Assembly: GCF_029581275.1 (NCBI RefSeq)
Contig: NZ_CP120742.1
Coordinates: forward strand, 5,022,501-5,086,500
Direction: 5' to 3'
Length of the DNA: 64,000 bases
From: Micromonospora sp. WMMD1155
Lineage (GTDB): Bacteria; Actinomycetota; Actinomycetes; Mycobacteriales; Micromonosporaceae
The notes below the pieces were generated by a model. That model did not search any database, was not told where the DNA came from, and was given only the letters and a program-made list of their open reading frames with translations. Positions 1 through 64,000 of this stretch are shown piece after piece. Numbering within the stretch: position 1 is the stretch's first letter; each line of letters starts with the position of its first letter. Made by a program: the position numbers and the translations under genes.

Positions 1-2
1 GA

Positions 3-818
3 CCGCTGCCTGGAGGGTTCGCCAGCGTCGCGACGCCTCGGTGCCAGGACTGCGCGGCGGGGCGGGAGCACGAGGTGTGCGCGGGGCCAGGGCCTGAGGC
101 GTTGGAGGAGACGATCACGCGGGTCGGGTCCGACGCGGTGGCGGCGTTCATGGTGGAGCCGGTGCTTGGTGTCGGTGGGATCGTGCCGTTGCCGCACGGA
201 TACCTGGCCGCCGCGCGGCAGATCTGCGACGCGCACGGCGTGTTGCTGATCGTCGATGAGGTGATGACGGGCTTCGGCCGGACCGGTGCGTGGTTCGCGC
301 ACCAAGGCGCAGGCGTGGTGCCGGACCTGGTCACGACGGCGAAGGGTCTGACTGGCGGTTACGCCCCCTTGGCAGCGGTGACGGCGAGGCAGCGGGTTTT
401 CGAGGTGTTCGCCGGGGACCCGCTGATCGGAGGATTGCGCCATGGCCACACCACGAGCGGCCACGCAATGGCTGCTGCTGCCGCGTTGGCGGTGCTGCGA
501 GTTATCGATGACCACAACCTGGTGGAGCATGCGGCGATCGTCGGGCAGACGCTGCAGCGGCAACTCCAGGCTGCTCTCGCTCCGGCCAGCGTGGTACGGG
601 ATGTTCGTGGGGTAGGGCTGTTGGTCGGGGTGCAGCTCGACAGCGCGCAGCGGGCTGCGGCGGTAACTGCCGGCTGTCAACGCGACGGGGTCCTGGTGCG
701 GCAGCAGGGCGCGGTGGTCGCGATCGCGCCGCCGCTGGTCCTGTCCCCGGCGCAGGGCGACAGGATCGCCGCCGCAGTGGCCGAGGCGGTCACTGACAGC
801 GCGGTGGTCGGCTCGTGA
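3..818 (+). CDS. Class III PLP aminotransferase, LipO-like (5' end outside window)
   Basis: The reading frame is open to the window edge, so the N-terminus is missing; positions 3-74 already encode family-like sequence (PLPGGFASVATPRC). Visible motifs are LLIVDEVMTGFGRTG, with the PLP-contacting Asp, and TAKGLTGGYAPLAAV, with the Schiff-base Lys, followed by the GHTTSGHAMAAAAAL segment typical of class III enzymes. Known family: omega-aminotransferases. From the neighbours, the inferred role is that of LipO: converting uridine-5'-aldehyde to 5'-amino-5'-deoxyuridine for the aminoribosyl sugar of MraY-inhibitor nucleosides. The stop overlaps the next gene's GTG by 4 bp, indicating translational coupling. 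Family is certain; substrate is inference from the gene set. Confidence 0.85.
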   Translation, partial: PLPGGFASVATPRCQDCAAGREHEVCAGPGPEALEETITRVGSDAVAAFMVEPVLGVGGIVPLPHGYLAAARQICDAHGVLLIVDEVMTGFGRTGAWFAHQGAGVVPDLVTTAKGLTGGYAPLAAVTARQRVFEVFAGDPLIGGLRHGHTTSGHAMAAAAALAVLRVIDDHNLVEHAAIVGQTLQRQLQAALAPASVVRDVRGVGLLVGVQLDSAQRAAAVTAGCQRDGVLVRQQGAVVAIAPPLVLSPAQGDRIAAAVAEAVTDSAVVGS

Positions 819-1573
819 GCGGCCCGTTGTCGGTGGTGGTGCCGTGCGCTGGACGGGGGAGTCGGCTCGGTCTGCCGTTTCCGAAGGAGCTGCTGCCCAC
901 TCCGGATGGTCGGGTGCTCTTGGATCAGGTTGTAGACCTGATTGCCGGTCTGGATGTCCGGGTGCTGTTGGTGACCGCAGCCGACCGCGAGCCGACCATC
1001 GCGCATCTGCACCGACGGTATCCGCAGGTACCGGTGGCCGCGGTGCGCCAGGGAGCGGACACCAGCGGGCTATCCGCGGCGGTGCGCGTGGCTCTGCCGT
1101 TCCTGGGTGCCCGCACGGTGGTGTTGCTCCCGGACCAGCGTTTGCAGGAGATGCCTGACCGCAGCCCGGTCGCCGACGCCGACCGGCTGCTACGCGCGAC
1201 GAGCGCCTGCTTTCTCGCGTCGTGGTGCGACGACCCGCAGCGCATCGCGGCCGACGGCGCGCTGACGATCGACCGTGACCCCTCCCAGGGCGGCATGGGA
1301 CGGGTGCAGCGGATGGCCGACAAGCCCGGTCTTGAGGCGGCGGGCGGACACAACGCGGTTTGGTTCGCCTTCGGATTTCGCCGGGAGGTCGCCGGTCCGG
1401 TGCTCGATCAGCTTGACCTCGCCGAGCGGCACCTGCTGGCTGACGCCGACTTCGCTCGGGGCCCTCTGCATGCGGCGCCGGTCATCGTGGTGCCGCCGTT
1501 CGTTGACTGTGGAACTTGGCCAGCGGTGCGCGACATGTGGCGACGCCACGGGAAGGACGTGCCATGCGATTGA
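815..1573 (+). CDS. Sugar-1-phosphate nucleotidyltransferase, LipM-like
   Basis: The 252-aa protein opens with VVVPCAGRGSRLGLPFPKELLP, the GxGxRL nucleotide-binding signature and following Lys of sugar-1-phosphate nucleotidyltransferases. VVLLPDQRLQ is the probable metal/nucleotide Asp strand and VPPFVDCGTW lies near the end. The GTG start at 815 overlaps the preceding stop (GTGA). Known family: transfers NMP from an NTP to a sugar 1-phosphate. In this setting it would act like LipM, making UDP-5-amino-5-deoxyribose from the 1-phosphate released by the phosphorylase at 5075. It is flanked by the aminotransferase and glycosyltransferase, as that role requires. Glucose-1-phosphate thymidylyltransferase activity is the alternative on sequence alone. 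Confidence 0.82.
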   Translation: MSGPLSVVVPCAGRGSRLGLPFPKELLPTPDGRVLLDQVVDLIAGLDVRVLLVTAADREPTIAHLHRRYPQVPVAAVRQGADTSGLSAAVRVALPFLGARTVVLLPDQRLQEMPDRSPVADADRLLRATSACFLASWCDDPQRIAADGALTIDRDPSQGGMGRVQRMADKPGLEAAGGHNAVWFAFGFRREVAGPVLDQLDLAERHLLADADFARGPLHAAPVIVVPPFVDCGTWPAVRDMWRRHGKDVPCD

Positions 1574-2823
1574 CGATGTTCACCGGCCCGTACCCGGTGG
1601 GGGACGGCATGGGCGGGGTCGGGCTGCGATTGTGGGAACTCGCGGTGGCGTTAGCCGACGAAGGTATCCAGGTCGTCGTGGCGTGCCCGCCCGGGTCGGA
1701 TCCGACCTGGCGGCGGCCGGGACTACGAGTGGAGGCGTTCGAGGAGGACACCTGGCCGCAGCTGGTCGAGCAAACGGACGCGGTGTTGACCACCGATCTG
1801 CCGGATCAGCGGGTGCTGCTGCATGCTCATCAGCTCGGCAAGATCCTGCTCTGCGAGAACGCCGCGCCGATCGAGCACCTTGACTACACCCAGGTTGCGG
1901 GGGCTACCGACCCGCAGGGCGTCTATGACGATCTGCTGGAACGGTTCCTGCTGCAGACCTGGACCTGTGACCACTTCCTGGTCCGCTCATCGGTCGAACG
2001 GGCGAGCATGCTGGGCACCCTCGCCGCGATCGGGCGCCTCGGCCCCGATCACCACGCTCGGTCCCGCGCCATGAACCACCTCATCACTCTCCTTCCGGTC
2101 GGGTTCAGCGCCGAGGCTGCCGCGTTCGCCGACGCAGCCCCGGTCGCGGCGGACCCTGCGGAGCTGGTGTGGTCCGGCGGGGTCTGGGACTACTACGACA
2201 CCGTCGTCGTGGCTGAAGCCCTCGCCCGAATGCGCGCCGCTGGCCAGCCCGCGCGGCTGCGATTCCTCTACGCCCCGCCCGCTGAACAAGGCATCGCCGA
2301 AGTCGACCGGCTGCGTGACGCCGTGACCCGCCTTGACCTGCACAGCCTGATCGACTATCCGCGCGCCCCGCTGCCCCACACCGCCCGCGACGGGGTCATC
2401 AAGGCCAGCAATGTCCTGGTCTGTTTGGGCCGCGACGGCGCCGAAAACTACACCTGCCTGAGGTTGCGGCTGCGCGACGCCCTGCTGTATCGACTGCCGG
2501 TCGTCGTGGACGCCGGCGGTGCCTCCGGGGACTGGGTCACCCAATGGGGCGTCGGCCTGGCAGTCGACACCCGCGATACCGATGCCGTAGCTGCTGCGCT
2601 GACCAGCCTCGTCTTCGACGCAGACATCTACCAGCGGTGTCGAGACGCGATTGATCGGGCCCGTCCCGCACACACCTACCACGCCAACATCGGAAACCTG
2701 TTGGCCTTCCTCGGCGCTGGGCGCCGCGCTCCGGATGCTGGCGGCACCCGCCAGCAGACCGCCGTCGCGCAACTCCTGCGCCGCCGACCCACATTGATCG
2801 CCGCGCCGCTCAACCCGATCTGA
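1564..2823 (+). CDS. GT-B-like glycosyltransferase, LipN-like
   Basis: I chose the ATG at 1564 (MRLTMFTGPYPVGDGMGG), which overlaps the preceding stop by 10 bp and begins with a typical GT-B N-terminal strand and glycine loop; the frame stays open to 1516 but that part shows no domain sequence. The C-terminal half (YRLPVVVDAGGASGDWVTQWGVGLAV) resembles the donor-binding region of retaining GT4-type enzymes. Length is 419 aa. Inferred role: LipN-like transfer of 5-amino-5-deoxyribose from its UDP sugar to the 5'-hydroxyl of glycyluridine. The acceptor is deduced only from the neighbouring dioxygenase and transaldolase genes. No signal peptide or membrane segment is visible. Confidence 0.78.
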   Translation: MRLTMFTGPYPVGDGMGGVGLRLWELAVALADEGIQVVVACPPGSDPTWRRPGLRVEAFEEDTWPQLVEQTDAVLTTDLPDQRVLLHAHQLGKILLCENAAPIEHLDYTQVAGATDPQGVYDDLLERFLLQTWTCDHFLVRSSVERASMLGTLAAIGRLGPDHHARSRAMNHLITLLPVGFSAEAAAFADAAPVAADPAELVWSGGVWDYYDTVVVAEALARMRAAGQPARLRFLYAPPAEQGIAEVDRLRDAVTRLDLHSLIDYPRAPLPHTARDGVIKASNVLVCLGRDGAENYTCLRLRLRDALLYRLPVVVDAGGASGDWVTQWGVGLAVDTRDTDAVAAALTSLVFDADIYQRCRDAIDRARPAHTYHANIGNLLAFLGAGRRAPDAGGTRQQTAVAQLLRRRPTLIAAPLNPI

Positions 2824-2833
2824 GGGAGAACAC

Positions 2834-3736
2834 ATGCCCGCCATCACCAGCCTCGCACTGCGTCGACTTATCGGTGACGCGACCGTCCGCGCCGGGGTAC
2901 CGGCCTTCGACCCCGCACGGGACCGGACCCCGCTGCGACTGCCGGCCTGGGATACGACCAGGCCCGACCTTCTCGCCACCGTGACCGCGCGGGTCGCCAT
3001 CGCCGGGTTCACGCTCGTCGAGGCCGACCGCCCGCCGCGGCAGGACGACCTGCTCGCCTTGGCCGACCGCCTCGGGCTGGGTGAGCCGTTCGTGCCCCCG
3101 CTGTACCGCCGGCCCGGCACCGTGCAAGTCGCCGCGAGCGGAGTCTCGCGACTAAGCGCTGCCGGCGTCGGGGCCGACGCGCCGACACATCCGGCCACCT
3201 CCACTGTTGGGCAGGGCTGGCACGTCGACGGCACCCTGCAAGAGCTTGGCGAGGTCCGCACCTCGCTGCTGCTCTGCGTGCGCCCTGCTGCCACCGGCGG
3301 TGAATCCCGGCTGTTCAACGCCACCGCCGCCTTCCTTGATCTCGCCGAGTCCGACCCGGCAGCCGCTGCCGCGTTGATGGCGCCGGGCGTCCTGGCGCGC
3401 ACGGCAACCGTGAACGGCTGCGACGACAGCACCACCGGACCGGCGTTCGCCGTGATCGACGGGCAGCTGCTGACCCGCTACGCCCGCACCCACACCGACC
3501 GGTGGCTGCCCTCCGCGATCGACGACCCGGGCGGCCTCGACCGAGCCCTCGTCCGCCTCGACGAGCTGGCTCAGCCCGGTTCCCCCTACTACCTGCAGTT
3601 CACCATGTCCGCCGGACAGGGCCTTGTGTTCGCCAACTCCCGCATCTGCCACGGCCGCGCCCCCTACACCGACCACCCCGACCAGCCGCGCACGCTGCTG
3701 CGGGCGCTGTTCACGACCGACCTGACCGGTCGTTGA
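2834..3736 (+). CDS. Fe(II)/2-oxoglutarate dioxygenase, TauD-like (LipL-like)
   Basis: This 300-aa protein carries the facial triad of TauD/clavaminate-synthase-like oxygenases: HVD (His130, Asp132) in GQGWHVDGTL, and the distal His273 in NSRICHGRAPYTD, followed by Arg290 in PRTLLRALF as a candidate for binding the 2-oxoglutarate carboxylate. A GGGAG ribosome site precedes the ATG, 10 bp after the glycosyltransferase stop. LipL of A-90289 is a TauD-like oxygenase that converts UMP to uridine-5'-aldehyde. The SHMT-like gene directly downstream would use that aldehyde, so the same reaction is inferred here. Generic 2OG-dioxygenase identity is secure; UMP as substrate is inference. Confidence 0.82.
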   Translation: MPAITSLALRRLIGDATVRAGVPAFDPARDRTPLRLPAWDTTRPDLLATVTARVAIAGFTLVEADRPPRQDDLLALADRLGLGEPFVPPLYRRPGTVQVAASGVSRLSAAGVGADAPTHPATSTVGQGWHVDGTLQELGEVRTSLLLCVRPAATGGESRLFNATAAFLDLAESDPAAAAALMAPGVLARTATVNGCDDSTTGPAFAVIDGQLLTRYARTHTDRWLPSAIDDPGGLDRALVRLDELAQPGSPYYLQFTMSAGQGLVFANSRICHGRAPYTDHPDQPRTLLRALFTTDLTGR

Positions 3737-3752
3737 GATCGGAGACCAACGC

Positions 3753-5078
3753 ATGGACGTGACGCAACTTCTTGATGGCGCTCTGCGGGACCTCGCGGTG
3801 CAGCAGGATCGCGCCCAGCGCACTATTACCCTGATCCCGTCGGAGAACAGCAGCTCCGCCCTGGCTAGGGTGGCGTACCTGACGGACGCGGCCAATCGGT
3901 ACTTCTTCGCTGACGGTGACGACGGCGCTCGGCGGTTTCCCGCCGGCCGTGCGGCCGGGCACGTCGAGACGCACCTCGCGGTGCCCTTGTTGCGGCACCT
4001 GACCGGCGCCGCCCACGTCAACGTCCGGCCGCTGTCTGGGCTGCACGCGATGACCCTTCTACTGTCGGCGCTCGCGTCCCCCGGGTCGACGGTGATCACC
4101 GTCGACCCTCGGCAGGGTGGGCACTACGCCACCGCGGCGCTCGCCAAACGACTCGGCCTGCGGTGTCTGCAGATCGGCGGCCCGGACCCGTACCACCTTG
4201 ACCTGGAAGCGTTGACCGAGATGGTCATCCGGCATCAGCCGGCTCTGGTCTACCTCGACATCTCCCACGGATTGTTCCCTCTAAACATCGCTGCCGCCTG
4301 CGCCGCGGTGCGCGCCGGATCCTCCGCCGCCCGGGTCCATGCCGACGTCTCGCACACCATGGGCCTGGTCCTCGGCGGCCTGCTGCCCAACCCCCTGGCC
4401 GAAGGAGCCCACAGCTTCGGCGGCTCGACCCACAAGACCTTCCCCGGACCGCCCAAGGCTTTCCTGGCCACCAACGATGCCGGCGTTGCCACCGCAGTCG
4501 GCGCCGCCCAGTACGACATGATCTCCTCGCATCACCTGGCCGGAGTGTGCAGCCTCGGTATCGCGCTGGCCGAGTTCATCCTCACCGACGGCCCCGGCTA
4601 CGCCCGCACGGTCGTCGCCGCGGCGCAGGCACTCGGCGCCGCTCTAGCGGCGGCCGGGCTACCGCCACAAGCCGCCGAACTCGGCTACACCGGATGCCAC
4701 CAACTCTGGTTGGACACCACCCCGGCCGGGATCGACGCCCCCACCGCCGCCGCGCAGCTGGACGACGCTGGAATTCGCGTCAATGTCCTCGACGACCTGC
4801 CCGGCCTGGCCGGTAAACCCGCGCTGCGCCTCGGCACCGCCGAGACGGTCACCGTCGGCCTCGACGCTGCCGACATGCCCTACCTCGCCGCGCTGATGAC
4901 CGCCGCGATCCGTTCCACCCGCACCGCCACTGCCATCGCCGCCGACGTCGCCGCGCTACGCCAAGCCCGAACCAGCGTCCACCAGCTTGCCCCCGACGCG
5001 TCGTCGTACCGTCGAGCTGCCGATCTCGTGGCCACGATCTTCGGCCCGTCTCTGCCCGCGCCGGCAGGTGCCCGATGA
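3753..5078 (+). CDS. SHMT-like PLP enzyme, likely L-Thr:uridine-5'-aldehyde transaldolase (LipK-like)
   Basis: This 441-aa fold-type I PLP enzyme resembles serine hydroxymethyltransferase: TLIPSENSSS near residue 30, HADVSHTMGL around residue 200 with the PLP Asp, and the Schiff-base Lys228 in GGSTHKTFPGP. It is too divergent to be the housekeeping glyA product. In caprazamycin and A-90289 clusters the SHMT-like LipK condenses threonine-derived glycine with uridine-5'-aldehyde to give 5'-C-glycyluridine. Its position between the TauD-like and phosphorylase genes supports that function. The stop overlaps the phosphorylase start (ATGA). Serine hydroxymethyltransferase or threonine aldolase activity is the less likely alternative. 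Confidence 0.83.
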   Translation: MDVTQLLDGALRDLAVQQDRAQRTITLIPSENSSSALARVAYLTDAANRYFFADGDDGARRFPAGRAAGHVETHLAVPLLRHLTGAAHVNVRPLSGLHAMTLLLSALASPGSTVITVDPRQGGHYATAALAKRLGLRCLQIGGPDPYHLDLEALTEMVIRHQPALVYLDISHGLFPLNIAAACAAVRAGSSAARVHADVSHTMGLVLGGLLPNPLAEGAHSFGGSTHKTFPGPPKAFLATNDAGVATAVGAAQYDMISSHHLAGVCSLGIALAEFILTDGPGYARTVVAAAQALGAALAAAGLPPQAAELGYTGCHQLWLDTTPAGIDAPTAAAQLDDAGIRVNVLDDLPGLAGKPALRLGTAETVTVGLDAADMPYLAALMTAAIRSTRTATAIAADVAALRQARTSVHQLAPDASSYRRAADLVATIFGPSLPAPAGAR

Positions 5079-6394
5079 CCGCCACCGGGAGCCGCATCGA
5101 TCCGCTCACGGTGATCAACCGCAAGCGGCGAGGTGACCGGCTCACCGACACGGACATCACGGGAATCGTCGAGAGCTATCTCGCCGGCGACATCGCGGAC
5201 TACCAGATGGCGGCCTGGTTGATGGCCGTCGCCTGCCGAGGGATGGACCCTGCCGAGACCAGCGCTCTGACCCAGGCACTCATTGGGCCTGCACGCCTCC
5301 ACCTAGGCGCGACGACGTTCGTCGCGGACAAACACTCCACCGGCGGCGTCGGCGACAAGACGACCCTCGTCCTGGCCCCGCTGCTAGCCTCCCTCGGAAT
5401 CCCGGTCGCCAAAATGAGCGGACGGGGCCTCGGGCATGCCGGCGGGACCATCGACAAACTCGAAGCAATCCCCGGGCTGCGATTGCCGCAATCGCCCACG
5501 CAGTTCCGCCACGCCCTGCACACCGTCGGCCTCGCGATGACCGGCCACGCCGCAGACCTTGCCCCCGGCGACCAGGCTCTCTACCGGCTACGAGACGTCA
5601 CCGGCACCGTGGAATCCCTGCCCCTGATCGCCGCGTCGATCATGAGCAAGAAGATCGCCGCCGGCGCGTCCGCGGTCGTGCTGGACGTCAAGACCGGTTC
5701 TGGGGCATTGCTACACCGATTGGAAGATGCTCTCGGTCTCGCCAGGATGATGGTCGCCATCGGCCAGCAGGCAGACCTTCCCACCCGCGCCGTCGTCAGC
5801 AACATGGACCAACCCCTTGGCCGCGCCGTCGGCAACACCCTGGAAGTCGCCGAAGCCATCGCCGCCCTGAAGGGAGAGCCCGTCCCGGACCTGGTCCCCC
5901 TCGTCCTGCACCTCGGCGGTCTGCTTGCCGCGCACGCATGGCCAGACCGGCACCTCACCGACATCCGCGCCAACATGGTCGCGGCCCTCGGCGACGGCCG
6001 GGCCCTGGCTTCCTTCCGCCGATGGGTCGGCCACCACGGCGGCGACGTCGATCTCATCGATCACCCCGAGCGGCTGCCTCACGCAGCCCGCATCGAGACG
6101 CTCACAGCCTCCACATCCGGCTGGGTGAGCCACGTCGACGCAGCCGTCCTCGGAAGCCTCGCCCAGCACCTCGGCGCCGGACGAACCCGACTCAACCAGA
6201 CCATCGACCACACCGTCGGGCTCCGCCTCCACGCCCGCGTCGGCGACCGCATCACCGCAGGTGCCCGCCTGGTAGAGCTACACCTACCTGTCGCCTGCCC
6301 TAATCTCGACCACATCACCCAACTGGCACTCAGTGCCTTCACCATCACGGAAGTTGCGGTACCCATGCCGAGTTTGATCCATCACACGCTCTAA
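5075..6394 (+). CDS. Pyrimidine-nucleoside (thymidine-type) phosphorylase, LipP-like
   Basis: The 439-aa protein has the hallmark phosphate-binding region DKHSTGGVGDKTT (residues 85-97) and the family signature SGRGLGHAGGTIDKLE (115-130), with length close to E. coli thymidine phosphorylase. In the proposed pathway it releases 5-amino-5-deoxyribose-1-phosphate from 5'-amino-5'-deoxyuridine for the nucleotidyltransferase at 815, as LipP does. Its stop codon, TAA at 6392-6394, lies inside the left inverted repeat of the adjoining insertion sequence, so the original C-terminus may have been a few residues different. It is the last + strand gene of this operon before the insertion. Confidence 0.88.
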   Translation: MTATGSRIDPLTVINRKRRGDRLTDTDITGIVESYLAGDIADYQMAAWLMAVACRGMDPAETSALTQALIGPARLHLGATTFVADKHSTGGVGDKTTLVLAPLLASLGIPVAKMSGRGLGHAGGTIDKLEAIPGLRLPQSPTQFRHALHTVGLAMTGHAADLAPGDQALYRLRDVTGTVESLPLIAASIMSKKIAAGASAVVLDVKTGSGALLHRLEDALGLARMMVAIGQQADLPTRAVVSNMDQPLGRAVGNTLEVAEAIAALKGEPVPDLVPLVLHLGGLLAAHAWPDRHLTDIRANMVAALGDGRALASFRRWVGHHGGDVDLIDHPERLPHAARIETLTASTSGWVSHVDAAVLGSLAQHLGAGRTRLNQTIDHTVGLRLHARVGDRITAGARLVELHLPVACPNLDHITQLALSAFTITEVAVPMPSLIHHTL

Positions 6395-7284
6395 GGGACG
6401 TCTCGTAACCCCGGCGTCTGTCTGTTGAGGACGATCATCGAGGATGTCTGGGTGCAGGTGATCACCGCGGGGCACCCGGAGTGGATCTTTCCGTTCACTG
6501 GGCTGCAGCCCGCCCAGTTCCGCCGGCTGGTCCGCCTGGTCGCCGAGCGTGGCGGTGACGCGATCGCCGACGGCCGGCCAGGCCGGCAGTGGGCTCTCGA
6601 CCTGCCGGATCGGGTGCTGCTGGTCGCCGCGTACTGGCGCACGAACCTGACGATGCGCCAGATCGGGCCGTTGTTCGGGGTGTCGCACTCCGCCGCTCAC
6701 CGGGTCATCGACACCCTCGGCCCGCTCCTCGCACTGGCCCCGGTGCGCCGGCGCCGGGTCGACCAGATCGCGATCGTCGACGGCACCCTCATCCCGACCC
6801 GGGATCACCGCCTGGCCGCCCCGAGCAAGAACTACCGCTACTCGACGAACCTGCAGGTCGCCATCGACGCCCACACCCGCCTCGTGGTGGCCCTCGGCGA
6901 CCCACAACCCGGCAACCGCAACGACACCATCGTCTACCGCACCTCCGGCATCGACCAGAAACTGGCCGGACGGCCGGTCATGGCCGACGGCGCCTACCGC
7001 GGCAACCCCGAGGTGATCATCCCGTACCGCAAGCCCGCCGACGGCAGCGAGCTACCCGACTGGAAAGCCGACCTGAACAGACAACACCGCACCGTCCGAG
7101 CACAGGACGAACACACCCTGGCCAGGATGAAGTGCTTCAAGATCCTCCGCGACTACCGCCGCGCCGCCCACACATTGACCGACGCTGCCTCCGGCATCGC
7201 CCATCTCCACAACATCATCCTCACCGGCTGAACGGCCAGCCCCGACGGGGCAACACCTTCAGCGAGTTACGAGACGTCCTTTAG
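6391..7284 (+). mobile_element. IS5-type insertion sequence
   Basis: About 0.9 kb bounded by a near-perfect 19-bp inverted repeat: CTAAGGGACGTCTCGTAAC at 6391-6409, and its reverse complement with one mismatch at 7266-7284. It holds one transposase gene. I could not identify a clear target-site duplication, because the outermost CTAA belongs equally to both ends. The left end coincides with the stop codon of the nucleoside phosphorylase gene, so the element caps the nucleoside operon. Confidence 0.85.
6425..7231 (+). CDS. IS5-family DDE transposase
   Basis: The 268-aa protein has an N-terminal helix-turn-helix (TMRQIGPLFGVSHSAAHRVIDTLG) and a DDE_Tnp_4-like catalytic domain. Candidate acidic residues are Asp in IVDGTLIPT, Asp in VMADGAYRG and Glu in AQDEHTLARMKCFKIL. 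A TTG start at 6425 is possible; other starts downstream cannot be excluded. The frame is intact, so the element may still be active. It is contained within the inverted repeats at 6391-6409 and 7266-7284. Confidence 0.85.
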   Translation: MRTIIEDVWVQVITAGHPEWIFPFTGLQPAQFRRLVRLVAERGGDAIADGRPGRQWALDLPDRVLLVAAYWRTNLTMRQIGPLFGVSHSAAHRVIDTLGPLLALAPVRRRRVDQIAIVDGTLIPTRDHRLAAPSKNYRYSTNLQVAIDAHTRLVVALGDPQPGNRNDTIVYRTSGIDQKLAGRPVMADGAYRGNPEVIIPYRKPADGSELPDWKADLNRQHRTVRAQDEHTLARMKCFKILRDYRRAAHTLTDAASGIAHLHNIILTG

Positions 7285-7301
7285 GCGGACTCGGGAAGCC
7301 A

Positions 7302-7322
7302 GATCCCGCTGCCAGCGGGATC
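7302..7322. terminator. Hairpin, probable terminator
   Basis: A perfect 9-bp stem (GATCCCGCT and AGCGGGATC) with a 3-base loop sits between the insertion sequence and the TmrB-like gene. It has no long U-tract, which is common in actinomycetes. It could end transcripts from either side. Confidence 0.5.
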
Positions 7323-7342
7323 AGGCCATTGTAGGGAAGCCC

Positions 7343-7382
7343 GCACGCCAATCGTCCCTGCCTGACGGGGCGATTGGCGTGC
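7343..7382. terminator. Strong hairpin downstream of TmrB-like gene, probable terminator
   Basis: A 12-bp perfect stem (GCACGCCAATCG at 7343-7354 with CGATTGGCGTGC at 7371-7382) extends inward through a G-T pair and three G-C pairs. It starts 10 bases beyond the stop of the - strand TmrB-like gene, where a terminator for that gene is expected. Confidence 0.65.
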
Positions 7383-7392
7383 CTCAGAATGA

Positions 7393-7935
7393 TCACGATT
7401 CAGCCGATCGTGCTAACACCTGTGATGCCAACTCCGCCACCGGCAGTTCACCATCCAGCACCACCGTGCCAGCCGGCAACAAGCCAACAGCGGCAGCGCA
7501 CCGAGCCACCTGATCCAGCCGCCACGTACGAACTTCCGCATCACGAACCGGGTCATCCGGCCAAATCGACTGCGCCTCAATACGCGCCTGTAGCACGCCG
7601 ACCGGCACGTTGATAAAGAAGTGCTCCACGCGCACGCCGTGGGGGCGCAGCCGGCCGAAAATCTCCTCAAGGTACGAGGGCACCACTACGGTCATCGGCA
7701 CCACGAGCGGGCGTCCATACTCCTCCAGCAGCGCTAATGCCGTATCGGCCACGCTACGACGCCACACGCGCAAATCCTGGAAATCGCCGCTCGCGGGCAG
7801 CGGCACGATCTCGCGGACCATGAACCCAGGCAACTCCGCATCGAACATCAGTAGCCGGGGATCCTCCGTAGTCAACTGCTGCGACAGGGTCGTTTTCCCG
7901 GCACCGAAGGCGCCATTGATCCAAATTACGCGCAC
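7393..7935 (-). CDS. TmrB-like ATP-binding protein (candidate nucleoside-antibiotic resistance)
   Basis: This 180-aa P-loop protein begins IWINGAFGAGKTT (Walker A, residues 8-15) and continues with the REIVP, DFQDLRVWR and PLVVPMTVV segments that are characteristic of Bacillus subtilis TmrB, the ATP-binding tunicamycin-resistance protein. The GTG start at 7935 has AAGGAG six bases upstream. Tunicamycin and the MraY inhibitors predicted from the 3-6394 genes act on the same class of enzyme (polyprenyl-phosphate phospho-sugar transferases), so a self-resistance role is attractive but unproven. TmrB-like ATPases also occur widely in actinomycetes without such context. It is separated from the lanthipeptide genes by 111 bp. 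Confidence 0.7.
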   Translation of the reverse strand: MRVIWINGAFGAGKTTLSQQLTTEDPRLLMFDAELPGFMVREIVPLPASGDFQDLRVWRRSVADTALALLEEYGRPLVVPMTVVVPSYLEEIFGRLRPHGVRVEHFFINVPVGVLQARIEAQSIWPDDPVRDAEVRTWRLDQVARCAAAVGLLPAGTVVLDGELPVAELASQVLARSAES

Positions 7936-8046
7936 GTAACGCTCCTTAATGTCGCCAAGGATAAAGTAAATGAGTCGATTATCGTCATTCCGTCATGGTC
8001 GCATTTCCGAGTGGTCCGGGTAGTGCGCGGTCCCAAGGCTATGCAT

Positions 8047-9180
8047 CTACCCTACGATCGACTGTTCCTCCACGTCCAAGGCGCCAGCGAGCATGCCTTC
8101 TGCCCGTTGTACTTCGCGGCTTAGCTTTCGGAGGATGATCTCAGACATCGTGCCCGCCCCCAGTTGGGCGGCCGTCACGATGCGGGAGAGTCCTTGATTA
8201 AGTGGATTCTTGATCTGCAGGGCAGTCCGATGGCCGAAGACCTCCCGGGCTGCGTATCCATCGTGGGCTTCGAGGACCTCGGTCGCCACCTGATTGAGAA
8301 CGTGTTGGGCCGTGGGTTCGTCATGCGTGCTCGCGAGCGTCGCAACGGTGAGGCCCCATCGGGCTCGGTAGACCGCGTAGCCGGGGACGGGTTCGTGTGC
8401 GAGGAACAGCTCGGCCATGGTGGACATCCGGGGGTGACCTGCTCCCGGTGCCGCGCACATGACGGCCAGGCAGGAGCGGACCTGCTGTTCCCATGGCTGA
8501 ATGATGGTGCTGTCGCCGAGGAGGGTGCCGGCGGTTTCGGCTTTCCCACCGAGGAGTTGAGCGATGATGGCGGCTTGCCGTCCATCCATGAGGTGTTGTC
8601 CGACGCCGTTAAGGCTGTTGGCATGCGTGACGGCATCGTCCCATCGGCCGGAGAGGGCGTGGATGCGGATGCCTTCGCTGAGGTATTGCAGCCATGTCCA
8701 CTGGCGCAGCTTTCCGAGTTCTTCGCGGGTGCCGGCCAGGTTGGTCAGCGGCAGGGTGTGTCCGTCAATGAGCAGGTTGGCGCCGGTGGTGACGGCTTGG
8801 TGCATCGCGTGGAGCAGGTGCAGCGCGGGCTGACCGTCGTGGGCGCGGATTTGCAGGCGGGCGAGGTTGAGCACGGGTTCGAGTAGGTAGCTGGCCTGCA
8901 ACGCGGTGAGCGTGTTCAGCCGCCGGTAGACGTTGATGTGTTTCCAGCACCATTTGCGGGCCAGGTCGGGCAAGCCGCAGTCACTGGCGATCAGCGCTGC
9001 CTTGTTCAGAGCGTGGGCCGCTTCGGCCATTGCGTTCTCGCCTTGTGCGCCTGCCGCAGCGGCGATCTCGGCGACTTCGGTGACGCGGTCGGACAGGGCG
9101 GGGCACGCGGGCCGAGGCCGCCCGAGGAGGGGGAACCGGCGGACGGCGGCGCGGATGGTGGGGACGACGGTGGTGTCCAT
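8047..9180 (-). CDS. Uncharacterised helical protein at end of lanthipeptide operon
   Basis: I place the start at the ATG at 9180 (MDTTVVPTIRAAVRRFPLLG), which has GGAG seven bases upstream; the frame stays open to 9264 but the added residues are an Arg/Pro-rich run. The 377-aa product is rich in Ala/Leu helices (EAAHALNKAALIASDCGLPDLARKW and further similar blocks), suggesting a TPR-like solenoid, with no catalytic motif I recognise and no signal peptide. The gene begins 2 bp after the stop of the SpaB_C-like gene, so it is probably the last gene of the lanthipeptide operon. A regulatory or scaffold role is possible; I do not assign one. Confidence 0.6.
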   Translation of the reverse strand: MDTTVVPTIRAAVRRFPLLGRPRPACPALSDRVTEVAEIAAAAGAQGENAMAEAAHALNKAALIASDCGLPDLARKWCWKHINVYRRLNTLTALQASYLLEPVLNLARLQIRAHDGQPALHLLHAMHQAVTTGANLLIDGHTLPLTNLAGTREELGKLRQWTWLQYLSEGIRIHALSGRWDDAVTHANSLNGVGQHLMDGRQAAIIAQLLGGKAETAGTLLGDSTIIQPWEQQVRSCLAVMCAAPGAGHPRMSTMAELFLAHEPVPGYAVYRARWGLTVATLASTHDEPTAQHVLNQVATEVLEAHDGYAAREVFGHRTALQIKNPLNQGLSRIVTAAQLGAGTMSEIILRKLSREVQRAEGMLAGALDVEEQSIVG

Positions 9181-9182
9181 GG

Positions 9183-10148
9183 TTAGCTCCGGGGTAGGAA
9201 CGCTTCGAGCGCGGCGCGGGCGAGAATGCCTTGGGTGCGGGCGGGCAGGCCGAGCCGGTTCCAATGAAAGATCACGATGTGGCTGACGACCGCTCGTAGA
9301 CCGCGGGTGAGGGTTCCGGCTGTGGCGGCGGTTGCGAGTTCGCGACCTGCGGCGGTGTATGCGTCATGCCATGGTGCTGCGAACGGGACAGCACCGCCGG
9401 CTCTGAACAGGGGGTTGTCAATGTCGGGGGCTACGGCGAGGAGACCGCGAACGCTGCCTGTGAGTGCGGCGAGTCGGCTGTCGCCGGTGTTGCCGATAGG
9501 GCGCATCTGGGCGACTCGGGCGAACACGTCGCCGCGTTCGAACCAATCCAGCTCGGCGGCGTGCAAGAGCCCGCCGAGTAGGAGAAGGGATAGTTCGCGC
9601 CGCCCGAGGGCTGGTTGCGGTTGGCGTAGGTAGGTGAGGACGCCGCGGCTGTCGGCGCAGAACAGGTCGTGCACGGTCTGGATGCCGGGTGCTCCGCCGA
9701 AGGCAGTGGTCTCCGGCTCGTACCGGCTTGGCCACCATCGAGCGACTGCGCCGGTGGCAGTGAGGTCGTTGAGGACCTGGTTCACGTCGTCGATCCGGGC
9801 GTGCATGAGGCGGATACGCCAGCAGGGATGTTTGCGCAGGAACCACCACCCGTCGCACGCGCCCAGGTCCATGAGATGGTCAAGTCGGGGTCCGAGAGCT
9901 GTGGCGCCCACCGTCTCTGCGGTCTGCCAATCGGGGAATTCGACGCGTACCTGGTACCAGTGGCTGTCGGCGTGTTCCTCAAGCGCGGCGCGACCGGCGC
10001 CGTGGTAGGCGTCGACTGCATCAGCGAGGTCGGCAGGATCGATGGCCGCGGTCGCCGCGACTGTCTCTAGCGGGGCGCCGGCAAGCACGGTGAGCACGCT
10101 GGCGGCAAGCGGCGTGATGGTCACACGATCAGCAGGCATGTGCCCCAT
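9183..10148 (-). CDS. Stand-alone SpaB_C / thiopeptide-type bacteriocin biosynthesis protein
   Basis: The 321-aa protein has a short N-terminal helical region and then the SpaB_C pattern (HWYQVRVEFPDWQTAE, WWFLRKHPCWRIRL, RWWPSRYEPETTAFGG). In LanB-type dehydratases this fold performs glutamate elimination; stand-alone members include thiopeptide cyclases and tRNA-dependent peptide-extending or other modifying enzymes. The neighbouring LanB already contains its own SpaB_C domain, so this copy probably does something additional. It starts inside the end of lanC (28-bp overlap if ATG 10148 is used; a second ATG is at 10139). Family assignment is good; activity is unknown. Confidence 0.75.
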   Translation of the reverse strand: MGHMPADRVTITPLAASVLTVLAGAPLETVAATAAIDPADLADAVDAYHGAGRAALEEHADSHWYQVRVEFPDWQTAETVGATALGPRLDHLMDLGACDGWWFLRKHPCWRIRLMHARIDDVNQVLNDLTATGAVARWWPSRYEPETTAFGGAPGIQTVHDLFCADSRGVLTYLRQPQPALGRRELSLLLLGGLLHAAELDWFERGDVFARVAQMRPIGNTGDSRLAALTGSVRGLLAVAPDIDNPLFRAGGAVPFAAPWHDAYTAAGRELATAATAGTLTRGLRAVVSHIVIFHWNRLGLPARTQGILARAALEAFLPRS

Positions 10149-11323
10149 CCAGAGTTCGTGGTGCCGTGCCGCGCGGTCTCGGCGGCCAGATGGATGCCGG
10201 CGTGGCCGGTCAGCAGGCCGGCATCGCCGTCCTGGTCCCGGTTGTGGGCGGCCGTTTGTATGGCCGAGGCCAAGGCGGGTAGCCGTTGTTTGAGAGCTGG
10301 GCTCTGGGCGTCAGCAGTAGCTTGCTGTGCGGTTGCGTAGAGGCCGGCGAGGCCGTGGCACAGTCCCAGGTCGGTGAGCCGATCGACGTGACTATCGGTG
10401 AGGCAGGCTGCGAGGGCGTTCTCGGCGTCCGCGCGGCGCGTCGGATCATCGGTGGCGATCGCGGCCAGCTGGAGCGCGCGGGCGATGCCGGGTGTGCCGT
10501 AACACCAGGATGGCCGGCCGGGCTTGGGCTGGCTGGCGCGGCCGGTGCGCAGATTTTCGAGAGTGAGCCATTGTGGCCACCATGTGCTGCCTTCTGCGTC
10601 GTGCTGGCGCCACCGATCGAACCAGCGGGTGAGCTGGTCGATGGCTTCGGCGTGATCTTCCACGACGTGGCCGTGGCGCATGGCGAGGGCGAGCAGCGCG
10701 AGGATGCCCGCCGCACCGTGCGCCATGCCGAGGTTGGCGTGACCGCCTGGGGTGGGCAGGGTCGGGTCCGGGTCGTGTGCGGCCCACCAGCCTGGCAGCA
10801 CGAAGTCGTCATGCTGGTACGGCCGGACCAGCACAGTCAGGTAGCGCAGAAGGTCGGCGAGGGTGTCGCTGGCCGGCAGTCGCTGCATCAGGAGAGCGCC
10901 GATGCCGGTGAGGCCGTAGAACAGGTCGTACTCGCGGAGCGAAGCGGCCACGCCGTGCTTTATGCGGGCGGTGGCGGTGGTGAGGCGGCGCTGGGTGAGG
11001 TGGGTGACGTGCTGGTCGAGGGTTGCCGCGCTCGCTGCGTAGCGGCTGTCTGCCTTGGCGGCGCAGTTTAGGAGAAAGGCGATGGCCGGGGTGCCGTAGT
11101 ACAAGCCTGTGTGTTGACCACCGTCGAGCGCTCCGGTTGCCGCCTCTCGGATGCGGGAGTGCGCGTCTGGCCAGGATCCGGAGCCGATGAGGGCACGTTC
11201 GAGGTGCAGCAGCGCGATTCCCGCTGCTCCGGTGGCCAGTGACTGGCGGGCGGCATCCGCGCCGTCCAGCATCAGCGGCCCGGTGCCGGCGGCGCTCGTG
11301 TTGTTCGTCTCGGGCCTGGTCAT
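10121..11323 (-). CDS. lanC: Lanthipeptide cyclase LanC
   Basis: The 400-aa protein shows the LanC toroid repeats and zinc ligands: GMAHGAAGILALLALAM, then WCYGTPGIARALQLA and LCHGLAGLYATA (Cys, and Cys-His), and a C-terminal GLLTGHAGIHLA repeat. It catalyses Michael-type addition of Cys thiols to dehydrated Ser/Thr to form lanthionine rings. The ATG at 11323 lies 2 bp after the lanB stop. The five Cys of the precursor at 14477 are the predicted ring donors. Confidence 0.9.
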   Translation of the reverse strand: MTRPETNNTSAAGTGPLMLDGADAARQSLATGAAGIALLHLERALIGSGSWPDAHSRIREAATGALDGGQHTGLYYGTPAIAFLLNCAAKADSRYAASAATLDQHVTHLTQRRLTTATARIKHGVAASLREYDLFYGLTGIGALLMQRLPASDTLADLLRYLTVLVRPYQHDDFVLPGWWAAHDPDPTLPTPGGHANLGMAHGAAGILALLALAMRHGHVVEDHAEAIDQLTRWFDRWRQHDAEGSTWWPQWLTLENLRTGRASQPKPGRPSWCYGTPGIARALQLAAIATDDPTRRADAENALAACLTDSHVDRLTDLGLCHGLAGLYATAQQATADAQSPALKQRLPALASAIQTAAHNRDQDGDAGLLTGHAGIHLAAETARHGTTNSGWGTCLLIV

Positions 11324-11325
11324 CG

Positions 11326-14300
11326 CTAATCGGTTCGGGACAGGGTGCGTAGGGCAGCGGCGCGGGCCAGCCGGTTGGTTGTCTGCTCGAAGGTGGGATC
11401 GACGCCGAGCGCGCGGATGTGATGGTCGCGCAGCAGGGTCGGCAGGATGTCTGCCGGGTCGCGTTGCGCGGCGAGGGTGTGAAAGTAGCGGCGTAGGGCG
11501 CCGTCACGGGTCTGCCAGGCGTCGACGACCGCCTCCTGAGCAGCGCCCAACAAGGGTGAAGAGTGCGTGCCGGTGGACAGGTCGGCCAAGCAAAGTGTGT
11601 GCTCGTGCAGTGTTCGGTTGAGTGCGCCAGTCTGCTGGGGCAGGCACCGCAGCAGCGTCCGATATCCCGCGGTCTCGTCAGTGGCGAATGCGGCGGCGAG
11701 TCGGGCCATGGACGCGGCGGCTAGCGCCTGCGCCGGGATGCCCAGGTCGTCGGCTGCTGTCATCTGGGCGATGACGCAGGCGGTGTCGGCGTGGAACACG
11801 TCCTCGGCGGCGGTGAGCGCGTCGTCGCAGCCGTAACGGCCGGGGTGGTCCTGATGCGGCACGAGCGACAAATGCCCTGGGAGAGCGCGGGCTGACAGCT
11901 CGGCGGCGAACTCGGCCAGTGCTGCGGTGACGGCCGGGTGGTGCTCGGGCGCGGTCAGCCGGAGCACGATGATGAGGTGCTGGTCGGCGTCGATGCGAAC
12001 CAAATCGCGTTGGCGGCGGATCCACCACCGGTGTACCTCGCTGTGAAGCGTGGCGGTGAACGCCGGAAGGTGTCGGATGATGTCGTCGAAGCGAGCCGGA
12101 TTCCCGGCCAACCGCGCCTGCACCACTGCTGTGCTGCCGGGAAGCCGAAGCTGACCAGGCGGCGCCAGGTGGGGGAGCGGGCGGCGGGGCGGCGCTGCCG
12201 CAAGCATCGGGATTAGCAGCTCGGTGGGGCGACCGATCCACCCGTCGTCTTCAGGCCGAGCGTCTTGCTGCAACTCCACCCGGCCTGCCTGGTGGAGACG
12301 GCTGCACAGCAGGGCCCGGTCGAGTCGGTGATCGAGATTCAAGGGCTGGCGGAACTCCCCGTGGCAGAGCACGACGCGGGCCGGGACGCGCCAGTGCCGA
12401 CGCCATGCGCCCAACGAGGGCTCCCACCCCTGGCCGGTTTTGCCAGGCAGGTCTCTGGTGGTGAGAAGCCAACGTGCGGCGGCTAGGACCGTGCGGCCAT
12501 ACCGGACACTTGGCAGGTACGGCAGCGTGCGGGCGGCGCCGACGTCAAGCGGCCCGAACACTGCGGTGCGCGCATCGGCGACCTCGGCGAGGAACCGCGC
12601 CAGCGGAGGGCTCTGCACGATGGTGTCGAGGGCGTGCGGAATGTGCGGAATCACGCGTCGGCCGGTGGAGGCCTGCACCAAGTACATCTGGTCGGCGTCG
12701 GCGGTGACGGCCAGGTCGTCGAGGCTGATCGGATTGCCGGTGGGATGCTCGGCGAGCGCGACAATATCGGGCAGGAGCTGCGGAACCCGGGTGACGTTCT
12801 CGTTGTGCGGGCGGCGCGGCGGGAATGACAGCTGCACCGCTACGGTGTCGCCGCTCGGCGAGATTGGGGCGCAGGCGGCGTTGAGCTGGGCCTGCTGATG
12901 CTCGTCGAATAGGCAGATGAAGCGGCCTATCATGCTCGTCGGTGAACCGGGCGCTGCGGCGAAACGCAGCCGGAAGTCACCGCGGTCGAGCGCTTCGAGT
13001 GACGCGGCGTGCACCGCCACGCCGAGCTCGATGCGTGCCGGCGGTATCACGTCGGCCGGCTCGCCCACGGTCAGCGCCTCGACATCCGCATCGGTCAAGA
13101 GGATCTCGTCACGGCCGTCGAGCGCGGCCCGCTGAACCAAGGCTAGGAATGCCGCGTCGCGCTCGTTGACGCTCCGCCAGCTCGGATGCGCGCGGGGCGC
13201 GCCCAGGTAGCCGGTGGGGTAGCCGAGGCCGGAGTCGGCGAGCAAATCCCGCACTGGCACGAGCGCGCCTTGGCCGTAGCGGGCCCGGAATCGCGAGCGA
13301 TAGTCCTGCCACGCGGTCGACCCGAATGGCTTCGTGCTGACCCGCAACAGCACATTCGCGGCCGCAACAGCTTCCGTTACCACCCGCTCGGGCAGACGGA
13401 TCTGGGCGTCGAGGCGGGTGTCGACGGCCAGCGCGTGCTGGCTGCCGGCTACGATCCCGCGCATTCGCTCGGCGATCGAGGCCCGTGCTGCGCACGCCTG
13501 CACCGGGTCGTCGATCCCGTTGTGTTGATGGATCAGGTGCCGCACCGTCTTGAGTTCATTCAGCAGTGCGGCTATGTCGCCGAACTGCTCGCCGCCACCG
13601 GCAACCGCTGTCTCGATCACGTGTGCGAGGCCGTCGACGACCGTCATTGGTGGACGCAGAGCACTGATGAGCGAGCCCTGCACCAGCAGTTTGTCCAGAA
13701 CGGTGGTGATCTGTTCGGGCCGGGCCGCCGGAAACCGCTCGGCCAACTCCGCAGCAAGATCGTCATACTGCACGGGATCGGCGGCAACGGCCAGCGCAGC
13801 CTTAACCGGCGCTGTGGAGCGAATGGAGACGTCGCGCATCGGAACCGCCTTGCCACCGCCCATGTCGGCCCGGCGAGCCGTGATGAACCGCCCGTCACGA
13901 TTGACGCCAGTGTTGTCCGCGATCACGTGGAGCCGACCGCGCAACTGCGGGTGTTGCTCCAGCCGACCAATCAGGCCCGAAAGCCACTCACTGTCGACCC
14001 GCGCCACCGTGCGGTGCCGTCGCCCCACCGCCGCACTACACGATCCGGTGTCGGCCATCGTGACGCCGGCGAACAGACCGAAGGGCGTGGTCCGGCGCTG
14101 CCATCGCAGCAGGTAACCGGCGAGGGAGATGACGGCCCGGCGAACAACCTTGACGGTCACCCTGTCAGGACGCTCGCTCATTCGATCGAGCTGCCTCGCC
14201 AGGTCGGGGCTTGCCAGGCCGAGGGCATCACGGACGTCAGCGCGTGACCACGTCTTCAACAGCCACGCCACGCCGTCGTGCAGGACCGCGGTGTCGTTAG

Positions 14301-14397
14301 CCAAGTCAAGCTGAGAAGGCACGTCCAGGTCACCGGGATCCGTCGTGGCCCGCACCATGATTACGCCAGCAGTGCGGAAAATTGGCTGAGCTGGCAC
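11326..14397 (-). CDS. lanB: Full-length lantibiotic dehydratase LanB
   Basis: The 1023-aa protein spans the LanB N-terminal glutamylation domain (opening FRTAGVIMVRATTDPGDLD; KTWSRADVRDALGLASPDL; YLLRWQRRTTPFGLFAGV) and a C-terminal SpaB_C elimination domain (HRWWIRRQRDLVRID, LVPHQDHPGRYGCDDALTAAEDVF). LanB enzymes use glutamyl-tRNA to activate Ser/Thr and eliminate glutamate to give Dha/Dhb. The GTG start at 14397 is supported by GAGGAGG about nine bases upstream. It is not split into two proteins as in thiopeptide systems. The gene lies between the precursor and lanC in one - strand operon. Confidence 0.9.
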   Translation of the reverse strand: MPAQPIFRTAGVIMVRATTDPGDLDVPSQLDLANDTAVLHDGVAWLLKTWSRADVRDALGLASPDLARQLDRMSERPDRVTVKVVRRAVISLAGYLLRWQRRTTPFGLFAGVTMADTGSCSAAVGRRHRTVARVDSEWLSGLIGRLEQHPQLRGRLHVIADNTGVNRDGRFITARRADMGGGKAVPMRDVSIRSTAPVKAALAVAADPVQYDDLAAELAERFPAARPEQITTVLDKLLVQGSLISALRPPMTVVDGLAHVIETAVAGGGEQFGDIAALLNELKTVRHLIHQHNGIDDPVQACAARASIAERMRGIVAGSQHALAVDTRLDAQIRLPERVVTEAVAAANVLLRVSTKPFGSTAWQDYRSRFRARYGQGALVPVRDLLADSGLGYPTGYLGAPRAHPSWRSVNERDAAFLALVQRAALDGRDEILLTDADVEALTVGEPADVIPPARIELGVAVHAASLEALDRGDFRLRFAAAPGSPTSMIGRFICLFDEHQQAQLNAACAPISPSGDTVAVQLSFPPRRPHNENVTRVPQLLPDIVALAEHPTGNPISLDDLAVTADADQMYLVQASTGRRVIPHIPHALDTIVQSPPLARFLAEVADARTAVFGPLDVGAARTLPYLPSVRYGRTVLAAARWLLTTRDLPGKTGQGWEPSLGAWRRHWRVPARVVLCHGEFRQPLNLDHRLDRALLCSRLHQAGRVELQQDARPEDDGWIGRPTELLIPMLAAAPPRRPLPHLAPPGQLRLPGSTAVVQARLAGNPARFDDIIRHLPAFTATLHSEVHRWWIRRQRDLVRIDADQHLIIVLRLTAPEHHPAVTAALAEFAAELSARALPGHLSLVPHQDHPGRYGCDDALTAAEDVFHADTACVIAQMTAADDLGIPAQALAAASMARLAAAFATDETAGYRTLLRCLPQQTGALNRTLHEHTLCLADLSTGTHSSPLLGAAQEAVVDAWQTRDGALRRYFHTLAAQRDPADILPTLLRDHHIRALGVDPTFEQTTNRLARAAALRTLSRTD

Positions 14398-14476
14398 GGC
14401 GTACGCCTCCTCACGGACCGCACCGTCGGCGCCCCGACGCGGGGCACCGACGGCTTCAGCGGGGATCAGTCCCGGA

Positions 14477-14662
14477 TCAGACCGGGTCGCAGGACTTGGT
14501 CGTGCAGGCGCTCGTGCTGCAGCTGCTGCCGCAGCCGTCGCTCGTGCTGCACATCATGATCACCAGCGGGGTCGTGGACTCCACGACCCGCATGTCGAGG
14601 ACGAAGTCGTCGTCGGTTGCGCTGGCGGCGTCCGTGCGTTCGAGTTCCAGTACCTGGGTCAT
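14477..14662 (-). CDS. FxLD-family lanthipeptide precursor peptide
   Basis: The ATG at 14662 is preferred over the in-frame GTG at 14671, because GAGGAG lies 10 bases before the ATG but only 1 base before the GTG. The 61-aa peptide has an acidic leader with FVLDMR at residues 20-25, the FxLD motif of this family, and a C-terminal region from residue 38 with Cys at 38, 44, 48, 53 and 58, numerous Ser/Thr, and an Asp-Gly pair (42-43). The sequence ends TTKSCDPV. It sits directly between the methyltransferase and lanB. Likely product: up to five (methyl)lanthionine rings. The cleavage point is not evident and no protease gene is adjacent. Confidence 0.88.
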   Translation of the reverse strand: MTQVLELERTDAASATDDDFVLDMRVVESTTPLVIMMCSTSDGCGSSCSTSACTTKSCDPV

Positions 14663-14720
14663 CGTTTGCACGCTCCTCGGGGTAGGTCGGACTGGGGGTG
14701 GTTCACCCGGCCGAGGGCGG

Positions 14721-15962
14721 TTAGCTCGCCGCCGGCCAGGAGATCGTGAGCTGCCCGTACGTTTTCGCCAGCGCCGCGATGTCGCCCGCCGTCGGGCCGG
14801 GGCTGGTGCCGGCCGGCCAGTACGCGAACGTGGGACTCGGCCTTCGTCGGGCCCGCTGGTCCCACGCCTGCATCTGCTCGGTCATGGCGGCTGCGGCGTC
14901 CCTGCCGTGCGCCCCGAATGCGCGGGCACCCAGCTCGGCCCCCGACTCGTCATCGGTCGGGCGCCACGCCAGATAGGCGAACGAGTCACCGCGCACGACA
15001 CCGAACGGGAACCAGCGCCGCTCGCCAGCCAGCTCGGTACCGTCGTCCGCCGCCAGCAGGCAGAAGCCGGGCAGGAACGCGGCCAGCCACAGATGTAGAT
15101 CCGCGAAGGACTCGCTGTGCCCGACCGTGACCCCCGACCAGACCGCCGTGCGTTCGGCGTTCAGCACACGGTCCAGCTGACGAAGGTCGGCGGGCGCGCC
15201 GACGTCGAAGCGCAAGCTGACGAATCGGCCTAGCCGGTCGGGCAGTCGGAAGATTCGCTCGGGCCGGGCACCGTCGCCCTGTAGGGGCACGAACCCTGCC
15301 ACCTCAGTCGAAGTGCTAGTCAAGTGGTCGCCGTCGCGCCGGAAGGCGATCGTCCGGGTGACGCCGTTCATCCGCAGCGGCACCACGATCACCCCGTCCG
15401 GGGCTAGGCTATTGATCCAAGCGGGAGCGATATCCCAGGCGCCAACCGTTACGAGGATCCGGTCGAAAACGTCCTCACCGGGCACGCCGTGCACCGCGTC
15501 GGCCTGCACTACCAGGACCCGGCGGTCATAACCCGTCTCGCGCAGCAGGGTTGTGGCACGGTGAGTGATGTCCGCGTCGATGTCCACGCTGACGACGTGG
15601 CCATCTTCCCCGACCACCTCGGCCAGCAGCGCCGCGTTGTAGCCGCCCGAACCAATCTCCAGAACACTCATGCCGGGCCCGATGCCGGCTTGCTCGATCA
15701 TGCGGGCCTGGATGTACGCGGCGCTGACCGAGGACAGGTGCACCCCGTTCTCATCCGTCTTTGTAATTACAGACTGATCGACGGCGTAGACGACATCGAG
15801 TGGGGTGCCGGCCGGAACGAACGCATGTCGAGGCACCGTCCGGAACGCCGCCTCCACGGCCGGCGAGGCGATCATTCCGTCTGCGATGAGCCGGTCAACG
15901 AGGGCATCTCGGGTGCTCGTGATCCGGGCCAGGGCATCCGACGAGTCGGCCGTATGCGTCAA
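14721..15962 (-). CDS. FxLD-system methyltransferase (protein-L-isoaspartate O-methyltransferase family)
   Basis: The 413-aa protein opens with a PIMT-type module: VPRHAFVPAG, QSVITKTDENGVHLSS, QARMIEQAGIGPGMSVLEIGSGGYNAALLAE (SAM-binding motif I), then a C-terminal extension of about 200 residues typical of the FxLD-associated subfamily. The start is TTG at 15962 with GGAGCG upstream; no in-frame ATG offers a complete domain. PIMT-like enzymes of class I lanthipeptides methylate an Asp side chain, leading through succinimide to isoaspartate; the Asp-Gly pair in the precursor core is a plausible target. It is the first gene of the operon. Confidence 0.85.
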   Translation of the reverse strand: MTHTADSSDALARITSTRDALVDRLIADGMIASPAVEAAFRTVPRHAFVPAGTPLDVVYAVDQSVITKTDENGVHLSSVSAAYIQARMIEQAGIGPGMSVLEIGSGGYNAALLAEVVGEDGHVVSVDIDADITHRATTLLRETGYDRRVLVVQADAVHGVPGEDVFDRILVTVGAWDIAPAWINSLAPDGVIVVPLRMNGVTRTIAFRRDGDHLTSTSTEVAGFVPLQGDGARPERIFRLPDRLGRFVSLRFDVGAPADLRQLDRVLNAERTAVWSGVTVGHSESFADLHLWLAAFLPGFCLLAADDGTELAGERRWFPFGVVRGDSFAYLAWRPTDDESGAELGARAFGAHGRDAAAAMTEQMQAWDQRARRRPSPTFAYWPAGTSPGPTAGDIAALAKTYGQLTISWPAAS

Positions 15963-16123
15963 TTCAGCGCTCCAATCTCATGGTTCTCATGCAGCCTGGC
16001 TCTAGGGCCGAGTGCGTGTATGGGTAACGCCCGACGTAGCGAATCGAGCCCCCTTCCATCGGTTGATGGGTCGCCAGTCGCTCAATCTCAGGTTGACACC
16101 AAGCCGATCGCCCTGGTGATTGG

Positions 16124-16489
16124 CTAGCTCACGCGCCCTTGAGTCGGCTGCGTCAGCGCCACTTCATTGACTACAGGCAGCCTCGAACCGACGGGCGTCC
16201 ATTCAACTGTCGGACGCGACCAATCCGGTCCGACATAGACCCTGGCGACAATCCTCGCGATCATCGCTGGCTCTTCGTCCAATGTGAGGAACTCGCGATC
16301 GCTGACTCGGCGGCGATGTTCGTAGGCCAAGCCGAGCACGATGCAATCAAGATCGTCCACGGCGATCCGTCGGGGACATCTGCAGGTGTACCAGCGGAAG
16401 GGTTCGTTAATCCTTACCGCCATCGCGGTCTCACAACGGAAGCAGGCGAGGCGCTCCGCCAGCATGGGCGGGCGGCTACGACCCGTCAC
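16124..16489 (-). CDS. Small zinc-ribbon protein, unknown function
   Basis: The 121-aa protein carries CFRCETAMAVR followed by WYTCRCPRRI, a CxxC/CxC arrangement like the zinc beta-ribbon of serine-recombinase-associated domains, then a hydrophilic helical region. A GTG at 16489 or the ATG at 16465 could start it. It does not overlap its neighbours and the codon use fits a high-GC gene. There is no catalytic domain, so it is not a recombinase itself; binding to nucleic acid or protein is the conservative guess. Confidence 0.5.
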   Translation of the reverse strand: MTGRSRPPMLAERLACFRCETAMAVRINEPFRWYTCRCPRRIAVDDLDCIVLGLAYEHRRRVSDREFLTLDEEPAMIARIVARVYVGPDWSRPTVEWTPVGSRLPVVNEVALTQPTQGRVS

Positions 16490-16774
16490 TGCAGATCGCC
16501 GGTCGCGCCGTAGTCAGGTTGACCTACCAAGGCAGGGGTGGTCCTAATGCGAACCTCGGGGTGGATCACCGTGACACCTCCGACGGGTCTAGCGGTCAGC
16601 CCGGACGCGCTTCTCGTCGCGCCGCGTCGTGCGGACTGCCTGTAACGGATCGGCGCTGCGATTCAAGGTTGCACTTACCCTCGCCACCGCGGAAGCACGT
16701 AGCGTCCCAGTGATGTCCCAGTTGATACCCGCTCCCGAGGGCATCCTGAGTACGAGCGGTATACGCTGCGCAAA
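16490..16774. other. Intergenic, no gene seen
   Basis: No coding frame with domain character is seen. It separates the zinc-ribbon gene from the GNAT gene, both on the - strand, and probably holds the promoter of the former. Confidence 0.4.
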
Positions 16775-17251
16775 CTATGGCAGTGTCATGTCGAAGACGG
16801 CACGGTCCTTCCCTGGGCCCTTGAAGTCTTTGATTACCTGCACGCCCTTCACGGTATACTCGCCGGCCACATTGGCGAATCCCAACGACCGCCACGTCCG
16901 GTATGCGGCTAGATTTTCTGGCTCAGATGTCAGATATATACGGCGGCATTCCCATTGCTGGGCCCGCGTTTGTACTACAGAAATGAGCGCGGCGGCGACG
17001 CCCCGGCGTCGGTATTCCGGATGCGTCATCACATCTTGGATGTAGATCTCGCTCGGGTCATCCTGACTCCGCATTGCAATCAGTGCGCCGACGACCATGT
17101 TGTCCACAACCGCCACCGGGCAGGTTGAGGCGAAAAGTTTGGCGTAGAGCCAGTAGTCGGATGGTGTGCGTGCCTTTACGTAAGGCGCGCCTAAATCCAT
17201 CAGCCTTAGGACGTCATCGGTAAGGTCATTGTTAAGAGCGGTGATCCGCAT
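16775..17251 (-). CDS. GNAT-family N-acetyltransferase
   Basis: The 158-aa protein has the GNAT acetyl-CoA loop in IYIQDVMTHPEYRRRGVAAALISVV (the RRxGVA type) and the C-terminal ENLAAYRTWRSLGF segment seen in family members. The ATG at 17251 lies inside the end of the upstream 1059-aa gene (20-bp overlap), so the two are translationally coupled and probably act together. The substrate is not evident; GNATs acetylate amines on small molecules, peptides or tRNA-linked amino acids. A role linked to the NACHT-like protein is inference from the coupling. Confidence 0.8.
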   Translation of the reverse strand: MRITALNNDLTDDVLRLMDLGAPYVKARTPSDYWLYAKLFASTCPVAVVDNMVVGALIAMRSQDDPSEIYIQDVMTHPEYRRRGVAAALISVVQTRAQQWECRRIYLTSEPENLAAYRTWRSLGFANVAGEYTVKGVQVIKDFKGPGKDRAVFDMTLP

Positions 17252-20200
17252 GCGGTCGTCTTCCTTGCTGCGTGTCGAGGGTCTTTAAAAGCTGGTCGAT
17301 GGCCGATCTCGGCCGGATTGCTTCCGTGATGCTGCGGCCGACGATCAGGACGTCCCAGTCCTGACTGGCGAGGACGGGCAGGTCAGTGACGCTGAACCCG
17401 CCTGAGACGCCGACGGGCAATCGCGTCCAGCTACGTACCGCCCGCGCACGGGCAAGTGGGTGGCCGACACCGATGCCGATGTCAATGTTTGAGGTGATGG
17501 TGAAGCCGTCCACCCCCGCGCGTTCCATGTCTCCCACCCACTGTTGTGATGCGTGCAGCGTAGGGATGTCGAGCATGATCGGGGTGTCAAGGCGCCGTCC
17601 TGCCTCGACCGCGGCAGATACGCTAGCAGTCGTCGCGGGTCCGATTAGGAGCACTACGTCTGCGCCGGCTTCAGCGGCCTGTTCAACCTGGTCGCGACCC
17701 CAGTCCGCCGACATCATCTCGGCGACTACGCTCGTCGTTCCAACAACACGTTTGACCTCTTCGATCGCTCGAACCCCTGCCTGCTTTATCAGGGGGTCCC
17801 CAACCTCGATCAACTGCACACCAGCGGCGGCGAGAGCTTTGGCTACATCGAGCGCGTGATCAAGGTCGTGCAGGTCGAGCGCAACTTGTACAGCGTGCTT
17901 GCCGCGTAGCCGGCGAAAATCCTCCCTTCGTGCCATCCTTGGTGCGGAGCCAGCGTTGCCACTCTGCGTCCGCCCGGGCGGACGAAACGCCGCGGCCTCG
18001 CGTCGGACCATCCATTCCGGACTTTTGCGACCATCTTCCAGCAGTCGTTCGACTGTCGTCTGCGGCAATGCCGTCCAGTTGGTCCGGACTTCTCGTAGAA
18101 GCCCAAACAGGGCCCTGGAACGGTGAATGGATCTGTCCGCAGCCGCGATGTCGCTCAGTAGGAGTAGTCGGTGTCGAAGTCTGGCTGCATCAGCCGGGGC
18201 CCCGCGCCACCGCGCGTCCTCGGCCAGCAGTCCGGCGACCAAACCTTGACTTGCCTCCAGCCCATTCGGGTTGCTGAGCAACCCGTGAAGCAGGCTGGCC
18301 CGGACGTGCCAGTTGGCATCAGCGGCTAGGGCTTGGATTTCCTGCTTCCAATTCGACAAGTCTGCCCGGGCAATCCCTTTCGCAACTACAGCTCGTACCT
18401 TGTAGTCCTCGTCTGCTACCAGTCGCTGAATGAGGGGCGCTATTGCGAGTCTGTAATGGAGACTCGATTCATCGAGTACGCCGTCCGCTAGTGCTGCGCG
18501 GACCCGCCAATCGGCATGCGAGACGAGAGCCTCTAGCCACTGATCCGACGAGATGCCGTGGAACAGCATTGCGTGTCGGGCAAAGAAGGTGGCCTCCTCG
18601 CCGCGTTCGAGGTCCGCAGTCTTCAACAGTTGGGTTGCCATGGCGGCGTCCACTGTCTGTTCAAGGTGCGGCAACATGTCGGGCCAGATCTCTGTGCCGA
18701 AGGTGCGCAGCACAGAAATAGCCCACTCGCTGTAGGTCTCGTCGAGCGCCCCCGCCAAGGCGGAGGTTGACAGCAGCGCGCGGGTCAGCTCCAGAGCATT
18801 AGGCTGATTGCAACGGTTCGCGGATGATTGCAGCACTTGGGCGAGCCTCATGGTCGGTGTGGCAACTCGCAGCATGAGGGGAAGAGCAGTGTCGACCGAG
18901 ATGGTCGGAGATAGCGCGATTGCCGCCGCGAGATCAGGTTCGCGTTCGTCGATGCAGGCGACGACGAAGTCGAATATGCCACGCGCATTGGCGGATGCAA
19001 TTGATTGCTCGGCGAGGTCGTTAAGTGCGCTCACGCTGGCGACCGAGCGACCTTGCCTAGCAACTAATTCGGCGATGCGGTCTGCAGCAAAGTATTCACC
19101 GATTACATCGTGGGCGAAGCGAGGGCCATCAGAAGTTACGATTACAAGGGGCGGCAGGTCGCCCGAGGGAATCGTCCTATTTCCGCTTCTGTGCGGCGAA
19201 GCCGTCCCCATCATTGCCTGCGGCAGCAACACGTCCGACTGGCGGAGGGCGAGATCGGAAAGCATATCGGTCGCTAGTGCTGGGTCCACATTTGAGCGGC
19301 GAAGAATATTCTGAACGCAATGTCCGACCAAACGGAATGCTGTTGACGGAACGCCCAGATCCGCCATGTCGGCCGAGCGCAGCAAAGTCAGGTAGAGGGG
19401 CAGCGTCGCTAGTTTCTGCAACGAATTCGGTAGGTCCGTGAATACCGGCTGGCCCGGTTGAAGTGCGCCATCCCACACGCGCCGAGCTTGCTCTGGGCTC
19501 CACGGCATTATTCGGCAGGAGGCTCCGCGGTCAGCAAGGTCGGGCTCATAGACGGATGCGGCCAGCACTGGGTGGCCCGTCAACTCCAGATCCGGAGGCG
19601 TGCGCACCACAAGAACGAATCGCAGATTTAGGTCGGTGATGTGACGCAGAATCCTGTCTAACTGTCGGCCAATCTCGTGCAACTGCTCACGTGAACAAAT
19701 CCCGTCAATTGCCACCAGGAGAACCCGGTTCAGGCCGGCTGTCTGCTGTTCGAGAGTCAGTAACGGATCATCTCCGGCAGGCGCGGACGCGTAACGAAGG
19801 ATCTGGGACGGCAGTTCGAGTTGCCCGAGCGGCCAAGAATCCACCGTATGGATTTGGCTGTCAATCTCGTCACCAAGCTCGGCAGTAAGGTGGCTAACCA
19901 TCGTCGTCTTGCCGCTGCCGGGAGGGCCCTTGACGACGAACACTCGGGCGGTGGATTCAAGGAACTGCCGCAGTCGGTCTGCTACGCCGTCCGCGGGAAC
20001 GAATGCTAGCTGGCCTCTTCCGGCCGTCAGTGCGCTCAATAGCGCGACGGTGCGTTGCACCGACCGGTGGCCAAGACCCTGTTGATCCTGCCCGCCGTCA
20101 TCGTCCGCAGTATGCCGGTCGGCAGCTCGGCTATCAGGCAAGACCTCATTCGAGGTTGCCGAGGTCGCGTTAACTTCGTTGAGCATCAGGTGGAAACGAC

Positions 20201-20411
20201 GATGCCCATCGTCGTCAAGGTTAGCGAGGGTGGTGTCGAGCAGCTGCTGCGTCTCGAACCGCAACTGCGCGAGTGCGCCTCGTTTCTCCCAGGCTGTGAC
20301 AGAGTTGACGTTGACGCCGAGGTGCCCGGCGAACTCGCGAATGCTCATCCGCATTGCTTCGCGTAGTGCCTTGGCTTCCAGCCCGGACCATCGCGCCACC
20401 ACCCGGTTCAC
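17232..20411 (-). CDS. XRE-HTH / NACHT-like NTPase / HEAT-like / degenerate HUMPS-domain fusion
   Basis: The 1059-aa protein has four parts. Residues 16-45 form an XRE helix-turn-helix (SIREFAGHLGVNVNSVTAWEKRG). Residues 158-400 are a STAND/NACHT-like NTPase with Walker A GPPGSGKTT at 162-170. Residues around 600-830 contain HEAT-like blocks (SHADWRVRAALADGVL, EDYKVRAVVAKGIA, DANWHVRASLLHGLL). Residues 839-1047 are a HUMPS barrel (3-hexulose-6-phosphate synthase/OMP-decarboxylase type) with QVALDL, EVGDPLIKQAG and phosphate-binding GVSGG/VGRSI. The catalytic DxKxxD is replaced: Glu898 and Met900 stand where Asp and Lys are expected, with Asp903 kept. A sensor or effector role is inferred; no known function is assigned. 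Confidence 0.78.
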   Translation of the reverse strand: MNRVVARWSGLEAKALREAMRMSIREFAGHLGVNVNSVTAWEKRGALAQLRFETQQLLDTTLANLDDDGHRRFHLMLNEVNATSATSNEVLPDSRAADRHTADDDGGQDQQGLGHRSVQRTVALLSALTAGRGQLAFVPADGVADRLRQFLESTARVFVVKGPPGSGKTTMVSHLTAELGDEIDSQIHTVDSWPLGQLELPSQILRYASAPAGDDPLLTLEQQTAGLNRVLLVAIDGICSREQLHEIGRQLDRILRHITDLNLRFVLVVRTPPDLELTGHPVLAASVYEPDLADRGASCRIMPWSPEQARRVWDGALQPGQPVFTDLPNSLQKLATLPLYLTLLRSADMADLGVPSTAFRLVGHCVQNILRRSNVDPALATDMLSDLALRQSDVLLPQAMMGTASPHRSGNRTIPSGDLPPLVIVTSDGPRFAHDVIGEYFAADRIAELVARQGRSVASVSALNDLAEQSIASANARGIFDFVVACIDEREPDLAAAIALSPTISVDTALPLMLRVATPTMRLAQVLQSSANRCNQPNALELTRALLSTSALAGALDETYSEWAISVLRTFGTEIWPDMLPHLEQTVDAAMATQLLKTADLERGEEATFFARHAMLFHGISSDQWLEALVSHADWRVRAALADGVLDESSLHYRLAIAPLIQRLVADEDYKVRAVVAKGIARADLSNWKQEIQALAADANWHVRASLLHGLLSNPNGLEASQGLVAGLLAEDARWRGAPADAARLRHRLLLLSDIAAADRSIHRSRALFGLLREVRTNWTALPQTTVERLLEDGRKSPEWMVRREAAAFRPPGRTQSGNAGSAPRMARREDFRRLRGKHAVQVALDLHDLDHALDVAKALAAAGVQLIEVGDPLIKQAGVRAIEEVKRVVGTTSVVAEMMSADWGRDQVEQAAEAGADVVLLIGPATTASVSAAVEAGRRLDTPIMLDIPTLHASQQWVGDMERAGVDGFTITSNIDIGIGVGHPLARARAVRSWTRLPVGVSGGFSVTDLPVLASQDWDVLIVGRSITEAIRPRSAIDQLLKTLDTQQGRRPHADHRS

Positions 20412-21139
20412 GGCAGCCGCCTCCCATCGAACGACGCCTAAGGTCGTGCCTCAGCGCTCACCCCAGCGAGACGGCTACTCGGCACCTTGCCCACACTGGA
20501 GCCATCTTTCTGGGTATTTCATATTTTGCAAGCGTCAATCGCAGCAGCATGCGGCTTTCTGGGGCCGGTCGATCGAAGGTCCTCCGTTCTCTCCTGCGCG
20601 GGGCGGCCAGGCACCGAGCGCTAACGAGCAGGCAGAGCCTTACGACGGCCGCGGGGGCACGTCGCTCGGTCGAACCGCGGGTGGCGACACCTGCTCCTGA
20701 CGCGCCGCGCCGCTCATCGGTGGACGGCCGGCGCTCGCGTACGCCGTCCGGGTGACGGTCACCCCTCGCCCGGCATCCACCGAGCATGATGCCGTACAGG
20801 GGCGCAGCCCCGCTCCTACACGACTTCCCGCAATTCGCCCTGCTCGACGTGGAACCTGGCTAATGACCGCGGGTGTCATGCCCGCGATGAGCGGGTCCCA
20901 CCGTTGGGACAAGACCAATGCAAGACCGGTGCATCGCGGTGTTCCCGGCACTCTCCGTGCGTCAGAGGATCTTCACGAAGAGCTGCCCAGTGTGGCTCCT
21001 CGACCTTAAGCGCCGCCGGTCCCAAATCTCGGACGCATCCCGCGCGGACTCTGCAGCCGAATCCTGGCAGCTCAAGGGCTAGTCGTCTCGTGACGCAGCG
21101 GCGCGTAGCTCCGTCCCGCCCACTATCTAAGGAGACGCT
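20412..21139. other. Intergenic region between divergent genes
   Basis: About 730 bp separate the - strand NACHT-like gene from the + strand conservon. Short frames here have no domain character and skewed composition, so I call no gene. It must hold both divergent promoters; AAGGAG just before 21140 is the conservon ribosome site. Confidence 0.5.
20750..20764. promoter_or_regulatory. Palindrome, possible operator
   Basis: GGGTGAC-G-GTCACCC is a perfect 7+1+7 palindrome in the divergent intergenic region. It could be a binding site for a dimeric regulator such as the adjacent XRE-domain protein, but nothing beyond symmetry and position supports that. Confidence 0.3.
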
Positions 21140-23632
21140 GTGAGGCGATCAGCCTCTCCAGCACCGATGGCTTCCGGCCTGCCCGCAATGAGGCTGCGAG
21201 ACAGAAGGATCCGTACAAAGCTGGCACTGCTGCTTGCTCTCCCCGTTATGGCGACTCTCGCGCTGACGGGTGTTTCGGCGGCGGGTGCAGCCTCGGCCGC
21301 GTCGCAGGCCGAGCAGGCGCGGCAGCTCGTGGCGTTGGGCGGGACAGCGAGTCAGTTCGTCGCGCAGCTGCAGCGTGAGCGGGTTGCCGCGGCCTTGGTC
21401 TTCGCGCGTGGCAGCAATGCGCCAGCGGTGGAGGACTATCGCCGGCAGGCTCGGCTGACGGACCTCATTGCCCAGGAGTTCGGCGCAGCGCGGCAGGGTG
21501 TGCGGGCACCCCAAAGCCTGCAGGAGCCGCTGCGGCGGATCGAGGATCAGTTGGCGAGTCTGGGGTCGTTGCGCCAGCAGGTACAGGCCGGGCCAGACGC
21601 GATCAGTAGCTTGGTCGTGTTCCGATACCGCGCGGTGGTGGCCGACCTCGTTGCCTACCGGCAGGGGCTATCGCAGGTGGGCGTCGACTCGGAGACGGGC
21701 AACGACCTTCGGGCTGGTTCCGCCTTGTCTCAGGCGATCGAGTCGCTGGGTTTGATGCAGGTCGCTGTCGTGCGGTCGGTGGGCGCAGGGCAGCTGACGT
21801 CGGCGGGTCAGCAGGAGATCGTCAGCGCGGACGTCGGCTTCGTCGAGGCAATGACTGCGTTTCGCACTCTCGCACCAGCGCGGTGGCAAGCCCGGGTTAA
21901 CGCCCGCCTGAGCGGTAAAGAGGTGCTCCAGGCCGAGCGTTTGCAGGGCCTGGTCGTGCGTGCGGCACCGGGCGCACCGCTGCGCCTGGGTGCCAGTGCC
22001 TCCGGCTGGGCGGCAGTCGTGGGCTCCCGCATGGATCTTCTTCATTCCGCCGAGCAGGACCTCAACGCCGAGTTGCTGACTTCGGTGACCCGCCAGCGCG
22101 ATGAGCAGCGACGCAGCATTCTCACGCTGTCGGGGGCTGTGCTCGCGTGCATGGGATTGATGGTGGCGGTTGGGTGGTGGGTCACCCGGTCGATGACTGG
22201 TTCCTTGCATGGGTTGCGGGCGGGCGCCATTGCGGTCGCGGCGGATCGGTTGCCGCGGATGGTCGCCGAACTCAACCGCAGCGAGCTTGAGCCGACCACG
22301 GTCGAGCGGTTGATGGCTGAAGCAGCTGCGCCGATCCCTGTGCATGGGACTGACGAGGTGGGCGAAGTCACCGATGCATTCAACACTGTCGTTCGAGAAG
22401 CGGTACGAATCGCGGGCGAGCAGGCGGCGCTTCGCGGAACCGTGGGGGCGTTCATCCTGTCGCTGGCGCGTCGGCTGCAGTCACGCGCTGATCGGATGAT
22501 GGTCAGCCTGGACGCCTTGGAGCGTGACGAGGAAGACCCGGATCGGTTGAAGAAGTTGTTCGATCTTGATCACGTCGCGACGCTGATCCGTCGGATGGTG
22601 GCCAACCTGCAGGTTCTCGCTGGCGGTCGCGCTGGCCGTTCGCGACCCGAAGCTCTTGCGCTGCCGGATCTGTTGCGCGCCGCCGGCGGGGAGGTCGACG
22701 ACTACAAGAGGGTGCACCTCGGGTTTGTTGACGGCGACGTGGTGGTGGGTCGGGATGTGGCCGAAGAGCTGATGCACCTGATCGCCGAGTTGATCGACAA
22801 CGCTGCCCGGTACTCCCCGCCGGACACACCGGTCATGGTGGAGGGCTGCCGTCTCGGAGATCTCCTGCACATCCAGGTACGTGATGTTGGCATCGGGATG
22901 CGCGAGGCGGCCCTGCAGGCGGCCCGGGATCGCTTGGCGTATCCGCATCGGATGGACAGCACGACGACTGAGCAGATGGGCCTGCCGGTGGTTGGCCGAA
23001 TCGCTGAGCGTCTCGGAATCAAGGTCGAGATCCGATCGGAACACGATAAGGGCACCAGCGTCGACGTCACCGTTCCATCGCATCACTTCGGCAGATCAGC
23101 GGCGGAAAGGCCGGCGGTATCGCCAGCACTACCACTTGCCGTGATCGACGAACGCACCAGAGAGCTTCCCGCGGTGTCGACTCGCTCGGTGCCGCCGGTC
23201 GGAGGACCCCCGCCCCCGGCCTGGCCTCCCATGTTCGCGACGCCGCCCTCAACAGCGACACCAGCGGCAGGGCCACCACCGCCGTTGGCGATCTTTGAGC
23301 AGGTGCTGCGTGATCCGGATCATTCCTGGTTCGCCAGGGCTGAGGACGCTTCGACCGGGGCCAGACCGACGGTGCCTGAGCAGTGGCGAGTAGCCGCGGA
23401 GGCCGCAGTCGCCGCCTCACGTCAGCCCGAAGGTGAGGTGACCTTGCGTGGACTACCGGTACGTCGGCCGGGCCGCAGGGTCATCCCGACCATCCCTGCG
23501 CAAACCCGTCGGACGCTCCCGCAGCCACGTGACCCTGACGCGATGCGTCGCCGGATGGCGGCGGTCGATCAAGCGCTCGGCGCTGCCGGGCGACGTACTC
23601 ATCACTCACTTTCGGAGGAGCCTCCCCGATGA
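21140..23632 (+). CDS. cvnA: Conservon sensor histidine-kinase-like protein (CvnA type)
   Basis: The 830-aa membrane protein has an N-terminal transmembrane helix (KLALLLALPVMATLALTGV), a nitrate/nitrite-sensing-like extracytoplasmic helical domain, a second helix (LTLSGAVLACMGLMVAVGWWVT), a HAMP-like linker, and a HATPase with N-box LIAELIDNAARYSPPDTPVMV and G-box GIGMREAAL. A Pro/Ala-rich tail follows. CvnA proteins of streptomycete conservons signal through a roadblock protein and a small GTPase instead of a response regulator. The GTG at 21140 is preceded by AAGGAG. The stop overlaps the roadblock start by 4 bp. The dimerisation His typical of kinases is not obvious. Confidence 0.87.
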   Translation: MRRSASPAPMASGLPAMRLRDRRIRTKLALLLALPVMATLALTGVSAAGAASAASQAEQARQLVALGGTASQFVAQLQRERVAAALVFARGSNAPAVEDYRRQARLTDLIAQEFGAARQGVRAPQSLQEPLRRIEDQLASLGSLRQQVQAGPDAISSLVVFRYRAVVADLVAYRQGLSQVGVDSETGNDLRAGSALSQAIESLGLMQVAVVRSVGAGQLTSAGQQEIVSADVGFVEAMTAFRTLAPARWQARVNARLSGKEVLQAERLQGLVVRAAPGAPLRLGASASGWAAVVGSRMDLLHSAEQDLNAELLTSVTRQRDEQRRSILTLSGAVLACMGLMVAVGWWVTRSMTGSLHGLRAGAIAVAADRLPRMVAELNRSELEPTTVERLMAEAAAPIPVHGTDEVGEVTDAFNTVVREAVRIAGEQAALRGTVGAFILSLARRLQSRADRMMVSLDALERDEEDPDRLKKLFDLDHVATLIRRMVANLQVLAGGRAGRSRPEALALPDLLRAAGGEVDDYKRVHLGFVDGDVVVGRDVAEELMHLIAELIDNAARYSPPDTPVMVEGCRLGDLLHIQVRDVGIGMREAALQAARDRLAYPHRMDSTTTEQMGLPVVGRIAERLGIKVEIRSEHDKGTSVDVTVPSHHFGRSAAERPAVSPALPLAVIDERTRELPAVSTRSVPPVGGPPPPAWPPMFATPPSTATPAAGPPPPLAIFEQVLRDPDHSWFARAEDASTGARPTVPEQWRVAAEAAVAASRQPEGEVTLRGLPVRRPGRRVIPTIPAQTRRTLPQPRDPDAMRRRMAAVDQALGAAGRRTHHSLSEEPPR

Positions 23633-24045
23633 CACGCCCGATGATTCACCCGCCGAGGCAAGACCAGTGGGGCTTTCTCCTCGACCACCTGTGCGCCACC
23701 CCGGGAATCGCACACGCCATCGCGGTGTCCACCGACGGGCTGCTGATCGCCAAGAGCGCGAAGCTATCGGAAGACAACGCCGACCAGCTCGCCGCCTGCA
23801 CCGCCGGCCTGGCCAGCCTGACCAACGGAATGGCCAAGCTTCTGATGGGTGGCACGGTGGAGCAGACGGTCGTCGACATGGTCGAGGGTCGGGTAGCCAT
23901 TATGTCGATTAGTGACGGCTCGGTGCTGACCGTGCTGGCCAACAGCGACGCGGACATGGGCCAGGTCGTCTACGAGATGGCCATGTTGATCAACCGGGTC
24001 GGTGGCGCGCTGACGCCGGACCAGCGACCCACGCCGCAGGCATGA
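23629..24045 (+). CDS. cvnB: Roadblock/LC7 domain protein (CvnB type)
   Basis: The 138-aa protein is a single roadblock/LC7 domain: GFLLDHLCATPGIAHAIAVSTDGLLIAKS, the NADQLAACTAGLASLTNGMAKLL helix, and VYEMAMLINRVGGAL near the end. Such proteins act as regulators of small GTPases in conservons. The ATG overlaps the sensor's stop (ATGA), and its own stop overlaps the GTPase gene. The DUF742 gene that normally lies between roadblock and GTPase is absent here. Confidence 0.9.
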   Translation: MTRPMIHPPRQDQWGFLLDHLCATPGIAHAIAVSTDGLLIAKSAKLSEDNADQLAACTAGLASLTNGMAKLLMGGTVEQTVVDMVEGRVAIMSISDGSVLTVLANSDADMGQVVYEMAMLINRVGGALTPDQRPTPQA

Positions 24046-24710
24046 CGGGTCCCCAACAACCGGTGGGAACGGTTCAGCTTCACCACCCGTCGCCGTCCAT
24101 CACCAATGCCGAGCAGCCCATGGCGAGCGGCGAGCGGCGGGTCAGCTCCGCGAAGATCGTGGTGGCTGGCGGGTTCGGTGCCGGTAAGACCACCTTCGTC
24201 GGCGCGATCTCCGAGATCACGCCCCTGCGCACCGAGGCGGTCATGACGACCGCCAGTGTGGGGGTGGACGACACCGCCGCCGTGCCGGGCAAGACAACGA
24301 CGACCGTCGCGATGGACTTCGGCCGGATCACCATCGACGAATCGCTGATCCTCTACCTGTTCGGCACTCCCGGTCAGGACCGGTTCTGGTTCATGTGGGA
24401 CGAAGTGTGCAGAGGTGCCCTCGGCGCGATCGTCCTGAGCGACACCCGCCGCCTCGATGACTGCTACGCCGCCATCGACTACTTCGACGAGCAGCAATTG
24501 CCGTACGCCGTCGCGATCAACACGTTCCCCGGGGCGCCCCGATTCGGCGACGGGGAGCTGCGCCAGGCGCTCAACGTGCCGGACACGGTCCCGCTGCTGC
24601 ACGGCGACGCCCGCGACCGCGCGCAGGTCCGCCAGACGCTCATCGTCCTGGTCGAGCACGTCATCGCCCTGCGACGTGCCCGCGTCGACACCCATCCCCA
24701 ACCCCGATGA
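24042..24710 (+). CDS. cvnD: Conservon Ras-like GTPase (CvnD type)
   Basis: The 222-aa protein has a G1 P-loop VVAGGFGAGKTTFVGAIS, a LFGTPGQDRFWFMWDE G3 region with Asp-Arg following GTPGQ, and a VAINTF segment where G4 is expected. This is the diagnostic pattern of the conservon ATP/GTP-binding proteins. It has an N-terminal extension of about 35 residues before the GTPase domain, longer than usual, which may partly stand in for the missing DUF742 partner (inference). It overlaps cvnB upstream and the transporter binding-protein gene downstream by 4 bp each. Confidence 0.88.
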   Translation: MTGPQQPVGTVQLHHPSPSITNAEQPMASGERRVSSAKIVVAGGFGAGKTTFVGAISEITPLRTEAVMTTASVGVDDTAAVPGKTTTTVAMDFGRITIDESLILYLFGTPGQDRFWFMWDEVCRGALGAIVLSDTRRLDDCYAAIDYFDEQQLPYAVAINTFPGAPRFGDGELRQALNVPDTVPLLHGDARDRAQVRQTLIVLVEHVIALRRARVDTHPQPR

Positions 24711-25918
24711 GGAGCCCCGTGAACCGCCGACGACACCCCACCCGTCTGCTCGCCACCATCACCGCGGTGAGCATGCTCGCCGCGCTGGCCGGTTGTTCCG
24801 GCTCAAGCCTCGACAACGGCAGCGCCACCGGCGACACGATTCGCATCGGTCTGATGTTGCCGCAGTCCGGCCCGTACAAGGCCATCGGCGATGACCTGGC
24901 CAAGGGTTGGCAGCTCTACCTCGACACCCACGGCGGGAAGCTCGGCGGCCACCCGGTGCAGGTCATCACCGCCGACGAGGCCGAGGGCAAGCAGTCCGCG
25001 CTCAACGCCGCCCGCAAGCTACTCGACAAGGACAAGGTCGCCGTCATCGCCGGAACCGGCAGCGCCGACGCCGTCGAGTCCATCAAAACGCTGGTCACCG
25101 AGAAAAAGATCCCGTTCGTTGGCACCGGTGGGCGGCCGTCGACGCTGACCAACGTCGCCTACATCTGGCACACCTCGTGGCTGTCGCGAGAGACCGGGGA
25201 GGCAATCGCCGGGCACGTGCGTACTGCGGTGCCAGGGCCGGTCTACGTGATCGGCCCGGACTATCAGGGTGGCTACGACCAGATCGGCGGGTTCGTCGAC
25301 GCCTTCACGAAGGCCGGCGGGAAGCTCGCCAACGATGGAGGTAAGCCGGCCTGGACGCCGTGGCCGGCCACGACGAACTTCCTGCCGTACCTCAACAAGA
25401 TCGCCGACACGGACGCAAAAGCGGTCTACTGCTTCTACGCCGGGACCGCCGCCGTCCAGTTCGTGCAGCAGTACGCGCAGGCCGGGCTCAAGGGCAAAAT
25501 CCCGCTATACGCGGCGGGGTTCCTTACCGAGGGCAGCGTCCTCGCGGCTGAAGGGGCTGCCGCTGACGGGGTGCAGACGGTGCTGAACTACGCCGCGAAC
25601 CTCGACAACGCCGCAAACCGGGCGTTCGCGCCGGCCTACCAGCAGAGGCACCAGGCCGCACCGAACCTCTACAACCTCACCGGCTACGACGCCGCGCTCG
25701 TCCTCGACCAAGCCATCGCCGCCGCTGGCAAGAAGCCAACCAGCCAGTCGATCAACACGGCGATCGGACAGCTCGGCGCCATCGACAGCCCGCGCGGCCA
25801 GTGGCGCTTCGGCACCAACCACAGCCCAATCCAGCCCTGGTACCTGCGCAGAGTCGAGAACGACGGCCGCGCCCGCGCCAACGTCGTCGTGCAGAACCTG
25901 ACCACCCTCGGCAGCTAG
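24707..25918 (+). CDS. Branched-chain amino acid-type ABC transporter substrate-binding lipoprotein
   Basis: The 403-aa protein has an N-terminal signal ending in the lipobox LAALAGC (Cys30) and then a periplasmic-binding-protein-type I (Leu/Ile/Val-like) domain beginning TIRIGLMLPQSGPYKAIGDDL, with VYVIGPDYQGGYDQIGGF and NLYNLTGYDAALVLDQA later. It would bind ligand outside the cell for the permeases at 26787 and 27662. The ATG at 24707 overlaps the GTPase stop; a GTG at 24719 with GAGGAG four bases upstream is an alternative. Ligand is unknown; the family also takes up amides, urea and aromatic compounds. Confidence 0.87.
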   Translation: MRSPVNRRRHPTRLLATITAVSMLAALAGCSGSSLDNGSATGDTIRIGLMLPQSGPYKAIGDDLAKGWQLYLDTHGGKLGGHPVQVITADEAEGKQSALNAARKLLDKDKVAVIAGTGSADAVESIKTLVTEKKIPFVGTGGRPSTLTNVAYIWHTSWLSRETGEAIAGHVRTAVPGPVYVIGPDYQGGYDQIGGFVDAFTKAGGKLANDGGKPAWTPWPATTNFLPYLNKIADTDAKAVYCFYAGTAAVQFVQQYAQAGLKGKIPLYAAGFLTEGSVLAAEGAAADGVQTVLNYAANLDNAANRAFAPAYQQRHQAAPNLYNLTGYDAALVLDQAIAAAGKKPTSQSINTAIGQLGAIDSPRGQWRFGTNHSPIQPWYLRRVENDGRARANVVVQNLTTLGS

Positions 25919-25928
25919 GAGCCATCTG

Positions 25929-26753
25929 ATGACCGCAGCATCCGACACCGACACCACGGCCGTCGACGGCCGGTACACCTTTGACAACGCCAGCACCGAC
26001 GCCGCCCGGCAGGTGAAGTTGCTCGCCGAGATCCTCGACGTGCACTCCACCGACGTACTCGCCCGCAGCGGGGTGGAATCCGGGTGGCGGTGCCTCGACC
26101 TGGGCACCGGCGCTGGCAGCGTCGCCCGGTGGCTCGCCGACCAGGTCAGCCCCGCCGGGCGGGTCGTCGCCGTCGACGCCGACCCCCGACACGTGGCCAC
26201 CCACGAGCTGATCGACGTGCGCACCGGAGACGTCACCACCCTCGACCTCGGCGACGGCGCGTACGACCTCGTGCACGCCCGGCTGCTGCTGATGCACCTG
26301 CCCCAGCGCGAGCAGGTGTTGCGGCGAGCTGTCGCGGCGCTCCGGCCCGGCGGGGTGCTGGTGGTCTCTGACTGGGACTGCACCCACCTCGACGAGATGC
26401 TGCTGCGCGGCCCGGCCGGCCTCGCGGAGGCGTTCGTGGCGTTTCAGACGGCGCTGGTGGGCCTGGCCGTCGACAACGGCGCCTCCGCCAGCTGGGCGCA
26501 TCGGGCGCCGGTGGCCATGCGCGACGCCGGCTTGGTCGACGTCGAGGCCGAGGTGCACAACCGGCTATGGACCGGCGGTGAAGCCGGCTGCCTGCTGCAC
26601 GCCAGCAACAGCCGCCAGATGGAGTCCGCGTTGCTCGCGCGCGGGGTGAGCGTCGAGCAGCTACGGACGCTGCGCGACGGAATGGACGACCCGGGAACCC
26701 TCGCGTGGTCGTACCCGATGGTCACCAGCGTCGGCCGCCGGGCCGAGGACTGA
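25929..26753 (+). CDS. Class I SAM-dependent methyltransferase
   Basis: The 274-aa protein has SAM motif I CLDLGTGAGSVARWLADQV, motif II VVAVDADPRHVA and the post-motif LVHARLLLMHLPQREQVL, giving a standard Rossmann-fold methyltransferase. It lies within the transporter operon, 10 bp after the binding protein, and resembles the methyltransferase at 31854 including a C-terminal GGEAGCLLHASN-like block. The substrate is not evident; a tailoring role for the compound handled by the transporter, or for its signal, is speculative. Confidence 0.8.
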   Translation: MTAASDTDTTAVDGRYTFDNASTDAARQVKLLAEILDVHSTDVLARSGVESGWRCLDLGTGAGSVARWLADQVSPAGRVVAVDADPRHVATHELIDVRTGDVTTLDLGDGAYDLVHARLLLMHLPQREQVLRRAVAALRPGGVLVVSDWDCTHLDEMLLRGPAGLAEAFVAFQTALVGLAVDNGASASWAHRAPVAMRDAGLVDVEAEVHNRLWTGGEAGCLLHASNSRQMESALLARGVSVEQLRTLRDGMDDPGTLAWSYPMVTSVGRRAED

Positions 26754-26786
26754 GCCAGACCACGTGAGGAGAAAGGGGGGCGTGCC

Positions 26787-27665
26787 GTGGGGCAGGTAGC
26801 AACGTACGCGGTGACCGCGCTGGACGGAGTGGCCTTCGGGCTGCTGCTGTTCGTCGTGGCCGCCGGCCTGGCGCTGGTCTTCGGCGTAATGGACGTACTC
26901 AACATGGCCCACGGCACGCTCTACCTCCTCGGCGCCTACCTCGCCTACCTGCTCACCGACGGCAGCATGCTCGGCCTCCTCGTCGCCCTCGCCGCCGGCA
27001 TAGCAGCAGGTGCCGTCGGCGGTGCTGCCTTGGCTGCGGCGCTACGCCCGCTGGCCGGGCGGGGACACCTCGACCAAGCCCTCGCCACGCTCGGCATCGC
27101 GTTCCTCGCCGCAGACGGGTTCACCAGCGTATTCGGTGCGACGTCGCTGCCCGCCGACCCGCCGATGGTCCTCGCCGGCCGCGTCGACATCCTCGGACGC
27201 GGCTACCCGGTCTACCGGCTCGTGTTCATCGCCGTCGCCGCCGCGGCGGCAGTCACCCTGCACTGGGCGGTCCGGCGCACCACGGCGGGTCTAATGCTGC
27301 GGGCCACCGTCTCCGACCCGGGGATGGCAGCCGCCACCGGTATCCAAACAGGCCGGGTGCGGGTGGGCGCCCTCGCCGTCGGCGGTGCGCTCGCTGTCAT
27401 CGCCGGGGTGCTTGGTGCGCCCCTGCTCGGCCCCGCCCCCGGGGTCGACACCAGCGTGCTGGTGTTGTCGCTGATCGTCGTCGTCCTGGGCGGCGCTGGC
27501 TCGATCCCCGCGACTCTCGCGGCGGCGCTGCTGGTTGGTCAGGTGCAAACCCTCGGCGTGCTCGCCGCGCCTGCCCTGGCCCCGTTCGCCCTGTTCGGTG
27601 CGCTGTTCGCCGTCCTCGTGATTCGCGGCCAGGTCGCGGCACCGACCGTCGTGAGGCAAGCATGA
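26787..27665 (+). CDS. livH: LivH-type ABC transporter permease
   Basis: The 292-aa integral membrane protein shows the LivH N-terminus (GLLLFVVAAGLALVFGVMDVLNMAHGTLYLLGAY), RATVSDPGMAAATGIQTGRVR cytoplasmic coupling segment, and about eight hydrophobic helices. It forms the membrane channel with LivM downstream. The start is GTG at 26787, 33 bp after the methyltransferase. The stop overlaps livM by 4 bp. Confidence 0.88.
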   Translation: MGQVATYAVTALDGVAFGLLLFVVAAGLALVFGVMDVLNMAHGTLYLLGAYLAYLLTDGSMLGLLVALAAGIAAGAVGGAALAAALRPLAGRGHLDQALATLGIAFLAADGFTSVFGATSLPADPPMVLAGRVDILGRGYPVYRLVFIAVAAAAAVTLHWAVRRTTAGLMLRATVSDPGMAAATGIQTGRVRVGALAVGGALAVIAGVLGAPLLGPAPGVDTSVLVLSLIVVVLGGAGSIPATLAAALLVGQVQTLGVLAAPALAPFALFGALFAVLVIRGQVAAPTVVRQA

Positions 27666-28684
27666 CCACCGACACCGCTGCCGCCAGCGCTACGGCGCCG
27701 GCACATCAGACGACACCGCCGGCCGCCGACCGCCGGCGACCCTGGGTCCGGGCAGGTCTCGCCGTGTGCGTCGGCCTCGGTGCGCTGCTGCTGCCCGCTC
27801 TGACCGACGCGTACACCGTGTCTCTGGCCAGCACGGCGCTGGTCCTCGCGGTGCTGGCAATGAGCACCCAACTCCTCGTCGGTGTTGCCGGCCTGCCGTC
27901 GTTCGGCCAGGCCGCCTACCTCGGGGTCGGCGCCTACACCGCGGCACTGCTCGCTGAGGCGGGCCTCACCCTCGGGCCCGTGCAGCTCGCCGCCGCAGCG
28001 GTAGCGGGGGCGATCACGGCTGCCGCGACGGCTCCGCTGGTGCTGCGGGCCCGCGCTACCGCATTCTTGATGGTGACCTTCGCGGTGCAGAGCCTCGCCG
28101 CGACCACCGCCGGGCAGTGGAGCACCGTCACCGGCGGCGACGAAGGCATACACACCCCACCGGTCACCGTCTGGCCCGGCACCGCGCCGCTGACCGGCGC
28201 CGGATACGTCTACTGGTACACGCTGGGCTGCTTCAGCCTGCTCGCCGCGGCCGTGGCGGTGCTGATGCGCTCCCGCCTCGCCCTGATCCTGCGCGGCTGC
28301 GCCGACCACGAAACCCGCATGGCCGCCCTCGGCCACCACGTCACCGTCGAGCTCGCCGCCGGGTACACCGCGGCCGGCGCGCTCGCGGGAGCCGGCGGGG
28401 CGCTCCTCGTCGCGGTCAACCGGTACGTATCGCCCGCCGACCTGGGCTTCGAGATCGCCGCCGTCGCACTCCTGGCCGCCGCGATCGGCACCGGCACCAT
28501 GACCGGCGCCGTCGCAGGGGCGATCGCCGTGGTCGCCGCCCGCGACCTGATCGGCGGCGCCACCGGCGGCCACGCCCCCGCCCTGCTCGGCGCCTTGTTC
28601 CTCGCCGTCGCCTACGGCCGCCCAATCGCCGGGTACCTCGCCACACGCCTGCGCCCCACACCCATCGGAGGGACACCGTCGTGA
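27662..28684 (+). CDS. livM: LivM-type ABC transporter permease
   Basis: The 340-aa membrane protein has LivM features: GVAGLPSFGQAAYLGVGAYTAALL, the LRGCADHETRMAALGHHVT coupling loop, and GAGGALLVAVNRYVSPADLGFE. It partners LivH. ATG at 27662 overlaps the livH stop, and its TGA (28682-28684) overlaps the GTG of a 51-codon frame. Confidence 0.88.
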   Translation: MTTDTAAASATAPAHQTTPPAADRRRPWVRAGLAVCVGLGALLLPALTDAYTVSLASTALVLAVLAMSTQLLVGVAGLPSFGQAAYLGVGAYTAALLAEAGLTLGPVQLAAAAVAGAITAAATAPLVLRARATAFLMVTFAVQSLAATTAGQWSTVTGGDEGIHTPPVTVWPGTAPLTGAGYVYWYTLGCFSLLAAAVAVLMRSRLALILRGCADHETRMAALGHHVTVELAAGYTAAGALAGAGGALLVAVNRYVSPADLGFEIAAVALLAAAIGTGTMTGAVAGAIAVVAARDLIGGATGGHAPALLGALFLAVAYGRPIAGYLATRLRPTPIGGTPS

Positions 28685-28836
28685 GCATTCACCCGAAGAC
28701 ACAGCAATGTCCTTACCCGACCGGGTCGTCCTTCGAATTCAGCGGAGGCCGCAAAACCCGCCTTCCGCGACCCAAGACCGCGGCACCCCCACCGCTGATC
28801 GCTGTCCTGGCAGGTTCCCGGCGGTGGTGGTCGTGA
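28681..28836 (+). CDS. 51-aa small protein, coupled between permease and ATPase
   Basis: A GTG at 28681 overlaps the livM stop (GTGA), and the frame ends in TGA overlapping the GTG (28833) of the ABC ATPase, so the frame fits exactly between two genes of the operon. The product starts VSIHPKTQQCPYPTGSSFEF, has a basic Pro-rich middle and ends in a hydrophobic stretch with RRWWS. I recognise no family. The double overlap suggests real translation, perhaps mainly to couple livM to livGF, or as a small peptide in its own right. It could also be chance. Confidence 0.45.
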   Translation: MSIHPKTQQCPYPTGSSFEFSGGRKTRLPRPKTAAPPPLIAVLAGSRRWWS

Positions 28837-30362
28837 CAATCCTGCGCCTTGACGCGGTGGGCCGCCGCTACGGCGGACTGCAGGCCCTGCACGACGTCAG
28901 CCTCACCCTGCCCGCCGGGGCCCGGCACGCCGTCATCGGCGCCAACGGAGCGGGCAAAAGCACCCTGTTCGGGATCATCGCCGGCAGCGTGCGCCCGACC
29001 AGCGGCCGGGTCCTCCTCAATGGTCATGACGTGACCCGCCTCGGCCCGGCGGCCCGCGCCCGCCGGGGCATCGGCCGCACCTTCCAACACCCGGCGGTGT
29101 TCGATCGGCTCTCCGCCGCCGCCAACGTCGCCCTGGCCATCGGCCGCCGCACCCCGCCCAGCGCCCGGTCCGGTCGCATCCGATGCGGCGCTTTCACCGA
29201 CCACGCGCACGCGGTCCTTCACACGGCCGGACTCGCCAAATACGCCCACCAGCCTGCCGGGACCCTGCCGTACGGAGTGCGTCGGCACCTGGAGCTGGTG
29301 GTCGCGCTCGCCACCACGCCGCGGCTGCTGCTGCTCGACGAACCGTCGGCCGGTCTCGACCCTGGCGACGTCGCGCAGCTCGTGCAGACCATCCGGGCGC
29401 TTCCCCCGGAGGTCACGGTTCTGCTGATCGATCACCACCTTGAGCTCGTCTGGGAGGTCGCGGACACCGTCACCGTCCTGCACCACGGCCACCACGTCGC
29501 CACGGGCACCCCGGACGCGATCCGCGCTGATCCTGCCGTCCAGGCCGCCTACCTCAGCACCACCCCCGCCAGCGACGCGCCAGCCCCGACCGCAGCCAAA
29601 CCCGACGGCAACGGGCGGCGACCGCTGCTGCGTGTTCGCGGACTACGGGCCGGCTACCAGGGCGCGCCCGCAGTACAGGACGTCGACCTTGACCTATCAG
29701 AGGGGCAGATTCTGGCGCTGCTGGGTCGCAACGGCGCCGGCAAGACCACCGTGCTCAACGCCCTAGCCGGACTCGTACCGCCGATGCGGCCCACCACCAT
29801 CACGCTCGGCGGACGCCCGCTACCCGCCGACGTGCACCGGATCGCCCAGGCCCGGCTGAGCCTCGTGCCGCAGGGCCGGCGGTTGTTCAACTTGACCGTC
29901 GACGAGCACCTCACCGTCGCGCGGGCGGCATCCCGTCGGGGCGGCGACACCGGCCACCCCTGGAGCCGAGAAGACGTCCTCGCCCTTCTACCCGCGCTGC
30001 GGGCACGCCTCAAGCACCACGCCGCGCACCTGTCCGGCGGCGAACAACAGATGCTCGCGCTCGCGCGAGCCCTGCTGACCCGCCCCCGCGTGCTGCTCCT
30101 GGACGAGCCGTCCGAGGGCCTCGCGCCCGCCGTCGTGCGGCAGATCGCTACCGCGATCAGCGCGATCGCCGCCCAGGGTGTCGGCGTCGTGATCGCCGAG
30201 CAGAATCTCACGTTCGCCCTGCCTCTCGCCGACCACGTTGTCGTCCTCGATCACGGGCAGGTCGCACTGACCACCGTCACCACCTACCCGGTCGAGCCTT
30301 TTGGTCGCCGCCTCGGCGAACTGCTCGGCGTCACCCCGTCAGGAGCCGCGCATGGACACTGA
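28833..30362 (+). CDS. Fused LivG-LivF type ABC transporter ATPase
   Basis: I start at GTG 28833 (VTILRLDAVGRRYGGLQAL), which overlaps the 51-aa frame's stop; the frame is open further upstream but encodes no domain there. The 509-aa protein has two ABC domains. The first has GANGAGKST and LLLDEPSAGLDPGD with a LivG-type degenerate signature (LPYGVRRHLE). The second has GRNGAGKTT, LSGGEQQMLALARALL and LLLDEPSEGLAP. These are separate polypeptides in typical liv operons, so the fusion is unusual but complete. It powers the LivH/LivM permease. Confidence 0.87.
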   Translation: MTILRLDAVGRRYGGLQALHDVSLTLPAGARHAVIGANGAGKSTLFGIIAGSVRPTSGRVLLNGHDVTRLGPAARARRGIGRTFQHPAVFDRLSAAANVALAIGRRTPPSARSGRIRCGAFTDHAHAVLHTAGLAKYAHQPAGTLPYGVRRHLELVVALATTPRLLLLDEPSAGLDPGDVAQLVQTIRALPPEVTVLLIDHHLELVWEVADTVTVLHHGHHVATGTPDAIRADPAVQAAYLSTTPASDAPAPTAAKPDGNGRRPLLRVRGLRAGYQGAPAVQDVDLDLSEGQILALLGRNGAGKTTVLNALAGLVPPMRPTTITLGGRPLPADVHRIAQARLSLVPQGRRLFNLTVDEHLTVARAASRRGGDTGHPWSREDVLALLPALRARLKHHAAHLSGGEQQMLALARALLTRPRVLLLDEPSEGLAPAVVRQIATAISAIAAQGVGVVIAEQNLTFALPLADHVVVLDHGQVALTTVTTYPVEPFGRRLGELLGVTPSGAAHGH

Positions 30363-30615
30363 GGACCTTGATATGACGTCGGCCCCGAGCCGCTTCGCGC
30401 TTCTCGACTATCCCGACGACGAGGGCCGACCGACGATCGTGGGCTGGGGGCTTGCGCTGCCCGATGGGACCGCCGTCGGTTTCAGCAACCGCGGTGGCCA
30501 CACCCTTTTCACCATGTGCGCCAGCCCCGCCAGCGTGGCCCGCCTGCATAACGCCGACCCGGAGTGGATCGACAAGGAACCCTCACTTCCGCCTCTGCCG
30601 CACAGCCCACCATGA
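30352..30615 (+). CDS. Small conserved-type protein, unknown function
   Basis: The ATG at 30352 has AGGAG upstream and overlaps the ATPase end by 11 bp. The 87-aa product (FALLDYPDDEGRPTIVGWGLALP, then FSNRGGHTLFTMCASPASV) looks like a compact beta-rich domain without catalytic motifs. It overlaps the next small gene by 4 bp. I do not recognise a named family. Confidence 0.6.
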   Translation: MDTEDLDMTSAPSRFALLDYPDDEGRPTIVGWGLALPDGTAVGFSNRGGHTLFTMCASPASVARLHNADPEWIDKEPSLPPLPHSPP

Positions 30616-30857
30616 GCATCCCCCACGGCGACCGGCCCAACGTCCGCCGTCTGGCCGCGCCCGGGCAGGCACGCGATTTCCTCGACGCTGCTCGCGCGGT
30701 ACTGGCCGCCCACCGTGACGTCGACGGCTTTTGCCACGGCTGCCGCACCGACTACCACCAGCTCAAACCCGCCCCCTGCGAGTACGCCCACTGGGCCCAA
30801 CGATCCATCGCCCAGCACAGACCGGCGGCCCCGGAGAAGGAAGACACCCTGCCATGA
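30612..30857 (+). CDS. Small Cys/His-containing protein, unknown function
   Basis: The 81-aa product has FCHGCRTDYHQLKPAPCEYAHW, a CxxC plus Cys/His cluster that could bind zinc. The ATG overlaps the preceding stop, and its stop overlaps the next start, so it belongs to the same operon. Paired small proteins of this kind are common beside actinobacterial regulators; role unknown. Confidence 0.6.
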   Translation: MSIPHGDRPNVRRLAAPGQARDFLDAARAVLAAHRDVDGFCHGCRTDYHQLKPAPCEYAHWAQRSIAQHRPAAPEKEDTLP

Positions 30858-31906
30858 TCACGCGTTGCCAGCGGCCCTCCGGGCGCCCAGCGCCGCTCGT
30901 CCGCGCCGCCGTCGGGGTCAGCGTCCTGCTCCTGGCCACCAGCCCGGTGCCGGACTGCGCCACCCGACCGGCCGGATCAACCCGTGACCACGCGGGGCAG
31001 TGCGGAACACCCCGCAACGCCACTCCTGCCGAGCTGAAGGAGATGGCCAATGACATGGAGATCGCAGGGCAGACCCGATTGTGGTTCCCTCACCCGCCGG
31101 CGACTCGCCTCCGCGACCTGATCAACCGCCCATCCGAAAGTAGCTGCGATCTCTCGGCGGGCACGTTCAACGTTGTCCACTACCGCCAGTGGAGTTCGCC
31201 GGACTTTCCCCCCGCTCTGCGAGACGTCGTTCAGTGGCACGCCGACGACCGATCCGGTGCGGCACTCACGACGACGTACCCACGCGGGACCGTAGAGGTC
31301 ACCTCGGACTACTGGCTGCCGGGTGACAACCTCCGGCTCAGCCCCGGTGATCCGTTCGCCGACAGCGAGAGCGGCTTCCGAGACCTCCTTGTGGGCTCTC
31401 CCGATCACACCGACCCCCAGGCCGCGCTCCGAGGACTTGCCCTGCTCGCTTGCTGGCACAGCCCTCGACAAGCCGGACGCACCACCGCGCTCATTGCTCT
31501 CGACCACATCCGCGGATTTACCTTCTACTCGCGGGTGACCGATCGTGCAGGTCGCAGCGGCATTGGCATCACGGCGGCCGATCAGGACAGCCGCGATCTG
31601 CTGATCCTGCACGCCACCACCGGCGAGGTCCTCGCCTACGAAGGTGCCGTCCGCGCACCGATCGGGTGGCAAGTCGGCTTCTACCGCCTCTACCTCACCC
31701 ACACCCACTCGCCTGACCGCTACTGGGAACCCCACCACGCGATCAACAAAGCCACCGCCGCGATCGCCGCAAGCCCATCCGAGATCCAGCTGGCCTGGGC
31801 CCGCCGTCCCAGCTGTTTGACATGCCACGACCCACGCCACGAGGAGGTAAACAGTGGCCGTTCATTCGCCCGAAGTGCTACCCGTCCCGCACCAACGCCC
31901 CCGTGA
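30854..31906 (+). CDS. Exported protein of unknown function with one CxxCH motif
   Basis: Starting at ATG 30854, the 350-aa product has a basic N-terminus and hydrophobic segment (VRAAVGVSVLLLATSPVPDCAT), suggesting export or a poor lipobox (PDC). A large mixed domain follows, including VVHYRQWSSPDFPPALRDVVQW and LLACWHSPRQAGRTTALIAL, and near the end CLTCHDPRH, a single CxxCH that matches a c-type haem site but may be coincidental. It overlaps the following methyltransferase gene by 53 bp. I do not recognise a family. Confidence 0.65.
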   Translation: MITRCQRPSGRPAPLVRAAVGVSVLLLATSPVPDCATRPAGSTRDHAGQCGTPRNATPAELKEMANDMEIAGQTRLWFPHPPATRLRDLINRPSESSCDLSAGTFNVVHYRQWSSPDFPPALRDVVQWHADDRSGAALTTTYPRGTVEVTSDYWLPGDNLRLSPGDPFADSESGFRDLLVGSPDHTDPQAALRGLALLACWHSPRQAGRTTALIALDHIRGFTFYSRVTDRAGRSGIGITAADQDSRDLLILHATTGEVLAYEGAVRAPIGWQVGFYRLYLTHTHSPDRYWEPHHAINKATAAIAASPSEIQLAWARRPSCLTCHDPRHEEVNSGRSFARSATRPAPTPP

Positions 31907-32660
31907 GATGGGCCCGTTGCAGGAGATGGTGGACCCGATCATCCTCGCCGAATTGACCCGCATAGACCTCATGACGGGGCAGACCGTCCTTGACGTGGGC
32001 GGCGGCACCGGCTCGACCGCGAGGCACCTGTGTGACCGTGTCGGCCGCAGCGGGAAGGTCATCTCCGTCGACGCCGACCTACCGACCCTCGACCCCACCG
32101 GTGTGCTTGACGTCTTCCAGCGGGACCTGCGCACCCAACAGCTGCCGGTTCAGACAGCTAGCCTCCACGTCGTCGTCGCCCGCTGCGTCCTGGCGCACCT
32201 ACCGAACCGCCAGCAGCTCCTCCACAACTTGATCACCGCGCTCCGGCCCGGCGGACACCTCGCCCTCGTCGACATCGTCACCGCCCCGGTTGCCGTATAC
32301 GCGCCCACCGACGCCGACAGCGTGTTCATCAACCACGTCATCCGCACCATCCTCGACGGTCTCACCGTCCAAGGCGTCGACCTGAACTGGGGCCACAGCA
32401 GCGCTTCACTGCTGCTCGGCAACGGCTTCGAGAGGGTCCACACCCGATGGCTCGCCGACACGTGGGCCGGCGGCACCGCCGGCTGCCAGCTCTACGCCGA
32501 GCACGCGACCCAGCTGGCCGACTATCTCCTCAGCGAGGGCCTATCTCCCGAGGATCTGGAGCGATTTGGCGAGCTGATGGGCGACCCGAGCGTCCTCGTG
32601 CGCGCCTACCAATTCGCCTCCACCACCGCCCGCAAACCCCCGCAACCGCCAGTCACCTAA
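31854..32660 (+). CDS. SAM-dependent methyltransferase, related to the 25929 gene product
   Basis: The GTG start at 31854 has GGAGG six bases upstream within the preceding gene. The 268-aa protein has motif I VLDVGGGTGSTARHLCDRV, VISVDADLPTLD and ARCVLAHLPNRQQLLHNLI. Its C-terminal AGGTAGCQLYAEHATQLADYL and MGDPSVLVRAYQFAST match the layout of the methyltransferase at 25929, so the pair are probably paralogues bracketing the transporter operon. Substrate unknown. Confidence 0.8.
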   Translation: MAVHSPEVLPVPHQRPREMGPLQEMVDPIILAELTRIDLMTGQTVLDVGGGTGSTARHLCDRVGRSGKVISVDADLPTLDPTGVLDVFQRDLRTQQLPVQTASLHVVVARCVLAHLPNRQQLLHNLITALRPGGHLALVDIVTAPVAVYAPTDADSVFINHVIRTILDGLTVQGVDLNWGHSSASLLLGNGFERVHTRWLADTWAGGTAGCQLYAEHATQLADYLLSEGLSPEDLERFGELMGDPSVLVRAYQFASTTARKPPQPPVT

Positions 32661-33184
32661 GCCGGTCGTCCCTGCCAAACAAGCAGAGCGGCGACCTACG
32701 TGGCCGGCGGCGGGCCGTCCCCCGACCCGCCGCCGGCCACACCCACGAACCACCGCGGGCAACCTGGCCCGCGCATCGCCCCGGTCGTTGCCCAAGCGGC
32801 GGACCGATCCCCTCCTGGATCCCACGTCCATGCCTCTGTGTCGTTCGGCTGTGGCGCGGAGTGACGCGGCTGTTGGATTCAGGAGTGGTGACGAACAGAT
32901 TGTGGCTGGAAGGTAGCGCTGAGCCATCAACGCTCACTCCCGAGTTTCCAAGCGTTGCTTTTCGTTACGTCGATGCGTCCCAGTGCGCGATAGGTGACGA
33001 AAACGACTCTTTGCAGTTGATAATGGCCTAGGGCGGTCATATGTTCCAACCCGTTATAAAGCCGTGAGAGAGGGGGTTCAGCCATGCGCAAGGGCGTTGA
33101 GTGGGACTAAGGTGGGCTCGACCTGTTAATGTGGTCTATCTGTTCCAGAGAGGGCTGGAGTTGATGAATACGGGGGAATGATTG
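32661..33184. other. Intergenic region, no gene seen
   Basis: About 520 bp with no convincing coding frame. The second half drops in GC (runs such as GTTATAAAG near 33051 and TTAATGTGG near 33126), consistent with promoter sequence for the gene at 33185, whose ribosome site is GGGGGA at 33172-33177. Confidence 0.5.
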
Positions 33185-35731
33185 ATGTCATCCCGACGAC
33201 GCGAGCGAGCGCTGGTACTGCTGACGATCACAGTCTTTGCGGCGGCGCTCTCAAGCGTTCTGTGGGCGACGATAAACCTACGTCAACCGACGCCGTATTA
33301 CTTAGTGTACCTAGTAATGGGCGCGGCCGTGATGGCTGTCGGTGCCATTTTTTCGGCGCCTGTGCCGCCCCGTATTCCTTTTCGAATCACGCTGACGCCG
33401 ACGGCGAGCCTGTTGTGCGCATCGGTCTTGCCTGTGCCGTGGGTGATTCTTTGCGCAGCTGTAGGCGTCACGGTGGCTCGAATGATCACGCGATACCCTC
33501 GTTCCGCCGGCGTCCATAAAGCTATTCACAACGCCAGCATGGATGTCGTAGCTGCTGTGCTGGCCGCCGTAACTATGCACGCCTTCGGTATACGACCGAG
33601 ATTCGAGGACTCGGGGCTGGCAACTTCCCGTTGGCAAATCTACGTACTTGGATTCCTTGTCGCAGGGATCGCGGTGCTAGCTCTACAGGAAATAGTCACG
33701 ACGGCCGCAGCGACGCTGGCTACTGGACGTCCCGTCCTGACGGTTCTGCGCTACATGTGGCGTACACGACTGATCGTGGGCTTCGCTGAAGTCGGCACGG
33801 CAGGCGTGGTTTCGGTTCTCACCGGCCTCGATATGCGGGCATTGATAGCTTTGCCCGCCGCGATGCTAGTCCTGCACTTGGTGCTGACACATCGCCTTCG
33901 GATCCGCGAGGAACGGCGCGCGTGGGAGCACCTCGCTGTGCTGAGCGATGCCTTGGCCAGCCGGGACATCGATGTCGTGATCCGGACCGCGGCTGCCGGG
34001 GCGGTGAAGCTCTTCGGTGCTCAGGCGGCGGACATCGAGATTGCGGGCAGCGGGCGGTTGGTTCGTGCCGATCGCGACGCGGCGGTGGTGTTCGACGGTC
34101 CGGCGGCAGAAGTCCCTGTGTACGCCGCCGGCCCCCCGCTGCCGATCGCGCACGAGATTGGCGCCAAGACGACGGGCCTGCAAGGCACGCTGAGACTGTA
34201 CCTCCGGGGTCCTCGCGACAGGTTGTCCGCTCGCGAGCGCTCGACCCTGCGGGCGTTTTCGGCGACGCTGTCGACGAGCCTGGACATCGCGCATGCCTAC
34301 GCCTTGATGAGGCACGAGGCGCATCATGACCGCGACACCGGCATGCCGAACCGGGCGACGCTGCTCACCCGGGTTGCTGAGAAGGCTGCCGACACCTGTC
34401 ACGTGGTGGCAATCCGGCTAGAGAACTACGAGTTCCTGGCTGACGCGGTTGGTCGCGATAGCGCTCTCGTCCTGCTGAACGAGCTGGCGACACGGCTCAG
34501 TCGCGCATCGAGAGACGCGTCGGAGGTCGCCCGGGTTGGCGACGCGGAGTTCGCACTCGTGATGTGGGCTACGACAGATATGGGCGCCTACCAGCGGGCG
34601 TGCTACGCCGTGGCAACCCTGCGCCGGCCCATCCACATCGGAGGCTCGCTGCTGACGGTCCGGGTGAGCGCAGGCATGACCTCAGGCGCCCCCGAAGAAG
34701 CCAACGCTCTTCTCGACGCGGCGGAGCGGGTGATGTGGTGGGCCATCCGGCAAGGCCAAGACCGTTTGGTCACGTATCAGGCTGGCCCGATTCAGAGCGT
34801 TCCGCTCGCACGAGAGCTCGAAGGCGCACGCATGTCGATCTCCTTCGAACCTATCGTTGATCTGGCCGGCGGCAGCATCACGATGGTTCAGTCCGTGCCC
34901 CGTTGGCTGTACTCGCGCTATGACGTGCTTGCCGCCGACGGGTATGCGTACCAACTCCTTGACGACCAAGACGCGTTGGAGGGTTTCGCGAGAACCGTGC
35001 TGACCCGATCGATAGCCGCCGCCGCGACGTGGCGGAACGCGCTCCCGCACGCTGCGCTGGTCGTGCCGATCCCCGCCCGCGCCGTGACACCCCGGTTCGT
35101 CGATGGGTTGCGAGAGGCGCTGCAAGGCAGCCCGGCAGGCTCCTCGCTCGTGCTCGCACTAGGCCAGCCAGCGGATCTGCCTCCCGGCGATGCCTCGGAG
35201 CAACTCCGTCATTTGGGTGTCCGGCTGCTGTTAGAGGACTACGGCAGTAGCACACGGAGCATTGAATCGCTGAACGCGGCACCGTGGCACTTTCTCCGAG
35301 TGCACCCGGCCTACGCGCTGGACGCGGGTTGGCGCCCCGCGCGGTCGGTAATCCGCGCGGCCGTTGACCTAGCGATCGATCTCGACCTAGCAGTCATCGC
35401 ACCGGGCATCGTCAGCGACGACGAGCGACGCGAACTAGCTGCTCTCGGTTGCGCCCTCGGAAGCGGCCCGCATTTCGGCGGCGAGATGTTCCCCTCCCAG
35501 ATCAGGGATCACGCGGCCCTCTGGCAGCCGTCAGGTTTGGACGCCGCTGGAGCGCAGGTCCTGCCGCTCCGTCTACGCCGCGCCGGCCCAGCCGTTTCGA
35601 GTCACAGCCCTGTTCAGCGGGGTGATCGGGAAACTATCGAAGGCCGTGGACCCAGGTTCCTCGGGCCGCGAGCCGTAGGCCACCGGGCTCCAGCGAGCGA
35701 GTTCCGCAGCGACGAGGGGGGAGTCATGTAG
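33185..35731 (+). CDS. Membrane protein with degenerate GGDEF and EAL domains
   Basis: The 848-aa protein begins with about six hydrophobic helices (residues 8-235), then a GAF-like linker (250-370), a GGDEF domain and an EAL domain. The diguanylate cyclase motif reads VGDAEF (451-456) instead of GGDEF. In the EAL domain the EAL tripeptide is VQS (SFEPIVDLAGGSITMVQSVPRW), DDFG is EDYG, and the catalytic loop EGVE is replaced by PGIVS. Both c-di-GMP enzyme activities are therefore probably lost, leaving a binding or signalling role. The ATG at 33185 follows a TTG in frame. The last 60 residues are unstructured and overlap the gene on the other strand. Confidence 0.8.
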   Translation: MSSRRRERALVLLTITVFAAALSSVLWATINLRQPTPYYLVYLVMGAAVMAVGAIFSAPVPPRIPFRITLTPTASLLCASVLPVPWVILCAAVGVTVARMITRYPRSAGVHKAIHNASMDVVAAVLAAVTMHAFGIRPRFEDSGLATSRWQIYVLGFLVAGIAVLALQEIVTTAAATLATGRPVLTVLRYMWRTRLIVGFAEVGTAGVVSVLTGLDMRALIALPAAMLVLHLVLTHRLRIREERRAWEHLAVLSDALASRDIDVVIRTAAAGAVKLFGAQAADIEIAGSGRLVRADRDAAVVFDGPAAEVPVYAAGPPLPIAHEIGAKTTGLQGTLRLYLRGPRDRLSARERSTLRAFSATLSTSLDIAHAYALMRHEAHHDRDTGMPNRATLLTRVAEKAADTCHVVAIRLENYEFLADAVGRDSALVLLNELATRLSRASRDASEVARVGDAEFALVMWATTDMGAYQRACYAVATLRRPIHIGGSLLTVRVSAGMTSGAPEEANALLDAAERVMWWAIRQGQDRLVTYQAGPIQSVPLARELEGARMSISFEPIVDLAGGSITMVQSVPRWLYSRYDVLAADGYAYQLLDDQDALEGFARTVLTRSIAAAATWRNALPHAALVVPIPARAVTPRFVDGLREALQGSPAGSSLVLALGQPADLPPGDASEQLRHLGVRLLLEDYGSSTRSIESLNAAPWHFLRVHPAYALDAGWRPARSVIRAAVDLAIDLDLAVIAPGIVSDDERRELAALGCALGSGPHFGGEMFPSQIRDHAALWQPSGLDAAGAQVLPLRLRRAGPAVSSHSPVQRGDRETIEGRGPRFLGPRAVGHRAPASEFRSDEGGVM

Positions 35732-36589
35732 CGCAAGACCCACCAGCGCCAGGCGGCGGGCCTCCGCGCGAATGTCGTATGCGGCAAGCCGTCGCTGAGG
35801 TAACCGTGGAACATCGTCCGAGGGCGGCTCTGTTTGATGGCGCCGTAGCGCCACTGCCACCTGAGCCGCCTCAACCACCGCAGCCGTGCTGGTGGCATCC
35901 AGTTGATAGCGCTGGGCACGCTGGGTCGCGCTGTCGTGTACCTGCCGCGAGTACCACGGGCGCAGCAACCGCAATGCCTCGTGCACTTCAACGACCCGCC
36001 GGTATCGCTGGCGGCTGCCGCCAATTTCTACCGGGACCTTCTCAGTAGTAGTGGTGGTAATGATTGCGGCCTCGGGCATGCCCGCTCGTAGGGTCATCCA
36101 CAGCTGGTTGACCTGCCAGTCCATCTGGCGATCGGTCCACCAACTCGTTGGCCACCACCGCCGCTGGCTACGGATCGAGTTGGCGGTGCTGGAGGTCATT
36201 GCCCCGCAGGCGACCGTCGCAGCATTGGACAGCCGCTGGAAGAGCAGGTCCGCCGCCAGCTCCGCTTCAGCCTCAACGGCTGGGTCGACCTCGGCATGCA
36301 GGGCGTCGCCACTGTGGTTGAGGACAAGGTGAGCCAGCTCGTGCAGGATGCCTTGCGTCCGAGGCAGCATCGGTAGGGCCGAGTCAACAATGATGATGTC
36401 TGCGTGCTCGAGCTTGATGAGAAACGCAGAGGGGAGGTCCATGCCGAGGCGTTCGCCGCGAAGGTGGATCGGGCGGCCTCGGCCGTGGGCGATAGCCTCG
36501 CACCATGCATCGACGGTGTATGGAGCGGGCGGAGGCGGCAGCCCGGCATTCCGCAGGCGACGTGCGATACGGCCCCGTGCCCAGATCAT
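35573..36589 (-). CDS. ImmA/IrrE-like metallopeptidase fused to a DUF6545-like domain
   Basis: The 338-aa protein has a zinc-peptidase N-terminus with HELAH (83-87) in GILHELAHLVLNH, and a C-terminal half (VNQLWMTLRAGMPEA, RRVVEVHEALRLLRPW, the later VVEAAQVAVALRRH block) resembling the soluble C-terminal domain of MAB_1171c-type membrane proteins such as the product of 39121. AGGAGG precedes the ATG at 36589. ImmA-type peptidases cleave XRE repressors, and an XRE gene lies at 37168. The 3' end runs 159 bp into the opposite-strand gene. Confidence 0.72.
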   Translation of the reverse strand: MIWARGRIARRLRNAGLPPPPAPYTVDAWCEAIAHGRGRPIHLRGERLGMDLPSAFLIKLEHADIIIVDSALPMLPRTQGILHELAHLVLNHSGDALHAEVDPAVEAEAELAADLLFQRLSNAATVACGAMTSSTANSIRSQRRWWPTSWWTDRQMDWQVNQLWMTLRAGMPEAAIITTTTTEKVPVEIGGSRQRYRRVVEVHEALRLLRPWYSRQVHDSATQRAQRYQLDATSTAAVVEAAQVAVALRRHQTEPPSDDVPRLPQRRLAAYDIRAEARRLALVGLALHDSPLVAAELARWSPVAYGSRPEEPGSTAFDSFPITPLNRAVTRNGWAGAA

Positions 36590-37167
36590 GTGGGCCTCCT
36601 GGCATCACAGTCAGTGTGTAACCAGAGCCCCAGCGACGGTCGCCGGCGATGTGAAGACGGCCGTCCAATGCTCAGGTGAAGCCGCTCAGCGCGACGGTCT
36701 GCGGGGACAACGTACTGGGAAGGAGCGCGACTCCCCCTGTGCCACGTGTGGTGCTGTTGCAAGTCGCTGCCAGGAGCGTCGGCCAGGATCGGCAGTGGCC
36801 CCGAAGTCTGCTGCTCCGAGGCCACTGACGCCAGCTCGCTTCGACGCAGGGGTGCCGCGTGACGGCAACCGCGGAGGCATGCGCCCCGCGGACTTCTGCC
36901 TGGCGCAGGCTCTCTGGCGCGCATCGCGCATCCCCCCGATCTCGCTTTTAGATGCGCTGCCCGTCTCCGATCCGGCATCGCCGGTTCCGCCAGGTGTCGA
37001 AACAACGGACACCTGTTGTAACACTATGGTTGTCCGATACCGTGTCACTGCCACATCAGTGGCCGTGCCCGGCAAGCTTCGCACCGGGCGGTACGGCTCC
37101 GCAACTGTTGTGGTCGAAAATTCACTTTGTCCACGATAGTGGCGCGTCGAGGAGCTGGGGAGTGACC
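36590..37167. other. Intergenic region upstream of XRE regulator
   Basis: No convincing gene. It separates the divergent ImmA-like and XRE genes and must hold their promoters; an inverted repeat at 37006-37036 is listed separately. Confidence 0.45.
37006..37036. promoter_or_regulatory. Inverted repeat, candidate operator for the XRE gene
   Basis: CGGACA (37006-37011) and TGTCCG (37031-37036) form an inverted repeat with a 19-bp spacer, and a smaller ACAAC/GTTGT repeat (37002-37019) overlaps it. Position 130 bp upstream of an XRE regulator suggests autoregulation; this is inference from symmetry alone. Confidence 0.3.
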
Positions 37168-37632
37168 ATGACGGACTCTGGGGGTGGACCAGGGTCGCAC
37201 CCTTCGGCTGGGCCAGGGTCTGGAGGCTCCACGTTCGCGGGTCGACTCCAAGCTCTGTTCGACGAACGCCTGAAGAAGGACACGGAGAAGAAGTTCACGC
37301 CGGAGGAGGTCTCCGCCGCCACCGGCCTGTCGGTGTCCTATTTGAACTATCTTTTGAGCGGCGAGCGGGACAACCCCACCATGAAGAACATCCAGCGTCT
37401 GGCTGACTTCTGGGGTGTTAGTCCGAGTTACTTTTTCGACTCGGCCGAGCCTGCGGACCATGCTTCGGCTCCCGAGGCGGACCCTGACCTCGCTCAGATC
37501 ACAGTCCTGGCGCGAAACCTACCTCCCGGCATGCCAAGGGCTACCTTGCGGGCGATTGTTGAGCAGGTTGCCGCTTTGGAGGCGCGGCGGAACCCCCCGC
37601 CGCGTCGCGGCGGTCGACCCGGTTCCACCTGA
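37168..37632 (+). CDS. XRE-family transcriptional regulator
   Basis: The 154-aa protein has a Gly/Ser-rich start and then an XRE helix-turn-helix: FTPEEVSAATGLSVSYLNYLLSGERDNPTMKNIQRLADFWGVSPSYFF. The C-terminal 60 residues are helical and end in a basic Arg/Pro-rich tail. The layout resembles actinobacterial regulators paired with ImmA-type peptidases, consistent with the peptidase genes at 35573 and 38584. ATG 37168 is chosen because GGAG lies at suitable distance; a GTG six bases upstream is also in frame. Confidence 0.82.
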   Translation: MTDSGGGPGSHPSAGPGSGGSTFAGRLQALFDERLKKDTEKKFTPEEVSAATGLSVSYLNYLLSGERDNPTMKNIQRLADFWGVSPSYFFDSAEPADHASAPEADPDLAQITVLARNLPPGMPRATLRAIVEQVAALEARRNPPPRRGGRPGST

Positions 37633-37683
37633 CACGCCTGAACTAAACGGCAACGCTCCTGGTCGGCGTGGACGCGCCGTCGG

Positions 37684-38301
37684 TCAAGCCAGCACCAGGA
37701 ATATCGGCATCGAGATGACCAGGCCCGCGCCGGTGCCAGCCAACACCTGAGCAGGCGTGTGGTCGCGCAGCCGGATGCGGGACCAGCCGATAAGGGCAAC
37801 AACCGGGACAGCGAGAAGCAGCAGCGGTGGACCAAACACGCTCACCAGCACGGCGGCCGAACCAGCGGCGACTGCTGCGTGCACGCTGATCTTCCAGACA
37901 AGGTTGACCGCGGTCAAGGTCAGTCCGATGGCGAACGTCGCGACGACCAAGGCCGTCAACGGACGGGGCGCGCCGAAGCCAATCAATACCGCAAGTCCGC
38001 CCAGGACCGACAACAAACCCCACACCATTGGTGCTCGGCGCTGCTCTCTGAGCCCGACGTGCCGGTCGGTGAGCTGACCCCGACGGACACCGAGCCAGAC
38101 GACGCACCTCGGAAAGACCGAGCAGAACAGCGCAGCCATCAGGCCCCAGGCGAGTCCGAGGCGAGCGGTGGCTGCACTTTGGATCCCGATGACGATCGGC
38201 ATAGCACCCGTGAGAACGGTCGGAGCGAACAACTCTGTCGCTACGCGCGCCACTCTGTCGGTGAGGTTGGGGCGCTGGGGCAGGTCGATCGTTACGTTCA
38301 A
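37684..38301 (-). CDS. PAP2-like integral membrane protein
   Basis: The 205-aa protein has about six hydrophobic helices and the C-terminal PAP2-type segments WKISVHAAVAAG and GWSRIRLRDHTPAQVLAGTGAG, where SRxxxxxH corresponds to the phosphatase motif. The usual PSGH is replaced by ISVH. Members dephosphorylate lipid or isoprenoid phosphates at the membrane. It is encoded opposite to its neighbours, which suggests an unrelated insertion among the XRE/ImmA genes. Confidence 0.7.
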   Translation of the reverse strand: MNVTIDLPQRPNLTDRVARVATELFAPTVLTGAMPIVIGIQSAATARLGLAWGLMAALFCSVFPRCVVWLGVRRGQLTDRHVGLREQRRAPMVWGLLSVLGGLAVLIGFGAPRPLTALVVATFAIGLTLTAVNLVWKISVHAAVAAGSAAVLVSVFGPPLLLLAVPVVALIGWSRIRLRDHTPAQVLAGTGAGLVISMPIFLVLA

Positions 38302-38583
38302 GGAGTAGGCCTCTCCGTGGACGCGCCCTCATCTCAGCGGGGCGGGCGAGGTGCGATTCGCCCCGTTTGGCGATGCTTCAGGACACTGGTTTGTGGAAGT
38401 TCCATGGCTGCAAGCGGTAGAGGGGGTGCCTCCGGAGCGTGTTGGTGGCTATGCTGCCCCCTTAGCGTCTCGCCACTATTGTGGTCGGCTCTTGAGCGTA
38501 GTCACTGAGCGGCCACTTAGTGGGGCCGGGGCGCTGCTCGGCGCGCGGTGTGCCTCGGCGTGCCCGCCTCAGGAGGTGAAGGT

Positions 38584-39108
38584 ATGTGGCGGCGGCAAGA
38601 GCGCCGGGCTGAGTGGTTGCTCCGTCGGGTGGCGGTTGAGCTGCCCGTGCCGTTGACGGTCCAGTCCTTGATCGCGGCACTGGAGGCTGCACGAGACCGG
38701 CCGATCCAGCTGGTCGCGATGACATCTCAGACCTCGACCCTGCCGTGCGGCCTGTGGGTGGCGACGCCCGAAACGGACTACGTCCTCTACAGCAGGGCGA
38801 CGTCCATGGTCTTGGAGGTGCAGACCCTCCTGCACGAGCTCATGCATATGGCACTGGATCACATAGGCAGTCCTGTAATAGACGGGGCCGGCGGGGTCAT
38901 GGCTGAAGTGTTCAGCGTCGAGGGCGTCGACTCTGTCATGGCTCGATCGCCAAGGACCTATGACCAGCAGCAGGAGCGAGACGCTGAGGTGGTCGCGACA
39001 TACCTCGGGGCGCGGTTGGATGGCCTAGGGGATGTTGTCAACGTCGCTGGCCTTCACGAAGACGCCGCCGCAGTGGTGTATCGCATCGCTGCGGCTTTGA
39101 CGGACTAA
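38584..39108 (+). CDS. ImmA/IrrE-family metallopeptidase
   Basis: The 174-aa protein carries HELMH (84-88) in LLHELMHMALDHIG, the zinc site of ImmA/IrrE peptidases, and a downstream QQQERDAEVVATYLGARL helix that could supply the third ligand Glu. The ATG at 38584 follows GAGGTGAAGG. It lies 12 bp before the MAB_1171c-type gene. Predicted role: cleavage of the XRE regulator encoded nearby. The order XRE, peptidase, membrane protein, DUF574 methyltransferase is a recurring actinobacterial arrangement. Confidence 0.8.
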   Translation: MWRRQERRAEWLLRRVAVELPVPLTVQSLIAALEAARDRPIQLVAMTSQTSTLPCGLWVATPETDYVLYSRATSMVLEVQTLLHELMHMALDHIGSPVIDGAGGVMAEVFSVEGVDSVMARSPRTYDQQQERDAEVVATYLGARLDGLGDVVNVAGLHEDAAAVVYRIAAALTD

Positions 39109-39120
39109 ACGGGGCCCAAC

Positions 39121-40350
39121 ATGCTGGTGGCGATCGGTCATATAGTCACAGCGGTGCTCGCTATGGCGGCGTTTCTGATCAAGCTCGGAGCGCTGAGGCG
39201 AGACCCTGATGATCCCAAAATTCAGGCGAGCGTGGCAATCTGCCTTGGCTGCGCAGTGGCCGTCATCGTGGGCTGGGCGCCGGTGTATGCCGCAGTCGAT
39301 CAAGCCACCGGTATACCGAACGTCACGAAGATCCTGGAGAACGGCTCCGTTCTGGTAGTGGCTGCTGCGGTGCAGATCTTGTTTCTATACCTCGGTGACC
39401 CGGAGAAGGCTCCGCGCCGGCTCCGGGTCCGGTTGGTGCTGCTTACCGCCGTACTTTGTCTGATGGTAGCCATGTTTGCGGCGGCCGACGTCCCTGTATC
39501 CGAACCTCTGCATTTCGCGGAGAGGTATGCGGAACTGCCGGAAATCGGCGTTTATATGCTGGGTTATTTGATTTGCCTAGCTGTGGCAATTGGCGACATT
39601 TTGCGAATGTCGATCCGCTACGCGAAGTTCGCCGAGCGACGGCTGCGTGTGAGTATGAGGCTGCTCGCGATTGGCGCCACTTTCGGTGCCGGATACGTAG
39701 TGCACAAAGGTCTCTTCATTGCCTTGAAGCTGCGAGGCATCGATCCCCCGTGGTCTGAACCGATCGTGTCGCAGGCGCTAATCACGTTAGCGTTGCCGCT
39801 AGTGTGCATCAGTCTCGTATTTTCATCCGCATGGAAATTCGCTGATGCGGTGCGAGCGCTGCCCCGACGACGTCGCCTGTATCGGCGACTACATCCACTG
39901 TGGTACGTCCTCTTCCAGGCAACGCCTACTATCGCGCTTGACCCTCCTCGTAGACCCGAGCGGGCCAAAGGTGTACTGCTGAGCGCCGGGCAGCACTTAT
40001 ATCGGCGATGCGTAGAGATTGCCGACGGCCTACAAGCGCTCGGCCCGCTGGACGCAGGAGTCATTGCTGAGGCGAAGCGAAGTGCGGCAGGCGCCGGCTA
40101 CAGCTTCGACCGGGCTGCTGCGGCTGGCGAGGCGGCGGCAATTCTAGCCGCCATGCGGAGGCTCAATTCACCGGCAAAAGCCGGACCGGAACTGCAGGAT
40201 GAGCCCGGTCTGGAGCCGCAGGAATCGCTTGTTTCACATCCGGATATTGAGGCCGATGCGCAGCGGCTGGCCTTAGTGTCCGACGCGCTCGACGAGCTGC
40301 TGGCAAGGGATTCCAATAGCGCGGCGGCAGTGCCCGCGAATCGAAAGTAG
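39121..40350 (+). CDS. MAB_1171c-type putative transporter/membrane protein
   Basis: The 409-aa protein has seven hydrophobic helices in residues 1-235 (IGHIVTAVLAMAAFLIKLGAL onward) and a soluble C-terminal DUF6545-like domain (LHPLWYVLFQATPTIALDPPR, LYRRCVEIADGLQAL, DRAAAAGEAAAILAAMRRL). Its C-terminal domain resembles that of the ImmA fusion at 35573. The ATG follows the peptidase gene by 12 bp. Transport function for this family is a database-style label and not shown by motif; a sensor role is equally possible. Confidence 0.78.
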   Translation: MLVAIGHIVTAVLAMAAFLIKLGALRRDPDDPKIQASVAICLGCAVAVIVGWAPVYAAVDQATGIPNVTKILENGSVLVVAAAVQILFLYLGDPEKAPRRLRVRLVLLTAVLCLMVAMFAAADVPVSEPLHFAERYAELPEIGVYMLGYLICLAVAIGDILRMSIRYAKFAERRLRVSMRLLAIGATFGAGYVVHKGLFIALKLRGIDPPWSEPIVSQALITLALPLVCISLVFSSAWKFADAVRALPRRRRLYRRLHPLWYVLFQATPTIALDPPRRPERAKGVLLSAGQHLYRRCVEIADGLQALGPLDAGVIAEAKRSAAGAGYSFDRAAAAGEAAAILAAMRRLNSPAKAGPELQDEPGLEPQESLVSHPDIEADAQRLALVSDALDELLARDSNSAAAVPANRK

Positions 40351-40358
40351 GAGAAATC

Positions 40359-41189
40359 TTGACTGACCAGCGGACAGCTGCCGGCAGCGTCGACTTCGGT
40401 CGCGCCACCGTCGCCCGTATCTACGACTACCTTCTCGGTGGTGAGAGGAACTTTCCCGCTGATCGGGCGGCCGCGCATCAGCTCCTGCAGGCCGTCCCAG
40501 AGGCTCGGGATATTGCCTGGTCGAATCGCCTGTTCCTGCGCCGAGCCGTACATGTGCTGGCCGAGACCGGCATCCGGCAATTCCTCGACCTAGGCTCGGG
40601 CATTCCTACTCAAGGTAACGTTCACGAGGTCGCGCAAGCAATCGCTCCAGACAGCCGGGTGCTCTACGTCGACATCGACCCCGTCGCGGTCGTCGCATCC
40701 AATGAAATCCTGATGGGCGGCCCGCACCGCGCGCTGGAAGGCGACTTCACCCAGCCTGAGCTTCTACTGGACACCCTCACCGACAGTGACCTGGCAACGG
40801 TGATTGACCTGAACAGGCCAGTCGCAGTGCTCTACTGCGCGGTGCTCCAGCAAGTGCCCGACAATCGGATAGATGCCGTTATCGCACCCATCCGAGACCA
40901 GCTTGCTCCCGGAAGCGCGATGGTCATTTCGCACCTGAGCGCCGCAGACGTGACCGACGCCTATGACGAGACAACCGTCTCCACGGCAAAGAGTGTGTTC
41001 AAAGCGCAGGCGGCCACCGAAATTACACTCCGAACGGACGCGCAGCTCGGCGCCCTGTTTGGTGACTTCACCATTATGGCACCCGGACTGGTGCCGCTCA
41101 GCGATTGGCGTCCAGAGTTGAGTGGGCCTGACCCCTACGCCACTGCACCGACTCGGTCGCCGATGCACGGAGCCGTCGCTACGCGCTGA
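40359..41189 (+). CDS. DUF574 SAM-dependent methyltransferase
   Basis: The 276-aa protein has the DUF574 opening VDFGRATVARIYDYLLGGERNFPADR, then FLDLGSGIPTQGNVHEVAQ (SAM motif I) and VLYVDIDPVAVVAS. The TTG start at 40359 has GGAGA five bases upstream, and the gene is 8 bp after the membrane protein gene. This family is abundant in actinomycetes; substrates are mostly unknown. It is the last gene of the XRE/ImmA-associated group on the + strand. Confidence 0.85.
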   Translation: MTDQRTAAGSVDFGRATVARIYDYLLGGERNFPADRAAAHQLLQAVPEARDIAWSNRLFLRRAVHVLAETGIRQFLDLGSGIPTQGNVHEVAQAIAPDSRVLYVDIDPVAVVASNEILMGGPHRALEGDFTQPELLLDTLTDSDLATVIDLNRPVAVLYCAVLQQVPDNRIDAVIAPIRDQLAPGSAMVISHLSAADVTDAYDETTVSTAKSVFKAQAATEITLRTDAQLGALFGDFTIMAPGLVPLSDWRPELSGPDPYATAPTRSPMHGAVATR

Positions 41190-41391
41190 CGTCTGATCGC
41201 CGGAAGTGCCGGTGTGACCAGCCAGGTACCGGTATTGGTCGAGGTGCCTCCGTGGGACCGAAGCTGTCCGGTCGATGACGTGGTGACGAGGGAGCCGCGA
41301 CCGGCGGGGATTTGAGGCTTGGCGCTCTCCCGTCCCTCGTCGACGCGATGAGCTAGGCCAGGTGTCGGTGGCTTCGGTCATAATCGCCTTC

Positions 41392-41967
41392 ATGAGTCAT
41401 GGTTCGGGATGCCCCAACTGCGGGCAGCTCAACAGCCGGCGACCGTTACCTGCCATCTACGCGGCTGGGATACGAGTGGCGCGGACCCGCACCACGTATG
41501 GCGCCCGCGGCTTCGTAGCGGTTGGGCGCAGCGTCACGGTGTCGGCGAGCACGTTGGGGCATCAGGTTCGACCGCCTGCGCAGCCGAGGTCGTCTCGGCT
41601 GCCGTGGGCGGTGTCCGCGGTGTGTGCGGTCCTGCTGTTCTTCCTCGCCTTCGGCGCCACAGCGGGCTCTGCGGACGAGAGGGCGGCAGCCGGCTTTGTT
41701 ATGAGCTTGCTTGCGATGGTGGGTGTACCTGCGACGGTGCTTGCTGTCGTTCGGGGCCGGCTAGAGCATTCCCGGGGGCCTTATAGTCGCCGGGCCTCTG
41801 CGGTCTGGGGTGAAGGATCTCTCTGCCAAAGCTGCCTTCAGGTGCTACTGCCTGTGCCGGGTGCGGCAGCGGAGGCGGTTGTGCCGGTCGGTGGGTTGCA
41901 TCGAGCGCTGGCGGAGATCGCGGCTGGGCGGTGGCCGCTTGCGCACCGGACCGCGGCACCGTCCTGA
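41392..41967 (+). CDS. Membrane protein with Cys-pair motifs, unknown function
   Basis: The 191-aa product begins MSHGSGCPNCGQLNSRRPLP, a CxxC zinc-ribbon-like start, has two hydrophobic helices in the middle (WAVSAVCAVLLFFLAFGATAG and FVMSLLAMVGVPATVLAVV), and a later CQSC. An ATG at 41362 is an alternative start. Convergent with the next gene, 3 bp between the stops. No family recognised. Confidence 0.6.
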   Translation: MSHGSGCPNCGQLNSRRPLPAIYAAGIRVARTRTTYGARGFVAVGRSVTVSASTLGHQVRPPAQPRSSRLPWAVSAVCAVLLFFLAFGATAGSADERAAAGFVMSLLAMVGVPATVLAVVRGRLEHSRGPYSRRASAVWGEGSLCQSCLQVLLPVPGAAAEAVVPVGGLHRALAEIAAGRWPLAHRTAAPS

Positions 41968-41970
41968 CGC

Positions 41971-42810
41971 TCAGATGGCCCGGCTCCAGAGGTCGCGCAG
42001 CGGGGTCCATGTTGAACCGAGGCCCTCAGTCCAGTAGGCCAGGAAGACTCCGGCGATTGGCTTGTTGGCATCGCTCCACCAGATTGCTGCGATGCTGTGT
42101 CCGGCTTGCGGGCCGGAAGGAACCTTGTATGCGTACTCGATGTAGTAGGCGTCGTGCGAGCTGGTGCTGCGGGTAGTGGGTGGGGTGGCGCCGGGAGTGA
42201 GTTGTGGGGCGTTGGCGGCCTGGGCGGCGTATCTCGCCTGCGCGGCGTCTCGGTCGGCGATCGTGCGGTAGGAGATCCAGTAGGTGGTGACGATGCCGGC
42301 AGCGCAACGGGTGCGGCTCTGCTCTCCGGTGCCGGCCTGAGGGCCGCCGGTGCTGGTGTCGGCGATGCAATCGCTCACGTCGCCCAGCCAGGGGGCCGCG
42401 AACTCAGCAACCACCGGTGACGGGAACCGGCCCTTATTCACGACGGCTTGGCGCTGAGTAAAGAGATCACCACGGGTTGCCGGATGCTCAGGATGAGCTG
42501 TGGCCGGAGTCTGCGGCTGCGGTGAACCGGTCCATAGCCCGCGACCCAGAGTGATGACAACAGCTCCGAGAACCGCGAGGGCGGCGGCTACAACGAGTAC
42601 CGGTCGTCGCAACCTTCGCCTGGTTTCGGACTCGAGTGTCGCGTTTGCTGACGTGTGCGAGCGTGCGCTTGCTGCGGCGACGCCACCAATGCTATCGGCT
42701 CCTGGTGGAGGAGATGTCGGTGTCAGGGCTGGCGCCCGGCCAGGCGCGTCAGCCGGCACGTCATCCTGTGCTGTCGGCCAGATCGCCTGGTCCGGGTGCT
42801 GCTCTGTCAC
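41971..42810 (-). CDS. Single-pass membrane protein, unknown function
   Basis: The 279-aa product has a Pro/Ala-rich cytoplasmic N-terminus (about 90 residues), one transmembrane helix (RRPVLVVAAALAVLGAVVITLG), and an extracytoplasmic domain containing two Cys (SDCIADT and TRCAAGIV) that could form a disulfide, plus AYYIEYAYKVPSG and IAAIWWSDANKP. No family recognised. Next to the LPXTG protein on the same strand, so probably envelope-related. Confidence 0.65.
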   Translation of the reverse strand: MTEQHPDQAIWPTAQDDVPADAPGRAPALTPTSPPPGADSIGGVAAASARSHTSANATLESETRRRLRRPVLVVAAALAVLGAVVITLGRGLWTGSPQPQTPATAHPEHPATRGDLFTQRQAVVNKGRFPSPVVAEFAAPWLGDVSDCIADTSTGGPQAGTGEQSRTRCAAGIVTTYWISYRTIADRDAAQARYAAQAANAPQLTPGATPPTTRSTSSHDAYYIEYAYKVPSGPQAGHSIAAIWWSDANKPIAGVFLAYWTEGLGSTWTPLRDLWSRAI

Positions 42811-42868
42811 TGGTTACCCTCCTGAATCGCGTGGACGCTCGGATACGGAAGTTCGGTGTTCCCGGCGG

Positions 42869-43426
42869 TCAGTCGGTTCGTCGGCGACGACCGGCTGCGA
42901 CCAAACCGATGCCGGCGACCAGGGCCGTTGCCCCGATTCCTACGATCGGGGCAACGGCCGAGCCCGTAACGGGCAGCGACGGACCAGATGGCCCGTCAGC
43001 GGAGTTCGTGTCTCTCCCCGGTTTGTCATACCGCGCCGTCGAGTCTTCGCCGTCGGTCGGGCCCGTCGATGACGCAGGAGAGCTGCGGGTCGGTTTTGGT
43101 GCCGGCGGCGACTTCGTTGGCGGCTTGCTCGGCTCGGGCCCGGGGGGTGGTGTGGTGGGCTCAGGGTCGGGCGGGGGAGTGGTTGGCTCCCGATCAGGCG
43201 GTGGCTCGGTCGGCCTGGGCTCCTGGCTCGCGGTGGGGTCAGGTGGCGGCGGCTCGGTATCGGCATTGGACCGGTCCGGCTTCGGCCTGGCTGGGGCCAC
43301 TGCGGAGGTGGTGCTGGCCGGGGTGGGCTCCGCCGAGGCAGGCGCAGCCAGTGCGACGCCTCCGGCGAGTAGTCCGGCCAGGACGAAAGCGAAGCGTTGA
43401 ACGTTGCGGACCTGTTGGTGTCTCAC
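42869..43426 (-). CDS. LPXTG-type cell-wall-anchored Pro-rich protein
   Basis: The 185-aa product has a signal peptide (FAFVLAGLLAGGVALAAPASAEP), a Pro/Glu/Thr-rich stalk of repeated PPPDPEPTTPP-like units, and a C-terminal sortase signal: LPVTG, a hydrophobic helix (AVAPIVGIGATALVAGIGLVA) and the tail AGRRRRTD. Sortase should anchor it to peptidoglycan. There is little room for a folded domain, so it is mostly a wall-spanning stalk. No sortase gene is in the window. Confidence 0.85.
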   Translation of the reverse strand: MRHQQVRNVQRFAFVLAGLLAGGVALAAPASAEPTPASTTSAVAPARPKPDRSNADTEPPPPDPTASQEPRPTEPPPDREPTTPPPDPEPTTPPPGPEPSKPPTKSPPAPKPTRSSPASSTGPTDGEDSTARYDKPGRDTNSADGPSGPSLPVTGSAVAPIVGIGATALVAGIGLVAAGRRRRTD

Positions 43427-43776
43427 AGAATGCTCCCCCGTTGATGGCGCCCGTGTGGAAGATGGGCGCGTTTGTTCGGCTGTGTTCTAGCCGATTCGGA
43501 ACGCTAGCGGAGCGAGGCGGATCGAACTAGATCCTGTTGATGTAGCCGATCGCGTTTGCGACCCATTTCCGCAGCACAAGGCGGTGTTGTCGGAGCTGAC
43601 GGCTGCGTTGAGAATCGGCTAGGGGTGGCCGCATATGTGGACACGGCCCCCATCGCGTGCTGAATTTGACGTGCTTGGCATGGTCCCCGAAACGGGGGGA
43701 GGGGCCATCGTCAACCGTTCGCGCAACTGTGCGAACTGGCTATTCCTGCACCCCCCGGATAGGTGCGCTGCGCATT
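43427..43776. other. Intergenic region, no gene seen
   Basis: This 350-bp divergent gap contains the promoters of the LPXTG-protein gene and the lipoprotein gene. The frame of the lipoprotein stays open upstream of 43777 but shows no protein-like sequence. Confidence 0.4.
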
Positions 43777-44448
43777 ATGGATCTGCGTTGGAACTTAGCC
43801 CTCTCGCAAGCGACGAGCCGTCGCTCTCGACGACGCCAACTCCGCCGTCTTGCCGGAATCTGGCTGGCGACGATGACGATGCTCACTCTTGGTGCCTGCG
43901 CCCAATCCGAGCCGACGCCGGCAACGACCTCCGTCCCCGGCAGCCCGTCCACCACCGCGGGTGCTGGCTTGTCGGCTTCTTCGGCGGCGGGTGGAGTGAT
44001 TTACCGTCGAATCGATAAGGCCTGTGAGGTGCTGGACCCTGCGCCGCTGCGGGAAGTCTTCGGCGAGCCCGGTTACCAGCAGGACGAGGTACGGCAGGTT
44101 GGCGCTACCGCCAACATGACGTGCGCAATGGCCCTTGGAAAGTCGCCCGGAGGGGCCGTGGTGACGCTGCTGGCTACGGTCGGCGGCCCGGCCTCGGGCC
44201 ACATCATGTACGAGGGACTGCGCGGCGTCCAACAGGACAGCGGCCCGATGAGCGACATCGCTGGTCTGGGTGCTGGCGCCTACAGCTACACCGATGAGCT
44301 GACCGGCACACACGTCGTGGTCTACGACAACAACCTGTACCTGACCCTCGGCGCTGCCCCGCTGCGTCCCGGCGCCGCCATGCCAGGCGATCTGGTGGAT
44401 CGCCTGACACGGGTCGCGAGTGCCGCCCTGTCCGGCCTACACGGCTGA
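43777..44448 (+). CDS. Lipoprotein, possibly DUF3558-like
   Basis: I choose the ATG at 43777 because it puts a basic region and hydrophobic segment directly before the lipobox LTLGAC. The mature part has a Ser/Thr/Pro linker and a domain with KACEVLDPAPLREVFGEPGY and TCAMALGK, the pattern of DUF3558-type lipoproteins. It ends 81 bp before the haem-enzyme operon and may or may not be co-transcribed with it. Confidence 0.65.
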   Translation: MDLRWNLALSQATSRRSRRRQLRRLAGIWLATMTMLTLGACAQSEPTPATTSVPGSPSTTAGAGLSASSAAGGVIYRRIDKACEVLDPAPLREVFGEPGYQQDEVRQVGATANMTCAMALGKSPGGAVVTLLATVGGPASGHIMYEGLRGVQQDSGPMSDIAGLGAGAYSYTDELTGTHVVVYDNNLYLTLGAAPLRPGAAMPGDLVDRLTRVASAALSGLHG

Positions 44449-44529
44449 GCTCCCGCCGCCCGAAGCGCCTCTGCGCGCTGCTCGTCGACCTGTTGCCGTT
44501 CACCCGATCACTGTTTCGGAGGACCGACT

Positions 44530-45249
44530 GTGGCCACGACACCTTTGCCGGCCGTGCTCCCCGGTACCGGGACGACCGACTACGCCCGCTACATGCGCAC
44601 CGATGACCTGCTCGCCCTGCAACGCGGCCCTCGCGAGTGGGTGCACCCCGACGAGCTGCTGTTTCAGGTCGTGCATCAGAGCAGCGAGTTGCTGCTCAAG
44701 CTCACGCAGTCGCAGCTTGCCCGGTCCCTTGACCACCTGGCGGTGGATCAGCCCGGCGCGGCTGAACTCCTGCTGCGCCGCGCTGCGCTCGGCTTGCACC
44801 TGATCACCGAGCAGCTGCAGATGCTGCGGCACCTTCATCCCGCGCACTTCGCGGTGATCCGGAGCGCCCTGGGCACTGGTTCGGGCTTCGAGTCACCCGG
44901 ATGGCGTCTGGTCCGGTCGGCGACGACGGAGTTGGACATCGCCTTTAGTCGCGTCCTGTCCTCCCGGGGGCTCACGCCGCTCGACCTGTATCAGGGTCAG
45001 CCGTCGGATCCGCTGTACCGGGTGGCGGAAGCGCTGGTGGAGTTGGACGAGCGGATTGCGCTGTGGCGCACCGAGCACTACAGCGTCGCCACGCGGATCA
45101 TCGGTCACGGCGTTCTCGGTACCCGAGACACGCCCGTCGACAGCCTGATGCGGCTGATCTCCCACCGCCGGTTCCCCACGCTGTGGGAGGCGCGTTCGGA
45201 TCTGACTGAGGCCAGCCCTCGTGGCCGCGCCAGCAGGCAGGTGGGCTAA
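44530..45249 (+). CDS. Tryptophan 2,3-dioxygenase-like haem enzyme
   Basis: The 239-aa protein follows the TDO pattern: DYARYMRTDDLLALQ, HPDELLFQVVHQSSELLLKL, GSGFESPGWRLVRS, and WRTEHYSVATRIIGHGVLGTRDT, which holds the probable haem-ligand His and the substrate-contact Thr, then FPTLWEARSDL. It is shorter than usual TDO (about 270-290 aa), and the active-site HHDE motif reads HPDE, so the His next to the Asp is lost. This suggests altered chemistry, as in TDO-like monooxygenases. The GTG start has GGAGG upstream. First gene of the operon, stop overlapping the next start by 1 bp. Confidence 0.8.
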   Translation: MATTPLPAVLPGTGTTDYARYMRTDDLLALQRGPREWVHPDELLFQVVHQSSELLLKLTQSQLARSLDHLAVDQPGAAELLLRRAALGLHLITEQLQMLRHLHPAHFAVIRSALGTGSGFESPGWRLVRSATTELDIAFSRVLSSRGLTPLDLYQGQPSDPLYRVAEALVELDERIALWRTEHYSVATRIIGHGVLGTRDTPVDSLMRLISHRRFPTLWEARSDLTEASPRGRASRQVG

Positions 45250-46418
45250 TGAGCGCCCTCCCTGCCAACCCGCTCGTCGAGTTGCGGCAGCGTTTCCCGA
45301 CGTTAGCGCACAACGTGCATCTGGCGGCGTGCAGCGTCGCACCGCTCAGCACCGGCATGGATCAATCCCTGAACCAGATGCGCGACGACCTCGGCCGGCC
45401 AGGGTTCTGGACCGTATGCGAGGAGCAGCTGTGGCAGGCCCGGCGGGCTTTCGCCACACTGATTGGCGCCGACATCGATCAGGTCGCCGTCGTACCCAAC
45501 GCCAGCATCGCCGCGTATCAAGCCAGCGCGGGAATGCGATGGCGTCGTCGCCGCGCGCTGGTTACCACGACTGCGGAGTACCCGGGCGTCGCTCACGTGT
45601 GGCTGGCCCAGCAGGCCCGCGGGGCGAAGGTCCGTTGGTGCGGTAGTGCCACCGGCCAAGCCGCCACGAGCGATTACCTCGCGGCCATCACGGCCCGAAC
45701 GGCGCTGGTGTCGGTGCCTGCCGTGACCTACCGTGACGCAACCCGCCTTGACGTGACTCGCATCGCCGAGGCGGCACATGCCGTCGGCGCCGCGCTGTTC
45801 GTCGACGCCTATCAGGCCGTCGGCGTCATGCCGGTAGACGTCAACGAGTTGGGCTGCGACTACCTCGTTGCCGGCACGGGCAAATACTTGCTCGGCCTGC
45901 CCGGCTTAGCCCTCATGTACGTTCGCGACCCCTTGGGGCCGGCGCCGACACTGACCGGCAGGTTCGGTCGAATCGCTCCGCAGGCATTCGACCCGCTGAC
46001 GTTGGACTTTCCACCGCACGCCCGTCGCTTCGAGACGGGCACACCCTCGGCCGCCGCGACCTACGCCGCCGTCGCCGGTCTCGACATGATCAACCGACTC
46101 GACCTCGTCGCGGTCCGCCAGCACACACAACGTCTGATCGCTGTCGCTGCTGTCCGCCTGGCTGGGCAGGGAGAGACGGTTCGCCTAGCCAGCACGGCGG
46201 ACGAGCAGGGCGCTCACCTGGCCGTCGTGGAGCCGCACGCCGAGGCGATGACGGCGTGGTTGGCGCACCGCGACATCACCGTCGCACCTCGCACCGGCGT
46301 CGTCCGCTTGGCTATGCACGCCTACACCACCCTCGACGACATCGATGCCCTCTGCGCGGCAATCGAGTCCTACCGAACGAGGTCCCGCAGTCGGCAGCAG
46401 ACCGGAGCACCACGATGA
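45249..46418 (+). CDS. Class V PLP enzyme, kynureninase/cysteine-desulfurase-like
   Basis: The 389-aa protein has class V aminotransferase features: FVDAYQAVGVMPVDV with the PLP Asp186 and the Schiff-base Lys212 in VAGTGKYLLGLPGLAL, and RRFETGTPSAAATYA. Kynureninase is the obvious candidate beside a tryptophan dioxygenase-like gene, but cysteine desulfurase-like or other lyase activity cannot be excluded from sequence. The ATG overlaps the preceding stop, and the stop overlaps the next start (ATGA). It supplies or cleaves a Trp/kynurenine-type intermediate in the inferred pathway. Confidence 0.75.
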   Translation: MSALPANPLVELRQRFPTLAHNVHLAACSVAPLSTGMDQSLNQMRDDLGRPGFWTVCEEQLWQARRAFATLIGADIDQVAVVPNASIAAYQASAGMRWRRRRALVTTTAEYPGVAHVWLAQQARGAKVRWCGSATGQAATSDYLAAITARTALVSVPAVTYRDATRLDVTRIAEAAHAVGAALFVDAYQAVGVMPVDVNELGCDYLVAGTGKYLLGLPGLALMYVRDPLGPAPTLTGRFGRIAPQAFDPLTLDFPPHARRFETGTPSAAATYAAVAGLDMINRLDLVAVRQHTQRLIAVAAVRLAGQGETVRLASTADEQGAHLAVVEPHAEAMTAWLAHRDITVAPRTGVVRLAMHAYTTLDDIDALCAAIESYRTRSRSRQQTGAPR

Positions 46419-47668
46419 GCCGGCCTGAGCCGCTGCGTCTGTGGCTGGAACAACGGCGACCATCCACCGCCCGGTTCCCCTTCACGACCGTGGTGAACGC
46501 CTACCAGTACCACGGCAAAACCTTTGTACCCGAGGAGTGGACCCGGCTGCTGACTGCCGCCCGCGAGCGGCTGCCCGAGGTCCGCGGCGCGCGCCGAGCT
46601 CAACTGTCCGCGTTCCTGGACACCGCGCTCGACAAGGTCGACCGCCGATACGACTACCGGACGTACCTGGCATTGAACCTGCTGCCGATCATCGGCGCCG
46701 ACGAACCGCCGGCGGACGAGCTGCGGTTATTGACCCGCCGCGATCGGCTGCACGTCCACCTCTTGACCGACCTGATGGCCTTCGAACTCCAAGCCATCAG
46801 CGGCGCCCCGGTACCGCTGCCGCAACTACGCCCCGGCGCGCCACTGGTGGCCAAGCGCCTGCGCCACGCGCTGCGCGCGGCGATGCCCGCCCTGCGCCGG
46901 CTGCGACTGACCAACGCGGTAGACAGCGGCGAGCACACCACCATCGCCCGCCAAGTGATCGCGGCCGTCGACCGGGACATCAGCACCAACGAACGGTGGT
47001 CGACGCAGGTCAGCATGCTGCCGGTCTGGATCATCCATGACGAGTGGATGTTCATCCGGGTCCTGCAAGGCTTCGAGGCATCCTTCGCGCTCCTCGCGGC
47101 GGACCTGCGGGCCGCCATCGCCAACGTTCAGGACGGCCGCATGCAACTGGCCGCAGCCCGCCTGTCCGCCGCGGCGGCTCTGCTGCGGGAGAGCGCCCCA
47201 CTGTGGTCGCTGATGGCGACCCTGCAACCCGAGGCGTTCCACCGGTTCCGGCGCTACACCGAAGGCGCGAGCGCCATCCAATCGCGCTCATACAAGATGC
47301 TGGAGTCTCTGTGCCGCCTTCCCGATCCCGAGCGACTCAACTCGCCGGCCTACCTGTCGGTGCCCGAGGTGCGATCCGAAATCGAGGGCGGCCACCTGAG
47401 CCTCGACGACGCCCTCGACGTCCTCGCTCAAAGGGGCGGGTATGCGGCCGAGTCACCGGTGATGGCTGCCGCCATGCGCAACTTCGCCGCCGCCCTACGA
47501 CAGTGGCGCCAGACGCACTACCGCCTCGCCGTGCGGATGCTCGGCCCGGGTCAACCCGGCACCGGCTACACGCAGGGCACCTCCTACCTAGCTGGCACCC
47601 GCCATGAACCCGTGTTCAGGCACTGCCCTCGGCGCGACGGCGACACCTCCGCCGGAGCCGACACATGA
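46415..47668 (+). CDS. PrnB/IDO-TDO-superfamily haem enzyme
   Basis: I start at ATG 46415, overlapping the previous stop. The 417-aa protein has RFRRYTEGASAIQSRSYKMLESL, the 'SAIQS' block of the indoleamine/tryptophan dioxygenase superfamily, and WRQTHYRLAVRMLGPGQPGTGYTQGTSYL, with the probable proximal His in WRQTH and the GTGYT loop. Length and layout match PrnB (pyrrolnitrin ring-rearranging enzyme) or IDO more than TDO. Two members of one haem superfamily in a single operon are unusual. It overlaps the NOS gene by 4 bp. Confidence 0.72.
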   Translation: MSRPEPLRLWLEQRRPSTARFPFTTVVNAYQYHGKTFVPEEWTRLLTAARERLPEVRGARRAQLSAFLDTALDKVDRRYDYRTYLALNLLPIIGADEPPADELRLLTRRDRLHVHLLTDLMAFELQAISGAPVPLPQLRPGAPLVAKRLRHALRAAMPALRRLRLTNAVDSGEHTTIARQVIAAVDRDISTNERWSTQVSMLPVWIIHDEWMFIRVLQGFEASFALLAADLRAAIANVQDGRMQLAAARLSAAAALLRESAPLWSLMATLQPEAFHRFRRYTEGASAIQSRSYKMLESLCRLPDPERLNSPAYLSVPEVRSEIEGGHLSLDDALDVLAQRGGYAAESPVMAAAMRNFAAALRQWRQTHYRLAVRMLGPGQPGTGYTQGTSYLAGTRHEPVFRHCPRRDGDTSAGADT

Positions 47669-48903
47669 ACACCACGACGAGCCCAGACGCGTCCCCGCAG
47701 AGTGACCTGCTCACTGAGGCGTACGAATTCCTGCGCTTGCTGCACCACGAGACCGGGCAGCCCGGACTCACCCGCCGGTGGCGCGACGTCCGCGCCGAGA
47801 TCACCGCGACCGGCACCTGGCGACACACCACGCAAGAACTGACCTACGGCGCCCGAGTGGCATGGCGCAACTCCGCCCGCTGCATTGGCCGGCTGCGCTG
47901 GCAGAGCCTGCAAGTTCACGACTGTCGGCACGCCAGCGATGCCAACGCCGTGCGCCAAGCGTTGACCAACCACCTACATCGAGCGACAAATGGCGGACGT
48001 GTCCGGTCCGTCATGACCGTCCTCCCGCCCGTACCGCAAGAAGGCCCCGCGCTGGTCCGGATCATCAACCCGCAGCTCGTCCAGTACGCCGCTTGGCCTA
48101 ACAGTGGCACGATCCTCGGCGACCCCGCGAACCTCAACCTTACGCGACTGGCGACCGCCCTGGGCTGGGCCGGTCCGCCCGAGCGCGGCCCGTTCGACGT
48201 TCTGCCCTGGATCATCGCCACCGACACCGGCCGGCTGCACGCGCTCCCCGTCGACCAGGCCGCGATCCGCGAAGTCCCGATCCACCACCCGCAGCACCGA
48301 TGGATCGGTGAACTCGGGCTGAGGTGGCCGGCGGTGCCCGTCATCAGCCACATGCTGCTCTCCATCGGCGGCGTGCAGTACCCCGCCCCGTTCTCCGGCG
48401 TCTTCATGTCCTCGGAGATCGCAGCCCGCAACCTCGCTGACGCCGAGAGGTACCACCAGATCCCCGCCGTCATCGATGGCCTGCAGCTCGCCGACGACGA
48501 CCGGCTACGTCATGACAAGGCGTTGCTCGTACTCCAGGAAGCGGTCCTCTACAGCTATGACCGCGCCAGCGTCACGATCACCGACCATCACCGCGAGAGC
48601 GAGCACTTCACCCGGTTCGTGCGCCGCGAAGAGGCCGCCGGACGCGTCGTGGTTGGCGATTGGACCTGGCTTAACAGCTACCCGATGACCCCACAGGATC
48701 CGAGCTGGGGGCGCTACTACAGCACCTCGACACTCCGACCCGCCCTCTATCCGGATCCCGCCGCAGCCGCGCTCCCTGCCGCGGCCGGCTCCCTATGCCC
48801 CCACTCGGGTTCAGCGGCGACCGCCGCCGAACCCGACCACCAGCGCGCCGCTCCCTCCACGGCCGCTGTCGTTTGTCCGCTTTCTGCCCAGGAGGAGCAA
48901 TGA
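47665..48903 (+). CDS. nos: Nitric oxide synthase oxygenase
   Basis: The 412-aa protein is a bacterial NOS oxygenase: haem-ligand Cys73 in WRNSARCIGRLRWQ, PFDVLPWIIATDTGR, the substrate Glu251 in GVFMSSEIAARNLADAERY, and DHHRESEHF with GDWTWLNSYP near the end. The usual GWYMGTEI is changed to GVFMSSEI, removing the conserved Trp, so substrate placement may differ. About 45 Ala/Pro-rich residues extend the C-terminus. No reductase gene is in the operon, as usual for bacterial NOS. Known role: arginine to NO and citrulline. Start overlaps the PrnB-like stop. Confidence 0.9.
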   Translation: MNTTTSPDASPQSDLLTEAYEFLRLLHHETGQPGLTRRWRDVRAEITATGTWRHTTQELTYGARVAWRNSARCIGRLRWQSLQVHDCRHASDANAVRQALTNHLHRATNGGRVRSVMTVLPPVPQEGPALVRIINPQLVQYAAWPNSGTILGDPANLNLTRLATALGWAGPPERGPFDVLPWIIATDTGRLHALPVDQAAIREVPIHHPQHRWIGELGLRWPAVPVISHMLLSIGGVQYPAPFSGVFMSSEIAARNLADAERYHQIPAVIDGLQLADDDRLRHDKALLVLQEAVLYSYDRASVTITDHHRESEHFTRFVRREEAAGRVVVGDWTWLNSYPMTPQDPSWGRYYSTSTLRPALYPDPAAAALPAAAGSLCPHSGSAATAAEPDHQRAAPSTAAVVCPLSAQEEQ

Positions 48904-49391
48904 CAGCAGTAATCCAGCCGAGGTCCGACAACGACCGCCGGCCCACACGCAACAAGATCCGACGTGGCATTGCCGCGGCAGTCGGCCTGATCGCCATGGC
49001 AGCCACGCTCACGGTGTCGGCGGCAGCCGCGCAAGCGGCCAGCGGATGCCGCAGCGCGCCCTACAGCGCCAGGTTCGGCCTGTCCGATCCCTTCATGGCG
49101 TTCGACGGCGTCGAAGTCGCCTCGGCCCCGTACGGAGGCACGTACCGCACCACCACCCAGTGCCGCGACATCCAGGTGAAAAATACTGGCAATGGACGCT
49201 CCGACGGCGCTCCGTTCCACGCATGCGTTGTCTTCTCAGGCCGGGCAACGTGCGCGAACGGCTGGACCTACGTGCCTCCCGGACAGTGGAGGAACTTGGC
49301 AACCAACGTCAAGGACGGAACCCGTTTCAACGTCTGGATCTCGGTCAACCTCGGCAGGTACTACGGCGCCCAGGCGGTCGGTGACTGGTGA
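48900..49391 (+). CDS. Small secreted protein of the NOS operon
   Basis: The 163-aa product has a basic N-terminus and signal (RRGIAAAVGLIAMAATLTVSAAAAQAA), cleaved before a roughly 115-residue domain with four Cys (SGCRS, TTQCRD, FHACVV, ATCANG), likely two disulfides, and an aromatic-rich sequence (TYVPPGQWRNLATNV, VNLGRYYGAQ). Such folds resemble actinomycete secreted small proteins with an Ig-like beta layout. Its coupling (ATGA) to NOS is odd for a pathway enzyme; a product-binding or protective role is speculation. Confidence 0.7.
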   Translation: MTAVIQPRSDNDRRPTRNKIRRGIAAAVGLIAMAATLTVSAAAAQAASGCRSAPYSARFGLSDPFMAFDGVEVASAPYGGTYRTTTQCRDIQVKNTGNGRSDGAPFHACVVFSGRATCANGWTYVPPGQWRNLATNVKDGTRFNVWISVNLGRYYGAQAVGDW

Positions 49392-50461
49392 CCGACCCAA
49401 CAGCCGTCCTGAACGGGCAGCAACGACCCCGAACAGTCGGCGACGGGCGGGCGGTCCCGGGGCCAGCGCCCCGGGCTGCCCGCCCGGCAGCCGGCGACGT
49501 CACACGGGCACCGGCGAACCTTCAAGGAAAGATCGCCGTAGTGACCGGAGCAAACACGGGACTGGGCTACCAGACCGCCCGCCAACTAGCAGCGATGGGC
49601 GCGACGGTAGTCCTGGCCTGCCGACATCCAGGCCGCATGCGCCAGGCCGCAGACGCCATCCGCAACGAACTACCGGGCGCCGTCATCGACGAGGTCGCAC
49701 TAGACCTCGGAAGCCTACGATCAGTCAGAAGCGCCGCCGAACAGATTGCCCACACCTATCCACGGCTAGACATACTCGTCAACAACGCGGCAGTGATGGG
49801 CGTACCCCAATGGGCCACGCTGGATGGATTCGAAACCCACTTCGGCGTCAACTACCTGGGCCACTTCGCCTTCACTGGACTGCTGTTGGACAGACTACTC
49901 GCCGCACCAGCAGGGAGGATCGTGAGCGTCAGCAGCATCGCTCACCACGCGGCGCGACTCGACCCGCTAGATTGGCCGAACCCAATCAAATACAGGCCGC
50001 ACCGTGCCTATGCCGCAAGCAAGCTAGCGAACCTCATCTATGCGTACGAACTCCACCGACGTCTAACTGTCGCTGGTTCTGCTGCGCGTAGCATCGCCTG
50101 CCACCCCGGCTGGTCGGCAACACAACTGCTCCACAAAGCATCTAGGCTCTCGGGACATCGCCTCGGGATGACTGCGTGGCTACGACTGCTCGCGGCAATC
50201 GTGGCGCAGCCACCGGAGGACGGGGCGCGCCCAACCCTGCACGCCGCCAGCGGCGACGTGCGCTCCGGGGGCTATGTGGGTCCGACTCGCATGTGGCACA
50301 CACGCGGTCCAGCCGGCCTTGACCAATCCAGCTACGACTCTCGTGATGTCACCGCCGCGCGGCTGCTGTGGGACCTGTCGGTGGAACTAACCGCCGTCAG
50401 CTACGCCGCCCTCGCCGTCGACGAGGCAGCGATCGTGCAAATCGATCAGGGCACCGCCTAA
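49388..50461 (+). CDS. Short-chain dehydrogenase/reductase
   Basis: The 357-aa protein has the SDR nucleotide loop TGANTGLG (53-60), NNAAVMG, and catalytic YAASK (in HRAYAASKLANL), plus a 48-residue low-complexity N-terminal extension before the Rossmann strand. It is of the retinol-dehydrogenase-like extended type. The GTG start overlaps the secreted protein's stop, making it the last gene of the NOS operon. Expected substrate: a ketone or alcohol intermediate; unknown. Confidence 0.85.
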   Translation: MTDPTAVLNGQQRPRTVGDGRAVPGPAPRAARPAAGDVTRAPANLQGKIAVVTGANTGLGYQTARQLAAMGATVVLACRHPGRMRQAADAIRNELPGAVIDEVALDLGSLRSVRSAAEQIAHTYPRLDILVNNAAVMGVPQWATLDGFETHFGVNYLGHFAFTGLLLDRLLAAPAGRIVSVSSIAHHAARLDPLDWPNPIKYRPHRAYAASKLANLIYAYELHRRLTVAGSAARSIACHPGWSATQLLHKASRLSGHRLGMTAWLRLLAAIVAQPPEDGARPTLHAASGDVRSGGYVGPTRMWHTRGPAGLDQSSYDSRDVTAARLLWDLSVELTAVSYAALAVDEAAIVQIDQGTA

Positions 50462-50553
50462 CGCCCCAGCCGATAATGCCTGGTCGATGGAGGTGCTAGC
50501 CCCTCCGAGGTGCCTACCTCGAGGCGCGCCCCGTAGTCCAGCCCGCGCGCTCC

Positions 50554-50598
50554 GTTGAGCAGAGCGCCGAGCGCCACCCGCCCGGCGCTCTGCTCAAC
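50554..50598. terminator. Hairpin after the NOS operon
   Basis: A perfect 15-bp stem (GTTGAGCAGAGCGCC at 50554-50568 with GGCGCTCTGCTCAAC at 50584-50598) and a 15-base loop lies 93 bp past the SDR stop, a suitable place for the operon terminator. The region from 50462 to the IS21 end holds no convincing gene. Confidence 0.6.
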
Positions 50599-50799
50599 CC
50601 GCTACCTACGGTGCCACTTCAACAGCCGCTCAAAACCTTCTGAGCGTCAGCCCTTCGCGCGGGGTCAGGGTGGGCAGCACCGACCACGGCGACAGCGCAG
50701 ATCAACAACAGGTAGAGACTGGCGAGCACCACGCCCGCCCCAATGCTTCTTCATGCTGGGGGCGACCGGCAGCTGCGTCCGGCGCATCACCCTGGCGAG

Positions 50800-50804
50800 T
50801 TGAG
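50800..50804. repeat. IS21 target-site duplication, left copy
   Basis: TTGAG directly abuts the left end of the IS21 element and recurs at the right end (52963-52967). Confidence 0.8.
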
Positions 50805-50874
50805 TGTCGGCTCCGCCTGAAAACTGACCCCGTGGTTCCGGCTGAATTTTGACCCCTTCCGGAAGCATCGGGAG

Positions 50875-52104
50875 GTGCTGAGCGTGGAGGACTGGGCGGA
50901 GATCCGTCGGTTGCACCGGGCGGAGCGGATGGCGATCAAGGCCATCTGTCGCCGGCTGGGGGTCTCGCGGAACACGGTGCGTAAGGCCTTGGCCAGTCAT
51001 GAGCCGCCTCGCTATCAGCGGGCGGCGAAGGGCTCGATCGTGGACGCGGTCGAGCCGCAGATCCGGGCGTTGTTGGCGGAGTTCCCGGACATGCCGACGA
51101 CGGTGATCATGGAGCGGGTTGGGTGGGCCCGCGGCAAGACGGTGTTCGCCGATCGGGTGCAGCAGTTGCGGCCGTTGTTCCGCCGCCCGGACCCGGCCCA
51201 GCGGACGGAGTATCTGCCGGGCGAGTTGGCGCAGTGTGATCTGTGGTTCCCGCCGGCGGACGTGCCGTTGGGCTTCGGGCAGGTCGGCCGGCCGCCGGTG
51301 CTGGTGATGGTGTCCGGGTATTCGCGGTGGCTGTCAGCGGTGATGATCCCGACCCGGCAGTCACCGGACTTGCTGGTCGGGCACTGGACGCTGATCTCCG
51401 GCTGGGGACGGGTGCCCAAGGCGTTGGTGTGGGACAACGAGTCCGCCGTCGGGCAGTGGCGGGCTGGCAGGCCGCAGCTGACCGAGGCGATGAACGCCTT
51501 CCGCGGCACCCTCGGCATCAAGGTGATTCAGTGCCGACCGGCGGACCCGGAGGCCAAGGGCCTGGTCGAGCGGGCCAATGGCTATCTGGAAACCTCGTTC
51601 CTGCCCGGACGCCGTTTCGCCTCGCCCGGCGACTTCAACACCCAGCTCACCGACTGGCTGGTGGGGGCGAACAACCGCCAACACCGGATGCTGGGCTGCC
51701 GCCCGCTGGACCGGTGGGACGCCGACCGGGCCGCGATGCTGTCACTGCCACCGGTCGCGCCGGTGGTCGGCTGGCGCCAGGCCACCCGGCTGCCCCGCGA
51801 TCACTACGTCCGCTTGGACGGCAACGACTACTCGGTGCACCCATCCGTGGTCGGCAGGCGGGTTGAGGTCACCGCCGACTGCGACCACGTGACGGTGGTC
51901 TCCGACGGCCGGCCCGTGGCCCGACATGACCGCTGCTGGGCAAGCCATCAGAGCATCACCGACCCTGCCCACCGGCAAGCCGCCGCCGACCTGCGCGTCG
52001 CTGCCCAACACAAGCCGACGACCGCGGTCGACGCCCAGGTCGAACGCCGGCCGTTGAGCGACTACGACCGCATGTTCGGCCTGGACGTCGAGGTGGCTGC
52101 GTGA
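50875..52104 (+). CDS. istA: IstA transposase (IS21 family)
   Basis: The 409-aa protein has an N-terminal helix-turn-helix (MAIKAICRRLGVSRNTVRKAL) and an rve-type DDE core: the first Asp in QCDLWFPPADV, Asp in LVWDNESAVG and Glu in DPEAKGLVERANGYLE. The GTG at 50875 is the start. Frame intact; it overlaps istB by 4 bp. Confidence 0.92.
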   Translation: MLSVEDWAEIRRLHRAERMAIKAICRRLGVSRNTVRKALASHEPPRYQRAAKGSIVDAVEPQIRALLAEFPDMPTTVIMERVGWARGKTVFADRVQQLRPLFRRPDPAQRTEYLPGELAQCDLWFPPADVPLGFGQVGRPPVLVMVSGYSRWLSAVMIPTRQSPDLLVGHWTLISGWGRVPKALVWDNESAVGQWRAGRPQLTEAMNAFRGTLGIKVIQCRPADPEAKGLVERANGYLETSFLPGRRFASPGDFNTQLTDWLVGANNRQHRMLGCRPLDRWDADRAAMLSLPPVAPVVGWRQATRLPRDHYVRLDGNDYSVHPSVVGRRVEVTADCDHVTVVSDGRPVARHDRCWASHQSITDPAHRQAAADLRVAAQHKPTTAVDAQVERRPLSDYDRMFGLDVEVAA

Positions 52105-52892
52105 TGGCCGCCAAGACCAGCCGCAACGTCGCCTCGGAGATCGCGTTCCTCACCCGCGCCCTCAAGGCGCCGTCCCTCGCTGCCTCCGTCGAACGCCTGG
52201 CGGAGCGGGCCCGGGCCGAGTCATGGACGCACGAGGAGTTCCTCGCCGCCTGCCTGCAACGCGAAGTCGCCGCCCGCGAAGCACACGGCGGCGAGGGACG
52301 TATCCGGGCAGCCAGGTTCCCCGCCCGCAAGAGCCTGGAGGAGTTCGACTTCGAGCACCAACGCTCTCTGAAGCGGGAGACGATCGCCCACCTGGGCACC
52401 CTCGACTTCGTGGCGTCGAAGGAGAACGTCGTCTTCCTGGGCCCGCCCGGCACCGGCAAGACCCACCTGTCCATCGGCCTGGGGATCCGGGCCTGCCAGG
52501 CCGGACACCGGGTCGCGTTCGCCACCGCCGCCCAATGGGTGTCCCGCCTCGCCGACGCCCACCACGCCGGCCGACTGCAAGACGAGCTCGTGAAGCTCGG
52601 CCGGATCCCGCTGCTGATCGTCGACGAGGTCGGCTACATCCCCTTCGAAGCCGAAGCGGCGAACCTGTTCTTCCAGCTCGTCTCCAACCGCTACGAACGA
52701 GCCTCGCTGATCGTCACCAGCAACAAGCCCTTCGGCCGCTGGGGCGAAGTGTTCGGCGACGACGTCGTCGCCGCAGCCATGATCGACCGCCTCGTCCACC
52801 ACGCCGAGGTCATCTCGATGAAGGGCGACAGCTACCGGCTTAAAGACCGCGACCTCGGCCGCGTTCCCGCAGCCACCAAGACCAACGACTGA
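52101..52892 (+). CDS. istB: IstB-like ATP-binding transposition helper
   Basis: The 263-aa DnaC/IstB-type AAA+ protein has Walker A GPPGTGKTHLSIGL, Walker B LLIVDEVGYIPFE and a sensor-like SLIVTSNKPFGRWGEVF. IstB selects target DNA and activates IstA. The start overlaps istA. Confidence 0.92.
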   Translation: MMAAKTSRNVASEIAFLTRALKAPSLAASVERLAERARAESWTHEEFLAACLQREVAAREAHGGEGRIRAARFPARKSLEEFDFEHQRSLKRETIAHLGTLDFVASKENVVFLGPPGTGKTHLSIGLGIRACQAGHRVAFATAAQWVSRLADAHHAGRLQDELVKLGRIPLLIVDEVGYIPFEAEAANLFFQLVSNRYERASLIVTSNKPFGRWGEVFGDDVVAAAMIDRLVHHAEVISMKGDSYRLKDRDLGRVPAATKTND

Positions 52893-52962
52893 ACATCAAC
52901 AACCAGCGAGGGGGTCAAAATTCGGCCGGAACAGAGGGGTCAAAGTTCAGCCGGCGTTGACA

Positions 52963-52967
52963 TTGAG
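52963..52967. repeat. IS21 target-site duplication, right copy
   Basis: TTGAG directly abuts the right end; matches 50800-50804. It starts a 12-bp sequence (TTGAGCAGAGCG) also present in the terminator stem at 50555-50566. Confidence 0.8.
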
Positions 52968-53265
52968 CAGAGCGGGGCGTGACGGAACGGCTATCCATAG
53001 CTCATTCTCTTGAAGTCCAATTGGCCCACAAACTAATATCGGTAGCAGCAGAATCTCATATCCGCGAGTCCTGCACTGCCTGCGGCACCTTCGAGCGCCA
53101 GCGAGCCCGCCCTGCGAATCGAGCCGCCGCTTTGACGGGTTGGCGGAGTGGGGAAGAAGGTAGTGATTTGCTGGCTCTGGCTTCGTGTAGAACGAGGTTC
53201 TGTGCACCCAGCAGGTAGATCCCGGCAGCTTGACCCGCCGCGCCGATGTTCAGGGGGTGATTTAA

Positions 53266-53751
53266 GTGTACAAGAAGCTGATTGACGGCGTTGAATCATC
53301 AGTTATAAAAGTAAACGCCCGCCGATCTGGGTCGGAGCGACACGATCAGCAGACCATAGCATCGTCCCCGGGAATGCCACTCCCACCCCTTGTGAGACGT
53401 GCGCGGCCAGCTGCAGGGCTTTGTGTGATAACGCCGCTCGACGCTAGTGGTCGTCTGGCGGATCGTGCTGTATTGCGGTCGCTCGGGTGGATTGCGGGCC
53501 GTTCGCTCGAGATTGTCCATCAGAACGGCACTGTTGTTGTAACCGAACAACGTAATGGACGTTCAAGATTGACAAGCGAGGGTCATCTTCTGCTTCCATC
53601 GTCAGTGAGGCGAAGCTGCGGCATGGCGGGAGGTGACCGGGTTCTTGCTCTGGCCCATCCAGATCGCTGCTCTCTCGTGATCTTCACTATGAGCGCCCTG
53701 GAGTTGATGGTAGAACGATATGCCGGCGAGGCAGAGCTGCGACGATGGTGA
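53266..53751 (+). CDS. AbrB/SpoVT-like protein next to the recombinase
   Basis: The C-terminal part, RLTSEGHLLLPSSVRRSCGMAGGDRVLALAHPD, has the swapped-hairpin AbrB/SpoVT pattern, and the preceding 60 residues are a divergent half-copy. The reading frame opens at 53266, but the first residues are unlike the rest and an ATG at 53374 (MPLPPLVRRARPAAGL) is more likely the start. The stop overlaps the recombinase start by 7 bp. It probably regulates or assists the recombinase. Confidence 0.6.
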   Translation: MYKKLIDGVESSVIKVNARRSGSERHDQQTIASSPGMPLPPLVRRARPAAGLCVITPLDASGRLADRAVLRSLGWIAGRSLEIVHQNGTVVVTEQRNGRSRLTSEGHLLLPSSVRRSCGMAGGDRVLALAHPDRCSLVIFTMSALELMVERYAGEAELRRW

Positions 53752-54812
53752 CGGATGGCTTGGGTGCCGAGGGTGAGGATCTGAGGGCAGCACGTCTGCT
53801 CTTGGCTCGCTTAGGCGTGACGCCAGAGCAACTTTTAACTGTTAAGGCCGCGCCCCGTGTGATGCCTACGTTCGCTGAGTACATAAATCTCGTATCCGAG
53901 TCGGTCACGGCTGGCACCCGGCGCGTTTATTGGACATATTGGCAGAAAGTGCAGAATGTTTGGGGCGACAGACGTCTCGACGAGGTGAGTCCGCTTGAGA
54001 TTAGGCAGCTCGCTGAACGGATCAAGGGACAGGTGGTGATTCGCCGCAACTCTCGCGGCGGCCGGACAGCGGCCGAACATCTCATCTCCTCGCTTAGGTG
54101 TCTTTATGCCCGGGCGGTAGCCGACGGACTTCTAGCCGAGTCAGACAACCCTGCCAGGCGAGTGCCGAAGCCGCGGCGGCTAGCCAGCACTCGCCGAGCG
54201 CTGTCGGATGACCAATTGGAGTTGATCAACGGTGTGGCTGCTACAACCGGTAACGACCCTGATCTAGATAGCCTGCTGTTGCGTCTCCACATCGAGACTG
54301 CCTGTAGGCGTGGGGGCGGACTCGCTCTTCGCCTCGGAGACATCGACTTTGACCAGTGTGTTGTTCAGTTGCAGGAGAAGGGTGAGACAGTGCGATGGCA
54401 GCCCGTCTCGCCAACATTGGCCAGCCGTCTTCGCCAGCACGCTCTCGATCGCGGCTGCAACCATCCGCAGGACAGTGTGCTCAGGTACCGAAACGGTGCG
54501 CCGATCACCCACCGCCGTCACGACTACTTGTGGCAGCGCCTGGGCAAACATCTGCCTTGGGTTAGGACGCACCAGATCAGCACGCACTGGTTGCGCCATA
54601 CAACGCTCACATGGGTCGAGCGACGATTCGGATACGCCGTCGCGCAGGCCTACGCGGGCCACGCGGGGAGGGCTGACGCCTCTACGACTAGCACTTATGT
54701 GCGGGCGGACATCTTCGAGGTGGCACAGGCACTCGTGGCGCTTTCCGGCGAGCCGCACCCTTTGCTTGCGTCTAGCCCGAGAGGGGAGACGCTCGAAGGC
54801 CGCGCTGACTGA
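53745..54812 (+). CDS. Tyrosine recombinase/integrase
   Basis: The 355-aa protein has the full catalytic set: Arg188 in ETACRRGGGLALRLGD, Lys212 in QLQEKGE, His281 and Arg284 in HWLRHTTLTWVE, His306 in YAGHAG, and Tyr318 in STYVRAD. The N-terminal half has the SAM-like core-binding helices. It is intact, with an AbrB-like partner upstream. I did not find a tRNA gene or attachment site nearby, so it may not integrate at a tRNA. A degraded relative follows at 54964. Confidence 0.9.
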   Translation: MVTDGLGAEGEDLRAARLLLARLGVTPEQLLTVKAAPRVMPTFAEYINLVSESVTAGTRRVYWTYWQKVQNVWGDRRLDEVSPLEIRQLAERIKGQVVIRRNSRGGRTAAEHLISSLRCLYARAVADGLLAESDNPARRVPKPRRLASTRRALSDDQLELINGVAATTGNDPDLDSLLLRLHIETACRRGGGLALRLGDIDFDQCVVQLQEKGETVRWQPVSPTLASRLRQHALDRGCNHPQDSVLRYRNGAPITHRRHDYLWQRLGKHLPWVRTHQISTHWLRHTTLTWVERRFGYAVAQAYAGHAGRADASTTSTYVRADIFEVAQALVALSGEPHPLLASSPRGETLEGRAD

Positions 54813-54963
54813 CCCGACCGTAGGTGGGGAAGCCTGGGTCGTCGTACAGCACCCCTCGGCGACCAGCACAAACCAAGGCACCTGTAGCCCAGCCCCCTAG
54901 GATGCTGTAGGGATTGTGCCCTGCTAACACGATTGCCGCGCGCCCTCACCCCCAAGAGCTGTA

Positions 54964-55526
54964 GGAGCTCAACCAGGTCGTCCGCACCGGCGGCAACGAG
55001 ATCATCCTCGACGCGCTACTGCTGCGGCTGCACAGCGAAACCGCCTGCCGACGCGGCGGCGCCCTTGCGCTGCGTCTGATCGACTGCGACACCGACCGAG
55101 GGCTCATCCGTTTGCGTGAGAAGGGCCGGACCCAGCGCTGGCAACCCGTAACACCCGTGCTCGCCAGCCGGCTGAACGACAACGCCCGAGCACGTGGCGC
55201 CGTCGCACCGACTGACGCGCTGCTGCGCTACCGCAACGGCCAACCCGCCCCCTACCAGCGCTACGACCTGCTGTGGAAACGCATCGGCCGGCAGTTGCCG
55301 TGGGTCGCCGTCCAGGGATGCCAGCCATTGGCTGCGCCACACCACCCTCACCTGGGTGGAACGGCACTTCGGCTACGACGTGGCCCGCGTCTACGCCGGG
55401 CACACCGACAGCCGCGGACCCGCCACCACCACCTACATCAAAGCCGACCTCACCGCCCTCGCCGCCCTCACGGGCCAACCCCACCCACTGGCCGTCGCAC
55501 CCAAATCGGAAGGCCCTTGTGAGTGA
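54964..55526 (+). pseudogene. Degraded tyrosine recombinase (frameshift, N-terminally truncated)
   Basis: After an in-frame TAG, ELNQVVRTGGNEIILDALLLRLHSETACRRGG and RLREKGRTQRWQPVTPV closely match the intact recombinase, then the frame breaks near 55320 and resumes one base later with SHWLRHTTLTWVERHFGYDV, YAGHTDSRG and TTYIKADL. The N-terminal third is absent. This is a decayed second copy of the 53745 gene family, left by duplication or an older element. Confidence 0.85.
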
Positions 55527-55556
55527 GGGGTGACGGCTACCGGGCAGCCTCCCGGC

Positions 55557-57554
55557 TCAGGGCAGGTTGATCGTGTACTCGGCGTTGTGTACCTTGCCGT
55601 CGACCTGGAAGTCAAAGAACGCTCGGTACCGGCCTGCACTCGGTGCGGTCAGCCAGAACTTGACCGCCCCGTCGACCAACTCCTGCTCGGGGTGGACATG
55701 TACGTAGCCGAGGTCGCCCTCGCGGACGACGACCAGGTGCCCGTACGCGCCCAGGTACCGCTCCAGTTTCGCGGGTGCGCTTGTGTCGACACGGTTGATC
55801 TGGAATTGCATCGGCGCTGTCGCCCCCACCGTCGGAGTGCCGTTCATTGACACCGCGTAGGGCCCGGCCACCGCCTGTGTCTGCGCCGCCGGCAGCGCGG
55901 TCGGGGTGTGCGCGCCGGGTACGGTGTGGTCGACGCCCAGCACGAGGGGGACCTGCGTGTCGTTGGCCGCGGTGACGGAGAAGTCGGTGTAGATGCGGTA
56001 GCCGCCGGGCCGGGTCAGCGTAAGCGGGACGCTCCAGGTGCCGTCGGGTGCCATCGTCGGATGCAGATGCTGGTAGCCGCTCAGATCCCGGCCCACCACG
56101 ATCATGTGCAGGGGCTTGTCGTGGACGACCGCGAAGCGTGTCGCCGGCTGCCGGTCGGTCCCGACGATCCGGAACCGGTAGTCCGTGCGTGCACTTGCCG
56201 GCTGGGATCGCTCCAGCGGTTGCAGGGTGTACCCGGCGGAGCTGACCGTCGTCCCGCTCACGATTATCTGGCCCCCGCCGTCACCCGGGTGGGTGTGCGG
56301 CCCGATTCCTGGCGCGTGTTGGTGCCCGTCACCTGCGGACTCGCCCTGTCCTGCGGAGAGCGCCCCGGCGGCTGGTTGCCGCGCGGTGCCGGCCGGCGAC
56401 TCGGTGTCGGTGCCGATTCGCGCCAGCCCGAACCCGGCCAACAGAGCCAGCACCAGCCCACCCACGAGCATCGCCAGATGGGTGTTGCTCAACCGGGACC
56501 CCTGGACCTCGGCGCCGGCATCCAGATCGGACCCTAAAATCGGCCGCGACTCACCGCTGGGGCCGGCGGAGGCGTGCACCTCCCGATCGGTCGGCGTCGC
56601 TTCGACCGCTACCGCCGTCCGAGCATTCACGACCGCGTCGCCCTTGCGTCCCGCGGGCACCGCGTTCGGTCGCCGCTTCCCGCCACCGGCGGGCGCGCCG
56701 GCTCCACGATCGGCGCTGACACCTTTGGTTGTCCCGGTCTTGCCCGGGGCGGGCCTGTTATCGGGGCTGCGCCGCTTGGAGGCGGACGTCGACGTGCGGG
56801 CCCGGCCGGATGACCTGCCCACGGGAGCCGGGCGGCGACGCCATCCGATGAAGGCCGCGAGCGCTGCCACGGCCGCCACCGCCCAGCCCGTCCAGGCCAT
56901 CGCTCCGGGGCCATCTTCGTCAGTCGACGCGACCGGGGGAGCCGCCGCCGGTGCGGTCGTCGCTTCGGCTGGTGTGGTCGGTACCGCCGACGATTGCCCT
57001 GACGTCTTGTGTTGCTCGGTGGCGGCCAACAGCGTCGGGTCCGGTTGGTTCGTCGGCGGGCTCCACCCCCGCGGCGCCGCCGTCGCGCGCCCGCTGTAGC
57101 GGAAGGTCATCGTGCCCCGCACCGTGTCACCGTCCGAGGAGATCGACAGGTAGCTCACCGAGTACTGGCCGGTGGCGGGCAGATGTGCGAGGGCTACCAC
57201 CGCCGGGAATCCGGTCGTGTACTCGCGTGGCTCGAACTTGCCGTCGACCAGGAAGTACTCCCGAACCGGTTTGTCCAGTGGCTTCGGCTCGCCGTAGGTC
57301 CAGCCGTTGTCGACCCGGCTGCCACCGGGCGCGGTTACCGTGAAGTACGCGTTGGCTGCGGCTTTCTCCGTGAAGAACAACTGCACCGACGTCATCGGCT
57401 CGCTCACCGTGGCGTCGGCCGCCGGTGTGGACATCGCGAGGGTTCCGTGTGCTGCCGCGGGTTGAGCGGACGCGAGGAGAGCGACCGCCGAGGCGAGGAC
57501 GAGCGCGAGCAGGCCCGAAACCATCCGCACCGGAGTCTGAGGGAGACGACGCAT
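55557..57554 (-). CDS. CopC-domain copper-resistance-like membrane protein, fused
   Basis: The 665-aa protein has a signal peptide ending AAAHG, making His36 the mature N-terminal CopC copper ligand. A CopC domain follows (TPAADATVSEPMTSVQLFF, LPATGQYSVSYLSISSDGDTVRGTMTF). Then come a transmembrane helix (WTGWAVAAVAALAAFIGW), a basic Pro/Ala-rich linker, a second helix (LAMLVGGLVLALLAGFGL) and a large extracytoplasmic part with His motifs (DGHQHAPGIGPHTHPGD, YQHLHPTMAP, HVHPEQE) that looks like two copies of one beta domain. The outer His clusters suggest metal binding. It is far longer than stand-alone CopC. Confidence 0.8.
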   Translation of the reverse strand: MRRLPQTPVRMVSGLLALVLASAVALLASAQPAAAHGTLAMSTPAADATVSEPMTSVQLFFTEKAAANAYFTVTAPGGSRVDNGWTYGEPKPLDKPVREYFLVDGKFEPREYTTGFPAVVALAHLPATGQYSVSYLSISSDGDTVRGTMTFRYSGRATAAPRGWSPPTNQPDPTLLAATEQHKTSGQSSAVPTTPAEATTAPAAAPPVASTDEDGPGAMAWTGWAVAAVAALAAFIGWRRRPAPVGRSSGRARTSTSASKRRSPDNRPAPGKTGTTKGVSADRGAGAPAGGGKRRPNAVPAGRKGDAVVNARTAVAVEATPTDREVHASAGPSGESRPILGSDLDAGAEVQGSRLSNTHLAMLVGGLVLALLAGFGLARIGTDTESPAGTARQPAAGALSAGQGESAGDGHQHAPGIGPHTHPGDGGGQIIVSGTTVSSAGYTLQPLERSQPASARTDYRFRIVGTDRQPATRFAVVHDKPLHMIVVGRDLSGYQHLHPTMAPDGTWSVPLTLTRPGGYRIYTDFSVTAANDTQVPLVLGVDHTVPGAHTPTALPAAQTQAVAGPYAVSMNGTPTVGATAPMQFQINRVDTSAPAKLERYLGAYGHLVVVREGDLGYVHVHPEQELVDGAVKFWLTAPSAGRYRAFFDFQVDGKVHNAEYTINLP

Positions 57555-57774
57555 CTGAATATCCTCGTCACTGCGAGGCTTTTTTCAAGACGTCGTGATC
57601 TTTTTCCTCAGATAGCAAAAGTTGGCTACGTTCTGGTTCCGCGCCTGTGTCGTACGTGTGAAAGGCTGTGCCGCCGCATCGTCGCCGGATCGACCAGCGA
57701 CGGGGCCGTGTCATGTGGACGCCGATCCGCGCGCCGCCCTGGAGCGAGCTGCGAGCTTTCCGTTGGCAGCAGCA

Positions 57775-57968
57775 GAGTTCACCAAGAGTGCCGGTGGCGG
57801 CGAAGGCGCAGCATCCGGCAACGGCGGTGAGCAGTGGTGTGTACCCGGCGGTGTGCAGGAGTGTGGCGGCGGCGAGGGGCGCGGCGGCTTTGGCGATGGT
57901 GACGGGGGCGGTGAGCCTCCCGGCGATGGTGGCGTAGGCGGCGGTGCCGTACCGGTCGGTCAGCGGGG
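57775..57968 (-). pseudogene. Remnant of an MFS-like transporter C-terminus
   Basis: The - strand frame encodes about 60 residues of major-facilitator-like sequence (LTDRYGTAAYATIAGRLTAP, AKAAAPLAAATLLHTAGY) ending FAATGTL. No start, stop context or remaining domain is present, so it is a fragment. It sits in a noncoding-looking stretch downstream of the CopC-like gene. Confidence 0.55.
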
Positions 57969-58043
57969 CCGGGGGTGGCGAGGCTGCTGATGCTGAAGCC
58001 CGACGACGGTGATGATCGCCCCGGTGCGCGTGTCGGCGAGTAG

Positions 58044-58172
58044 AGGCATGGCGAGATCGACGCCCCTGCACTGGCCGGCGCCGACGGTGGAATCGCGATC
58101 GGCGCGGGCGCCGACGTCGCCGTCGAGTCCGCCGGGGTGGTCCTGGCCTCCGCCCGTTTGATGTCCGCCTGA
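58044..58172 (+). pseudogene. Remnant of a heavy-metal P-type ATPase
   Basis: Between two stops the + frame reads DAPALAGADGGIAIGAGADV then AVESAGVVLASARLMSA, matching the conserved P-type ATPase stretch after the hinge-motif Asp (DxPALA..DVGIAIG.GTDVA.E.A..VL). The rest of the pump is missing. Together with the CopC-like gene it suggests a decayed copper-handling locus. Confidence 0.7.
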
Positions 58173-58538
58173 ACCATCGCGGTCGCTCAACCCAACTCCT
58201 GCGCCGCGTGCACCTACGCCCCGCCGACGACTGACGCACGGCTTCACGGATCGGCGGGGATAGCCCGTCAGAGCCAGAAACTGACCGTCATCATCGCGGT
58301 TGCGCGAGCGGCGGAAATCCATGTGCGCCGTGGCCGTGCTTGCCGTGCCAGAACAGGTCGATTCTCACGGACTGGCCGAAACAGCTACAACGATCGAACT
58401 GGAACGGGTCTAGCCGACCCGGCGAAGTCGGGCAGCTGCTGCCCCACAACTTCGGACACCTGAATAGTGCAAGTTGGCCTGCTGGCGAGGGCACGTTGGG
58501 AGAATGTGACGAACCAGAGTCAGAAACCGGGGGGCATC

Positions 58539-59807
58539 ATGAAGTTGAGGCAGCGATTGACGCTGTTCGCGGTAACCATCGCAGCGACACCGTTGGTCCT
58601 CGGCGGATGCACCACCGAGCGCAAATCTGGCGGTGGACCGGTTCAAGGGCGGGCTGTGCCGCCCGAGCTGACCCTCACACCTTCCGACCGCGCTCGGGAT
58701 GTGCCGCTCAGCGCCGAGGTGGGCACAACCGTGAAGGGTGGGCGGATCAGCGCCGTTCGCATCACCGACGACAAGGGTGTACAGGTCACGGCGGAGCCCC
58801 GGGAGGACGGCTCCGCCTGGGTGCCGAGCAAGCCGTTGCAGCCCCAGCGCACCTACACGGCTGAGGTCACCGCGACCGGCGACGCCGGGAAGACCACCAC
58901 CCGGACGACGACCTTCACGACGACGCCGACATCCACCAAACCGGCGATCGCCAGCACCCTCTATTTCGCTCACAACAGGACCTACGGCACCGCCATGCCG
59001 GTAACCGTCGCATTCGACCCGCCTATTCCAAAAGAGGCCAGAGCGGATGTGCAACGCCGGCTGTTCGTCAGGACCAATCCGCCGCAGCCGGGAACCTGGT
59101 CGTGGCTTGACGACGGCAGTCAGGCTTATTATCGGGCACCCGATTTCTGGCGACCGGGCACGACGATCAGCGTCCGTGCCGGCTTGCAGGGCTTGCCGAT
59201 CGGTAAGGACGCGGTCGGTGACGCCGACCGGAATGCGACCTCCACGATCGGCCGGCAGGTGTCCCTGGAAGTCGACAACGCGACCAAGCAGATGTCCGTC
59301 AAGCGGGATGGGAAATTGATCCGCAAGATCCCGGTCAGCCTCGGCAAGCCGAGCACGCCGACGTCCAGCGGCAACATGGTGATCATGGAAAAGCATCAGT
59401 ACGCGACGTTTGACACCCGCGGTGAGCCAAACGGGGGCTACGTCGTCGACGTCGAGGACGCCCAGCGGTTGACCAATGGCGGCGAGTTCATCCACGGGGC
59501 CCCGTGGTCCGAGGGGGATCAGGGTAAGACCAACGTGTCGCACGGCTGCACCAATGTCTCCGCTGCCGCCGCAGACTGGCTGATGAACGTCACCCAGGTC
59601 GGGGACCTGATCACGTTCAAGGGCACTGAGGTGCGGTTGCAGCCGGGTAACGGCTGGACTGCCTGGAATGTCAGCTGGGACGAGTTCGTCAAGGGCAGCG
59701 CTCTGCCCGTACCGGCCGGGCTCCGCCCAGCCCTGGCCCCCGTGCCGCACCCGGGTGCCGTGGCCGGCGGGTCGCCGGCCCCGGCCCCGTCCGTCACCGG
59801 CGACTGA
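58539..59807 (+). CDS. L,D-transpeptidase lipoprotein (YkuD family)
   Basis: I start at ATG 58539, giving a signal and lipobox LVLGGC (Cys24). The 422-aa protein has two Ig-like domains (about 40-125 and 135-230) and a YkuD catalytic domain with FIHG (His319) and SHGCTNVS (His335, Cys337), the active-site Cys motif. It forms 3-3 cross-links in peptidoglycan. A Pro/Ala tail follows. It stands alone, with the next gene on the opposite strand. Confidence 0.92.
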   Translation: MKLRQRLTLFAVTIAATPLVLGGCTTERKSGGGPVQGRAVPPELTLTPSDRARDVPLSAEVGTTVKGGRISAVRITDDKGVQVTAEPREDGSAWVPSKPLQPQRTYTAEVTATGDAGKTTTRTTTFTTTPTSTKPAIASTLYFAHNRTYGTAMPVTVAFDPPIPKEARADVQRRLFVRTNPPQPGTWSWLDDGSQAYYRAPDFWRPGTTISVRAGLQGLPIGKDAVGDADRNATSTIGRQVSLEVDNATKQMSVKRDGKLIRKIPVSLGKPSTPTSSGNMVIMEKHQYATFDTRGEPNGGYVVDVEDAQRLTNGGEFIHGAPWSEGDQGKTNVSHGCTNVSAAAADWLMNVTQVGDLITFKGTEVRLQPGNGWTAWNVSWDEFVKGSALPVPAGLRPALAPVPHPGAVAGGSPAPAPSVTGD

Positions 59808-59916
59808 CCCGGTCCCGCCTGACGACGCGGGGGCCGGACCGCCTGAGGCGAGCCGGCCCCCCATGTCCCACATCACTCGAGAACGCCCCCTTCGTCAGGG
59901 CCGTGACAGGGCCGCG

Positions 59917-61080
59917 TCACAGCATGGACATGTGGACGTGGTCGGTGTGGTCGGACGGGCCGCTGTACGACTTCCAGCCCGTGGCGGGCATCCATATCTG
60001 CCGGTACCAGATGACGTAGTAGATCCCGAGGCGTTCGGCGTTGCGCACCAGGAAGGCGGTGAGATTGTTGCCGTACATCTTCTGGTCCTGTGTCTGGGCC
60101 GGGCTGAACCCGCGGCTCTGCAGCGACCAGTCACACGCTCGGCCCTTGGGGTGCTCGTAGGGCCCGCCAGAGCGGTGACAGCCGACGAACCGGGTGAACC
60201 CAGCTCGCTTGACCTCTGTGTAGGCGTGCAGGGTGCGACTGGTGACGCATCCGGAGGTCGTGGGGTCGGGCTTGGTGCACGCCTCGGCGGGCCAGCTGCC
60301 GCCGTCGAAGCCGGGGGCGGGTTTGGCCACCGGGGAGGTCGCGGCGACGAGCCCGTCGGCCAGCCCCGGGCCGCGCAGGAGAGCGAGCTGCTTCTCGGCA
60401 GCCTGCTTTTGCTTGGCCATCGCCGCGGCTTGTCGTTGCTGCTGTCTCACCTCACCATCGATGGCAGCCTTCGCCTCAGCGAGCTTCGCGCGTGCGTCGG
60501 TCAGGGCCGTGATCTTTCTGGCGTTCACACGGTTGATGTCCTCCAGCATCGTCGCTCGAGCGACGAAGGAGTCCGGGGAGGCGGTGGTGAGAAGCGCCGC
60601 GACTGGCCCGAGCCGCCCCTGCCGGTAGGACTGGACGGCGATTCGGCTGACCTGGGGTGTCAGCGTGTCGAGTTGGCCCTGAATCTGGGCGATCTCGAGG
60701 GTGAGGACCAACTGGCGTTTGCGGGATTTGTCCAGTGCGTTCTTCGCGCTGGCGAACCCCCGGGCGGTGGATTCGAGGACGTCACGCAGCAGAGGGGCAC
60801 CCTGCTGGTGCCCGGACGGGCTGGGGTTTGATGGCGCCGCGCCTGCGGCAGTCGCAACGCCCAGCGCAGCGATGACAGCGATGATGACGCTCAAGTGGGC
60901 ACACCATGTGGCAGCGCGGCGCCGCCTCGTCCTGGGCCGGGTGACGCGTGCGGCAATGTCTCGGTCGCGAAGAGGCGACTGACGCCGGTTGCCCTCACCG
61001 TCGGTCTCAATCGGCCGGGGTGAGAGAGCGTGCGAAGGGGTGGGCAGGGGACGACGATCAACGAGCACGGCGGTCTCCAA
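59917..61080 (-). CDS. Exported coiled-coil protein with M15-like C-terminal domain
   Basis: The 387-aa protein has a long basic N-terminus, one hydrophobic segment (LSVIIAVIAALGVATAAGAAP), a coiled coil (ALDKSRKRQLVLTLEIAQI, then KLAEAKAAIDGEVRQQQRQA) and a C-terminal domain with CHRSGGPYEHPKGRACDWSLQ and SDHTDHVHMSML. The HPKGRACDW...DHVH pattern is that of D-Ala-D-Ala carboxypeptidase/M15-like zinc domains. Coiled coil plus peptidoglycan hydrolase-like domain suggests a role in wall remodelling. The start is uncertain; an internal start nearer the hydrophobic segment is possible. Confidence 0.75.
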   Translation of the reverse strand: METAVLVDRRPLPTPSHALSPRPIETDGEGNRRQSPLRDRDIAARVTRPRTRRRRAATWCAHLSVIIAVIAALGVATAAGAAPSNPSPSGHQQGAPLLRDVLESTARGFASAKNALDKSRKRQLVLTLEIAQIQGQLDTLTPQVSRIAVQSYRQGRLGPVAALLTTASPDSFVARATMLEDINRVNARKITALTDARAKLAEAKAAIDGEVRQQQRQAAAMAKQKQAAEKQLALLRGPGLADGLVAATSPVAKPAPGFDGGSWPAEACTKPDPTTSGCVTSRTLHAYTEVKRAGFTRFVGCHRSGGPYEHPKGRACDWSLQSRGFSPAQTQDQKMYGNNLTAFLVRNAERLGIYYVIWYRQIWMPATGWKSYSGPSDHTDHVHMSML

Positions 61081-61170
61081 GCAGAAGGGACCGGGCAGCC
61101 GTCGGACGGCCGGCCCGGGTCGGCACGGCCGATCGGCGCGTGCGGACAGAGCTTTGGGGGAAACCGGTGT

Positions 61171-61560
61171 CTACGTCCGGCTGATGGACAGCGCGGCGAG
61201 ACGAGGCCGCAGATGCGTTGCCACCACGACCGTGGCTACGGCGCGGGCGACTGCTGAGGGTGTGGCCGGTACCGCGACGAGGGCGTCCGGCTGGCCAACG
61301 CTCATCGTGGTCGGGGAGGTCATGACCGGTTGGCAGGACTGGACGTCATGCCCGTCGCCGCGCTGTGGGCAGCCGCCGCCAGGATGCGGCGGTGTGAAGG
61401 CCGCGGCGACAGCAGGAACGACCGCGTGATCCGGCCTGCCGCTCGACACCATGCTGGGATGAAGCACCATCAGGGCGAGAACGGCAATGGCCAGTAGAAC
61501 TAGACAGCGCGGCTGCCGGGGCGGCGCCCAGCCCGAGTCCGCTGTCCTTGCCCCTGTCAT
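61171..61560 (-). CDS. Small secreted/membrane protein, DUF6153-like
   Basis: The 129-aa product has an N-terminal hydrophobic helix (CLVLLAIAVLALMVLHPSM) and a His/Gly/Cys-containing region (HPGGGCPQRGDGHDVQSC), with a second weaker hydrophobic stretch. The layout resembles the product of 61781 on the other strand. Such small His-containing membrane proteins cluster with copper genes in actinomycetes; function unknown. Confidence 0.55.
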   Translation of the reverse strand: MTGARTADSGWAPPRQPRCLVLLAIAVLALMVLHPSMVSSGRPDHAVVPAVAAAFTPPHPGGGCPQRGDGHDVQSCQPVMTSPTTMSVGQPDALVAVPATPSAVARAVATVVVATHLRPRLAALSISRT

Positions 61561-61780
61561 CGCCGAGGATCCTATCCATCGCCTGGCATCTCACAACCAC
61601 CGGATACGTCGCACTGCGGCAAGGATCGTTGGTCCGGTCCTGGGCAGGCCGGGGCCATCAAGCCGGCAGGGACGCTGATCCGTTCGTGTCTCGGTGGCGG
61701 GAATCAAGGCCTGGGATCGTGACCTCGCGGCACCCTGCTCCACTGTTCCGGCCGGCAATGGGGTGACGTAGTCTGCGGTC

Positions 61781-62218
61781 ATGAGGTGGGCCGGGCCAAC
61801 TGAGGCGACGCGGGCGAGGTCCCGCATCGTGGCGGTGGTGGTCATGGTCGCGGTGTTTGTCGTGCTGCACGCCCTGCAGTGCGCCAGCGGATCGGACGGA
61901 CCCCGCTCCGTGGCGGCGTCTCCGGCGGCCGCTGTGACGCAGGCGCTCGCTCATGCCGGCGACACGGCCGTAGCCCTCGTCGACGCGTCAGCTATGCCTG
62001 CTCCAGTGCTGGTGCACGGGCACCACGGACCTATGGATGGCACGGACAGTGCTGTCACGGCGTGCCTGATCATGATGGTCGCTGCCGGCGTCATCGTGTT
62101 GGGTGCCCTGGGGCGGCGGGTCGTTCGAGGTGCCGCAGGTCGGGACCGGACCGGGCGCCCTCGGGGACGGTTCGTGGGTGGCTTTGCCCTGACGCTGCTG
62201 TGCGTACTGCGAACGTGA
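61781..62218 (+). CDS. Small membrane protein, DUF6153-like
   Basis: The 145-aa product has an N-terminal helix (IVAVVVMVAVFVVLHALQC), a His-rich stretch (VLVHGHHGPMDG) and a second helix (LIMMVAAGVIVLGALG) with a basic tail. The His cluster on the extracytoplasmic side suggests metal binding. It lies near the CopC-like, HMA-like and CcsB genes. Confidence 0.6.
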   Translation: MRWAGPTEATRARSRIVAVVVMVAVFVVLHALQCASGSDGPRSVAASPAAAVTQALAHAGDTAVALVDASAMPAPVLVHGHHGPMDGTDSAVTACLIMMVAAGVIVLGALGRRVVRGAAGRDRTGRPRGRFVGGFALTLLCVLRT

Positions 62219-62409
62219 TTCAGGCCTGAGGTTGCCCATCGGCGGTTCCGCCAGCTGATACACCCGGGTGCGGGGTGGTTCGGCCGACAGGGCGGCTACG
62301 TCGTCGATGTCCCCGTCGGTGCCGTTCTGCTGGCGCCTACGGCCGACGAGGTTCATGCGCTCTCGGCCGGCGGCGGCGGTACGGCTGTCACGTCGTGCCA
62401 GAGGACCTC

Positions 62410-62637
62410 ATGAACGAAACCGTCACCTACATGCTCAGTGTCCGCGGGTTGTGTTGCGACCGCGCGGAAAGCGCGGTGCGGCGCATTCTGGAAGCGCTGC
62501 CGGGTGTGCACCGGGCACATGTGTCCGTTGTCGCCGGCCGGGCTGTTGTCGACGCCGACCCAGCTGTTGTCACGGCATCGGTGCTGGCGGCGACTCTGGC
62601 AGCTGCCGGTTATCCCGCCCGCCTCGACATTCTCTGA
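62410..62637 (+). CDS. HMA-like small protein with altered metal motif
   Basis: The 75-aa product has the ferredoxin-like HMA layout (VTYMLSVRGLCCDRAESAVRRILEAL, GVHRAHVSVVAGRAVVDAD, AGYPARLDIL). The metal loop GMTCxxC reads GLCCDRAE: the first Cys is kept, the second is Ala, and an extra Cys precedes the first. Cu(I) binding by an adjacent Cys pair, or loss of function, are both possible. ATG 62410 has GAGGA upstream. Confidence 0.72.
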   Translation: MNETVTYMLSVRGLCCDRAESAVRRILEALPGVHRAHVSVVAGRAVVDADPAVVTASVLAATLAAAGYPARLDIL

Positions 62638-62725
62638 CCCCTACCGCCACTGCTCCCTGCGGCGCGTGAAAGCCGCGCCGCAGGGAGCGCGGCGGACATC
62701 TTCCACGGATTCGTCTGGAAGGCTC

Positions 62726-63676
62726 ATGGCTGCACTGTCGAACCAACTGTTCGTTGTTTCCGTCGTGGCGTACCTGGCCGCGGTGATCGCGTTCGCCACC
62801 GCACACGCCCTGCGTGGCACAGACCGGTCGCGCCGGCCGGCCCTCGTCGCGGCCGGAACGTCCTCAATGCCGTTACGTCCCGAGGCACCAACCCCAGCGC
62901 GCTTGGAGAACCATCGCCGGGCTGGATTGGGTGCGGTGATGGCCATGGTGGTGGCGGCGCTCGCGCAGGCCGGCTGCCTGGTGGCGCGGGCGGTAGCTGC
63001 GGGGCGGGTGCCGTGGGGCAACATGTACGAGTTCATCGTCGCGCTCACGCTGGTCGGCACGGTCGCCTGGCTGGCGCTGGCCGCCCGCCGTCGGGAGGTT
63101 CGGCCGCTGGGCCTGTACGTGGCGGTGGGCGCGGTGATTCTGCTGGGCGTGGCGGGCCTGCGCGTCTATACGCCGGCGGGTCCGCTGGTGCCGGCGTTGC
63201 AGTCGATGTGGCTGGCGGTGCACGTCAGCGCCGCCGCGATCGCCTCTGGGCTGTTCCTGCTCGGGTTCCTGGCCGCGGTGGCACTGCTGCTGCGGGCCCG
63301 CTACGACGCCCGAGGCGCCGGTCGGCCGACAGATTTGCGTGACACCCTTGCCATGCGGTTGCCGGCGCTGCAGCCGCTGCGGCGGATGTCGTTCCGCTTG
63401 CACGCGACCGGGTTCCTGGTGTGGACGTTCGCGGTGATGGCTGGCGCGGTGTGGGCGGAAGCTTCGTGGGGCCGCTACTGGGGGTGGGACCCGAAGGAGA
63501 CGTGGGCGTTCATCTCCTGGGTGGTATACGCCGCCTATCTGCACGCGCAGGCCACGGCCAGCGTGCGGCCCACAACCGGGGCGTGGCTCGCGGTGGCCGG
63601 GTGGGCGACGATGGTCTTCAACCTCTTCGCGGTGAACCTGGTTATTTCCGGGCTGCACTCCTACGCGGGTACGTGA
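62726..63676 (+). CDS. ccsB: Cytochrome c biogenesis protein CcsB
   Basis: The 316-aa membrane protein has the haem-handling signature WGWDPKETWAFISWVVYAAYLH and about eight hydrophobic helices, with NMYEF and the RVPWGN loop typical of CcsB/ResC. It carries haem across the membrane for ligation to apocytochrome c. ATG 62726 is the start (MAALSNQLFVVSVVAYLAAV). No ccsA/resB gene is in the window; it may lie beyond the right edge. Confidence 0.9.
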   Translation: MAALSNQLFVVSVVAYLAAVIAFATAHALRGTDRSRRPALVAAGTSSMPLRPEAPTPARLENHRRAGLGAVMAMVVAALAQAGCLVARAVAAGRVPWGNMYEFIVALTLVGTVAWLALAARRREVRPLGLYVAVGAVILLGVAGLRVYTPAGPLVPALQSMWLAVHVSAAAIASGLFLLGFLAAVALLLRARYDARGAGRPTDLRDTLAMRLPALQPLRRMSFRLHATGFLVWTFAVMAGAVWAEASWGRYWGWDPKETWAFISWVVYAAYLHAQATASVRPTTGAWLAVAGWATMVFNLFAVNLVISGLHSYAGT

Positions 63677-63816
63677 CGCATGTCGACCAGGGTGAACGCT
63701 GCGCGGCGGAGCTGGGTTGCCGCGCGAGAGCGGCGACGCGCGCTCCCAGACAGGCATTGCCGAAGGTCGCGCTGGTGCTGGCCGGCCACGGTGGCGGTAG
63801 TGCCGGGACGCAGGCT

Positions 63817-64000
63817 TTACGGGGTCGAGGCAGTGGTTTTGTCGGTCGAGGCCGCCACGGCGAGCATCCGCGCGAACAGTTGCGCCGTACGCGGGCCGGC
63901 CGTGCCGGTCGCGCTGAAGTGGCGGGTGGCGCCGTCGGCGCGCTCGACGGTCACGGTGACCCGACCGTCGGTGGCGTCACTGCGGGCGAAGCTCACCTCG
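63817..64000 (-). CDS. C-terminal end of an unidentified protein (gene continues beyond window)
   Basis: The - strand frame is open from the window edge to a TAA at 63817-63819. The last 61 residues read EVSFARSDATDGRVTVTVER then ADGATRHFSATGTAGPRTAQ, ending MLAVAASTDKTTASTP. There is too little to name a family. The gap 63677-63816 holds no gene. Confidence 0.5.
   Translation of the reverse strand, partial: EVSFARSDATDGRVTVTVERADGATRHFSATGTAGPRTAQLFARMLAVAASTDKTTASTP

Follow-up and report, generated by a model that had tools for sequence, protein, structure and literature searches.

A divergent nitric oxide synthase gene coupled to TDO/IDO-type haem protein genes in a Micromonospora operon that probably makes a tryptophan-derived compound

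The window analyzed in this work, a 64 kb stretch of DNA from Micromonospora sp. WMMD1155 (5022501-5086500), carries an operon of six genes that encode, in this order, a TDO-like protein, a class V PLP enzyme, an IDO/PrnB-shaped haem protein, a nitric oxide synthase (NOS), a small secreted protein and a short-chain dehydrogenase/reductase (SDR); the first three genes are referred to here as the core. The operon probably makes a tryptophan-derived compound, and we consider it likely that its function belongs to tryptophan/kynurenine-type specialized metabolism.

The six open reading frames were confirmed to be intact (44530-50461, + strand), with neighbors overlapping by 1-4 bases (Table 1), which bears out the coupled six-gene operon described in the initial annotation. 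Compared with the M. inaquosa locus L002, the TDO-like gene shows 7 synonymous and 0 nonsynonymous differences in 239 codons, the PLP gene 54 and 23 in 389, the IDO-shaped gene 50 and 23 in 417, and the secreted-protein gene 21 and 7 in 163; these counts, which cover these four genes and leave out the NOS and SDR genes, are consistent with purifying selection. The claim that a P450 is absent also held for the 64 kb window, in which no PF00067 match was found; the genome has 11, the nearest about 0.24 Mb away. No PF04199 cyclase was detected in the window, and no ligase or exporter was found among the operon neighbors scanned by profile.

Table 1. Positions in the window of the operon genes and of a gene upstream of the core
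Feature	Position	Strand	Remarks
TDO/MarE-like histidine-ligated haem protein (TDOL, 239 aa)	44530..45249	+	GTG start; PF03301
Class V PLP enzyme, kynureninase/cysteine-desulfurase-like (389 aa)	45249..46418	+	ATG start, 1-base overlap; PF00266
IDO/PrnB-architecture haem protein, TDO sequence family (417 aa)	46415..47668	+	ATG start, 4-base overlap; PF03301
Divergent nitric oxide synthase oxygenase (412 aa), 'PMTPQDPSW' subfamily	47665..48903	+	ATG start, 4-base overlap; PF02898
Small secreted protein (163 aa)	48900..49391	+	ATG start, 4-base overlap; signal-peptide-like N-terminus
Short-chain dehydrogenase/reductase (SDR, 357 aa)	49388..50461	+	GTG start, 4-base overlap; PF00106, NF004846
Lipoprotein-like secreted protein, upstream of core	43657..44448	+	true start possibly further downstream; tblastn homologues

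The TDO-like protein matches PF03301 (Trp_dioxygenase) with 69.9 bits (cut-off 34.9) and falls below the cut-off of the TIGR03036 tryptophan 2,3-dioxygenase equivalog (102.9 vs 390.7 bits). Its predicted model has the TDO/IDO fold of the histidine-ligated haem aromatic oxygenase (HDAO) superfamily and is nearest to MarE among the structural matches listed, most places on the lists being taken by human IDO and TDO entries. The proximal histidine (H183, at the WRxxH position) is kept in 50/50 aligned relatives, and the distal histidine of the F-x-x-x-H-Q motif is intact (H49). The reading HPDE for HHDE had been taken as a hint of altered substrates; the string is literally present, but catalysis takes place elsewhere in the protein. 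In the sequence matches, the TDO chain 1yw0 has IIQHQ at the place of IIQSQ in 7p46, H55A and H55S mutant structures of TDO exist according to their titles, and His55 of MarE sits in FFQVTH in the primer text of PMC11904535; therefore, the distal histidine of this protein is H49 and not the histidine of HPDE. The latter was thus ruled out as a catalytic clue, and its proline varies among the relatives (R in 31/50, P in 19/50).

The IDO-shaped protein has PF03301 as the only Pfam family listed at E ≤1 (48.8 bits, scored with the start set 53 codons too far upstream), and is also below the TIGR03036 cut-off (62.3 vs 390.7 bits). Its predicted model (mean pLDDT 92.8) shows the two-domain IDO/PrnB architecture and matches IDO1 and PrnB over nearly the whole length. 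The description of this gene as PrnB/IDO-like agrees with the predicted shape; by sequence the protein matches TDO and not a PrnB model, and no PrnB chain is included in the 15 sequence matches at E ≤0.001. The proximal histidine (H368) is kept in 60/60 aligned relatives, and the distal one is replaced by an invariant leucine (Leu217). Both are haem-fold proteins and putative haem binders, in line with the two haem enzymes initially proposed.

For the PLP enzyme, the match to PF00266 (122.2 bits) supports the class V assignment made previously, of a kynureninase/desulfurase-like type. D186, Q189, K212 and R353 are invariant in 42/42 relatives, and position 111 is aromatic (F in 40/42, Y in 2/42), as in kynureninase, whereas the invariant Gln189 is as in desulfurases. 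The protein shares with the kynureninase/SufS class V enzymes the PF00266 fold, K212 and the aromatic residue F/Y111, but it misses both the kynureninase cut-off (TIGR01814, 48.1 vs 246.4 bits) and that of SufS, and has the invariant Gln189; it also fails PF22580 (18.1 vs cut-off 27 bits).

The NOS matches PF02898 with 374.7 bits (cut-off 22.7), the sole family listed at E ≤1, and is devoid of a reductase domain. The canonical motifs GWYMGTEIG and VPPxSGSxTPVFH are absent, and this protein reads GVFMSSEIAARN and NSYPMTPQDPSW. In the relatives of its clade GWYMGTEIGARN becomes a G[VFTA]F-type motif, and the substrate-site tyrosine is lost in the window clade; the replacement of GWY by GVF that had been pointed out is real and belongs to a remodelling of the whole clade. 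Cys73, the haem ligand, Gln137, Glu251, which binds the guanidinium of the substrate, Arg255 and Arg262 are kept in 42/42 aligned NOS, and position 348, a Phe in canonical NOS, is Trp in 28/42 and Phe in 10/42. The clade is separate from canonical NOS with an SH-aLRT of 99 by a quick tree method.

The N-terminus of the small secreted protein, a predicted signal peptide, ends in AQA, and the mature part has Cys; no Pfam match was obtained when it was scored from an upstream start. Orthologues with at least 57% identity occur in 11/160 Micromonospora genomes, in 11/11 beside the core cassette, which speaks against a mere bystander, although relatives of 29-50% also occur elsewhere in Micromonospora. 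The SDR scores 100.3 bits with PF00106 and 296.1 with NF004846 (cut-off 268), and homologues (58-86%, at least 150 bits) are present in loci L125-L129 and L135. A lipoprotein-like gene (Table 1), absent from the initial annotation, has tblastn homologues (42-98%) in 8/51 loci, each with the core (L126-L129, L131-L133 and L159), and is a conserved upstream neighbor in part of the Micromonospora clusters; DUF3558 was detected in its product below the cut-off (E 0.0026).

The core triple was found together in 38/80 relative loci, across actinobacteria and Chloroflexi; a different PLP gene lies downstream in 20 further loci, and 6 more have only the two haem genes within the flanks. The NOS gene joins the core in 7/80 loci, all from Micromonospora, and 31/38 triples have no NOS in the fetched flanks, which makes haem-protein nitration unlikely as the original job of the core. 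In clusters L135 and L160 NOS was lost and a remnant is kept, together with the core and the secreted-protein genes; therefore, NOS is accessory, and the core can do without it. As regards conservation as a unit, the three-gene core recurs elsewhere, but the four-gene unit with NOS is confined to Micromonospora as far as searched, and in some clusters NOS has been deleted. Several core cassettes lie inside larger biosynthetic-looking clusters. The scan of L025 (the core PLP gene and seven neighbors) revealed one ATP-grasp protein over the cut-off and two weak ATP-grasp-like ones, as well as an FAD monooxygenase, a class IV aminotransferase, an MFS protein and a PF04199 cyclase, which as an arylformamidase reaches only 32/223 bits; these neighbor families recur in other loci. 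NRPS-type genes are near the core in L113, and the type-B locus L062 has a PLP protein with a kynureninase C-terminal domain over the cut-off, plus an O-methyltransferase. In the accessible portions of the open-access literature we found neither a description of the cassette nor a product of the larger ATP-grasp/TDO/PLP/FAD clusters. DcsA of D-cycloserine biosynthesis, considered as a candidate relative, was dropped.

All 44 NOS matches of the 160 Micromonospora genomes were assigned to groups. Ten belong to the divergent subfamily of the window and adjoin the core in 10/10 cases; nine carry PMTP[QK], and in the tenth (L133) the frame seems to break before this motif. An eleventh core-adjoining PMTPQ-class NOS is on an M. 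zamorensis plasmid (L112), and in the NOS tree the core-linked enzymes of this class fall on three distinct branches. A second divergent subfamily (27/44) adjoins a flavohaemoglobin-like gene in 27/27 cases (one at 139 bits), and within the stretches fetched core genes are beside it in 0/27. Six canonical NOS adjoin neither, and one match is a fragment. In the 18 other-genus genomes with the IDO-shaped gene, out of 300 family genomes, no NOS beside the core was found among the NOS matches listed (for G189, 2/3 lie outside them); class-wide, NOS matches occur in 51/345 genomes.

From these observations, we propose that the TDO-like enzyme, with both histidines intact, would oxygenate the indole ring of tryptophan, or of one of its derivatives, and yield an intermediate of the N-formylkynurenine or oxindole type, that the PLP enzyme would act on this kynurenine-type amino acid through C-C cleavage or elimination, that the IDO-shaped protein, lacking the distal histidine, may carry out a second haem oxidation, and that the SDR would adjust a carbonyl. 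In the least certain step, NOS may give a nitrogen oxide (NO or an N-hydroxyguanidine product) with which the scaffold is modified, no P450 being encoded in the cluster. The scheme as a whole, a P450-free specialized-metabolite operon of Micromonospora, is possible though somewhat short of an even chance, and that NOS donates nitrogen to the product is proposed tentatively. It is unlikely, although conceivable, that the remodelled NOS co-evolved with the His-ligated TDO/IDO-type pair so that arginine-derived nitrogen is put on a scaffold of the tryptophan/kynurenine type, to give a nitro, nitroso or N-N product in the absence of a P450, with the IDO-shaped protein as the NO-handling enzyme of the NOS-bearing lineage.

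The divergence of the NOS clade and the changes in both of its motifs would also fit an enzyme that makes no NO from arginine and whose remodelled pocket takes another guanidine or amine, for instance to N-hydroxylate a pathway intermediate; this is somewhat doubtful given that Glu251 and Cys73 are invariant, that position 348 is still mostly aromatic, and that the other two core-linked branches lack the Phe-for-Tyr swap (L112 reads FY, and L125 SY). That NO is a signal or a stress defence, with the gene no more than a passenger of the cassette, agrees with the flavohaemoglobin-linked sister subfamily, whose setting fits NO turnover better than biosynthesis, with the flavohaemoglobin-like gene that also lies next to the NOS of L112, and with the dispensability of NOS in some clusters. 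Nonetheless, it appears distinctly unlikely for the window operon, where NOS is 4-base-coupled between the core and the secreted-protein genes and no flavohaemoglobin gene adjoins, although homologues are present elsewhere in the genome; moreover, the core is at 11/11 PMTPQ-class loci and at 0/27 loci of the sister class. Degradation of tryptophan or related compounds for nutrition by the haem and PLP enzymes is suggested by L050, the one alphaproteobacterial locus scanned, which looks catabolic: its IDO-shaped gene is accompanied by genes for oligopeptide ABC transport and for a protein of the TDO family (323.7 vs cut-off 390.7 bits), and five alphaproteobacterial relatives have neighbors in common. 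This is highly improbable here, given that genes for ligases, NRPS, methyltransferases and exporters surround several of the actinobacterial cassettes and that the distribution is patchy (55/300 family genomes at E ≤1e-30).

Returning to the biosynthetic operon, if the linkage of NOS to the core is functional, NO-based biosynthesis gains a class of haem partner besides the P450s, and an entire NOS subfamily whose active site has changed is opened up to assays. Apart from the NOS question, the cassette of TDO-like, PLP and IDO-shaped genes is widespread as a module, and the split of Micromonospora NOS into core-linked and flavohaemoglobin-linked groups provides a natural contrast for testing the role of each.

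With respect to known systems, the IDO-shaped protein is only 14-15% identical to human IDO1 and to PrnB of pyrrolnitrin biosynthesis, from which it differs in its PF03301 sequence family and in the distal Leu217; no further gene of the pyrrolnitrin set was seen in the operon. In 8-azaguanine, the triazole N8 originates from NO. The NOS of the 8-azaguanine cluster, PtnF, which lies outside our NOS tree, is likewise encoded in a biosynthetic cluster and is tied to N8 in PMC10831120. The TDO-like protein is 24-26% identical to MarE, the 2-oxindole-forming haem monooxygenase of maremycin; the GTGGS loop of TDO is mostly GT[KR]xTP in the TDO-like relatives and SLGGR in MarE (PMC11904535). In precedents of NOS-guided mining, NO serves as a building block (PMC10831120). 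With the NOS/P450 nitration clusters of thaxtomin (TxtD/TxtE), rufomycin (RufN/RufO) and lajollamycin (PMC10831120), the operon analyzed here has in common a bacterial NOS in a biosynthetic operon; in contrast, its window lacks a P450 match, the NOS motifs are remodelled, and the haem partners are of the His-ligated TDO type.

We favour a role for the six-gene operon in specialised metabolism, with tryptophan or an amino acid of the kynurenine type as substrate, given its gene order, its codon differences, its context in other species and the fold predicted for the TDO-like protein, which resembles that of the indole haem monooxygenase MarE. The surrounding genome, placed in Micromonospora by its named relatives, is a single contig of 7.34 Mb; all six genes are intact, and neighbouring genes overlap by 1 or 4 bases. 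Compared with Micromonospora inaquosa (L002), nonsynonymous codon changes were fewer than synonymous ones in all four genes counted, the NOS and SDR genes being left out. Upstream, the DUF6545 protein and the HTH regulator look like a regulatory set, and the transposase pair and integrase downstream suggest that its 3' flank is mobile or rearranged. In six other Micromonospora loci (L003, L005, L007-L010) the core, which comprises the TDO-like, PLP and IDO-shaped genes, is preceded by a family that resembles the upstream methyltransferase as judged by eye.

Features of the operon and its surroundings (positions within the window)
Feature	Position	Family or score	Remark
HTH regulator	36952-37632		near the DUF6545 protein
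DUF6545 protein	39121-40350	83 bits	
S-adenosyl methyltransferase	40359-41189	PF04672, 249 bits	~4 kb upstream of operon
Lipoprotein-like gene	43657-44448		directly upstream of operon; homologues in 8 of 51 loci compared
Operon, six genes (+)	44530-50461	PF03301 (TDO), PF00266 (class V PLP), PF03301 again, PF02898 (NOS), none, PF00106 (SDR)	families in gene order
IS21-type transposase pair and phage-type integrase	50875-52892 and 53745-54812		downstream of operon
Additional integrase-like reading frame	near 55112-55526		spotted by eye

A genome scan with an IDO-shaped profile returned 129 relatives, and the contents of the best 80 loci were determined by tblastn with the window proteins. The core triple was present in the window order in 38 of the 80, in hosts that include Streptomyces, Lentzea, Kutzneria, Nocardia, Microbispora and two Chloroflexi MAGs. 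The other loci, as split from the tblastn table, comprised 20 with the type B order (TDO-like, IDO-shaped, PLP in the Micromonospora cassettes) and a PLP match of 29-32%, six with the two haem genes only (at least one of which, L056, stops at a contig edge), five with a distant TDO-family match (27-30%) nearby, and 11 without any TDO-like match. In Streptomyces antnestii (L025) the family scan covered the core PLP gene and seven neighbours: one ATP-grasp protein above the cut-off, two with weak ATP-grasp matches only, an FAD monooxygenase, a class IV aminotransferase, an MFS protein and a PF04199 cyclase (139.5 bits; just 32 of 223 for arylformamidase). Families of these neighbours were found again in other loci, and on a Streptomyces plasmid NRPS-type genes surround the two haem genes. 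Relatives of the IDO-shaped gene in Alphaproteobacteria (L050, L060, L069, L075, L078) share conserved neighbours, and in L050 a TDO-family gene and genes for an oligopeptide ABC transporter are among them; these loci perhaps reflect a catabolic use.

Asp186, Gln189, Lys212 and Arg353 of the PLP enzyme are invariant in all 42 aligned rows, and among the matches listed (25 of 34) the enzyme fell under the cut-off of every NCBIfam family, including kynureninase and SufS. In the only type B locus scanned (L062), the PLP protein has a kynureninase C-terminal domain above the cut-off (42 bits) and its gene is followed by an O-methyltransferase, which supports, but does not show, that the PLP enzyme would take a kynurenine-type substrate.

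NOS was found in the fetched flanks of seven of the 80 loci, every one Micromonospora. Across 160 Micromonospora genomes, 43 carried NOS, with 44 matches, all of which were classified from 43 fetched surroundings (stretches of 5.8-20 kb) and the window itself. Ten belong to the window class; PMTP[QK] is present in nine, and the tenth (L133) has a GTF motif and a frame that departs ahead of the PMTP[QK] place. The replacement of GWY by GVF remarked on in the initial annotation is part of a wider pattern: the motif changes are real and common to this NOS clade, and they fall in stretches to which substrate and pterin bind in known NOS. A second divergent subfamily (motifs GHY and VGWAALH) accounts for 27 matches and adjoins a flavohaemoglobin-like gene in 27/27 (26 at >=150 bits, one at 139), possibly as a NOS-reductase or NO-turnover pair. 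Its longer motifs, in L114-L124 and L136-L151 of Micromonospora, read GHYLxDEIGTRN and NGSVGWAALHAVHHRYY. Six matches are canonical (WY, TPV) and one (G044) is a fragment; none of these seven lies beside the core or a flavohaemoglobin-like gene.

What speaks most for NOS and core being functionally linked is that window-class NOS adjoins the three core genes in 10/10 loci (11/11 with a plasmid), whereas core genes were beside 0/27 of the same-genus sister class within the fetched stretches (two shorter than 6 kb), a contrast qualified by the ten loci being related by descent. The plasmid (L112, Micromonospora zamorensis, outside the 160-genome set) carries a regulator, a transporter, a hypothetical, a PMTPQ-class NOS, a flavohaemoglobin-like protein, a hypothetical, TDO-like, PLP, IDO-shaped and MFS genes. 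A small secreted-looking, Cys-containing protein directly upstream of its NOS (15108-15503) echoes the secreted protein of the operon, with no clear sequence similarity by eye. What speaks most against it is the absence of NOS from the majority of the core cassettes examined, and from some within the clade of the window. Of 300 genomes examined in the family, 55 have the IDO-shaped gene and 147 have NOS. Other genera account for 18 of these 55, and by the coordinates of the NOS matches listed (one of three for G189) 0/18 carry the two genes together. All of the best 33 NOS matches that bear an organism name are from Micromonospora.

In a tree of 59 NOS sequences, built by a quick method without bootstrap, the divergent types split from the canonical one (SH-aLRT 99), and core-linked NOS falls in three branches: the window clade, L125 and the plasmid protein of L112 (P0273). 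In a tree built from all three core proteins (42 rows), with weak basal branches and long L038 and L071, the NOS label needs four changes; NOS is present in 9/12 rows of the window's clade. L135 and L160 keep the core and secreted-protein genes without NOS, and the intervening stretch aligns with the 3' end of the L126 NOS gene (71-72% over 181-192 bases), so that these two loci have most likely lost NOS by deletion. The enzyme is best regarded as a lineage-specific partner of the core, one that may form NO and whose nitrogen may enter the product.

No P450 match was found in the 64-kb window; the initial annotation had proposed that the pathway of the operon does without one. P450s do lie near some relatives of the IDO-shaped gene, since L073 (Streptomyces) has one at 19501-20691 (PF00067, 78 bits); there the IDO-shaped gene sits amid very large ORFs of one family, without a NOS match. 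A study of NOS-guided mining (PMC10831120) names NOS genes for the thaxtomin, rufomycin, 8-azaguanine, pyrazolofluostatin and lajollamycin clusters; the passages of it drawn on here describe no TDO-type haem protein with any named NOS cluster, and a count of the word "dioxygenase" in the main text gave 0.
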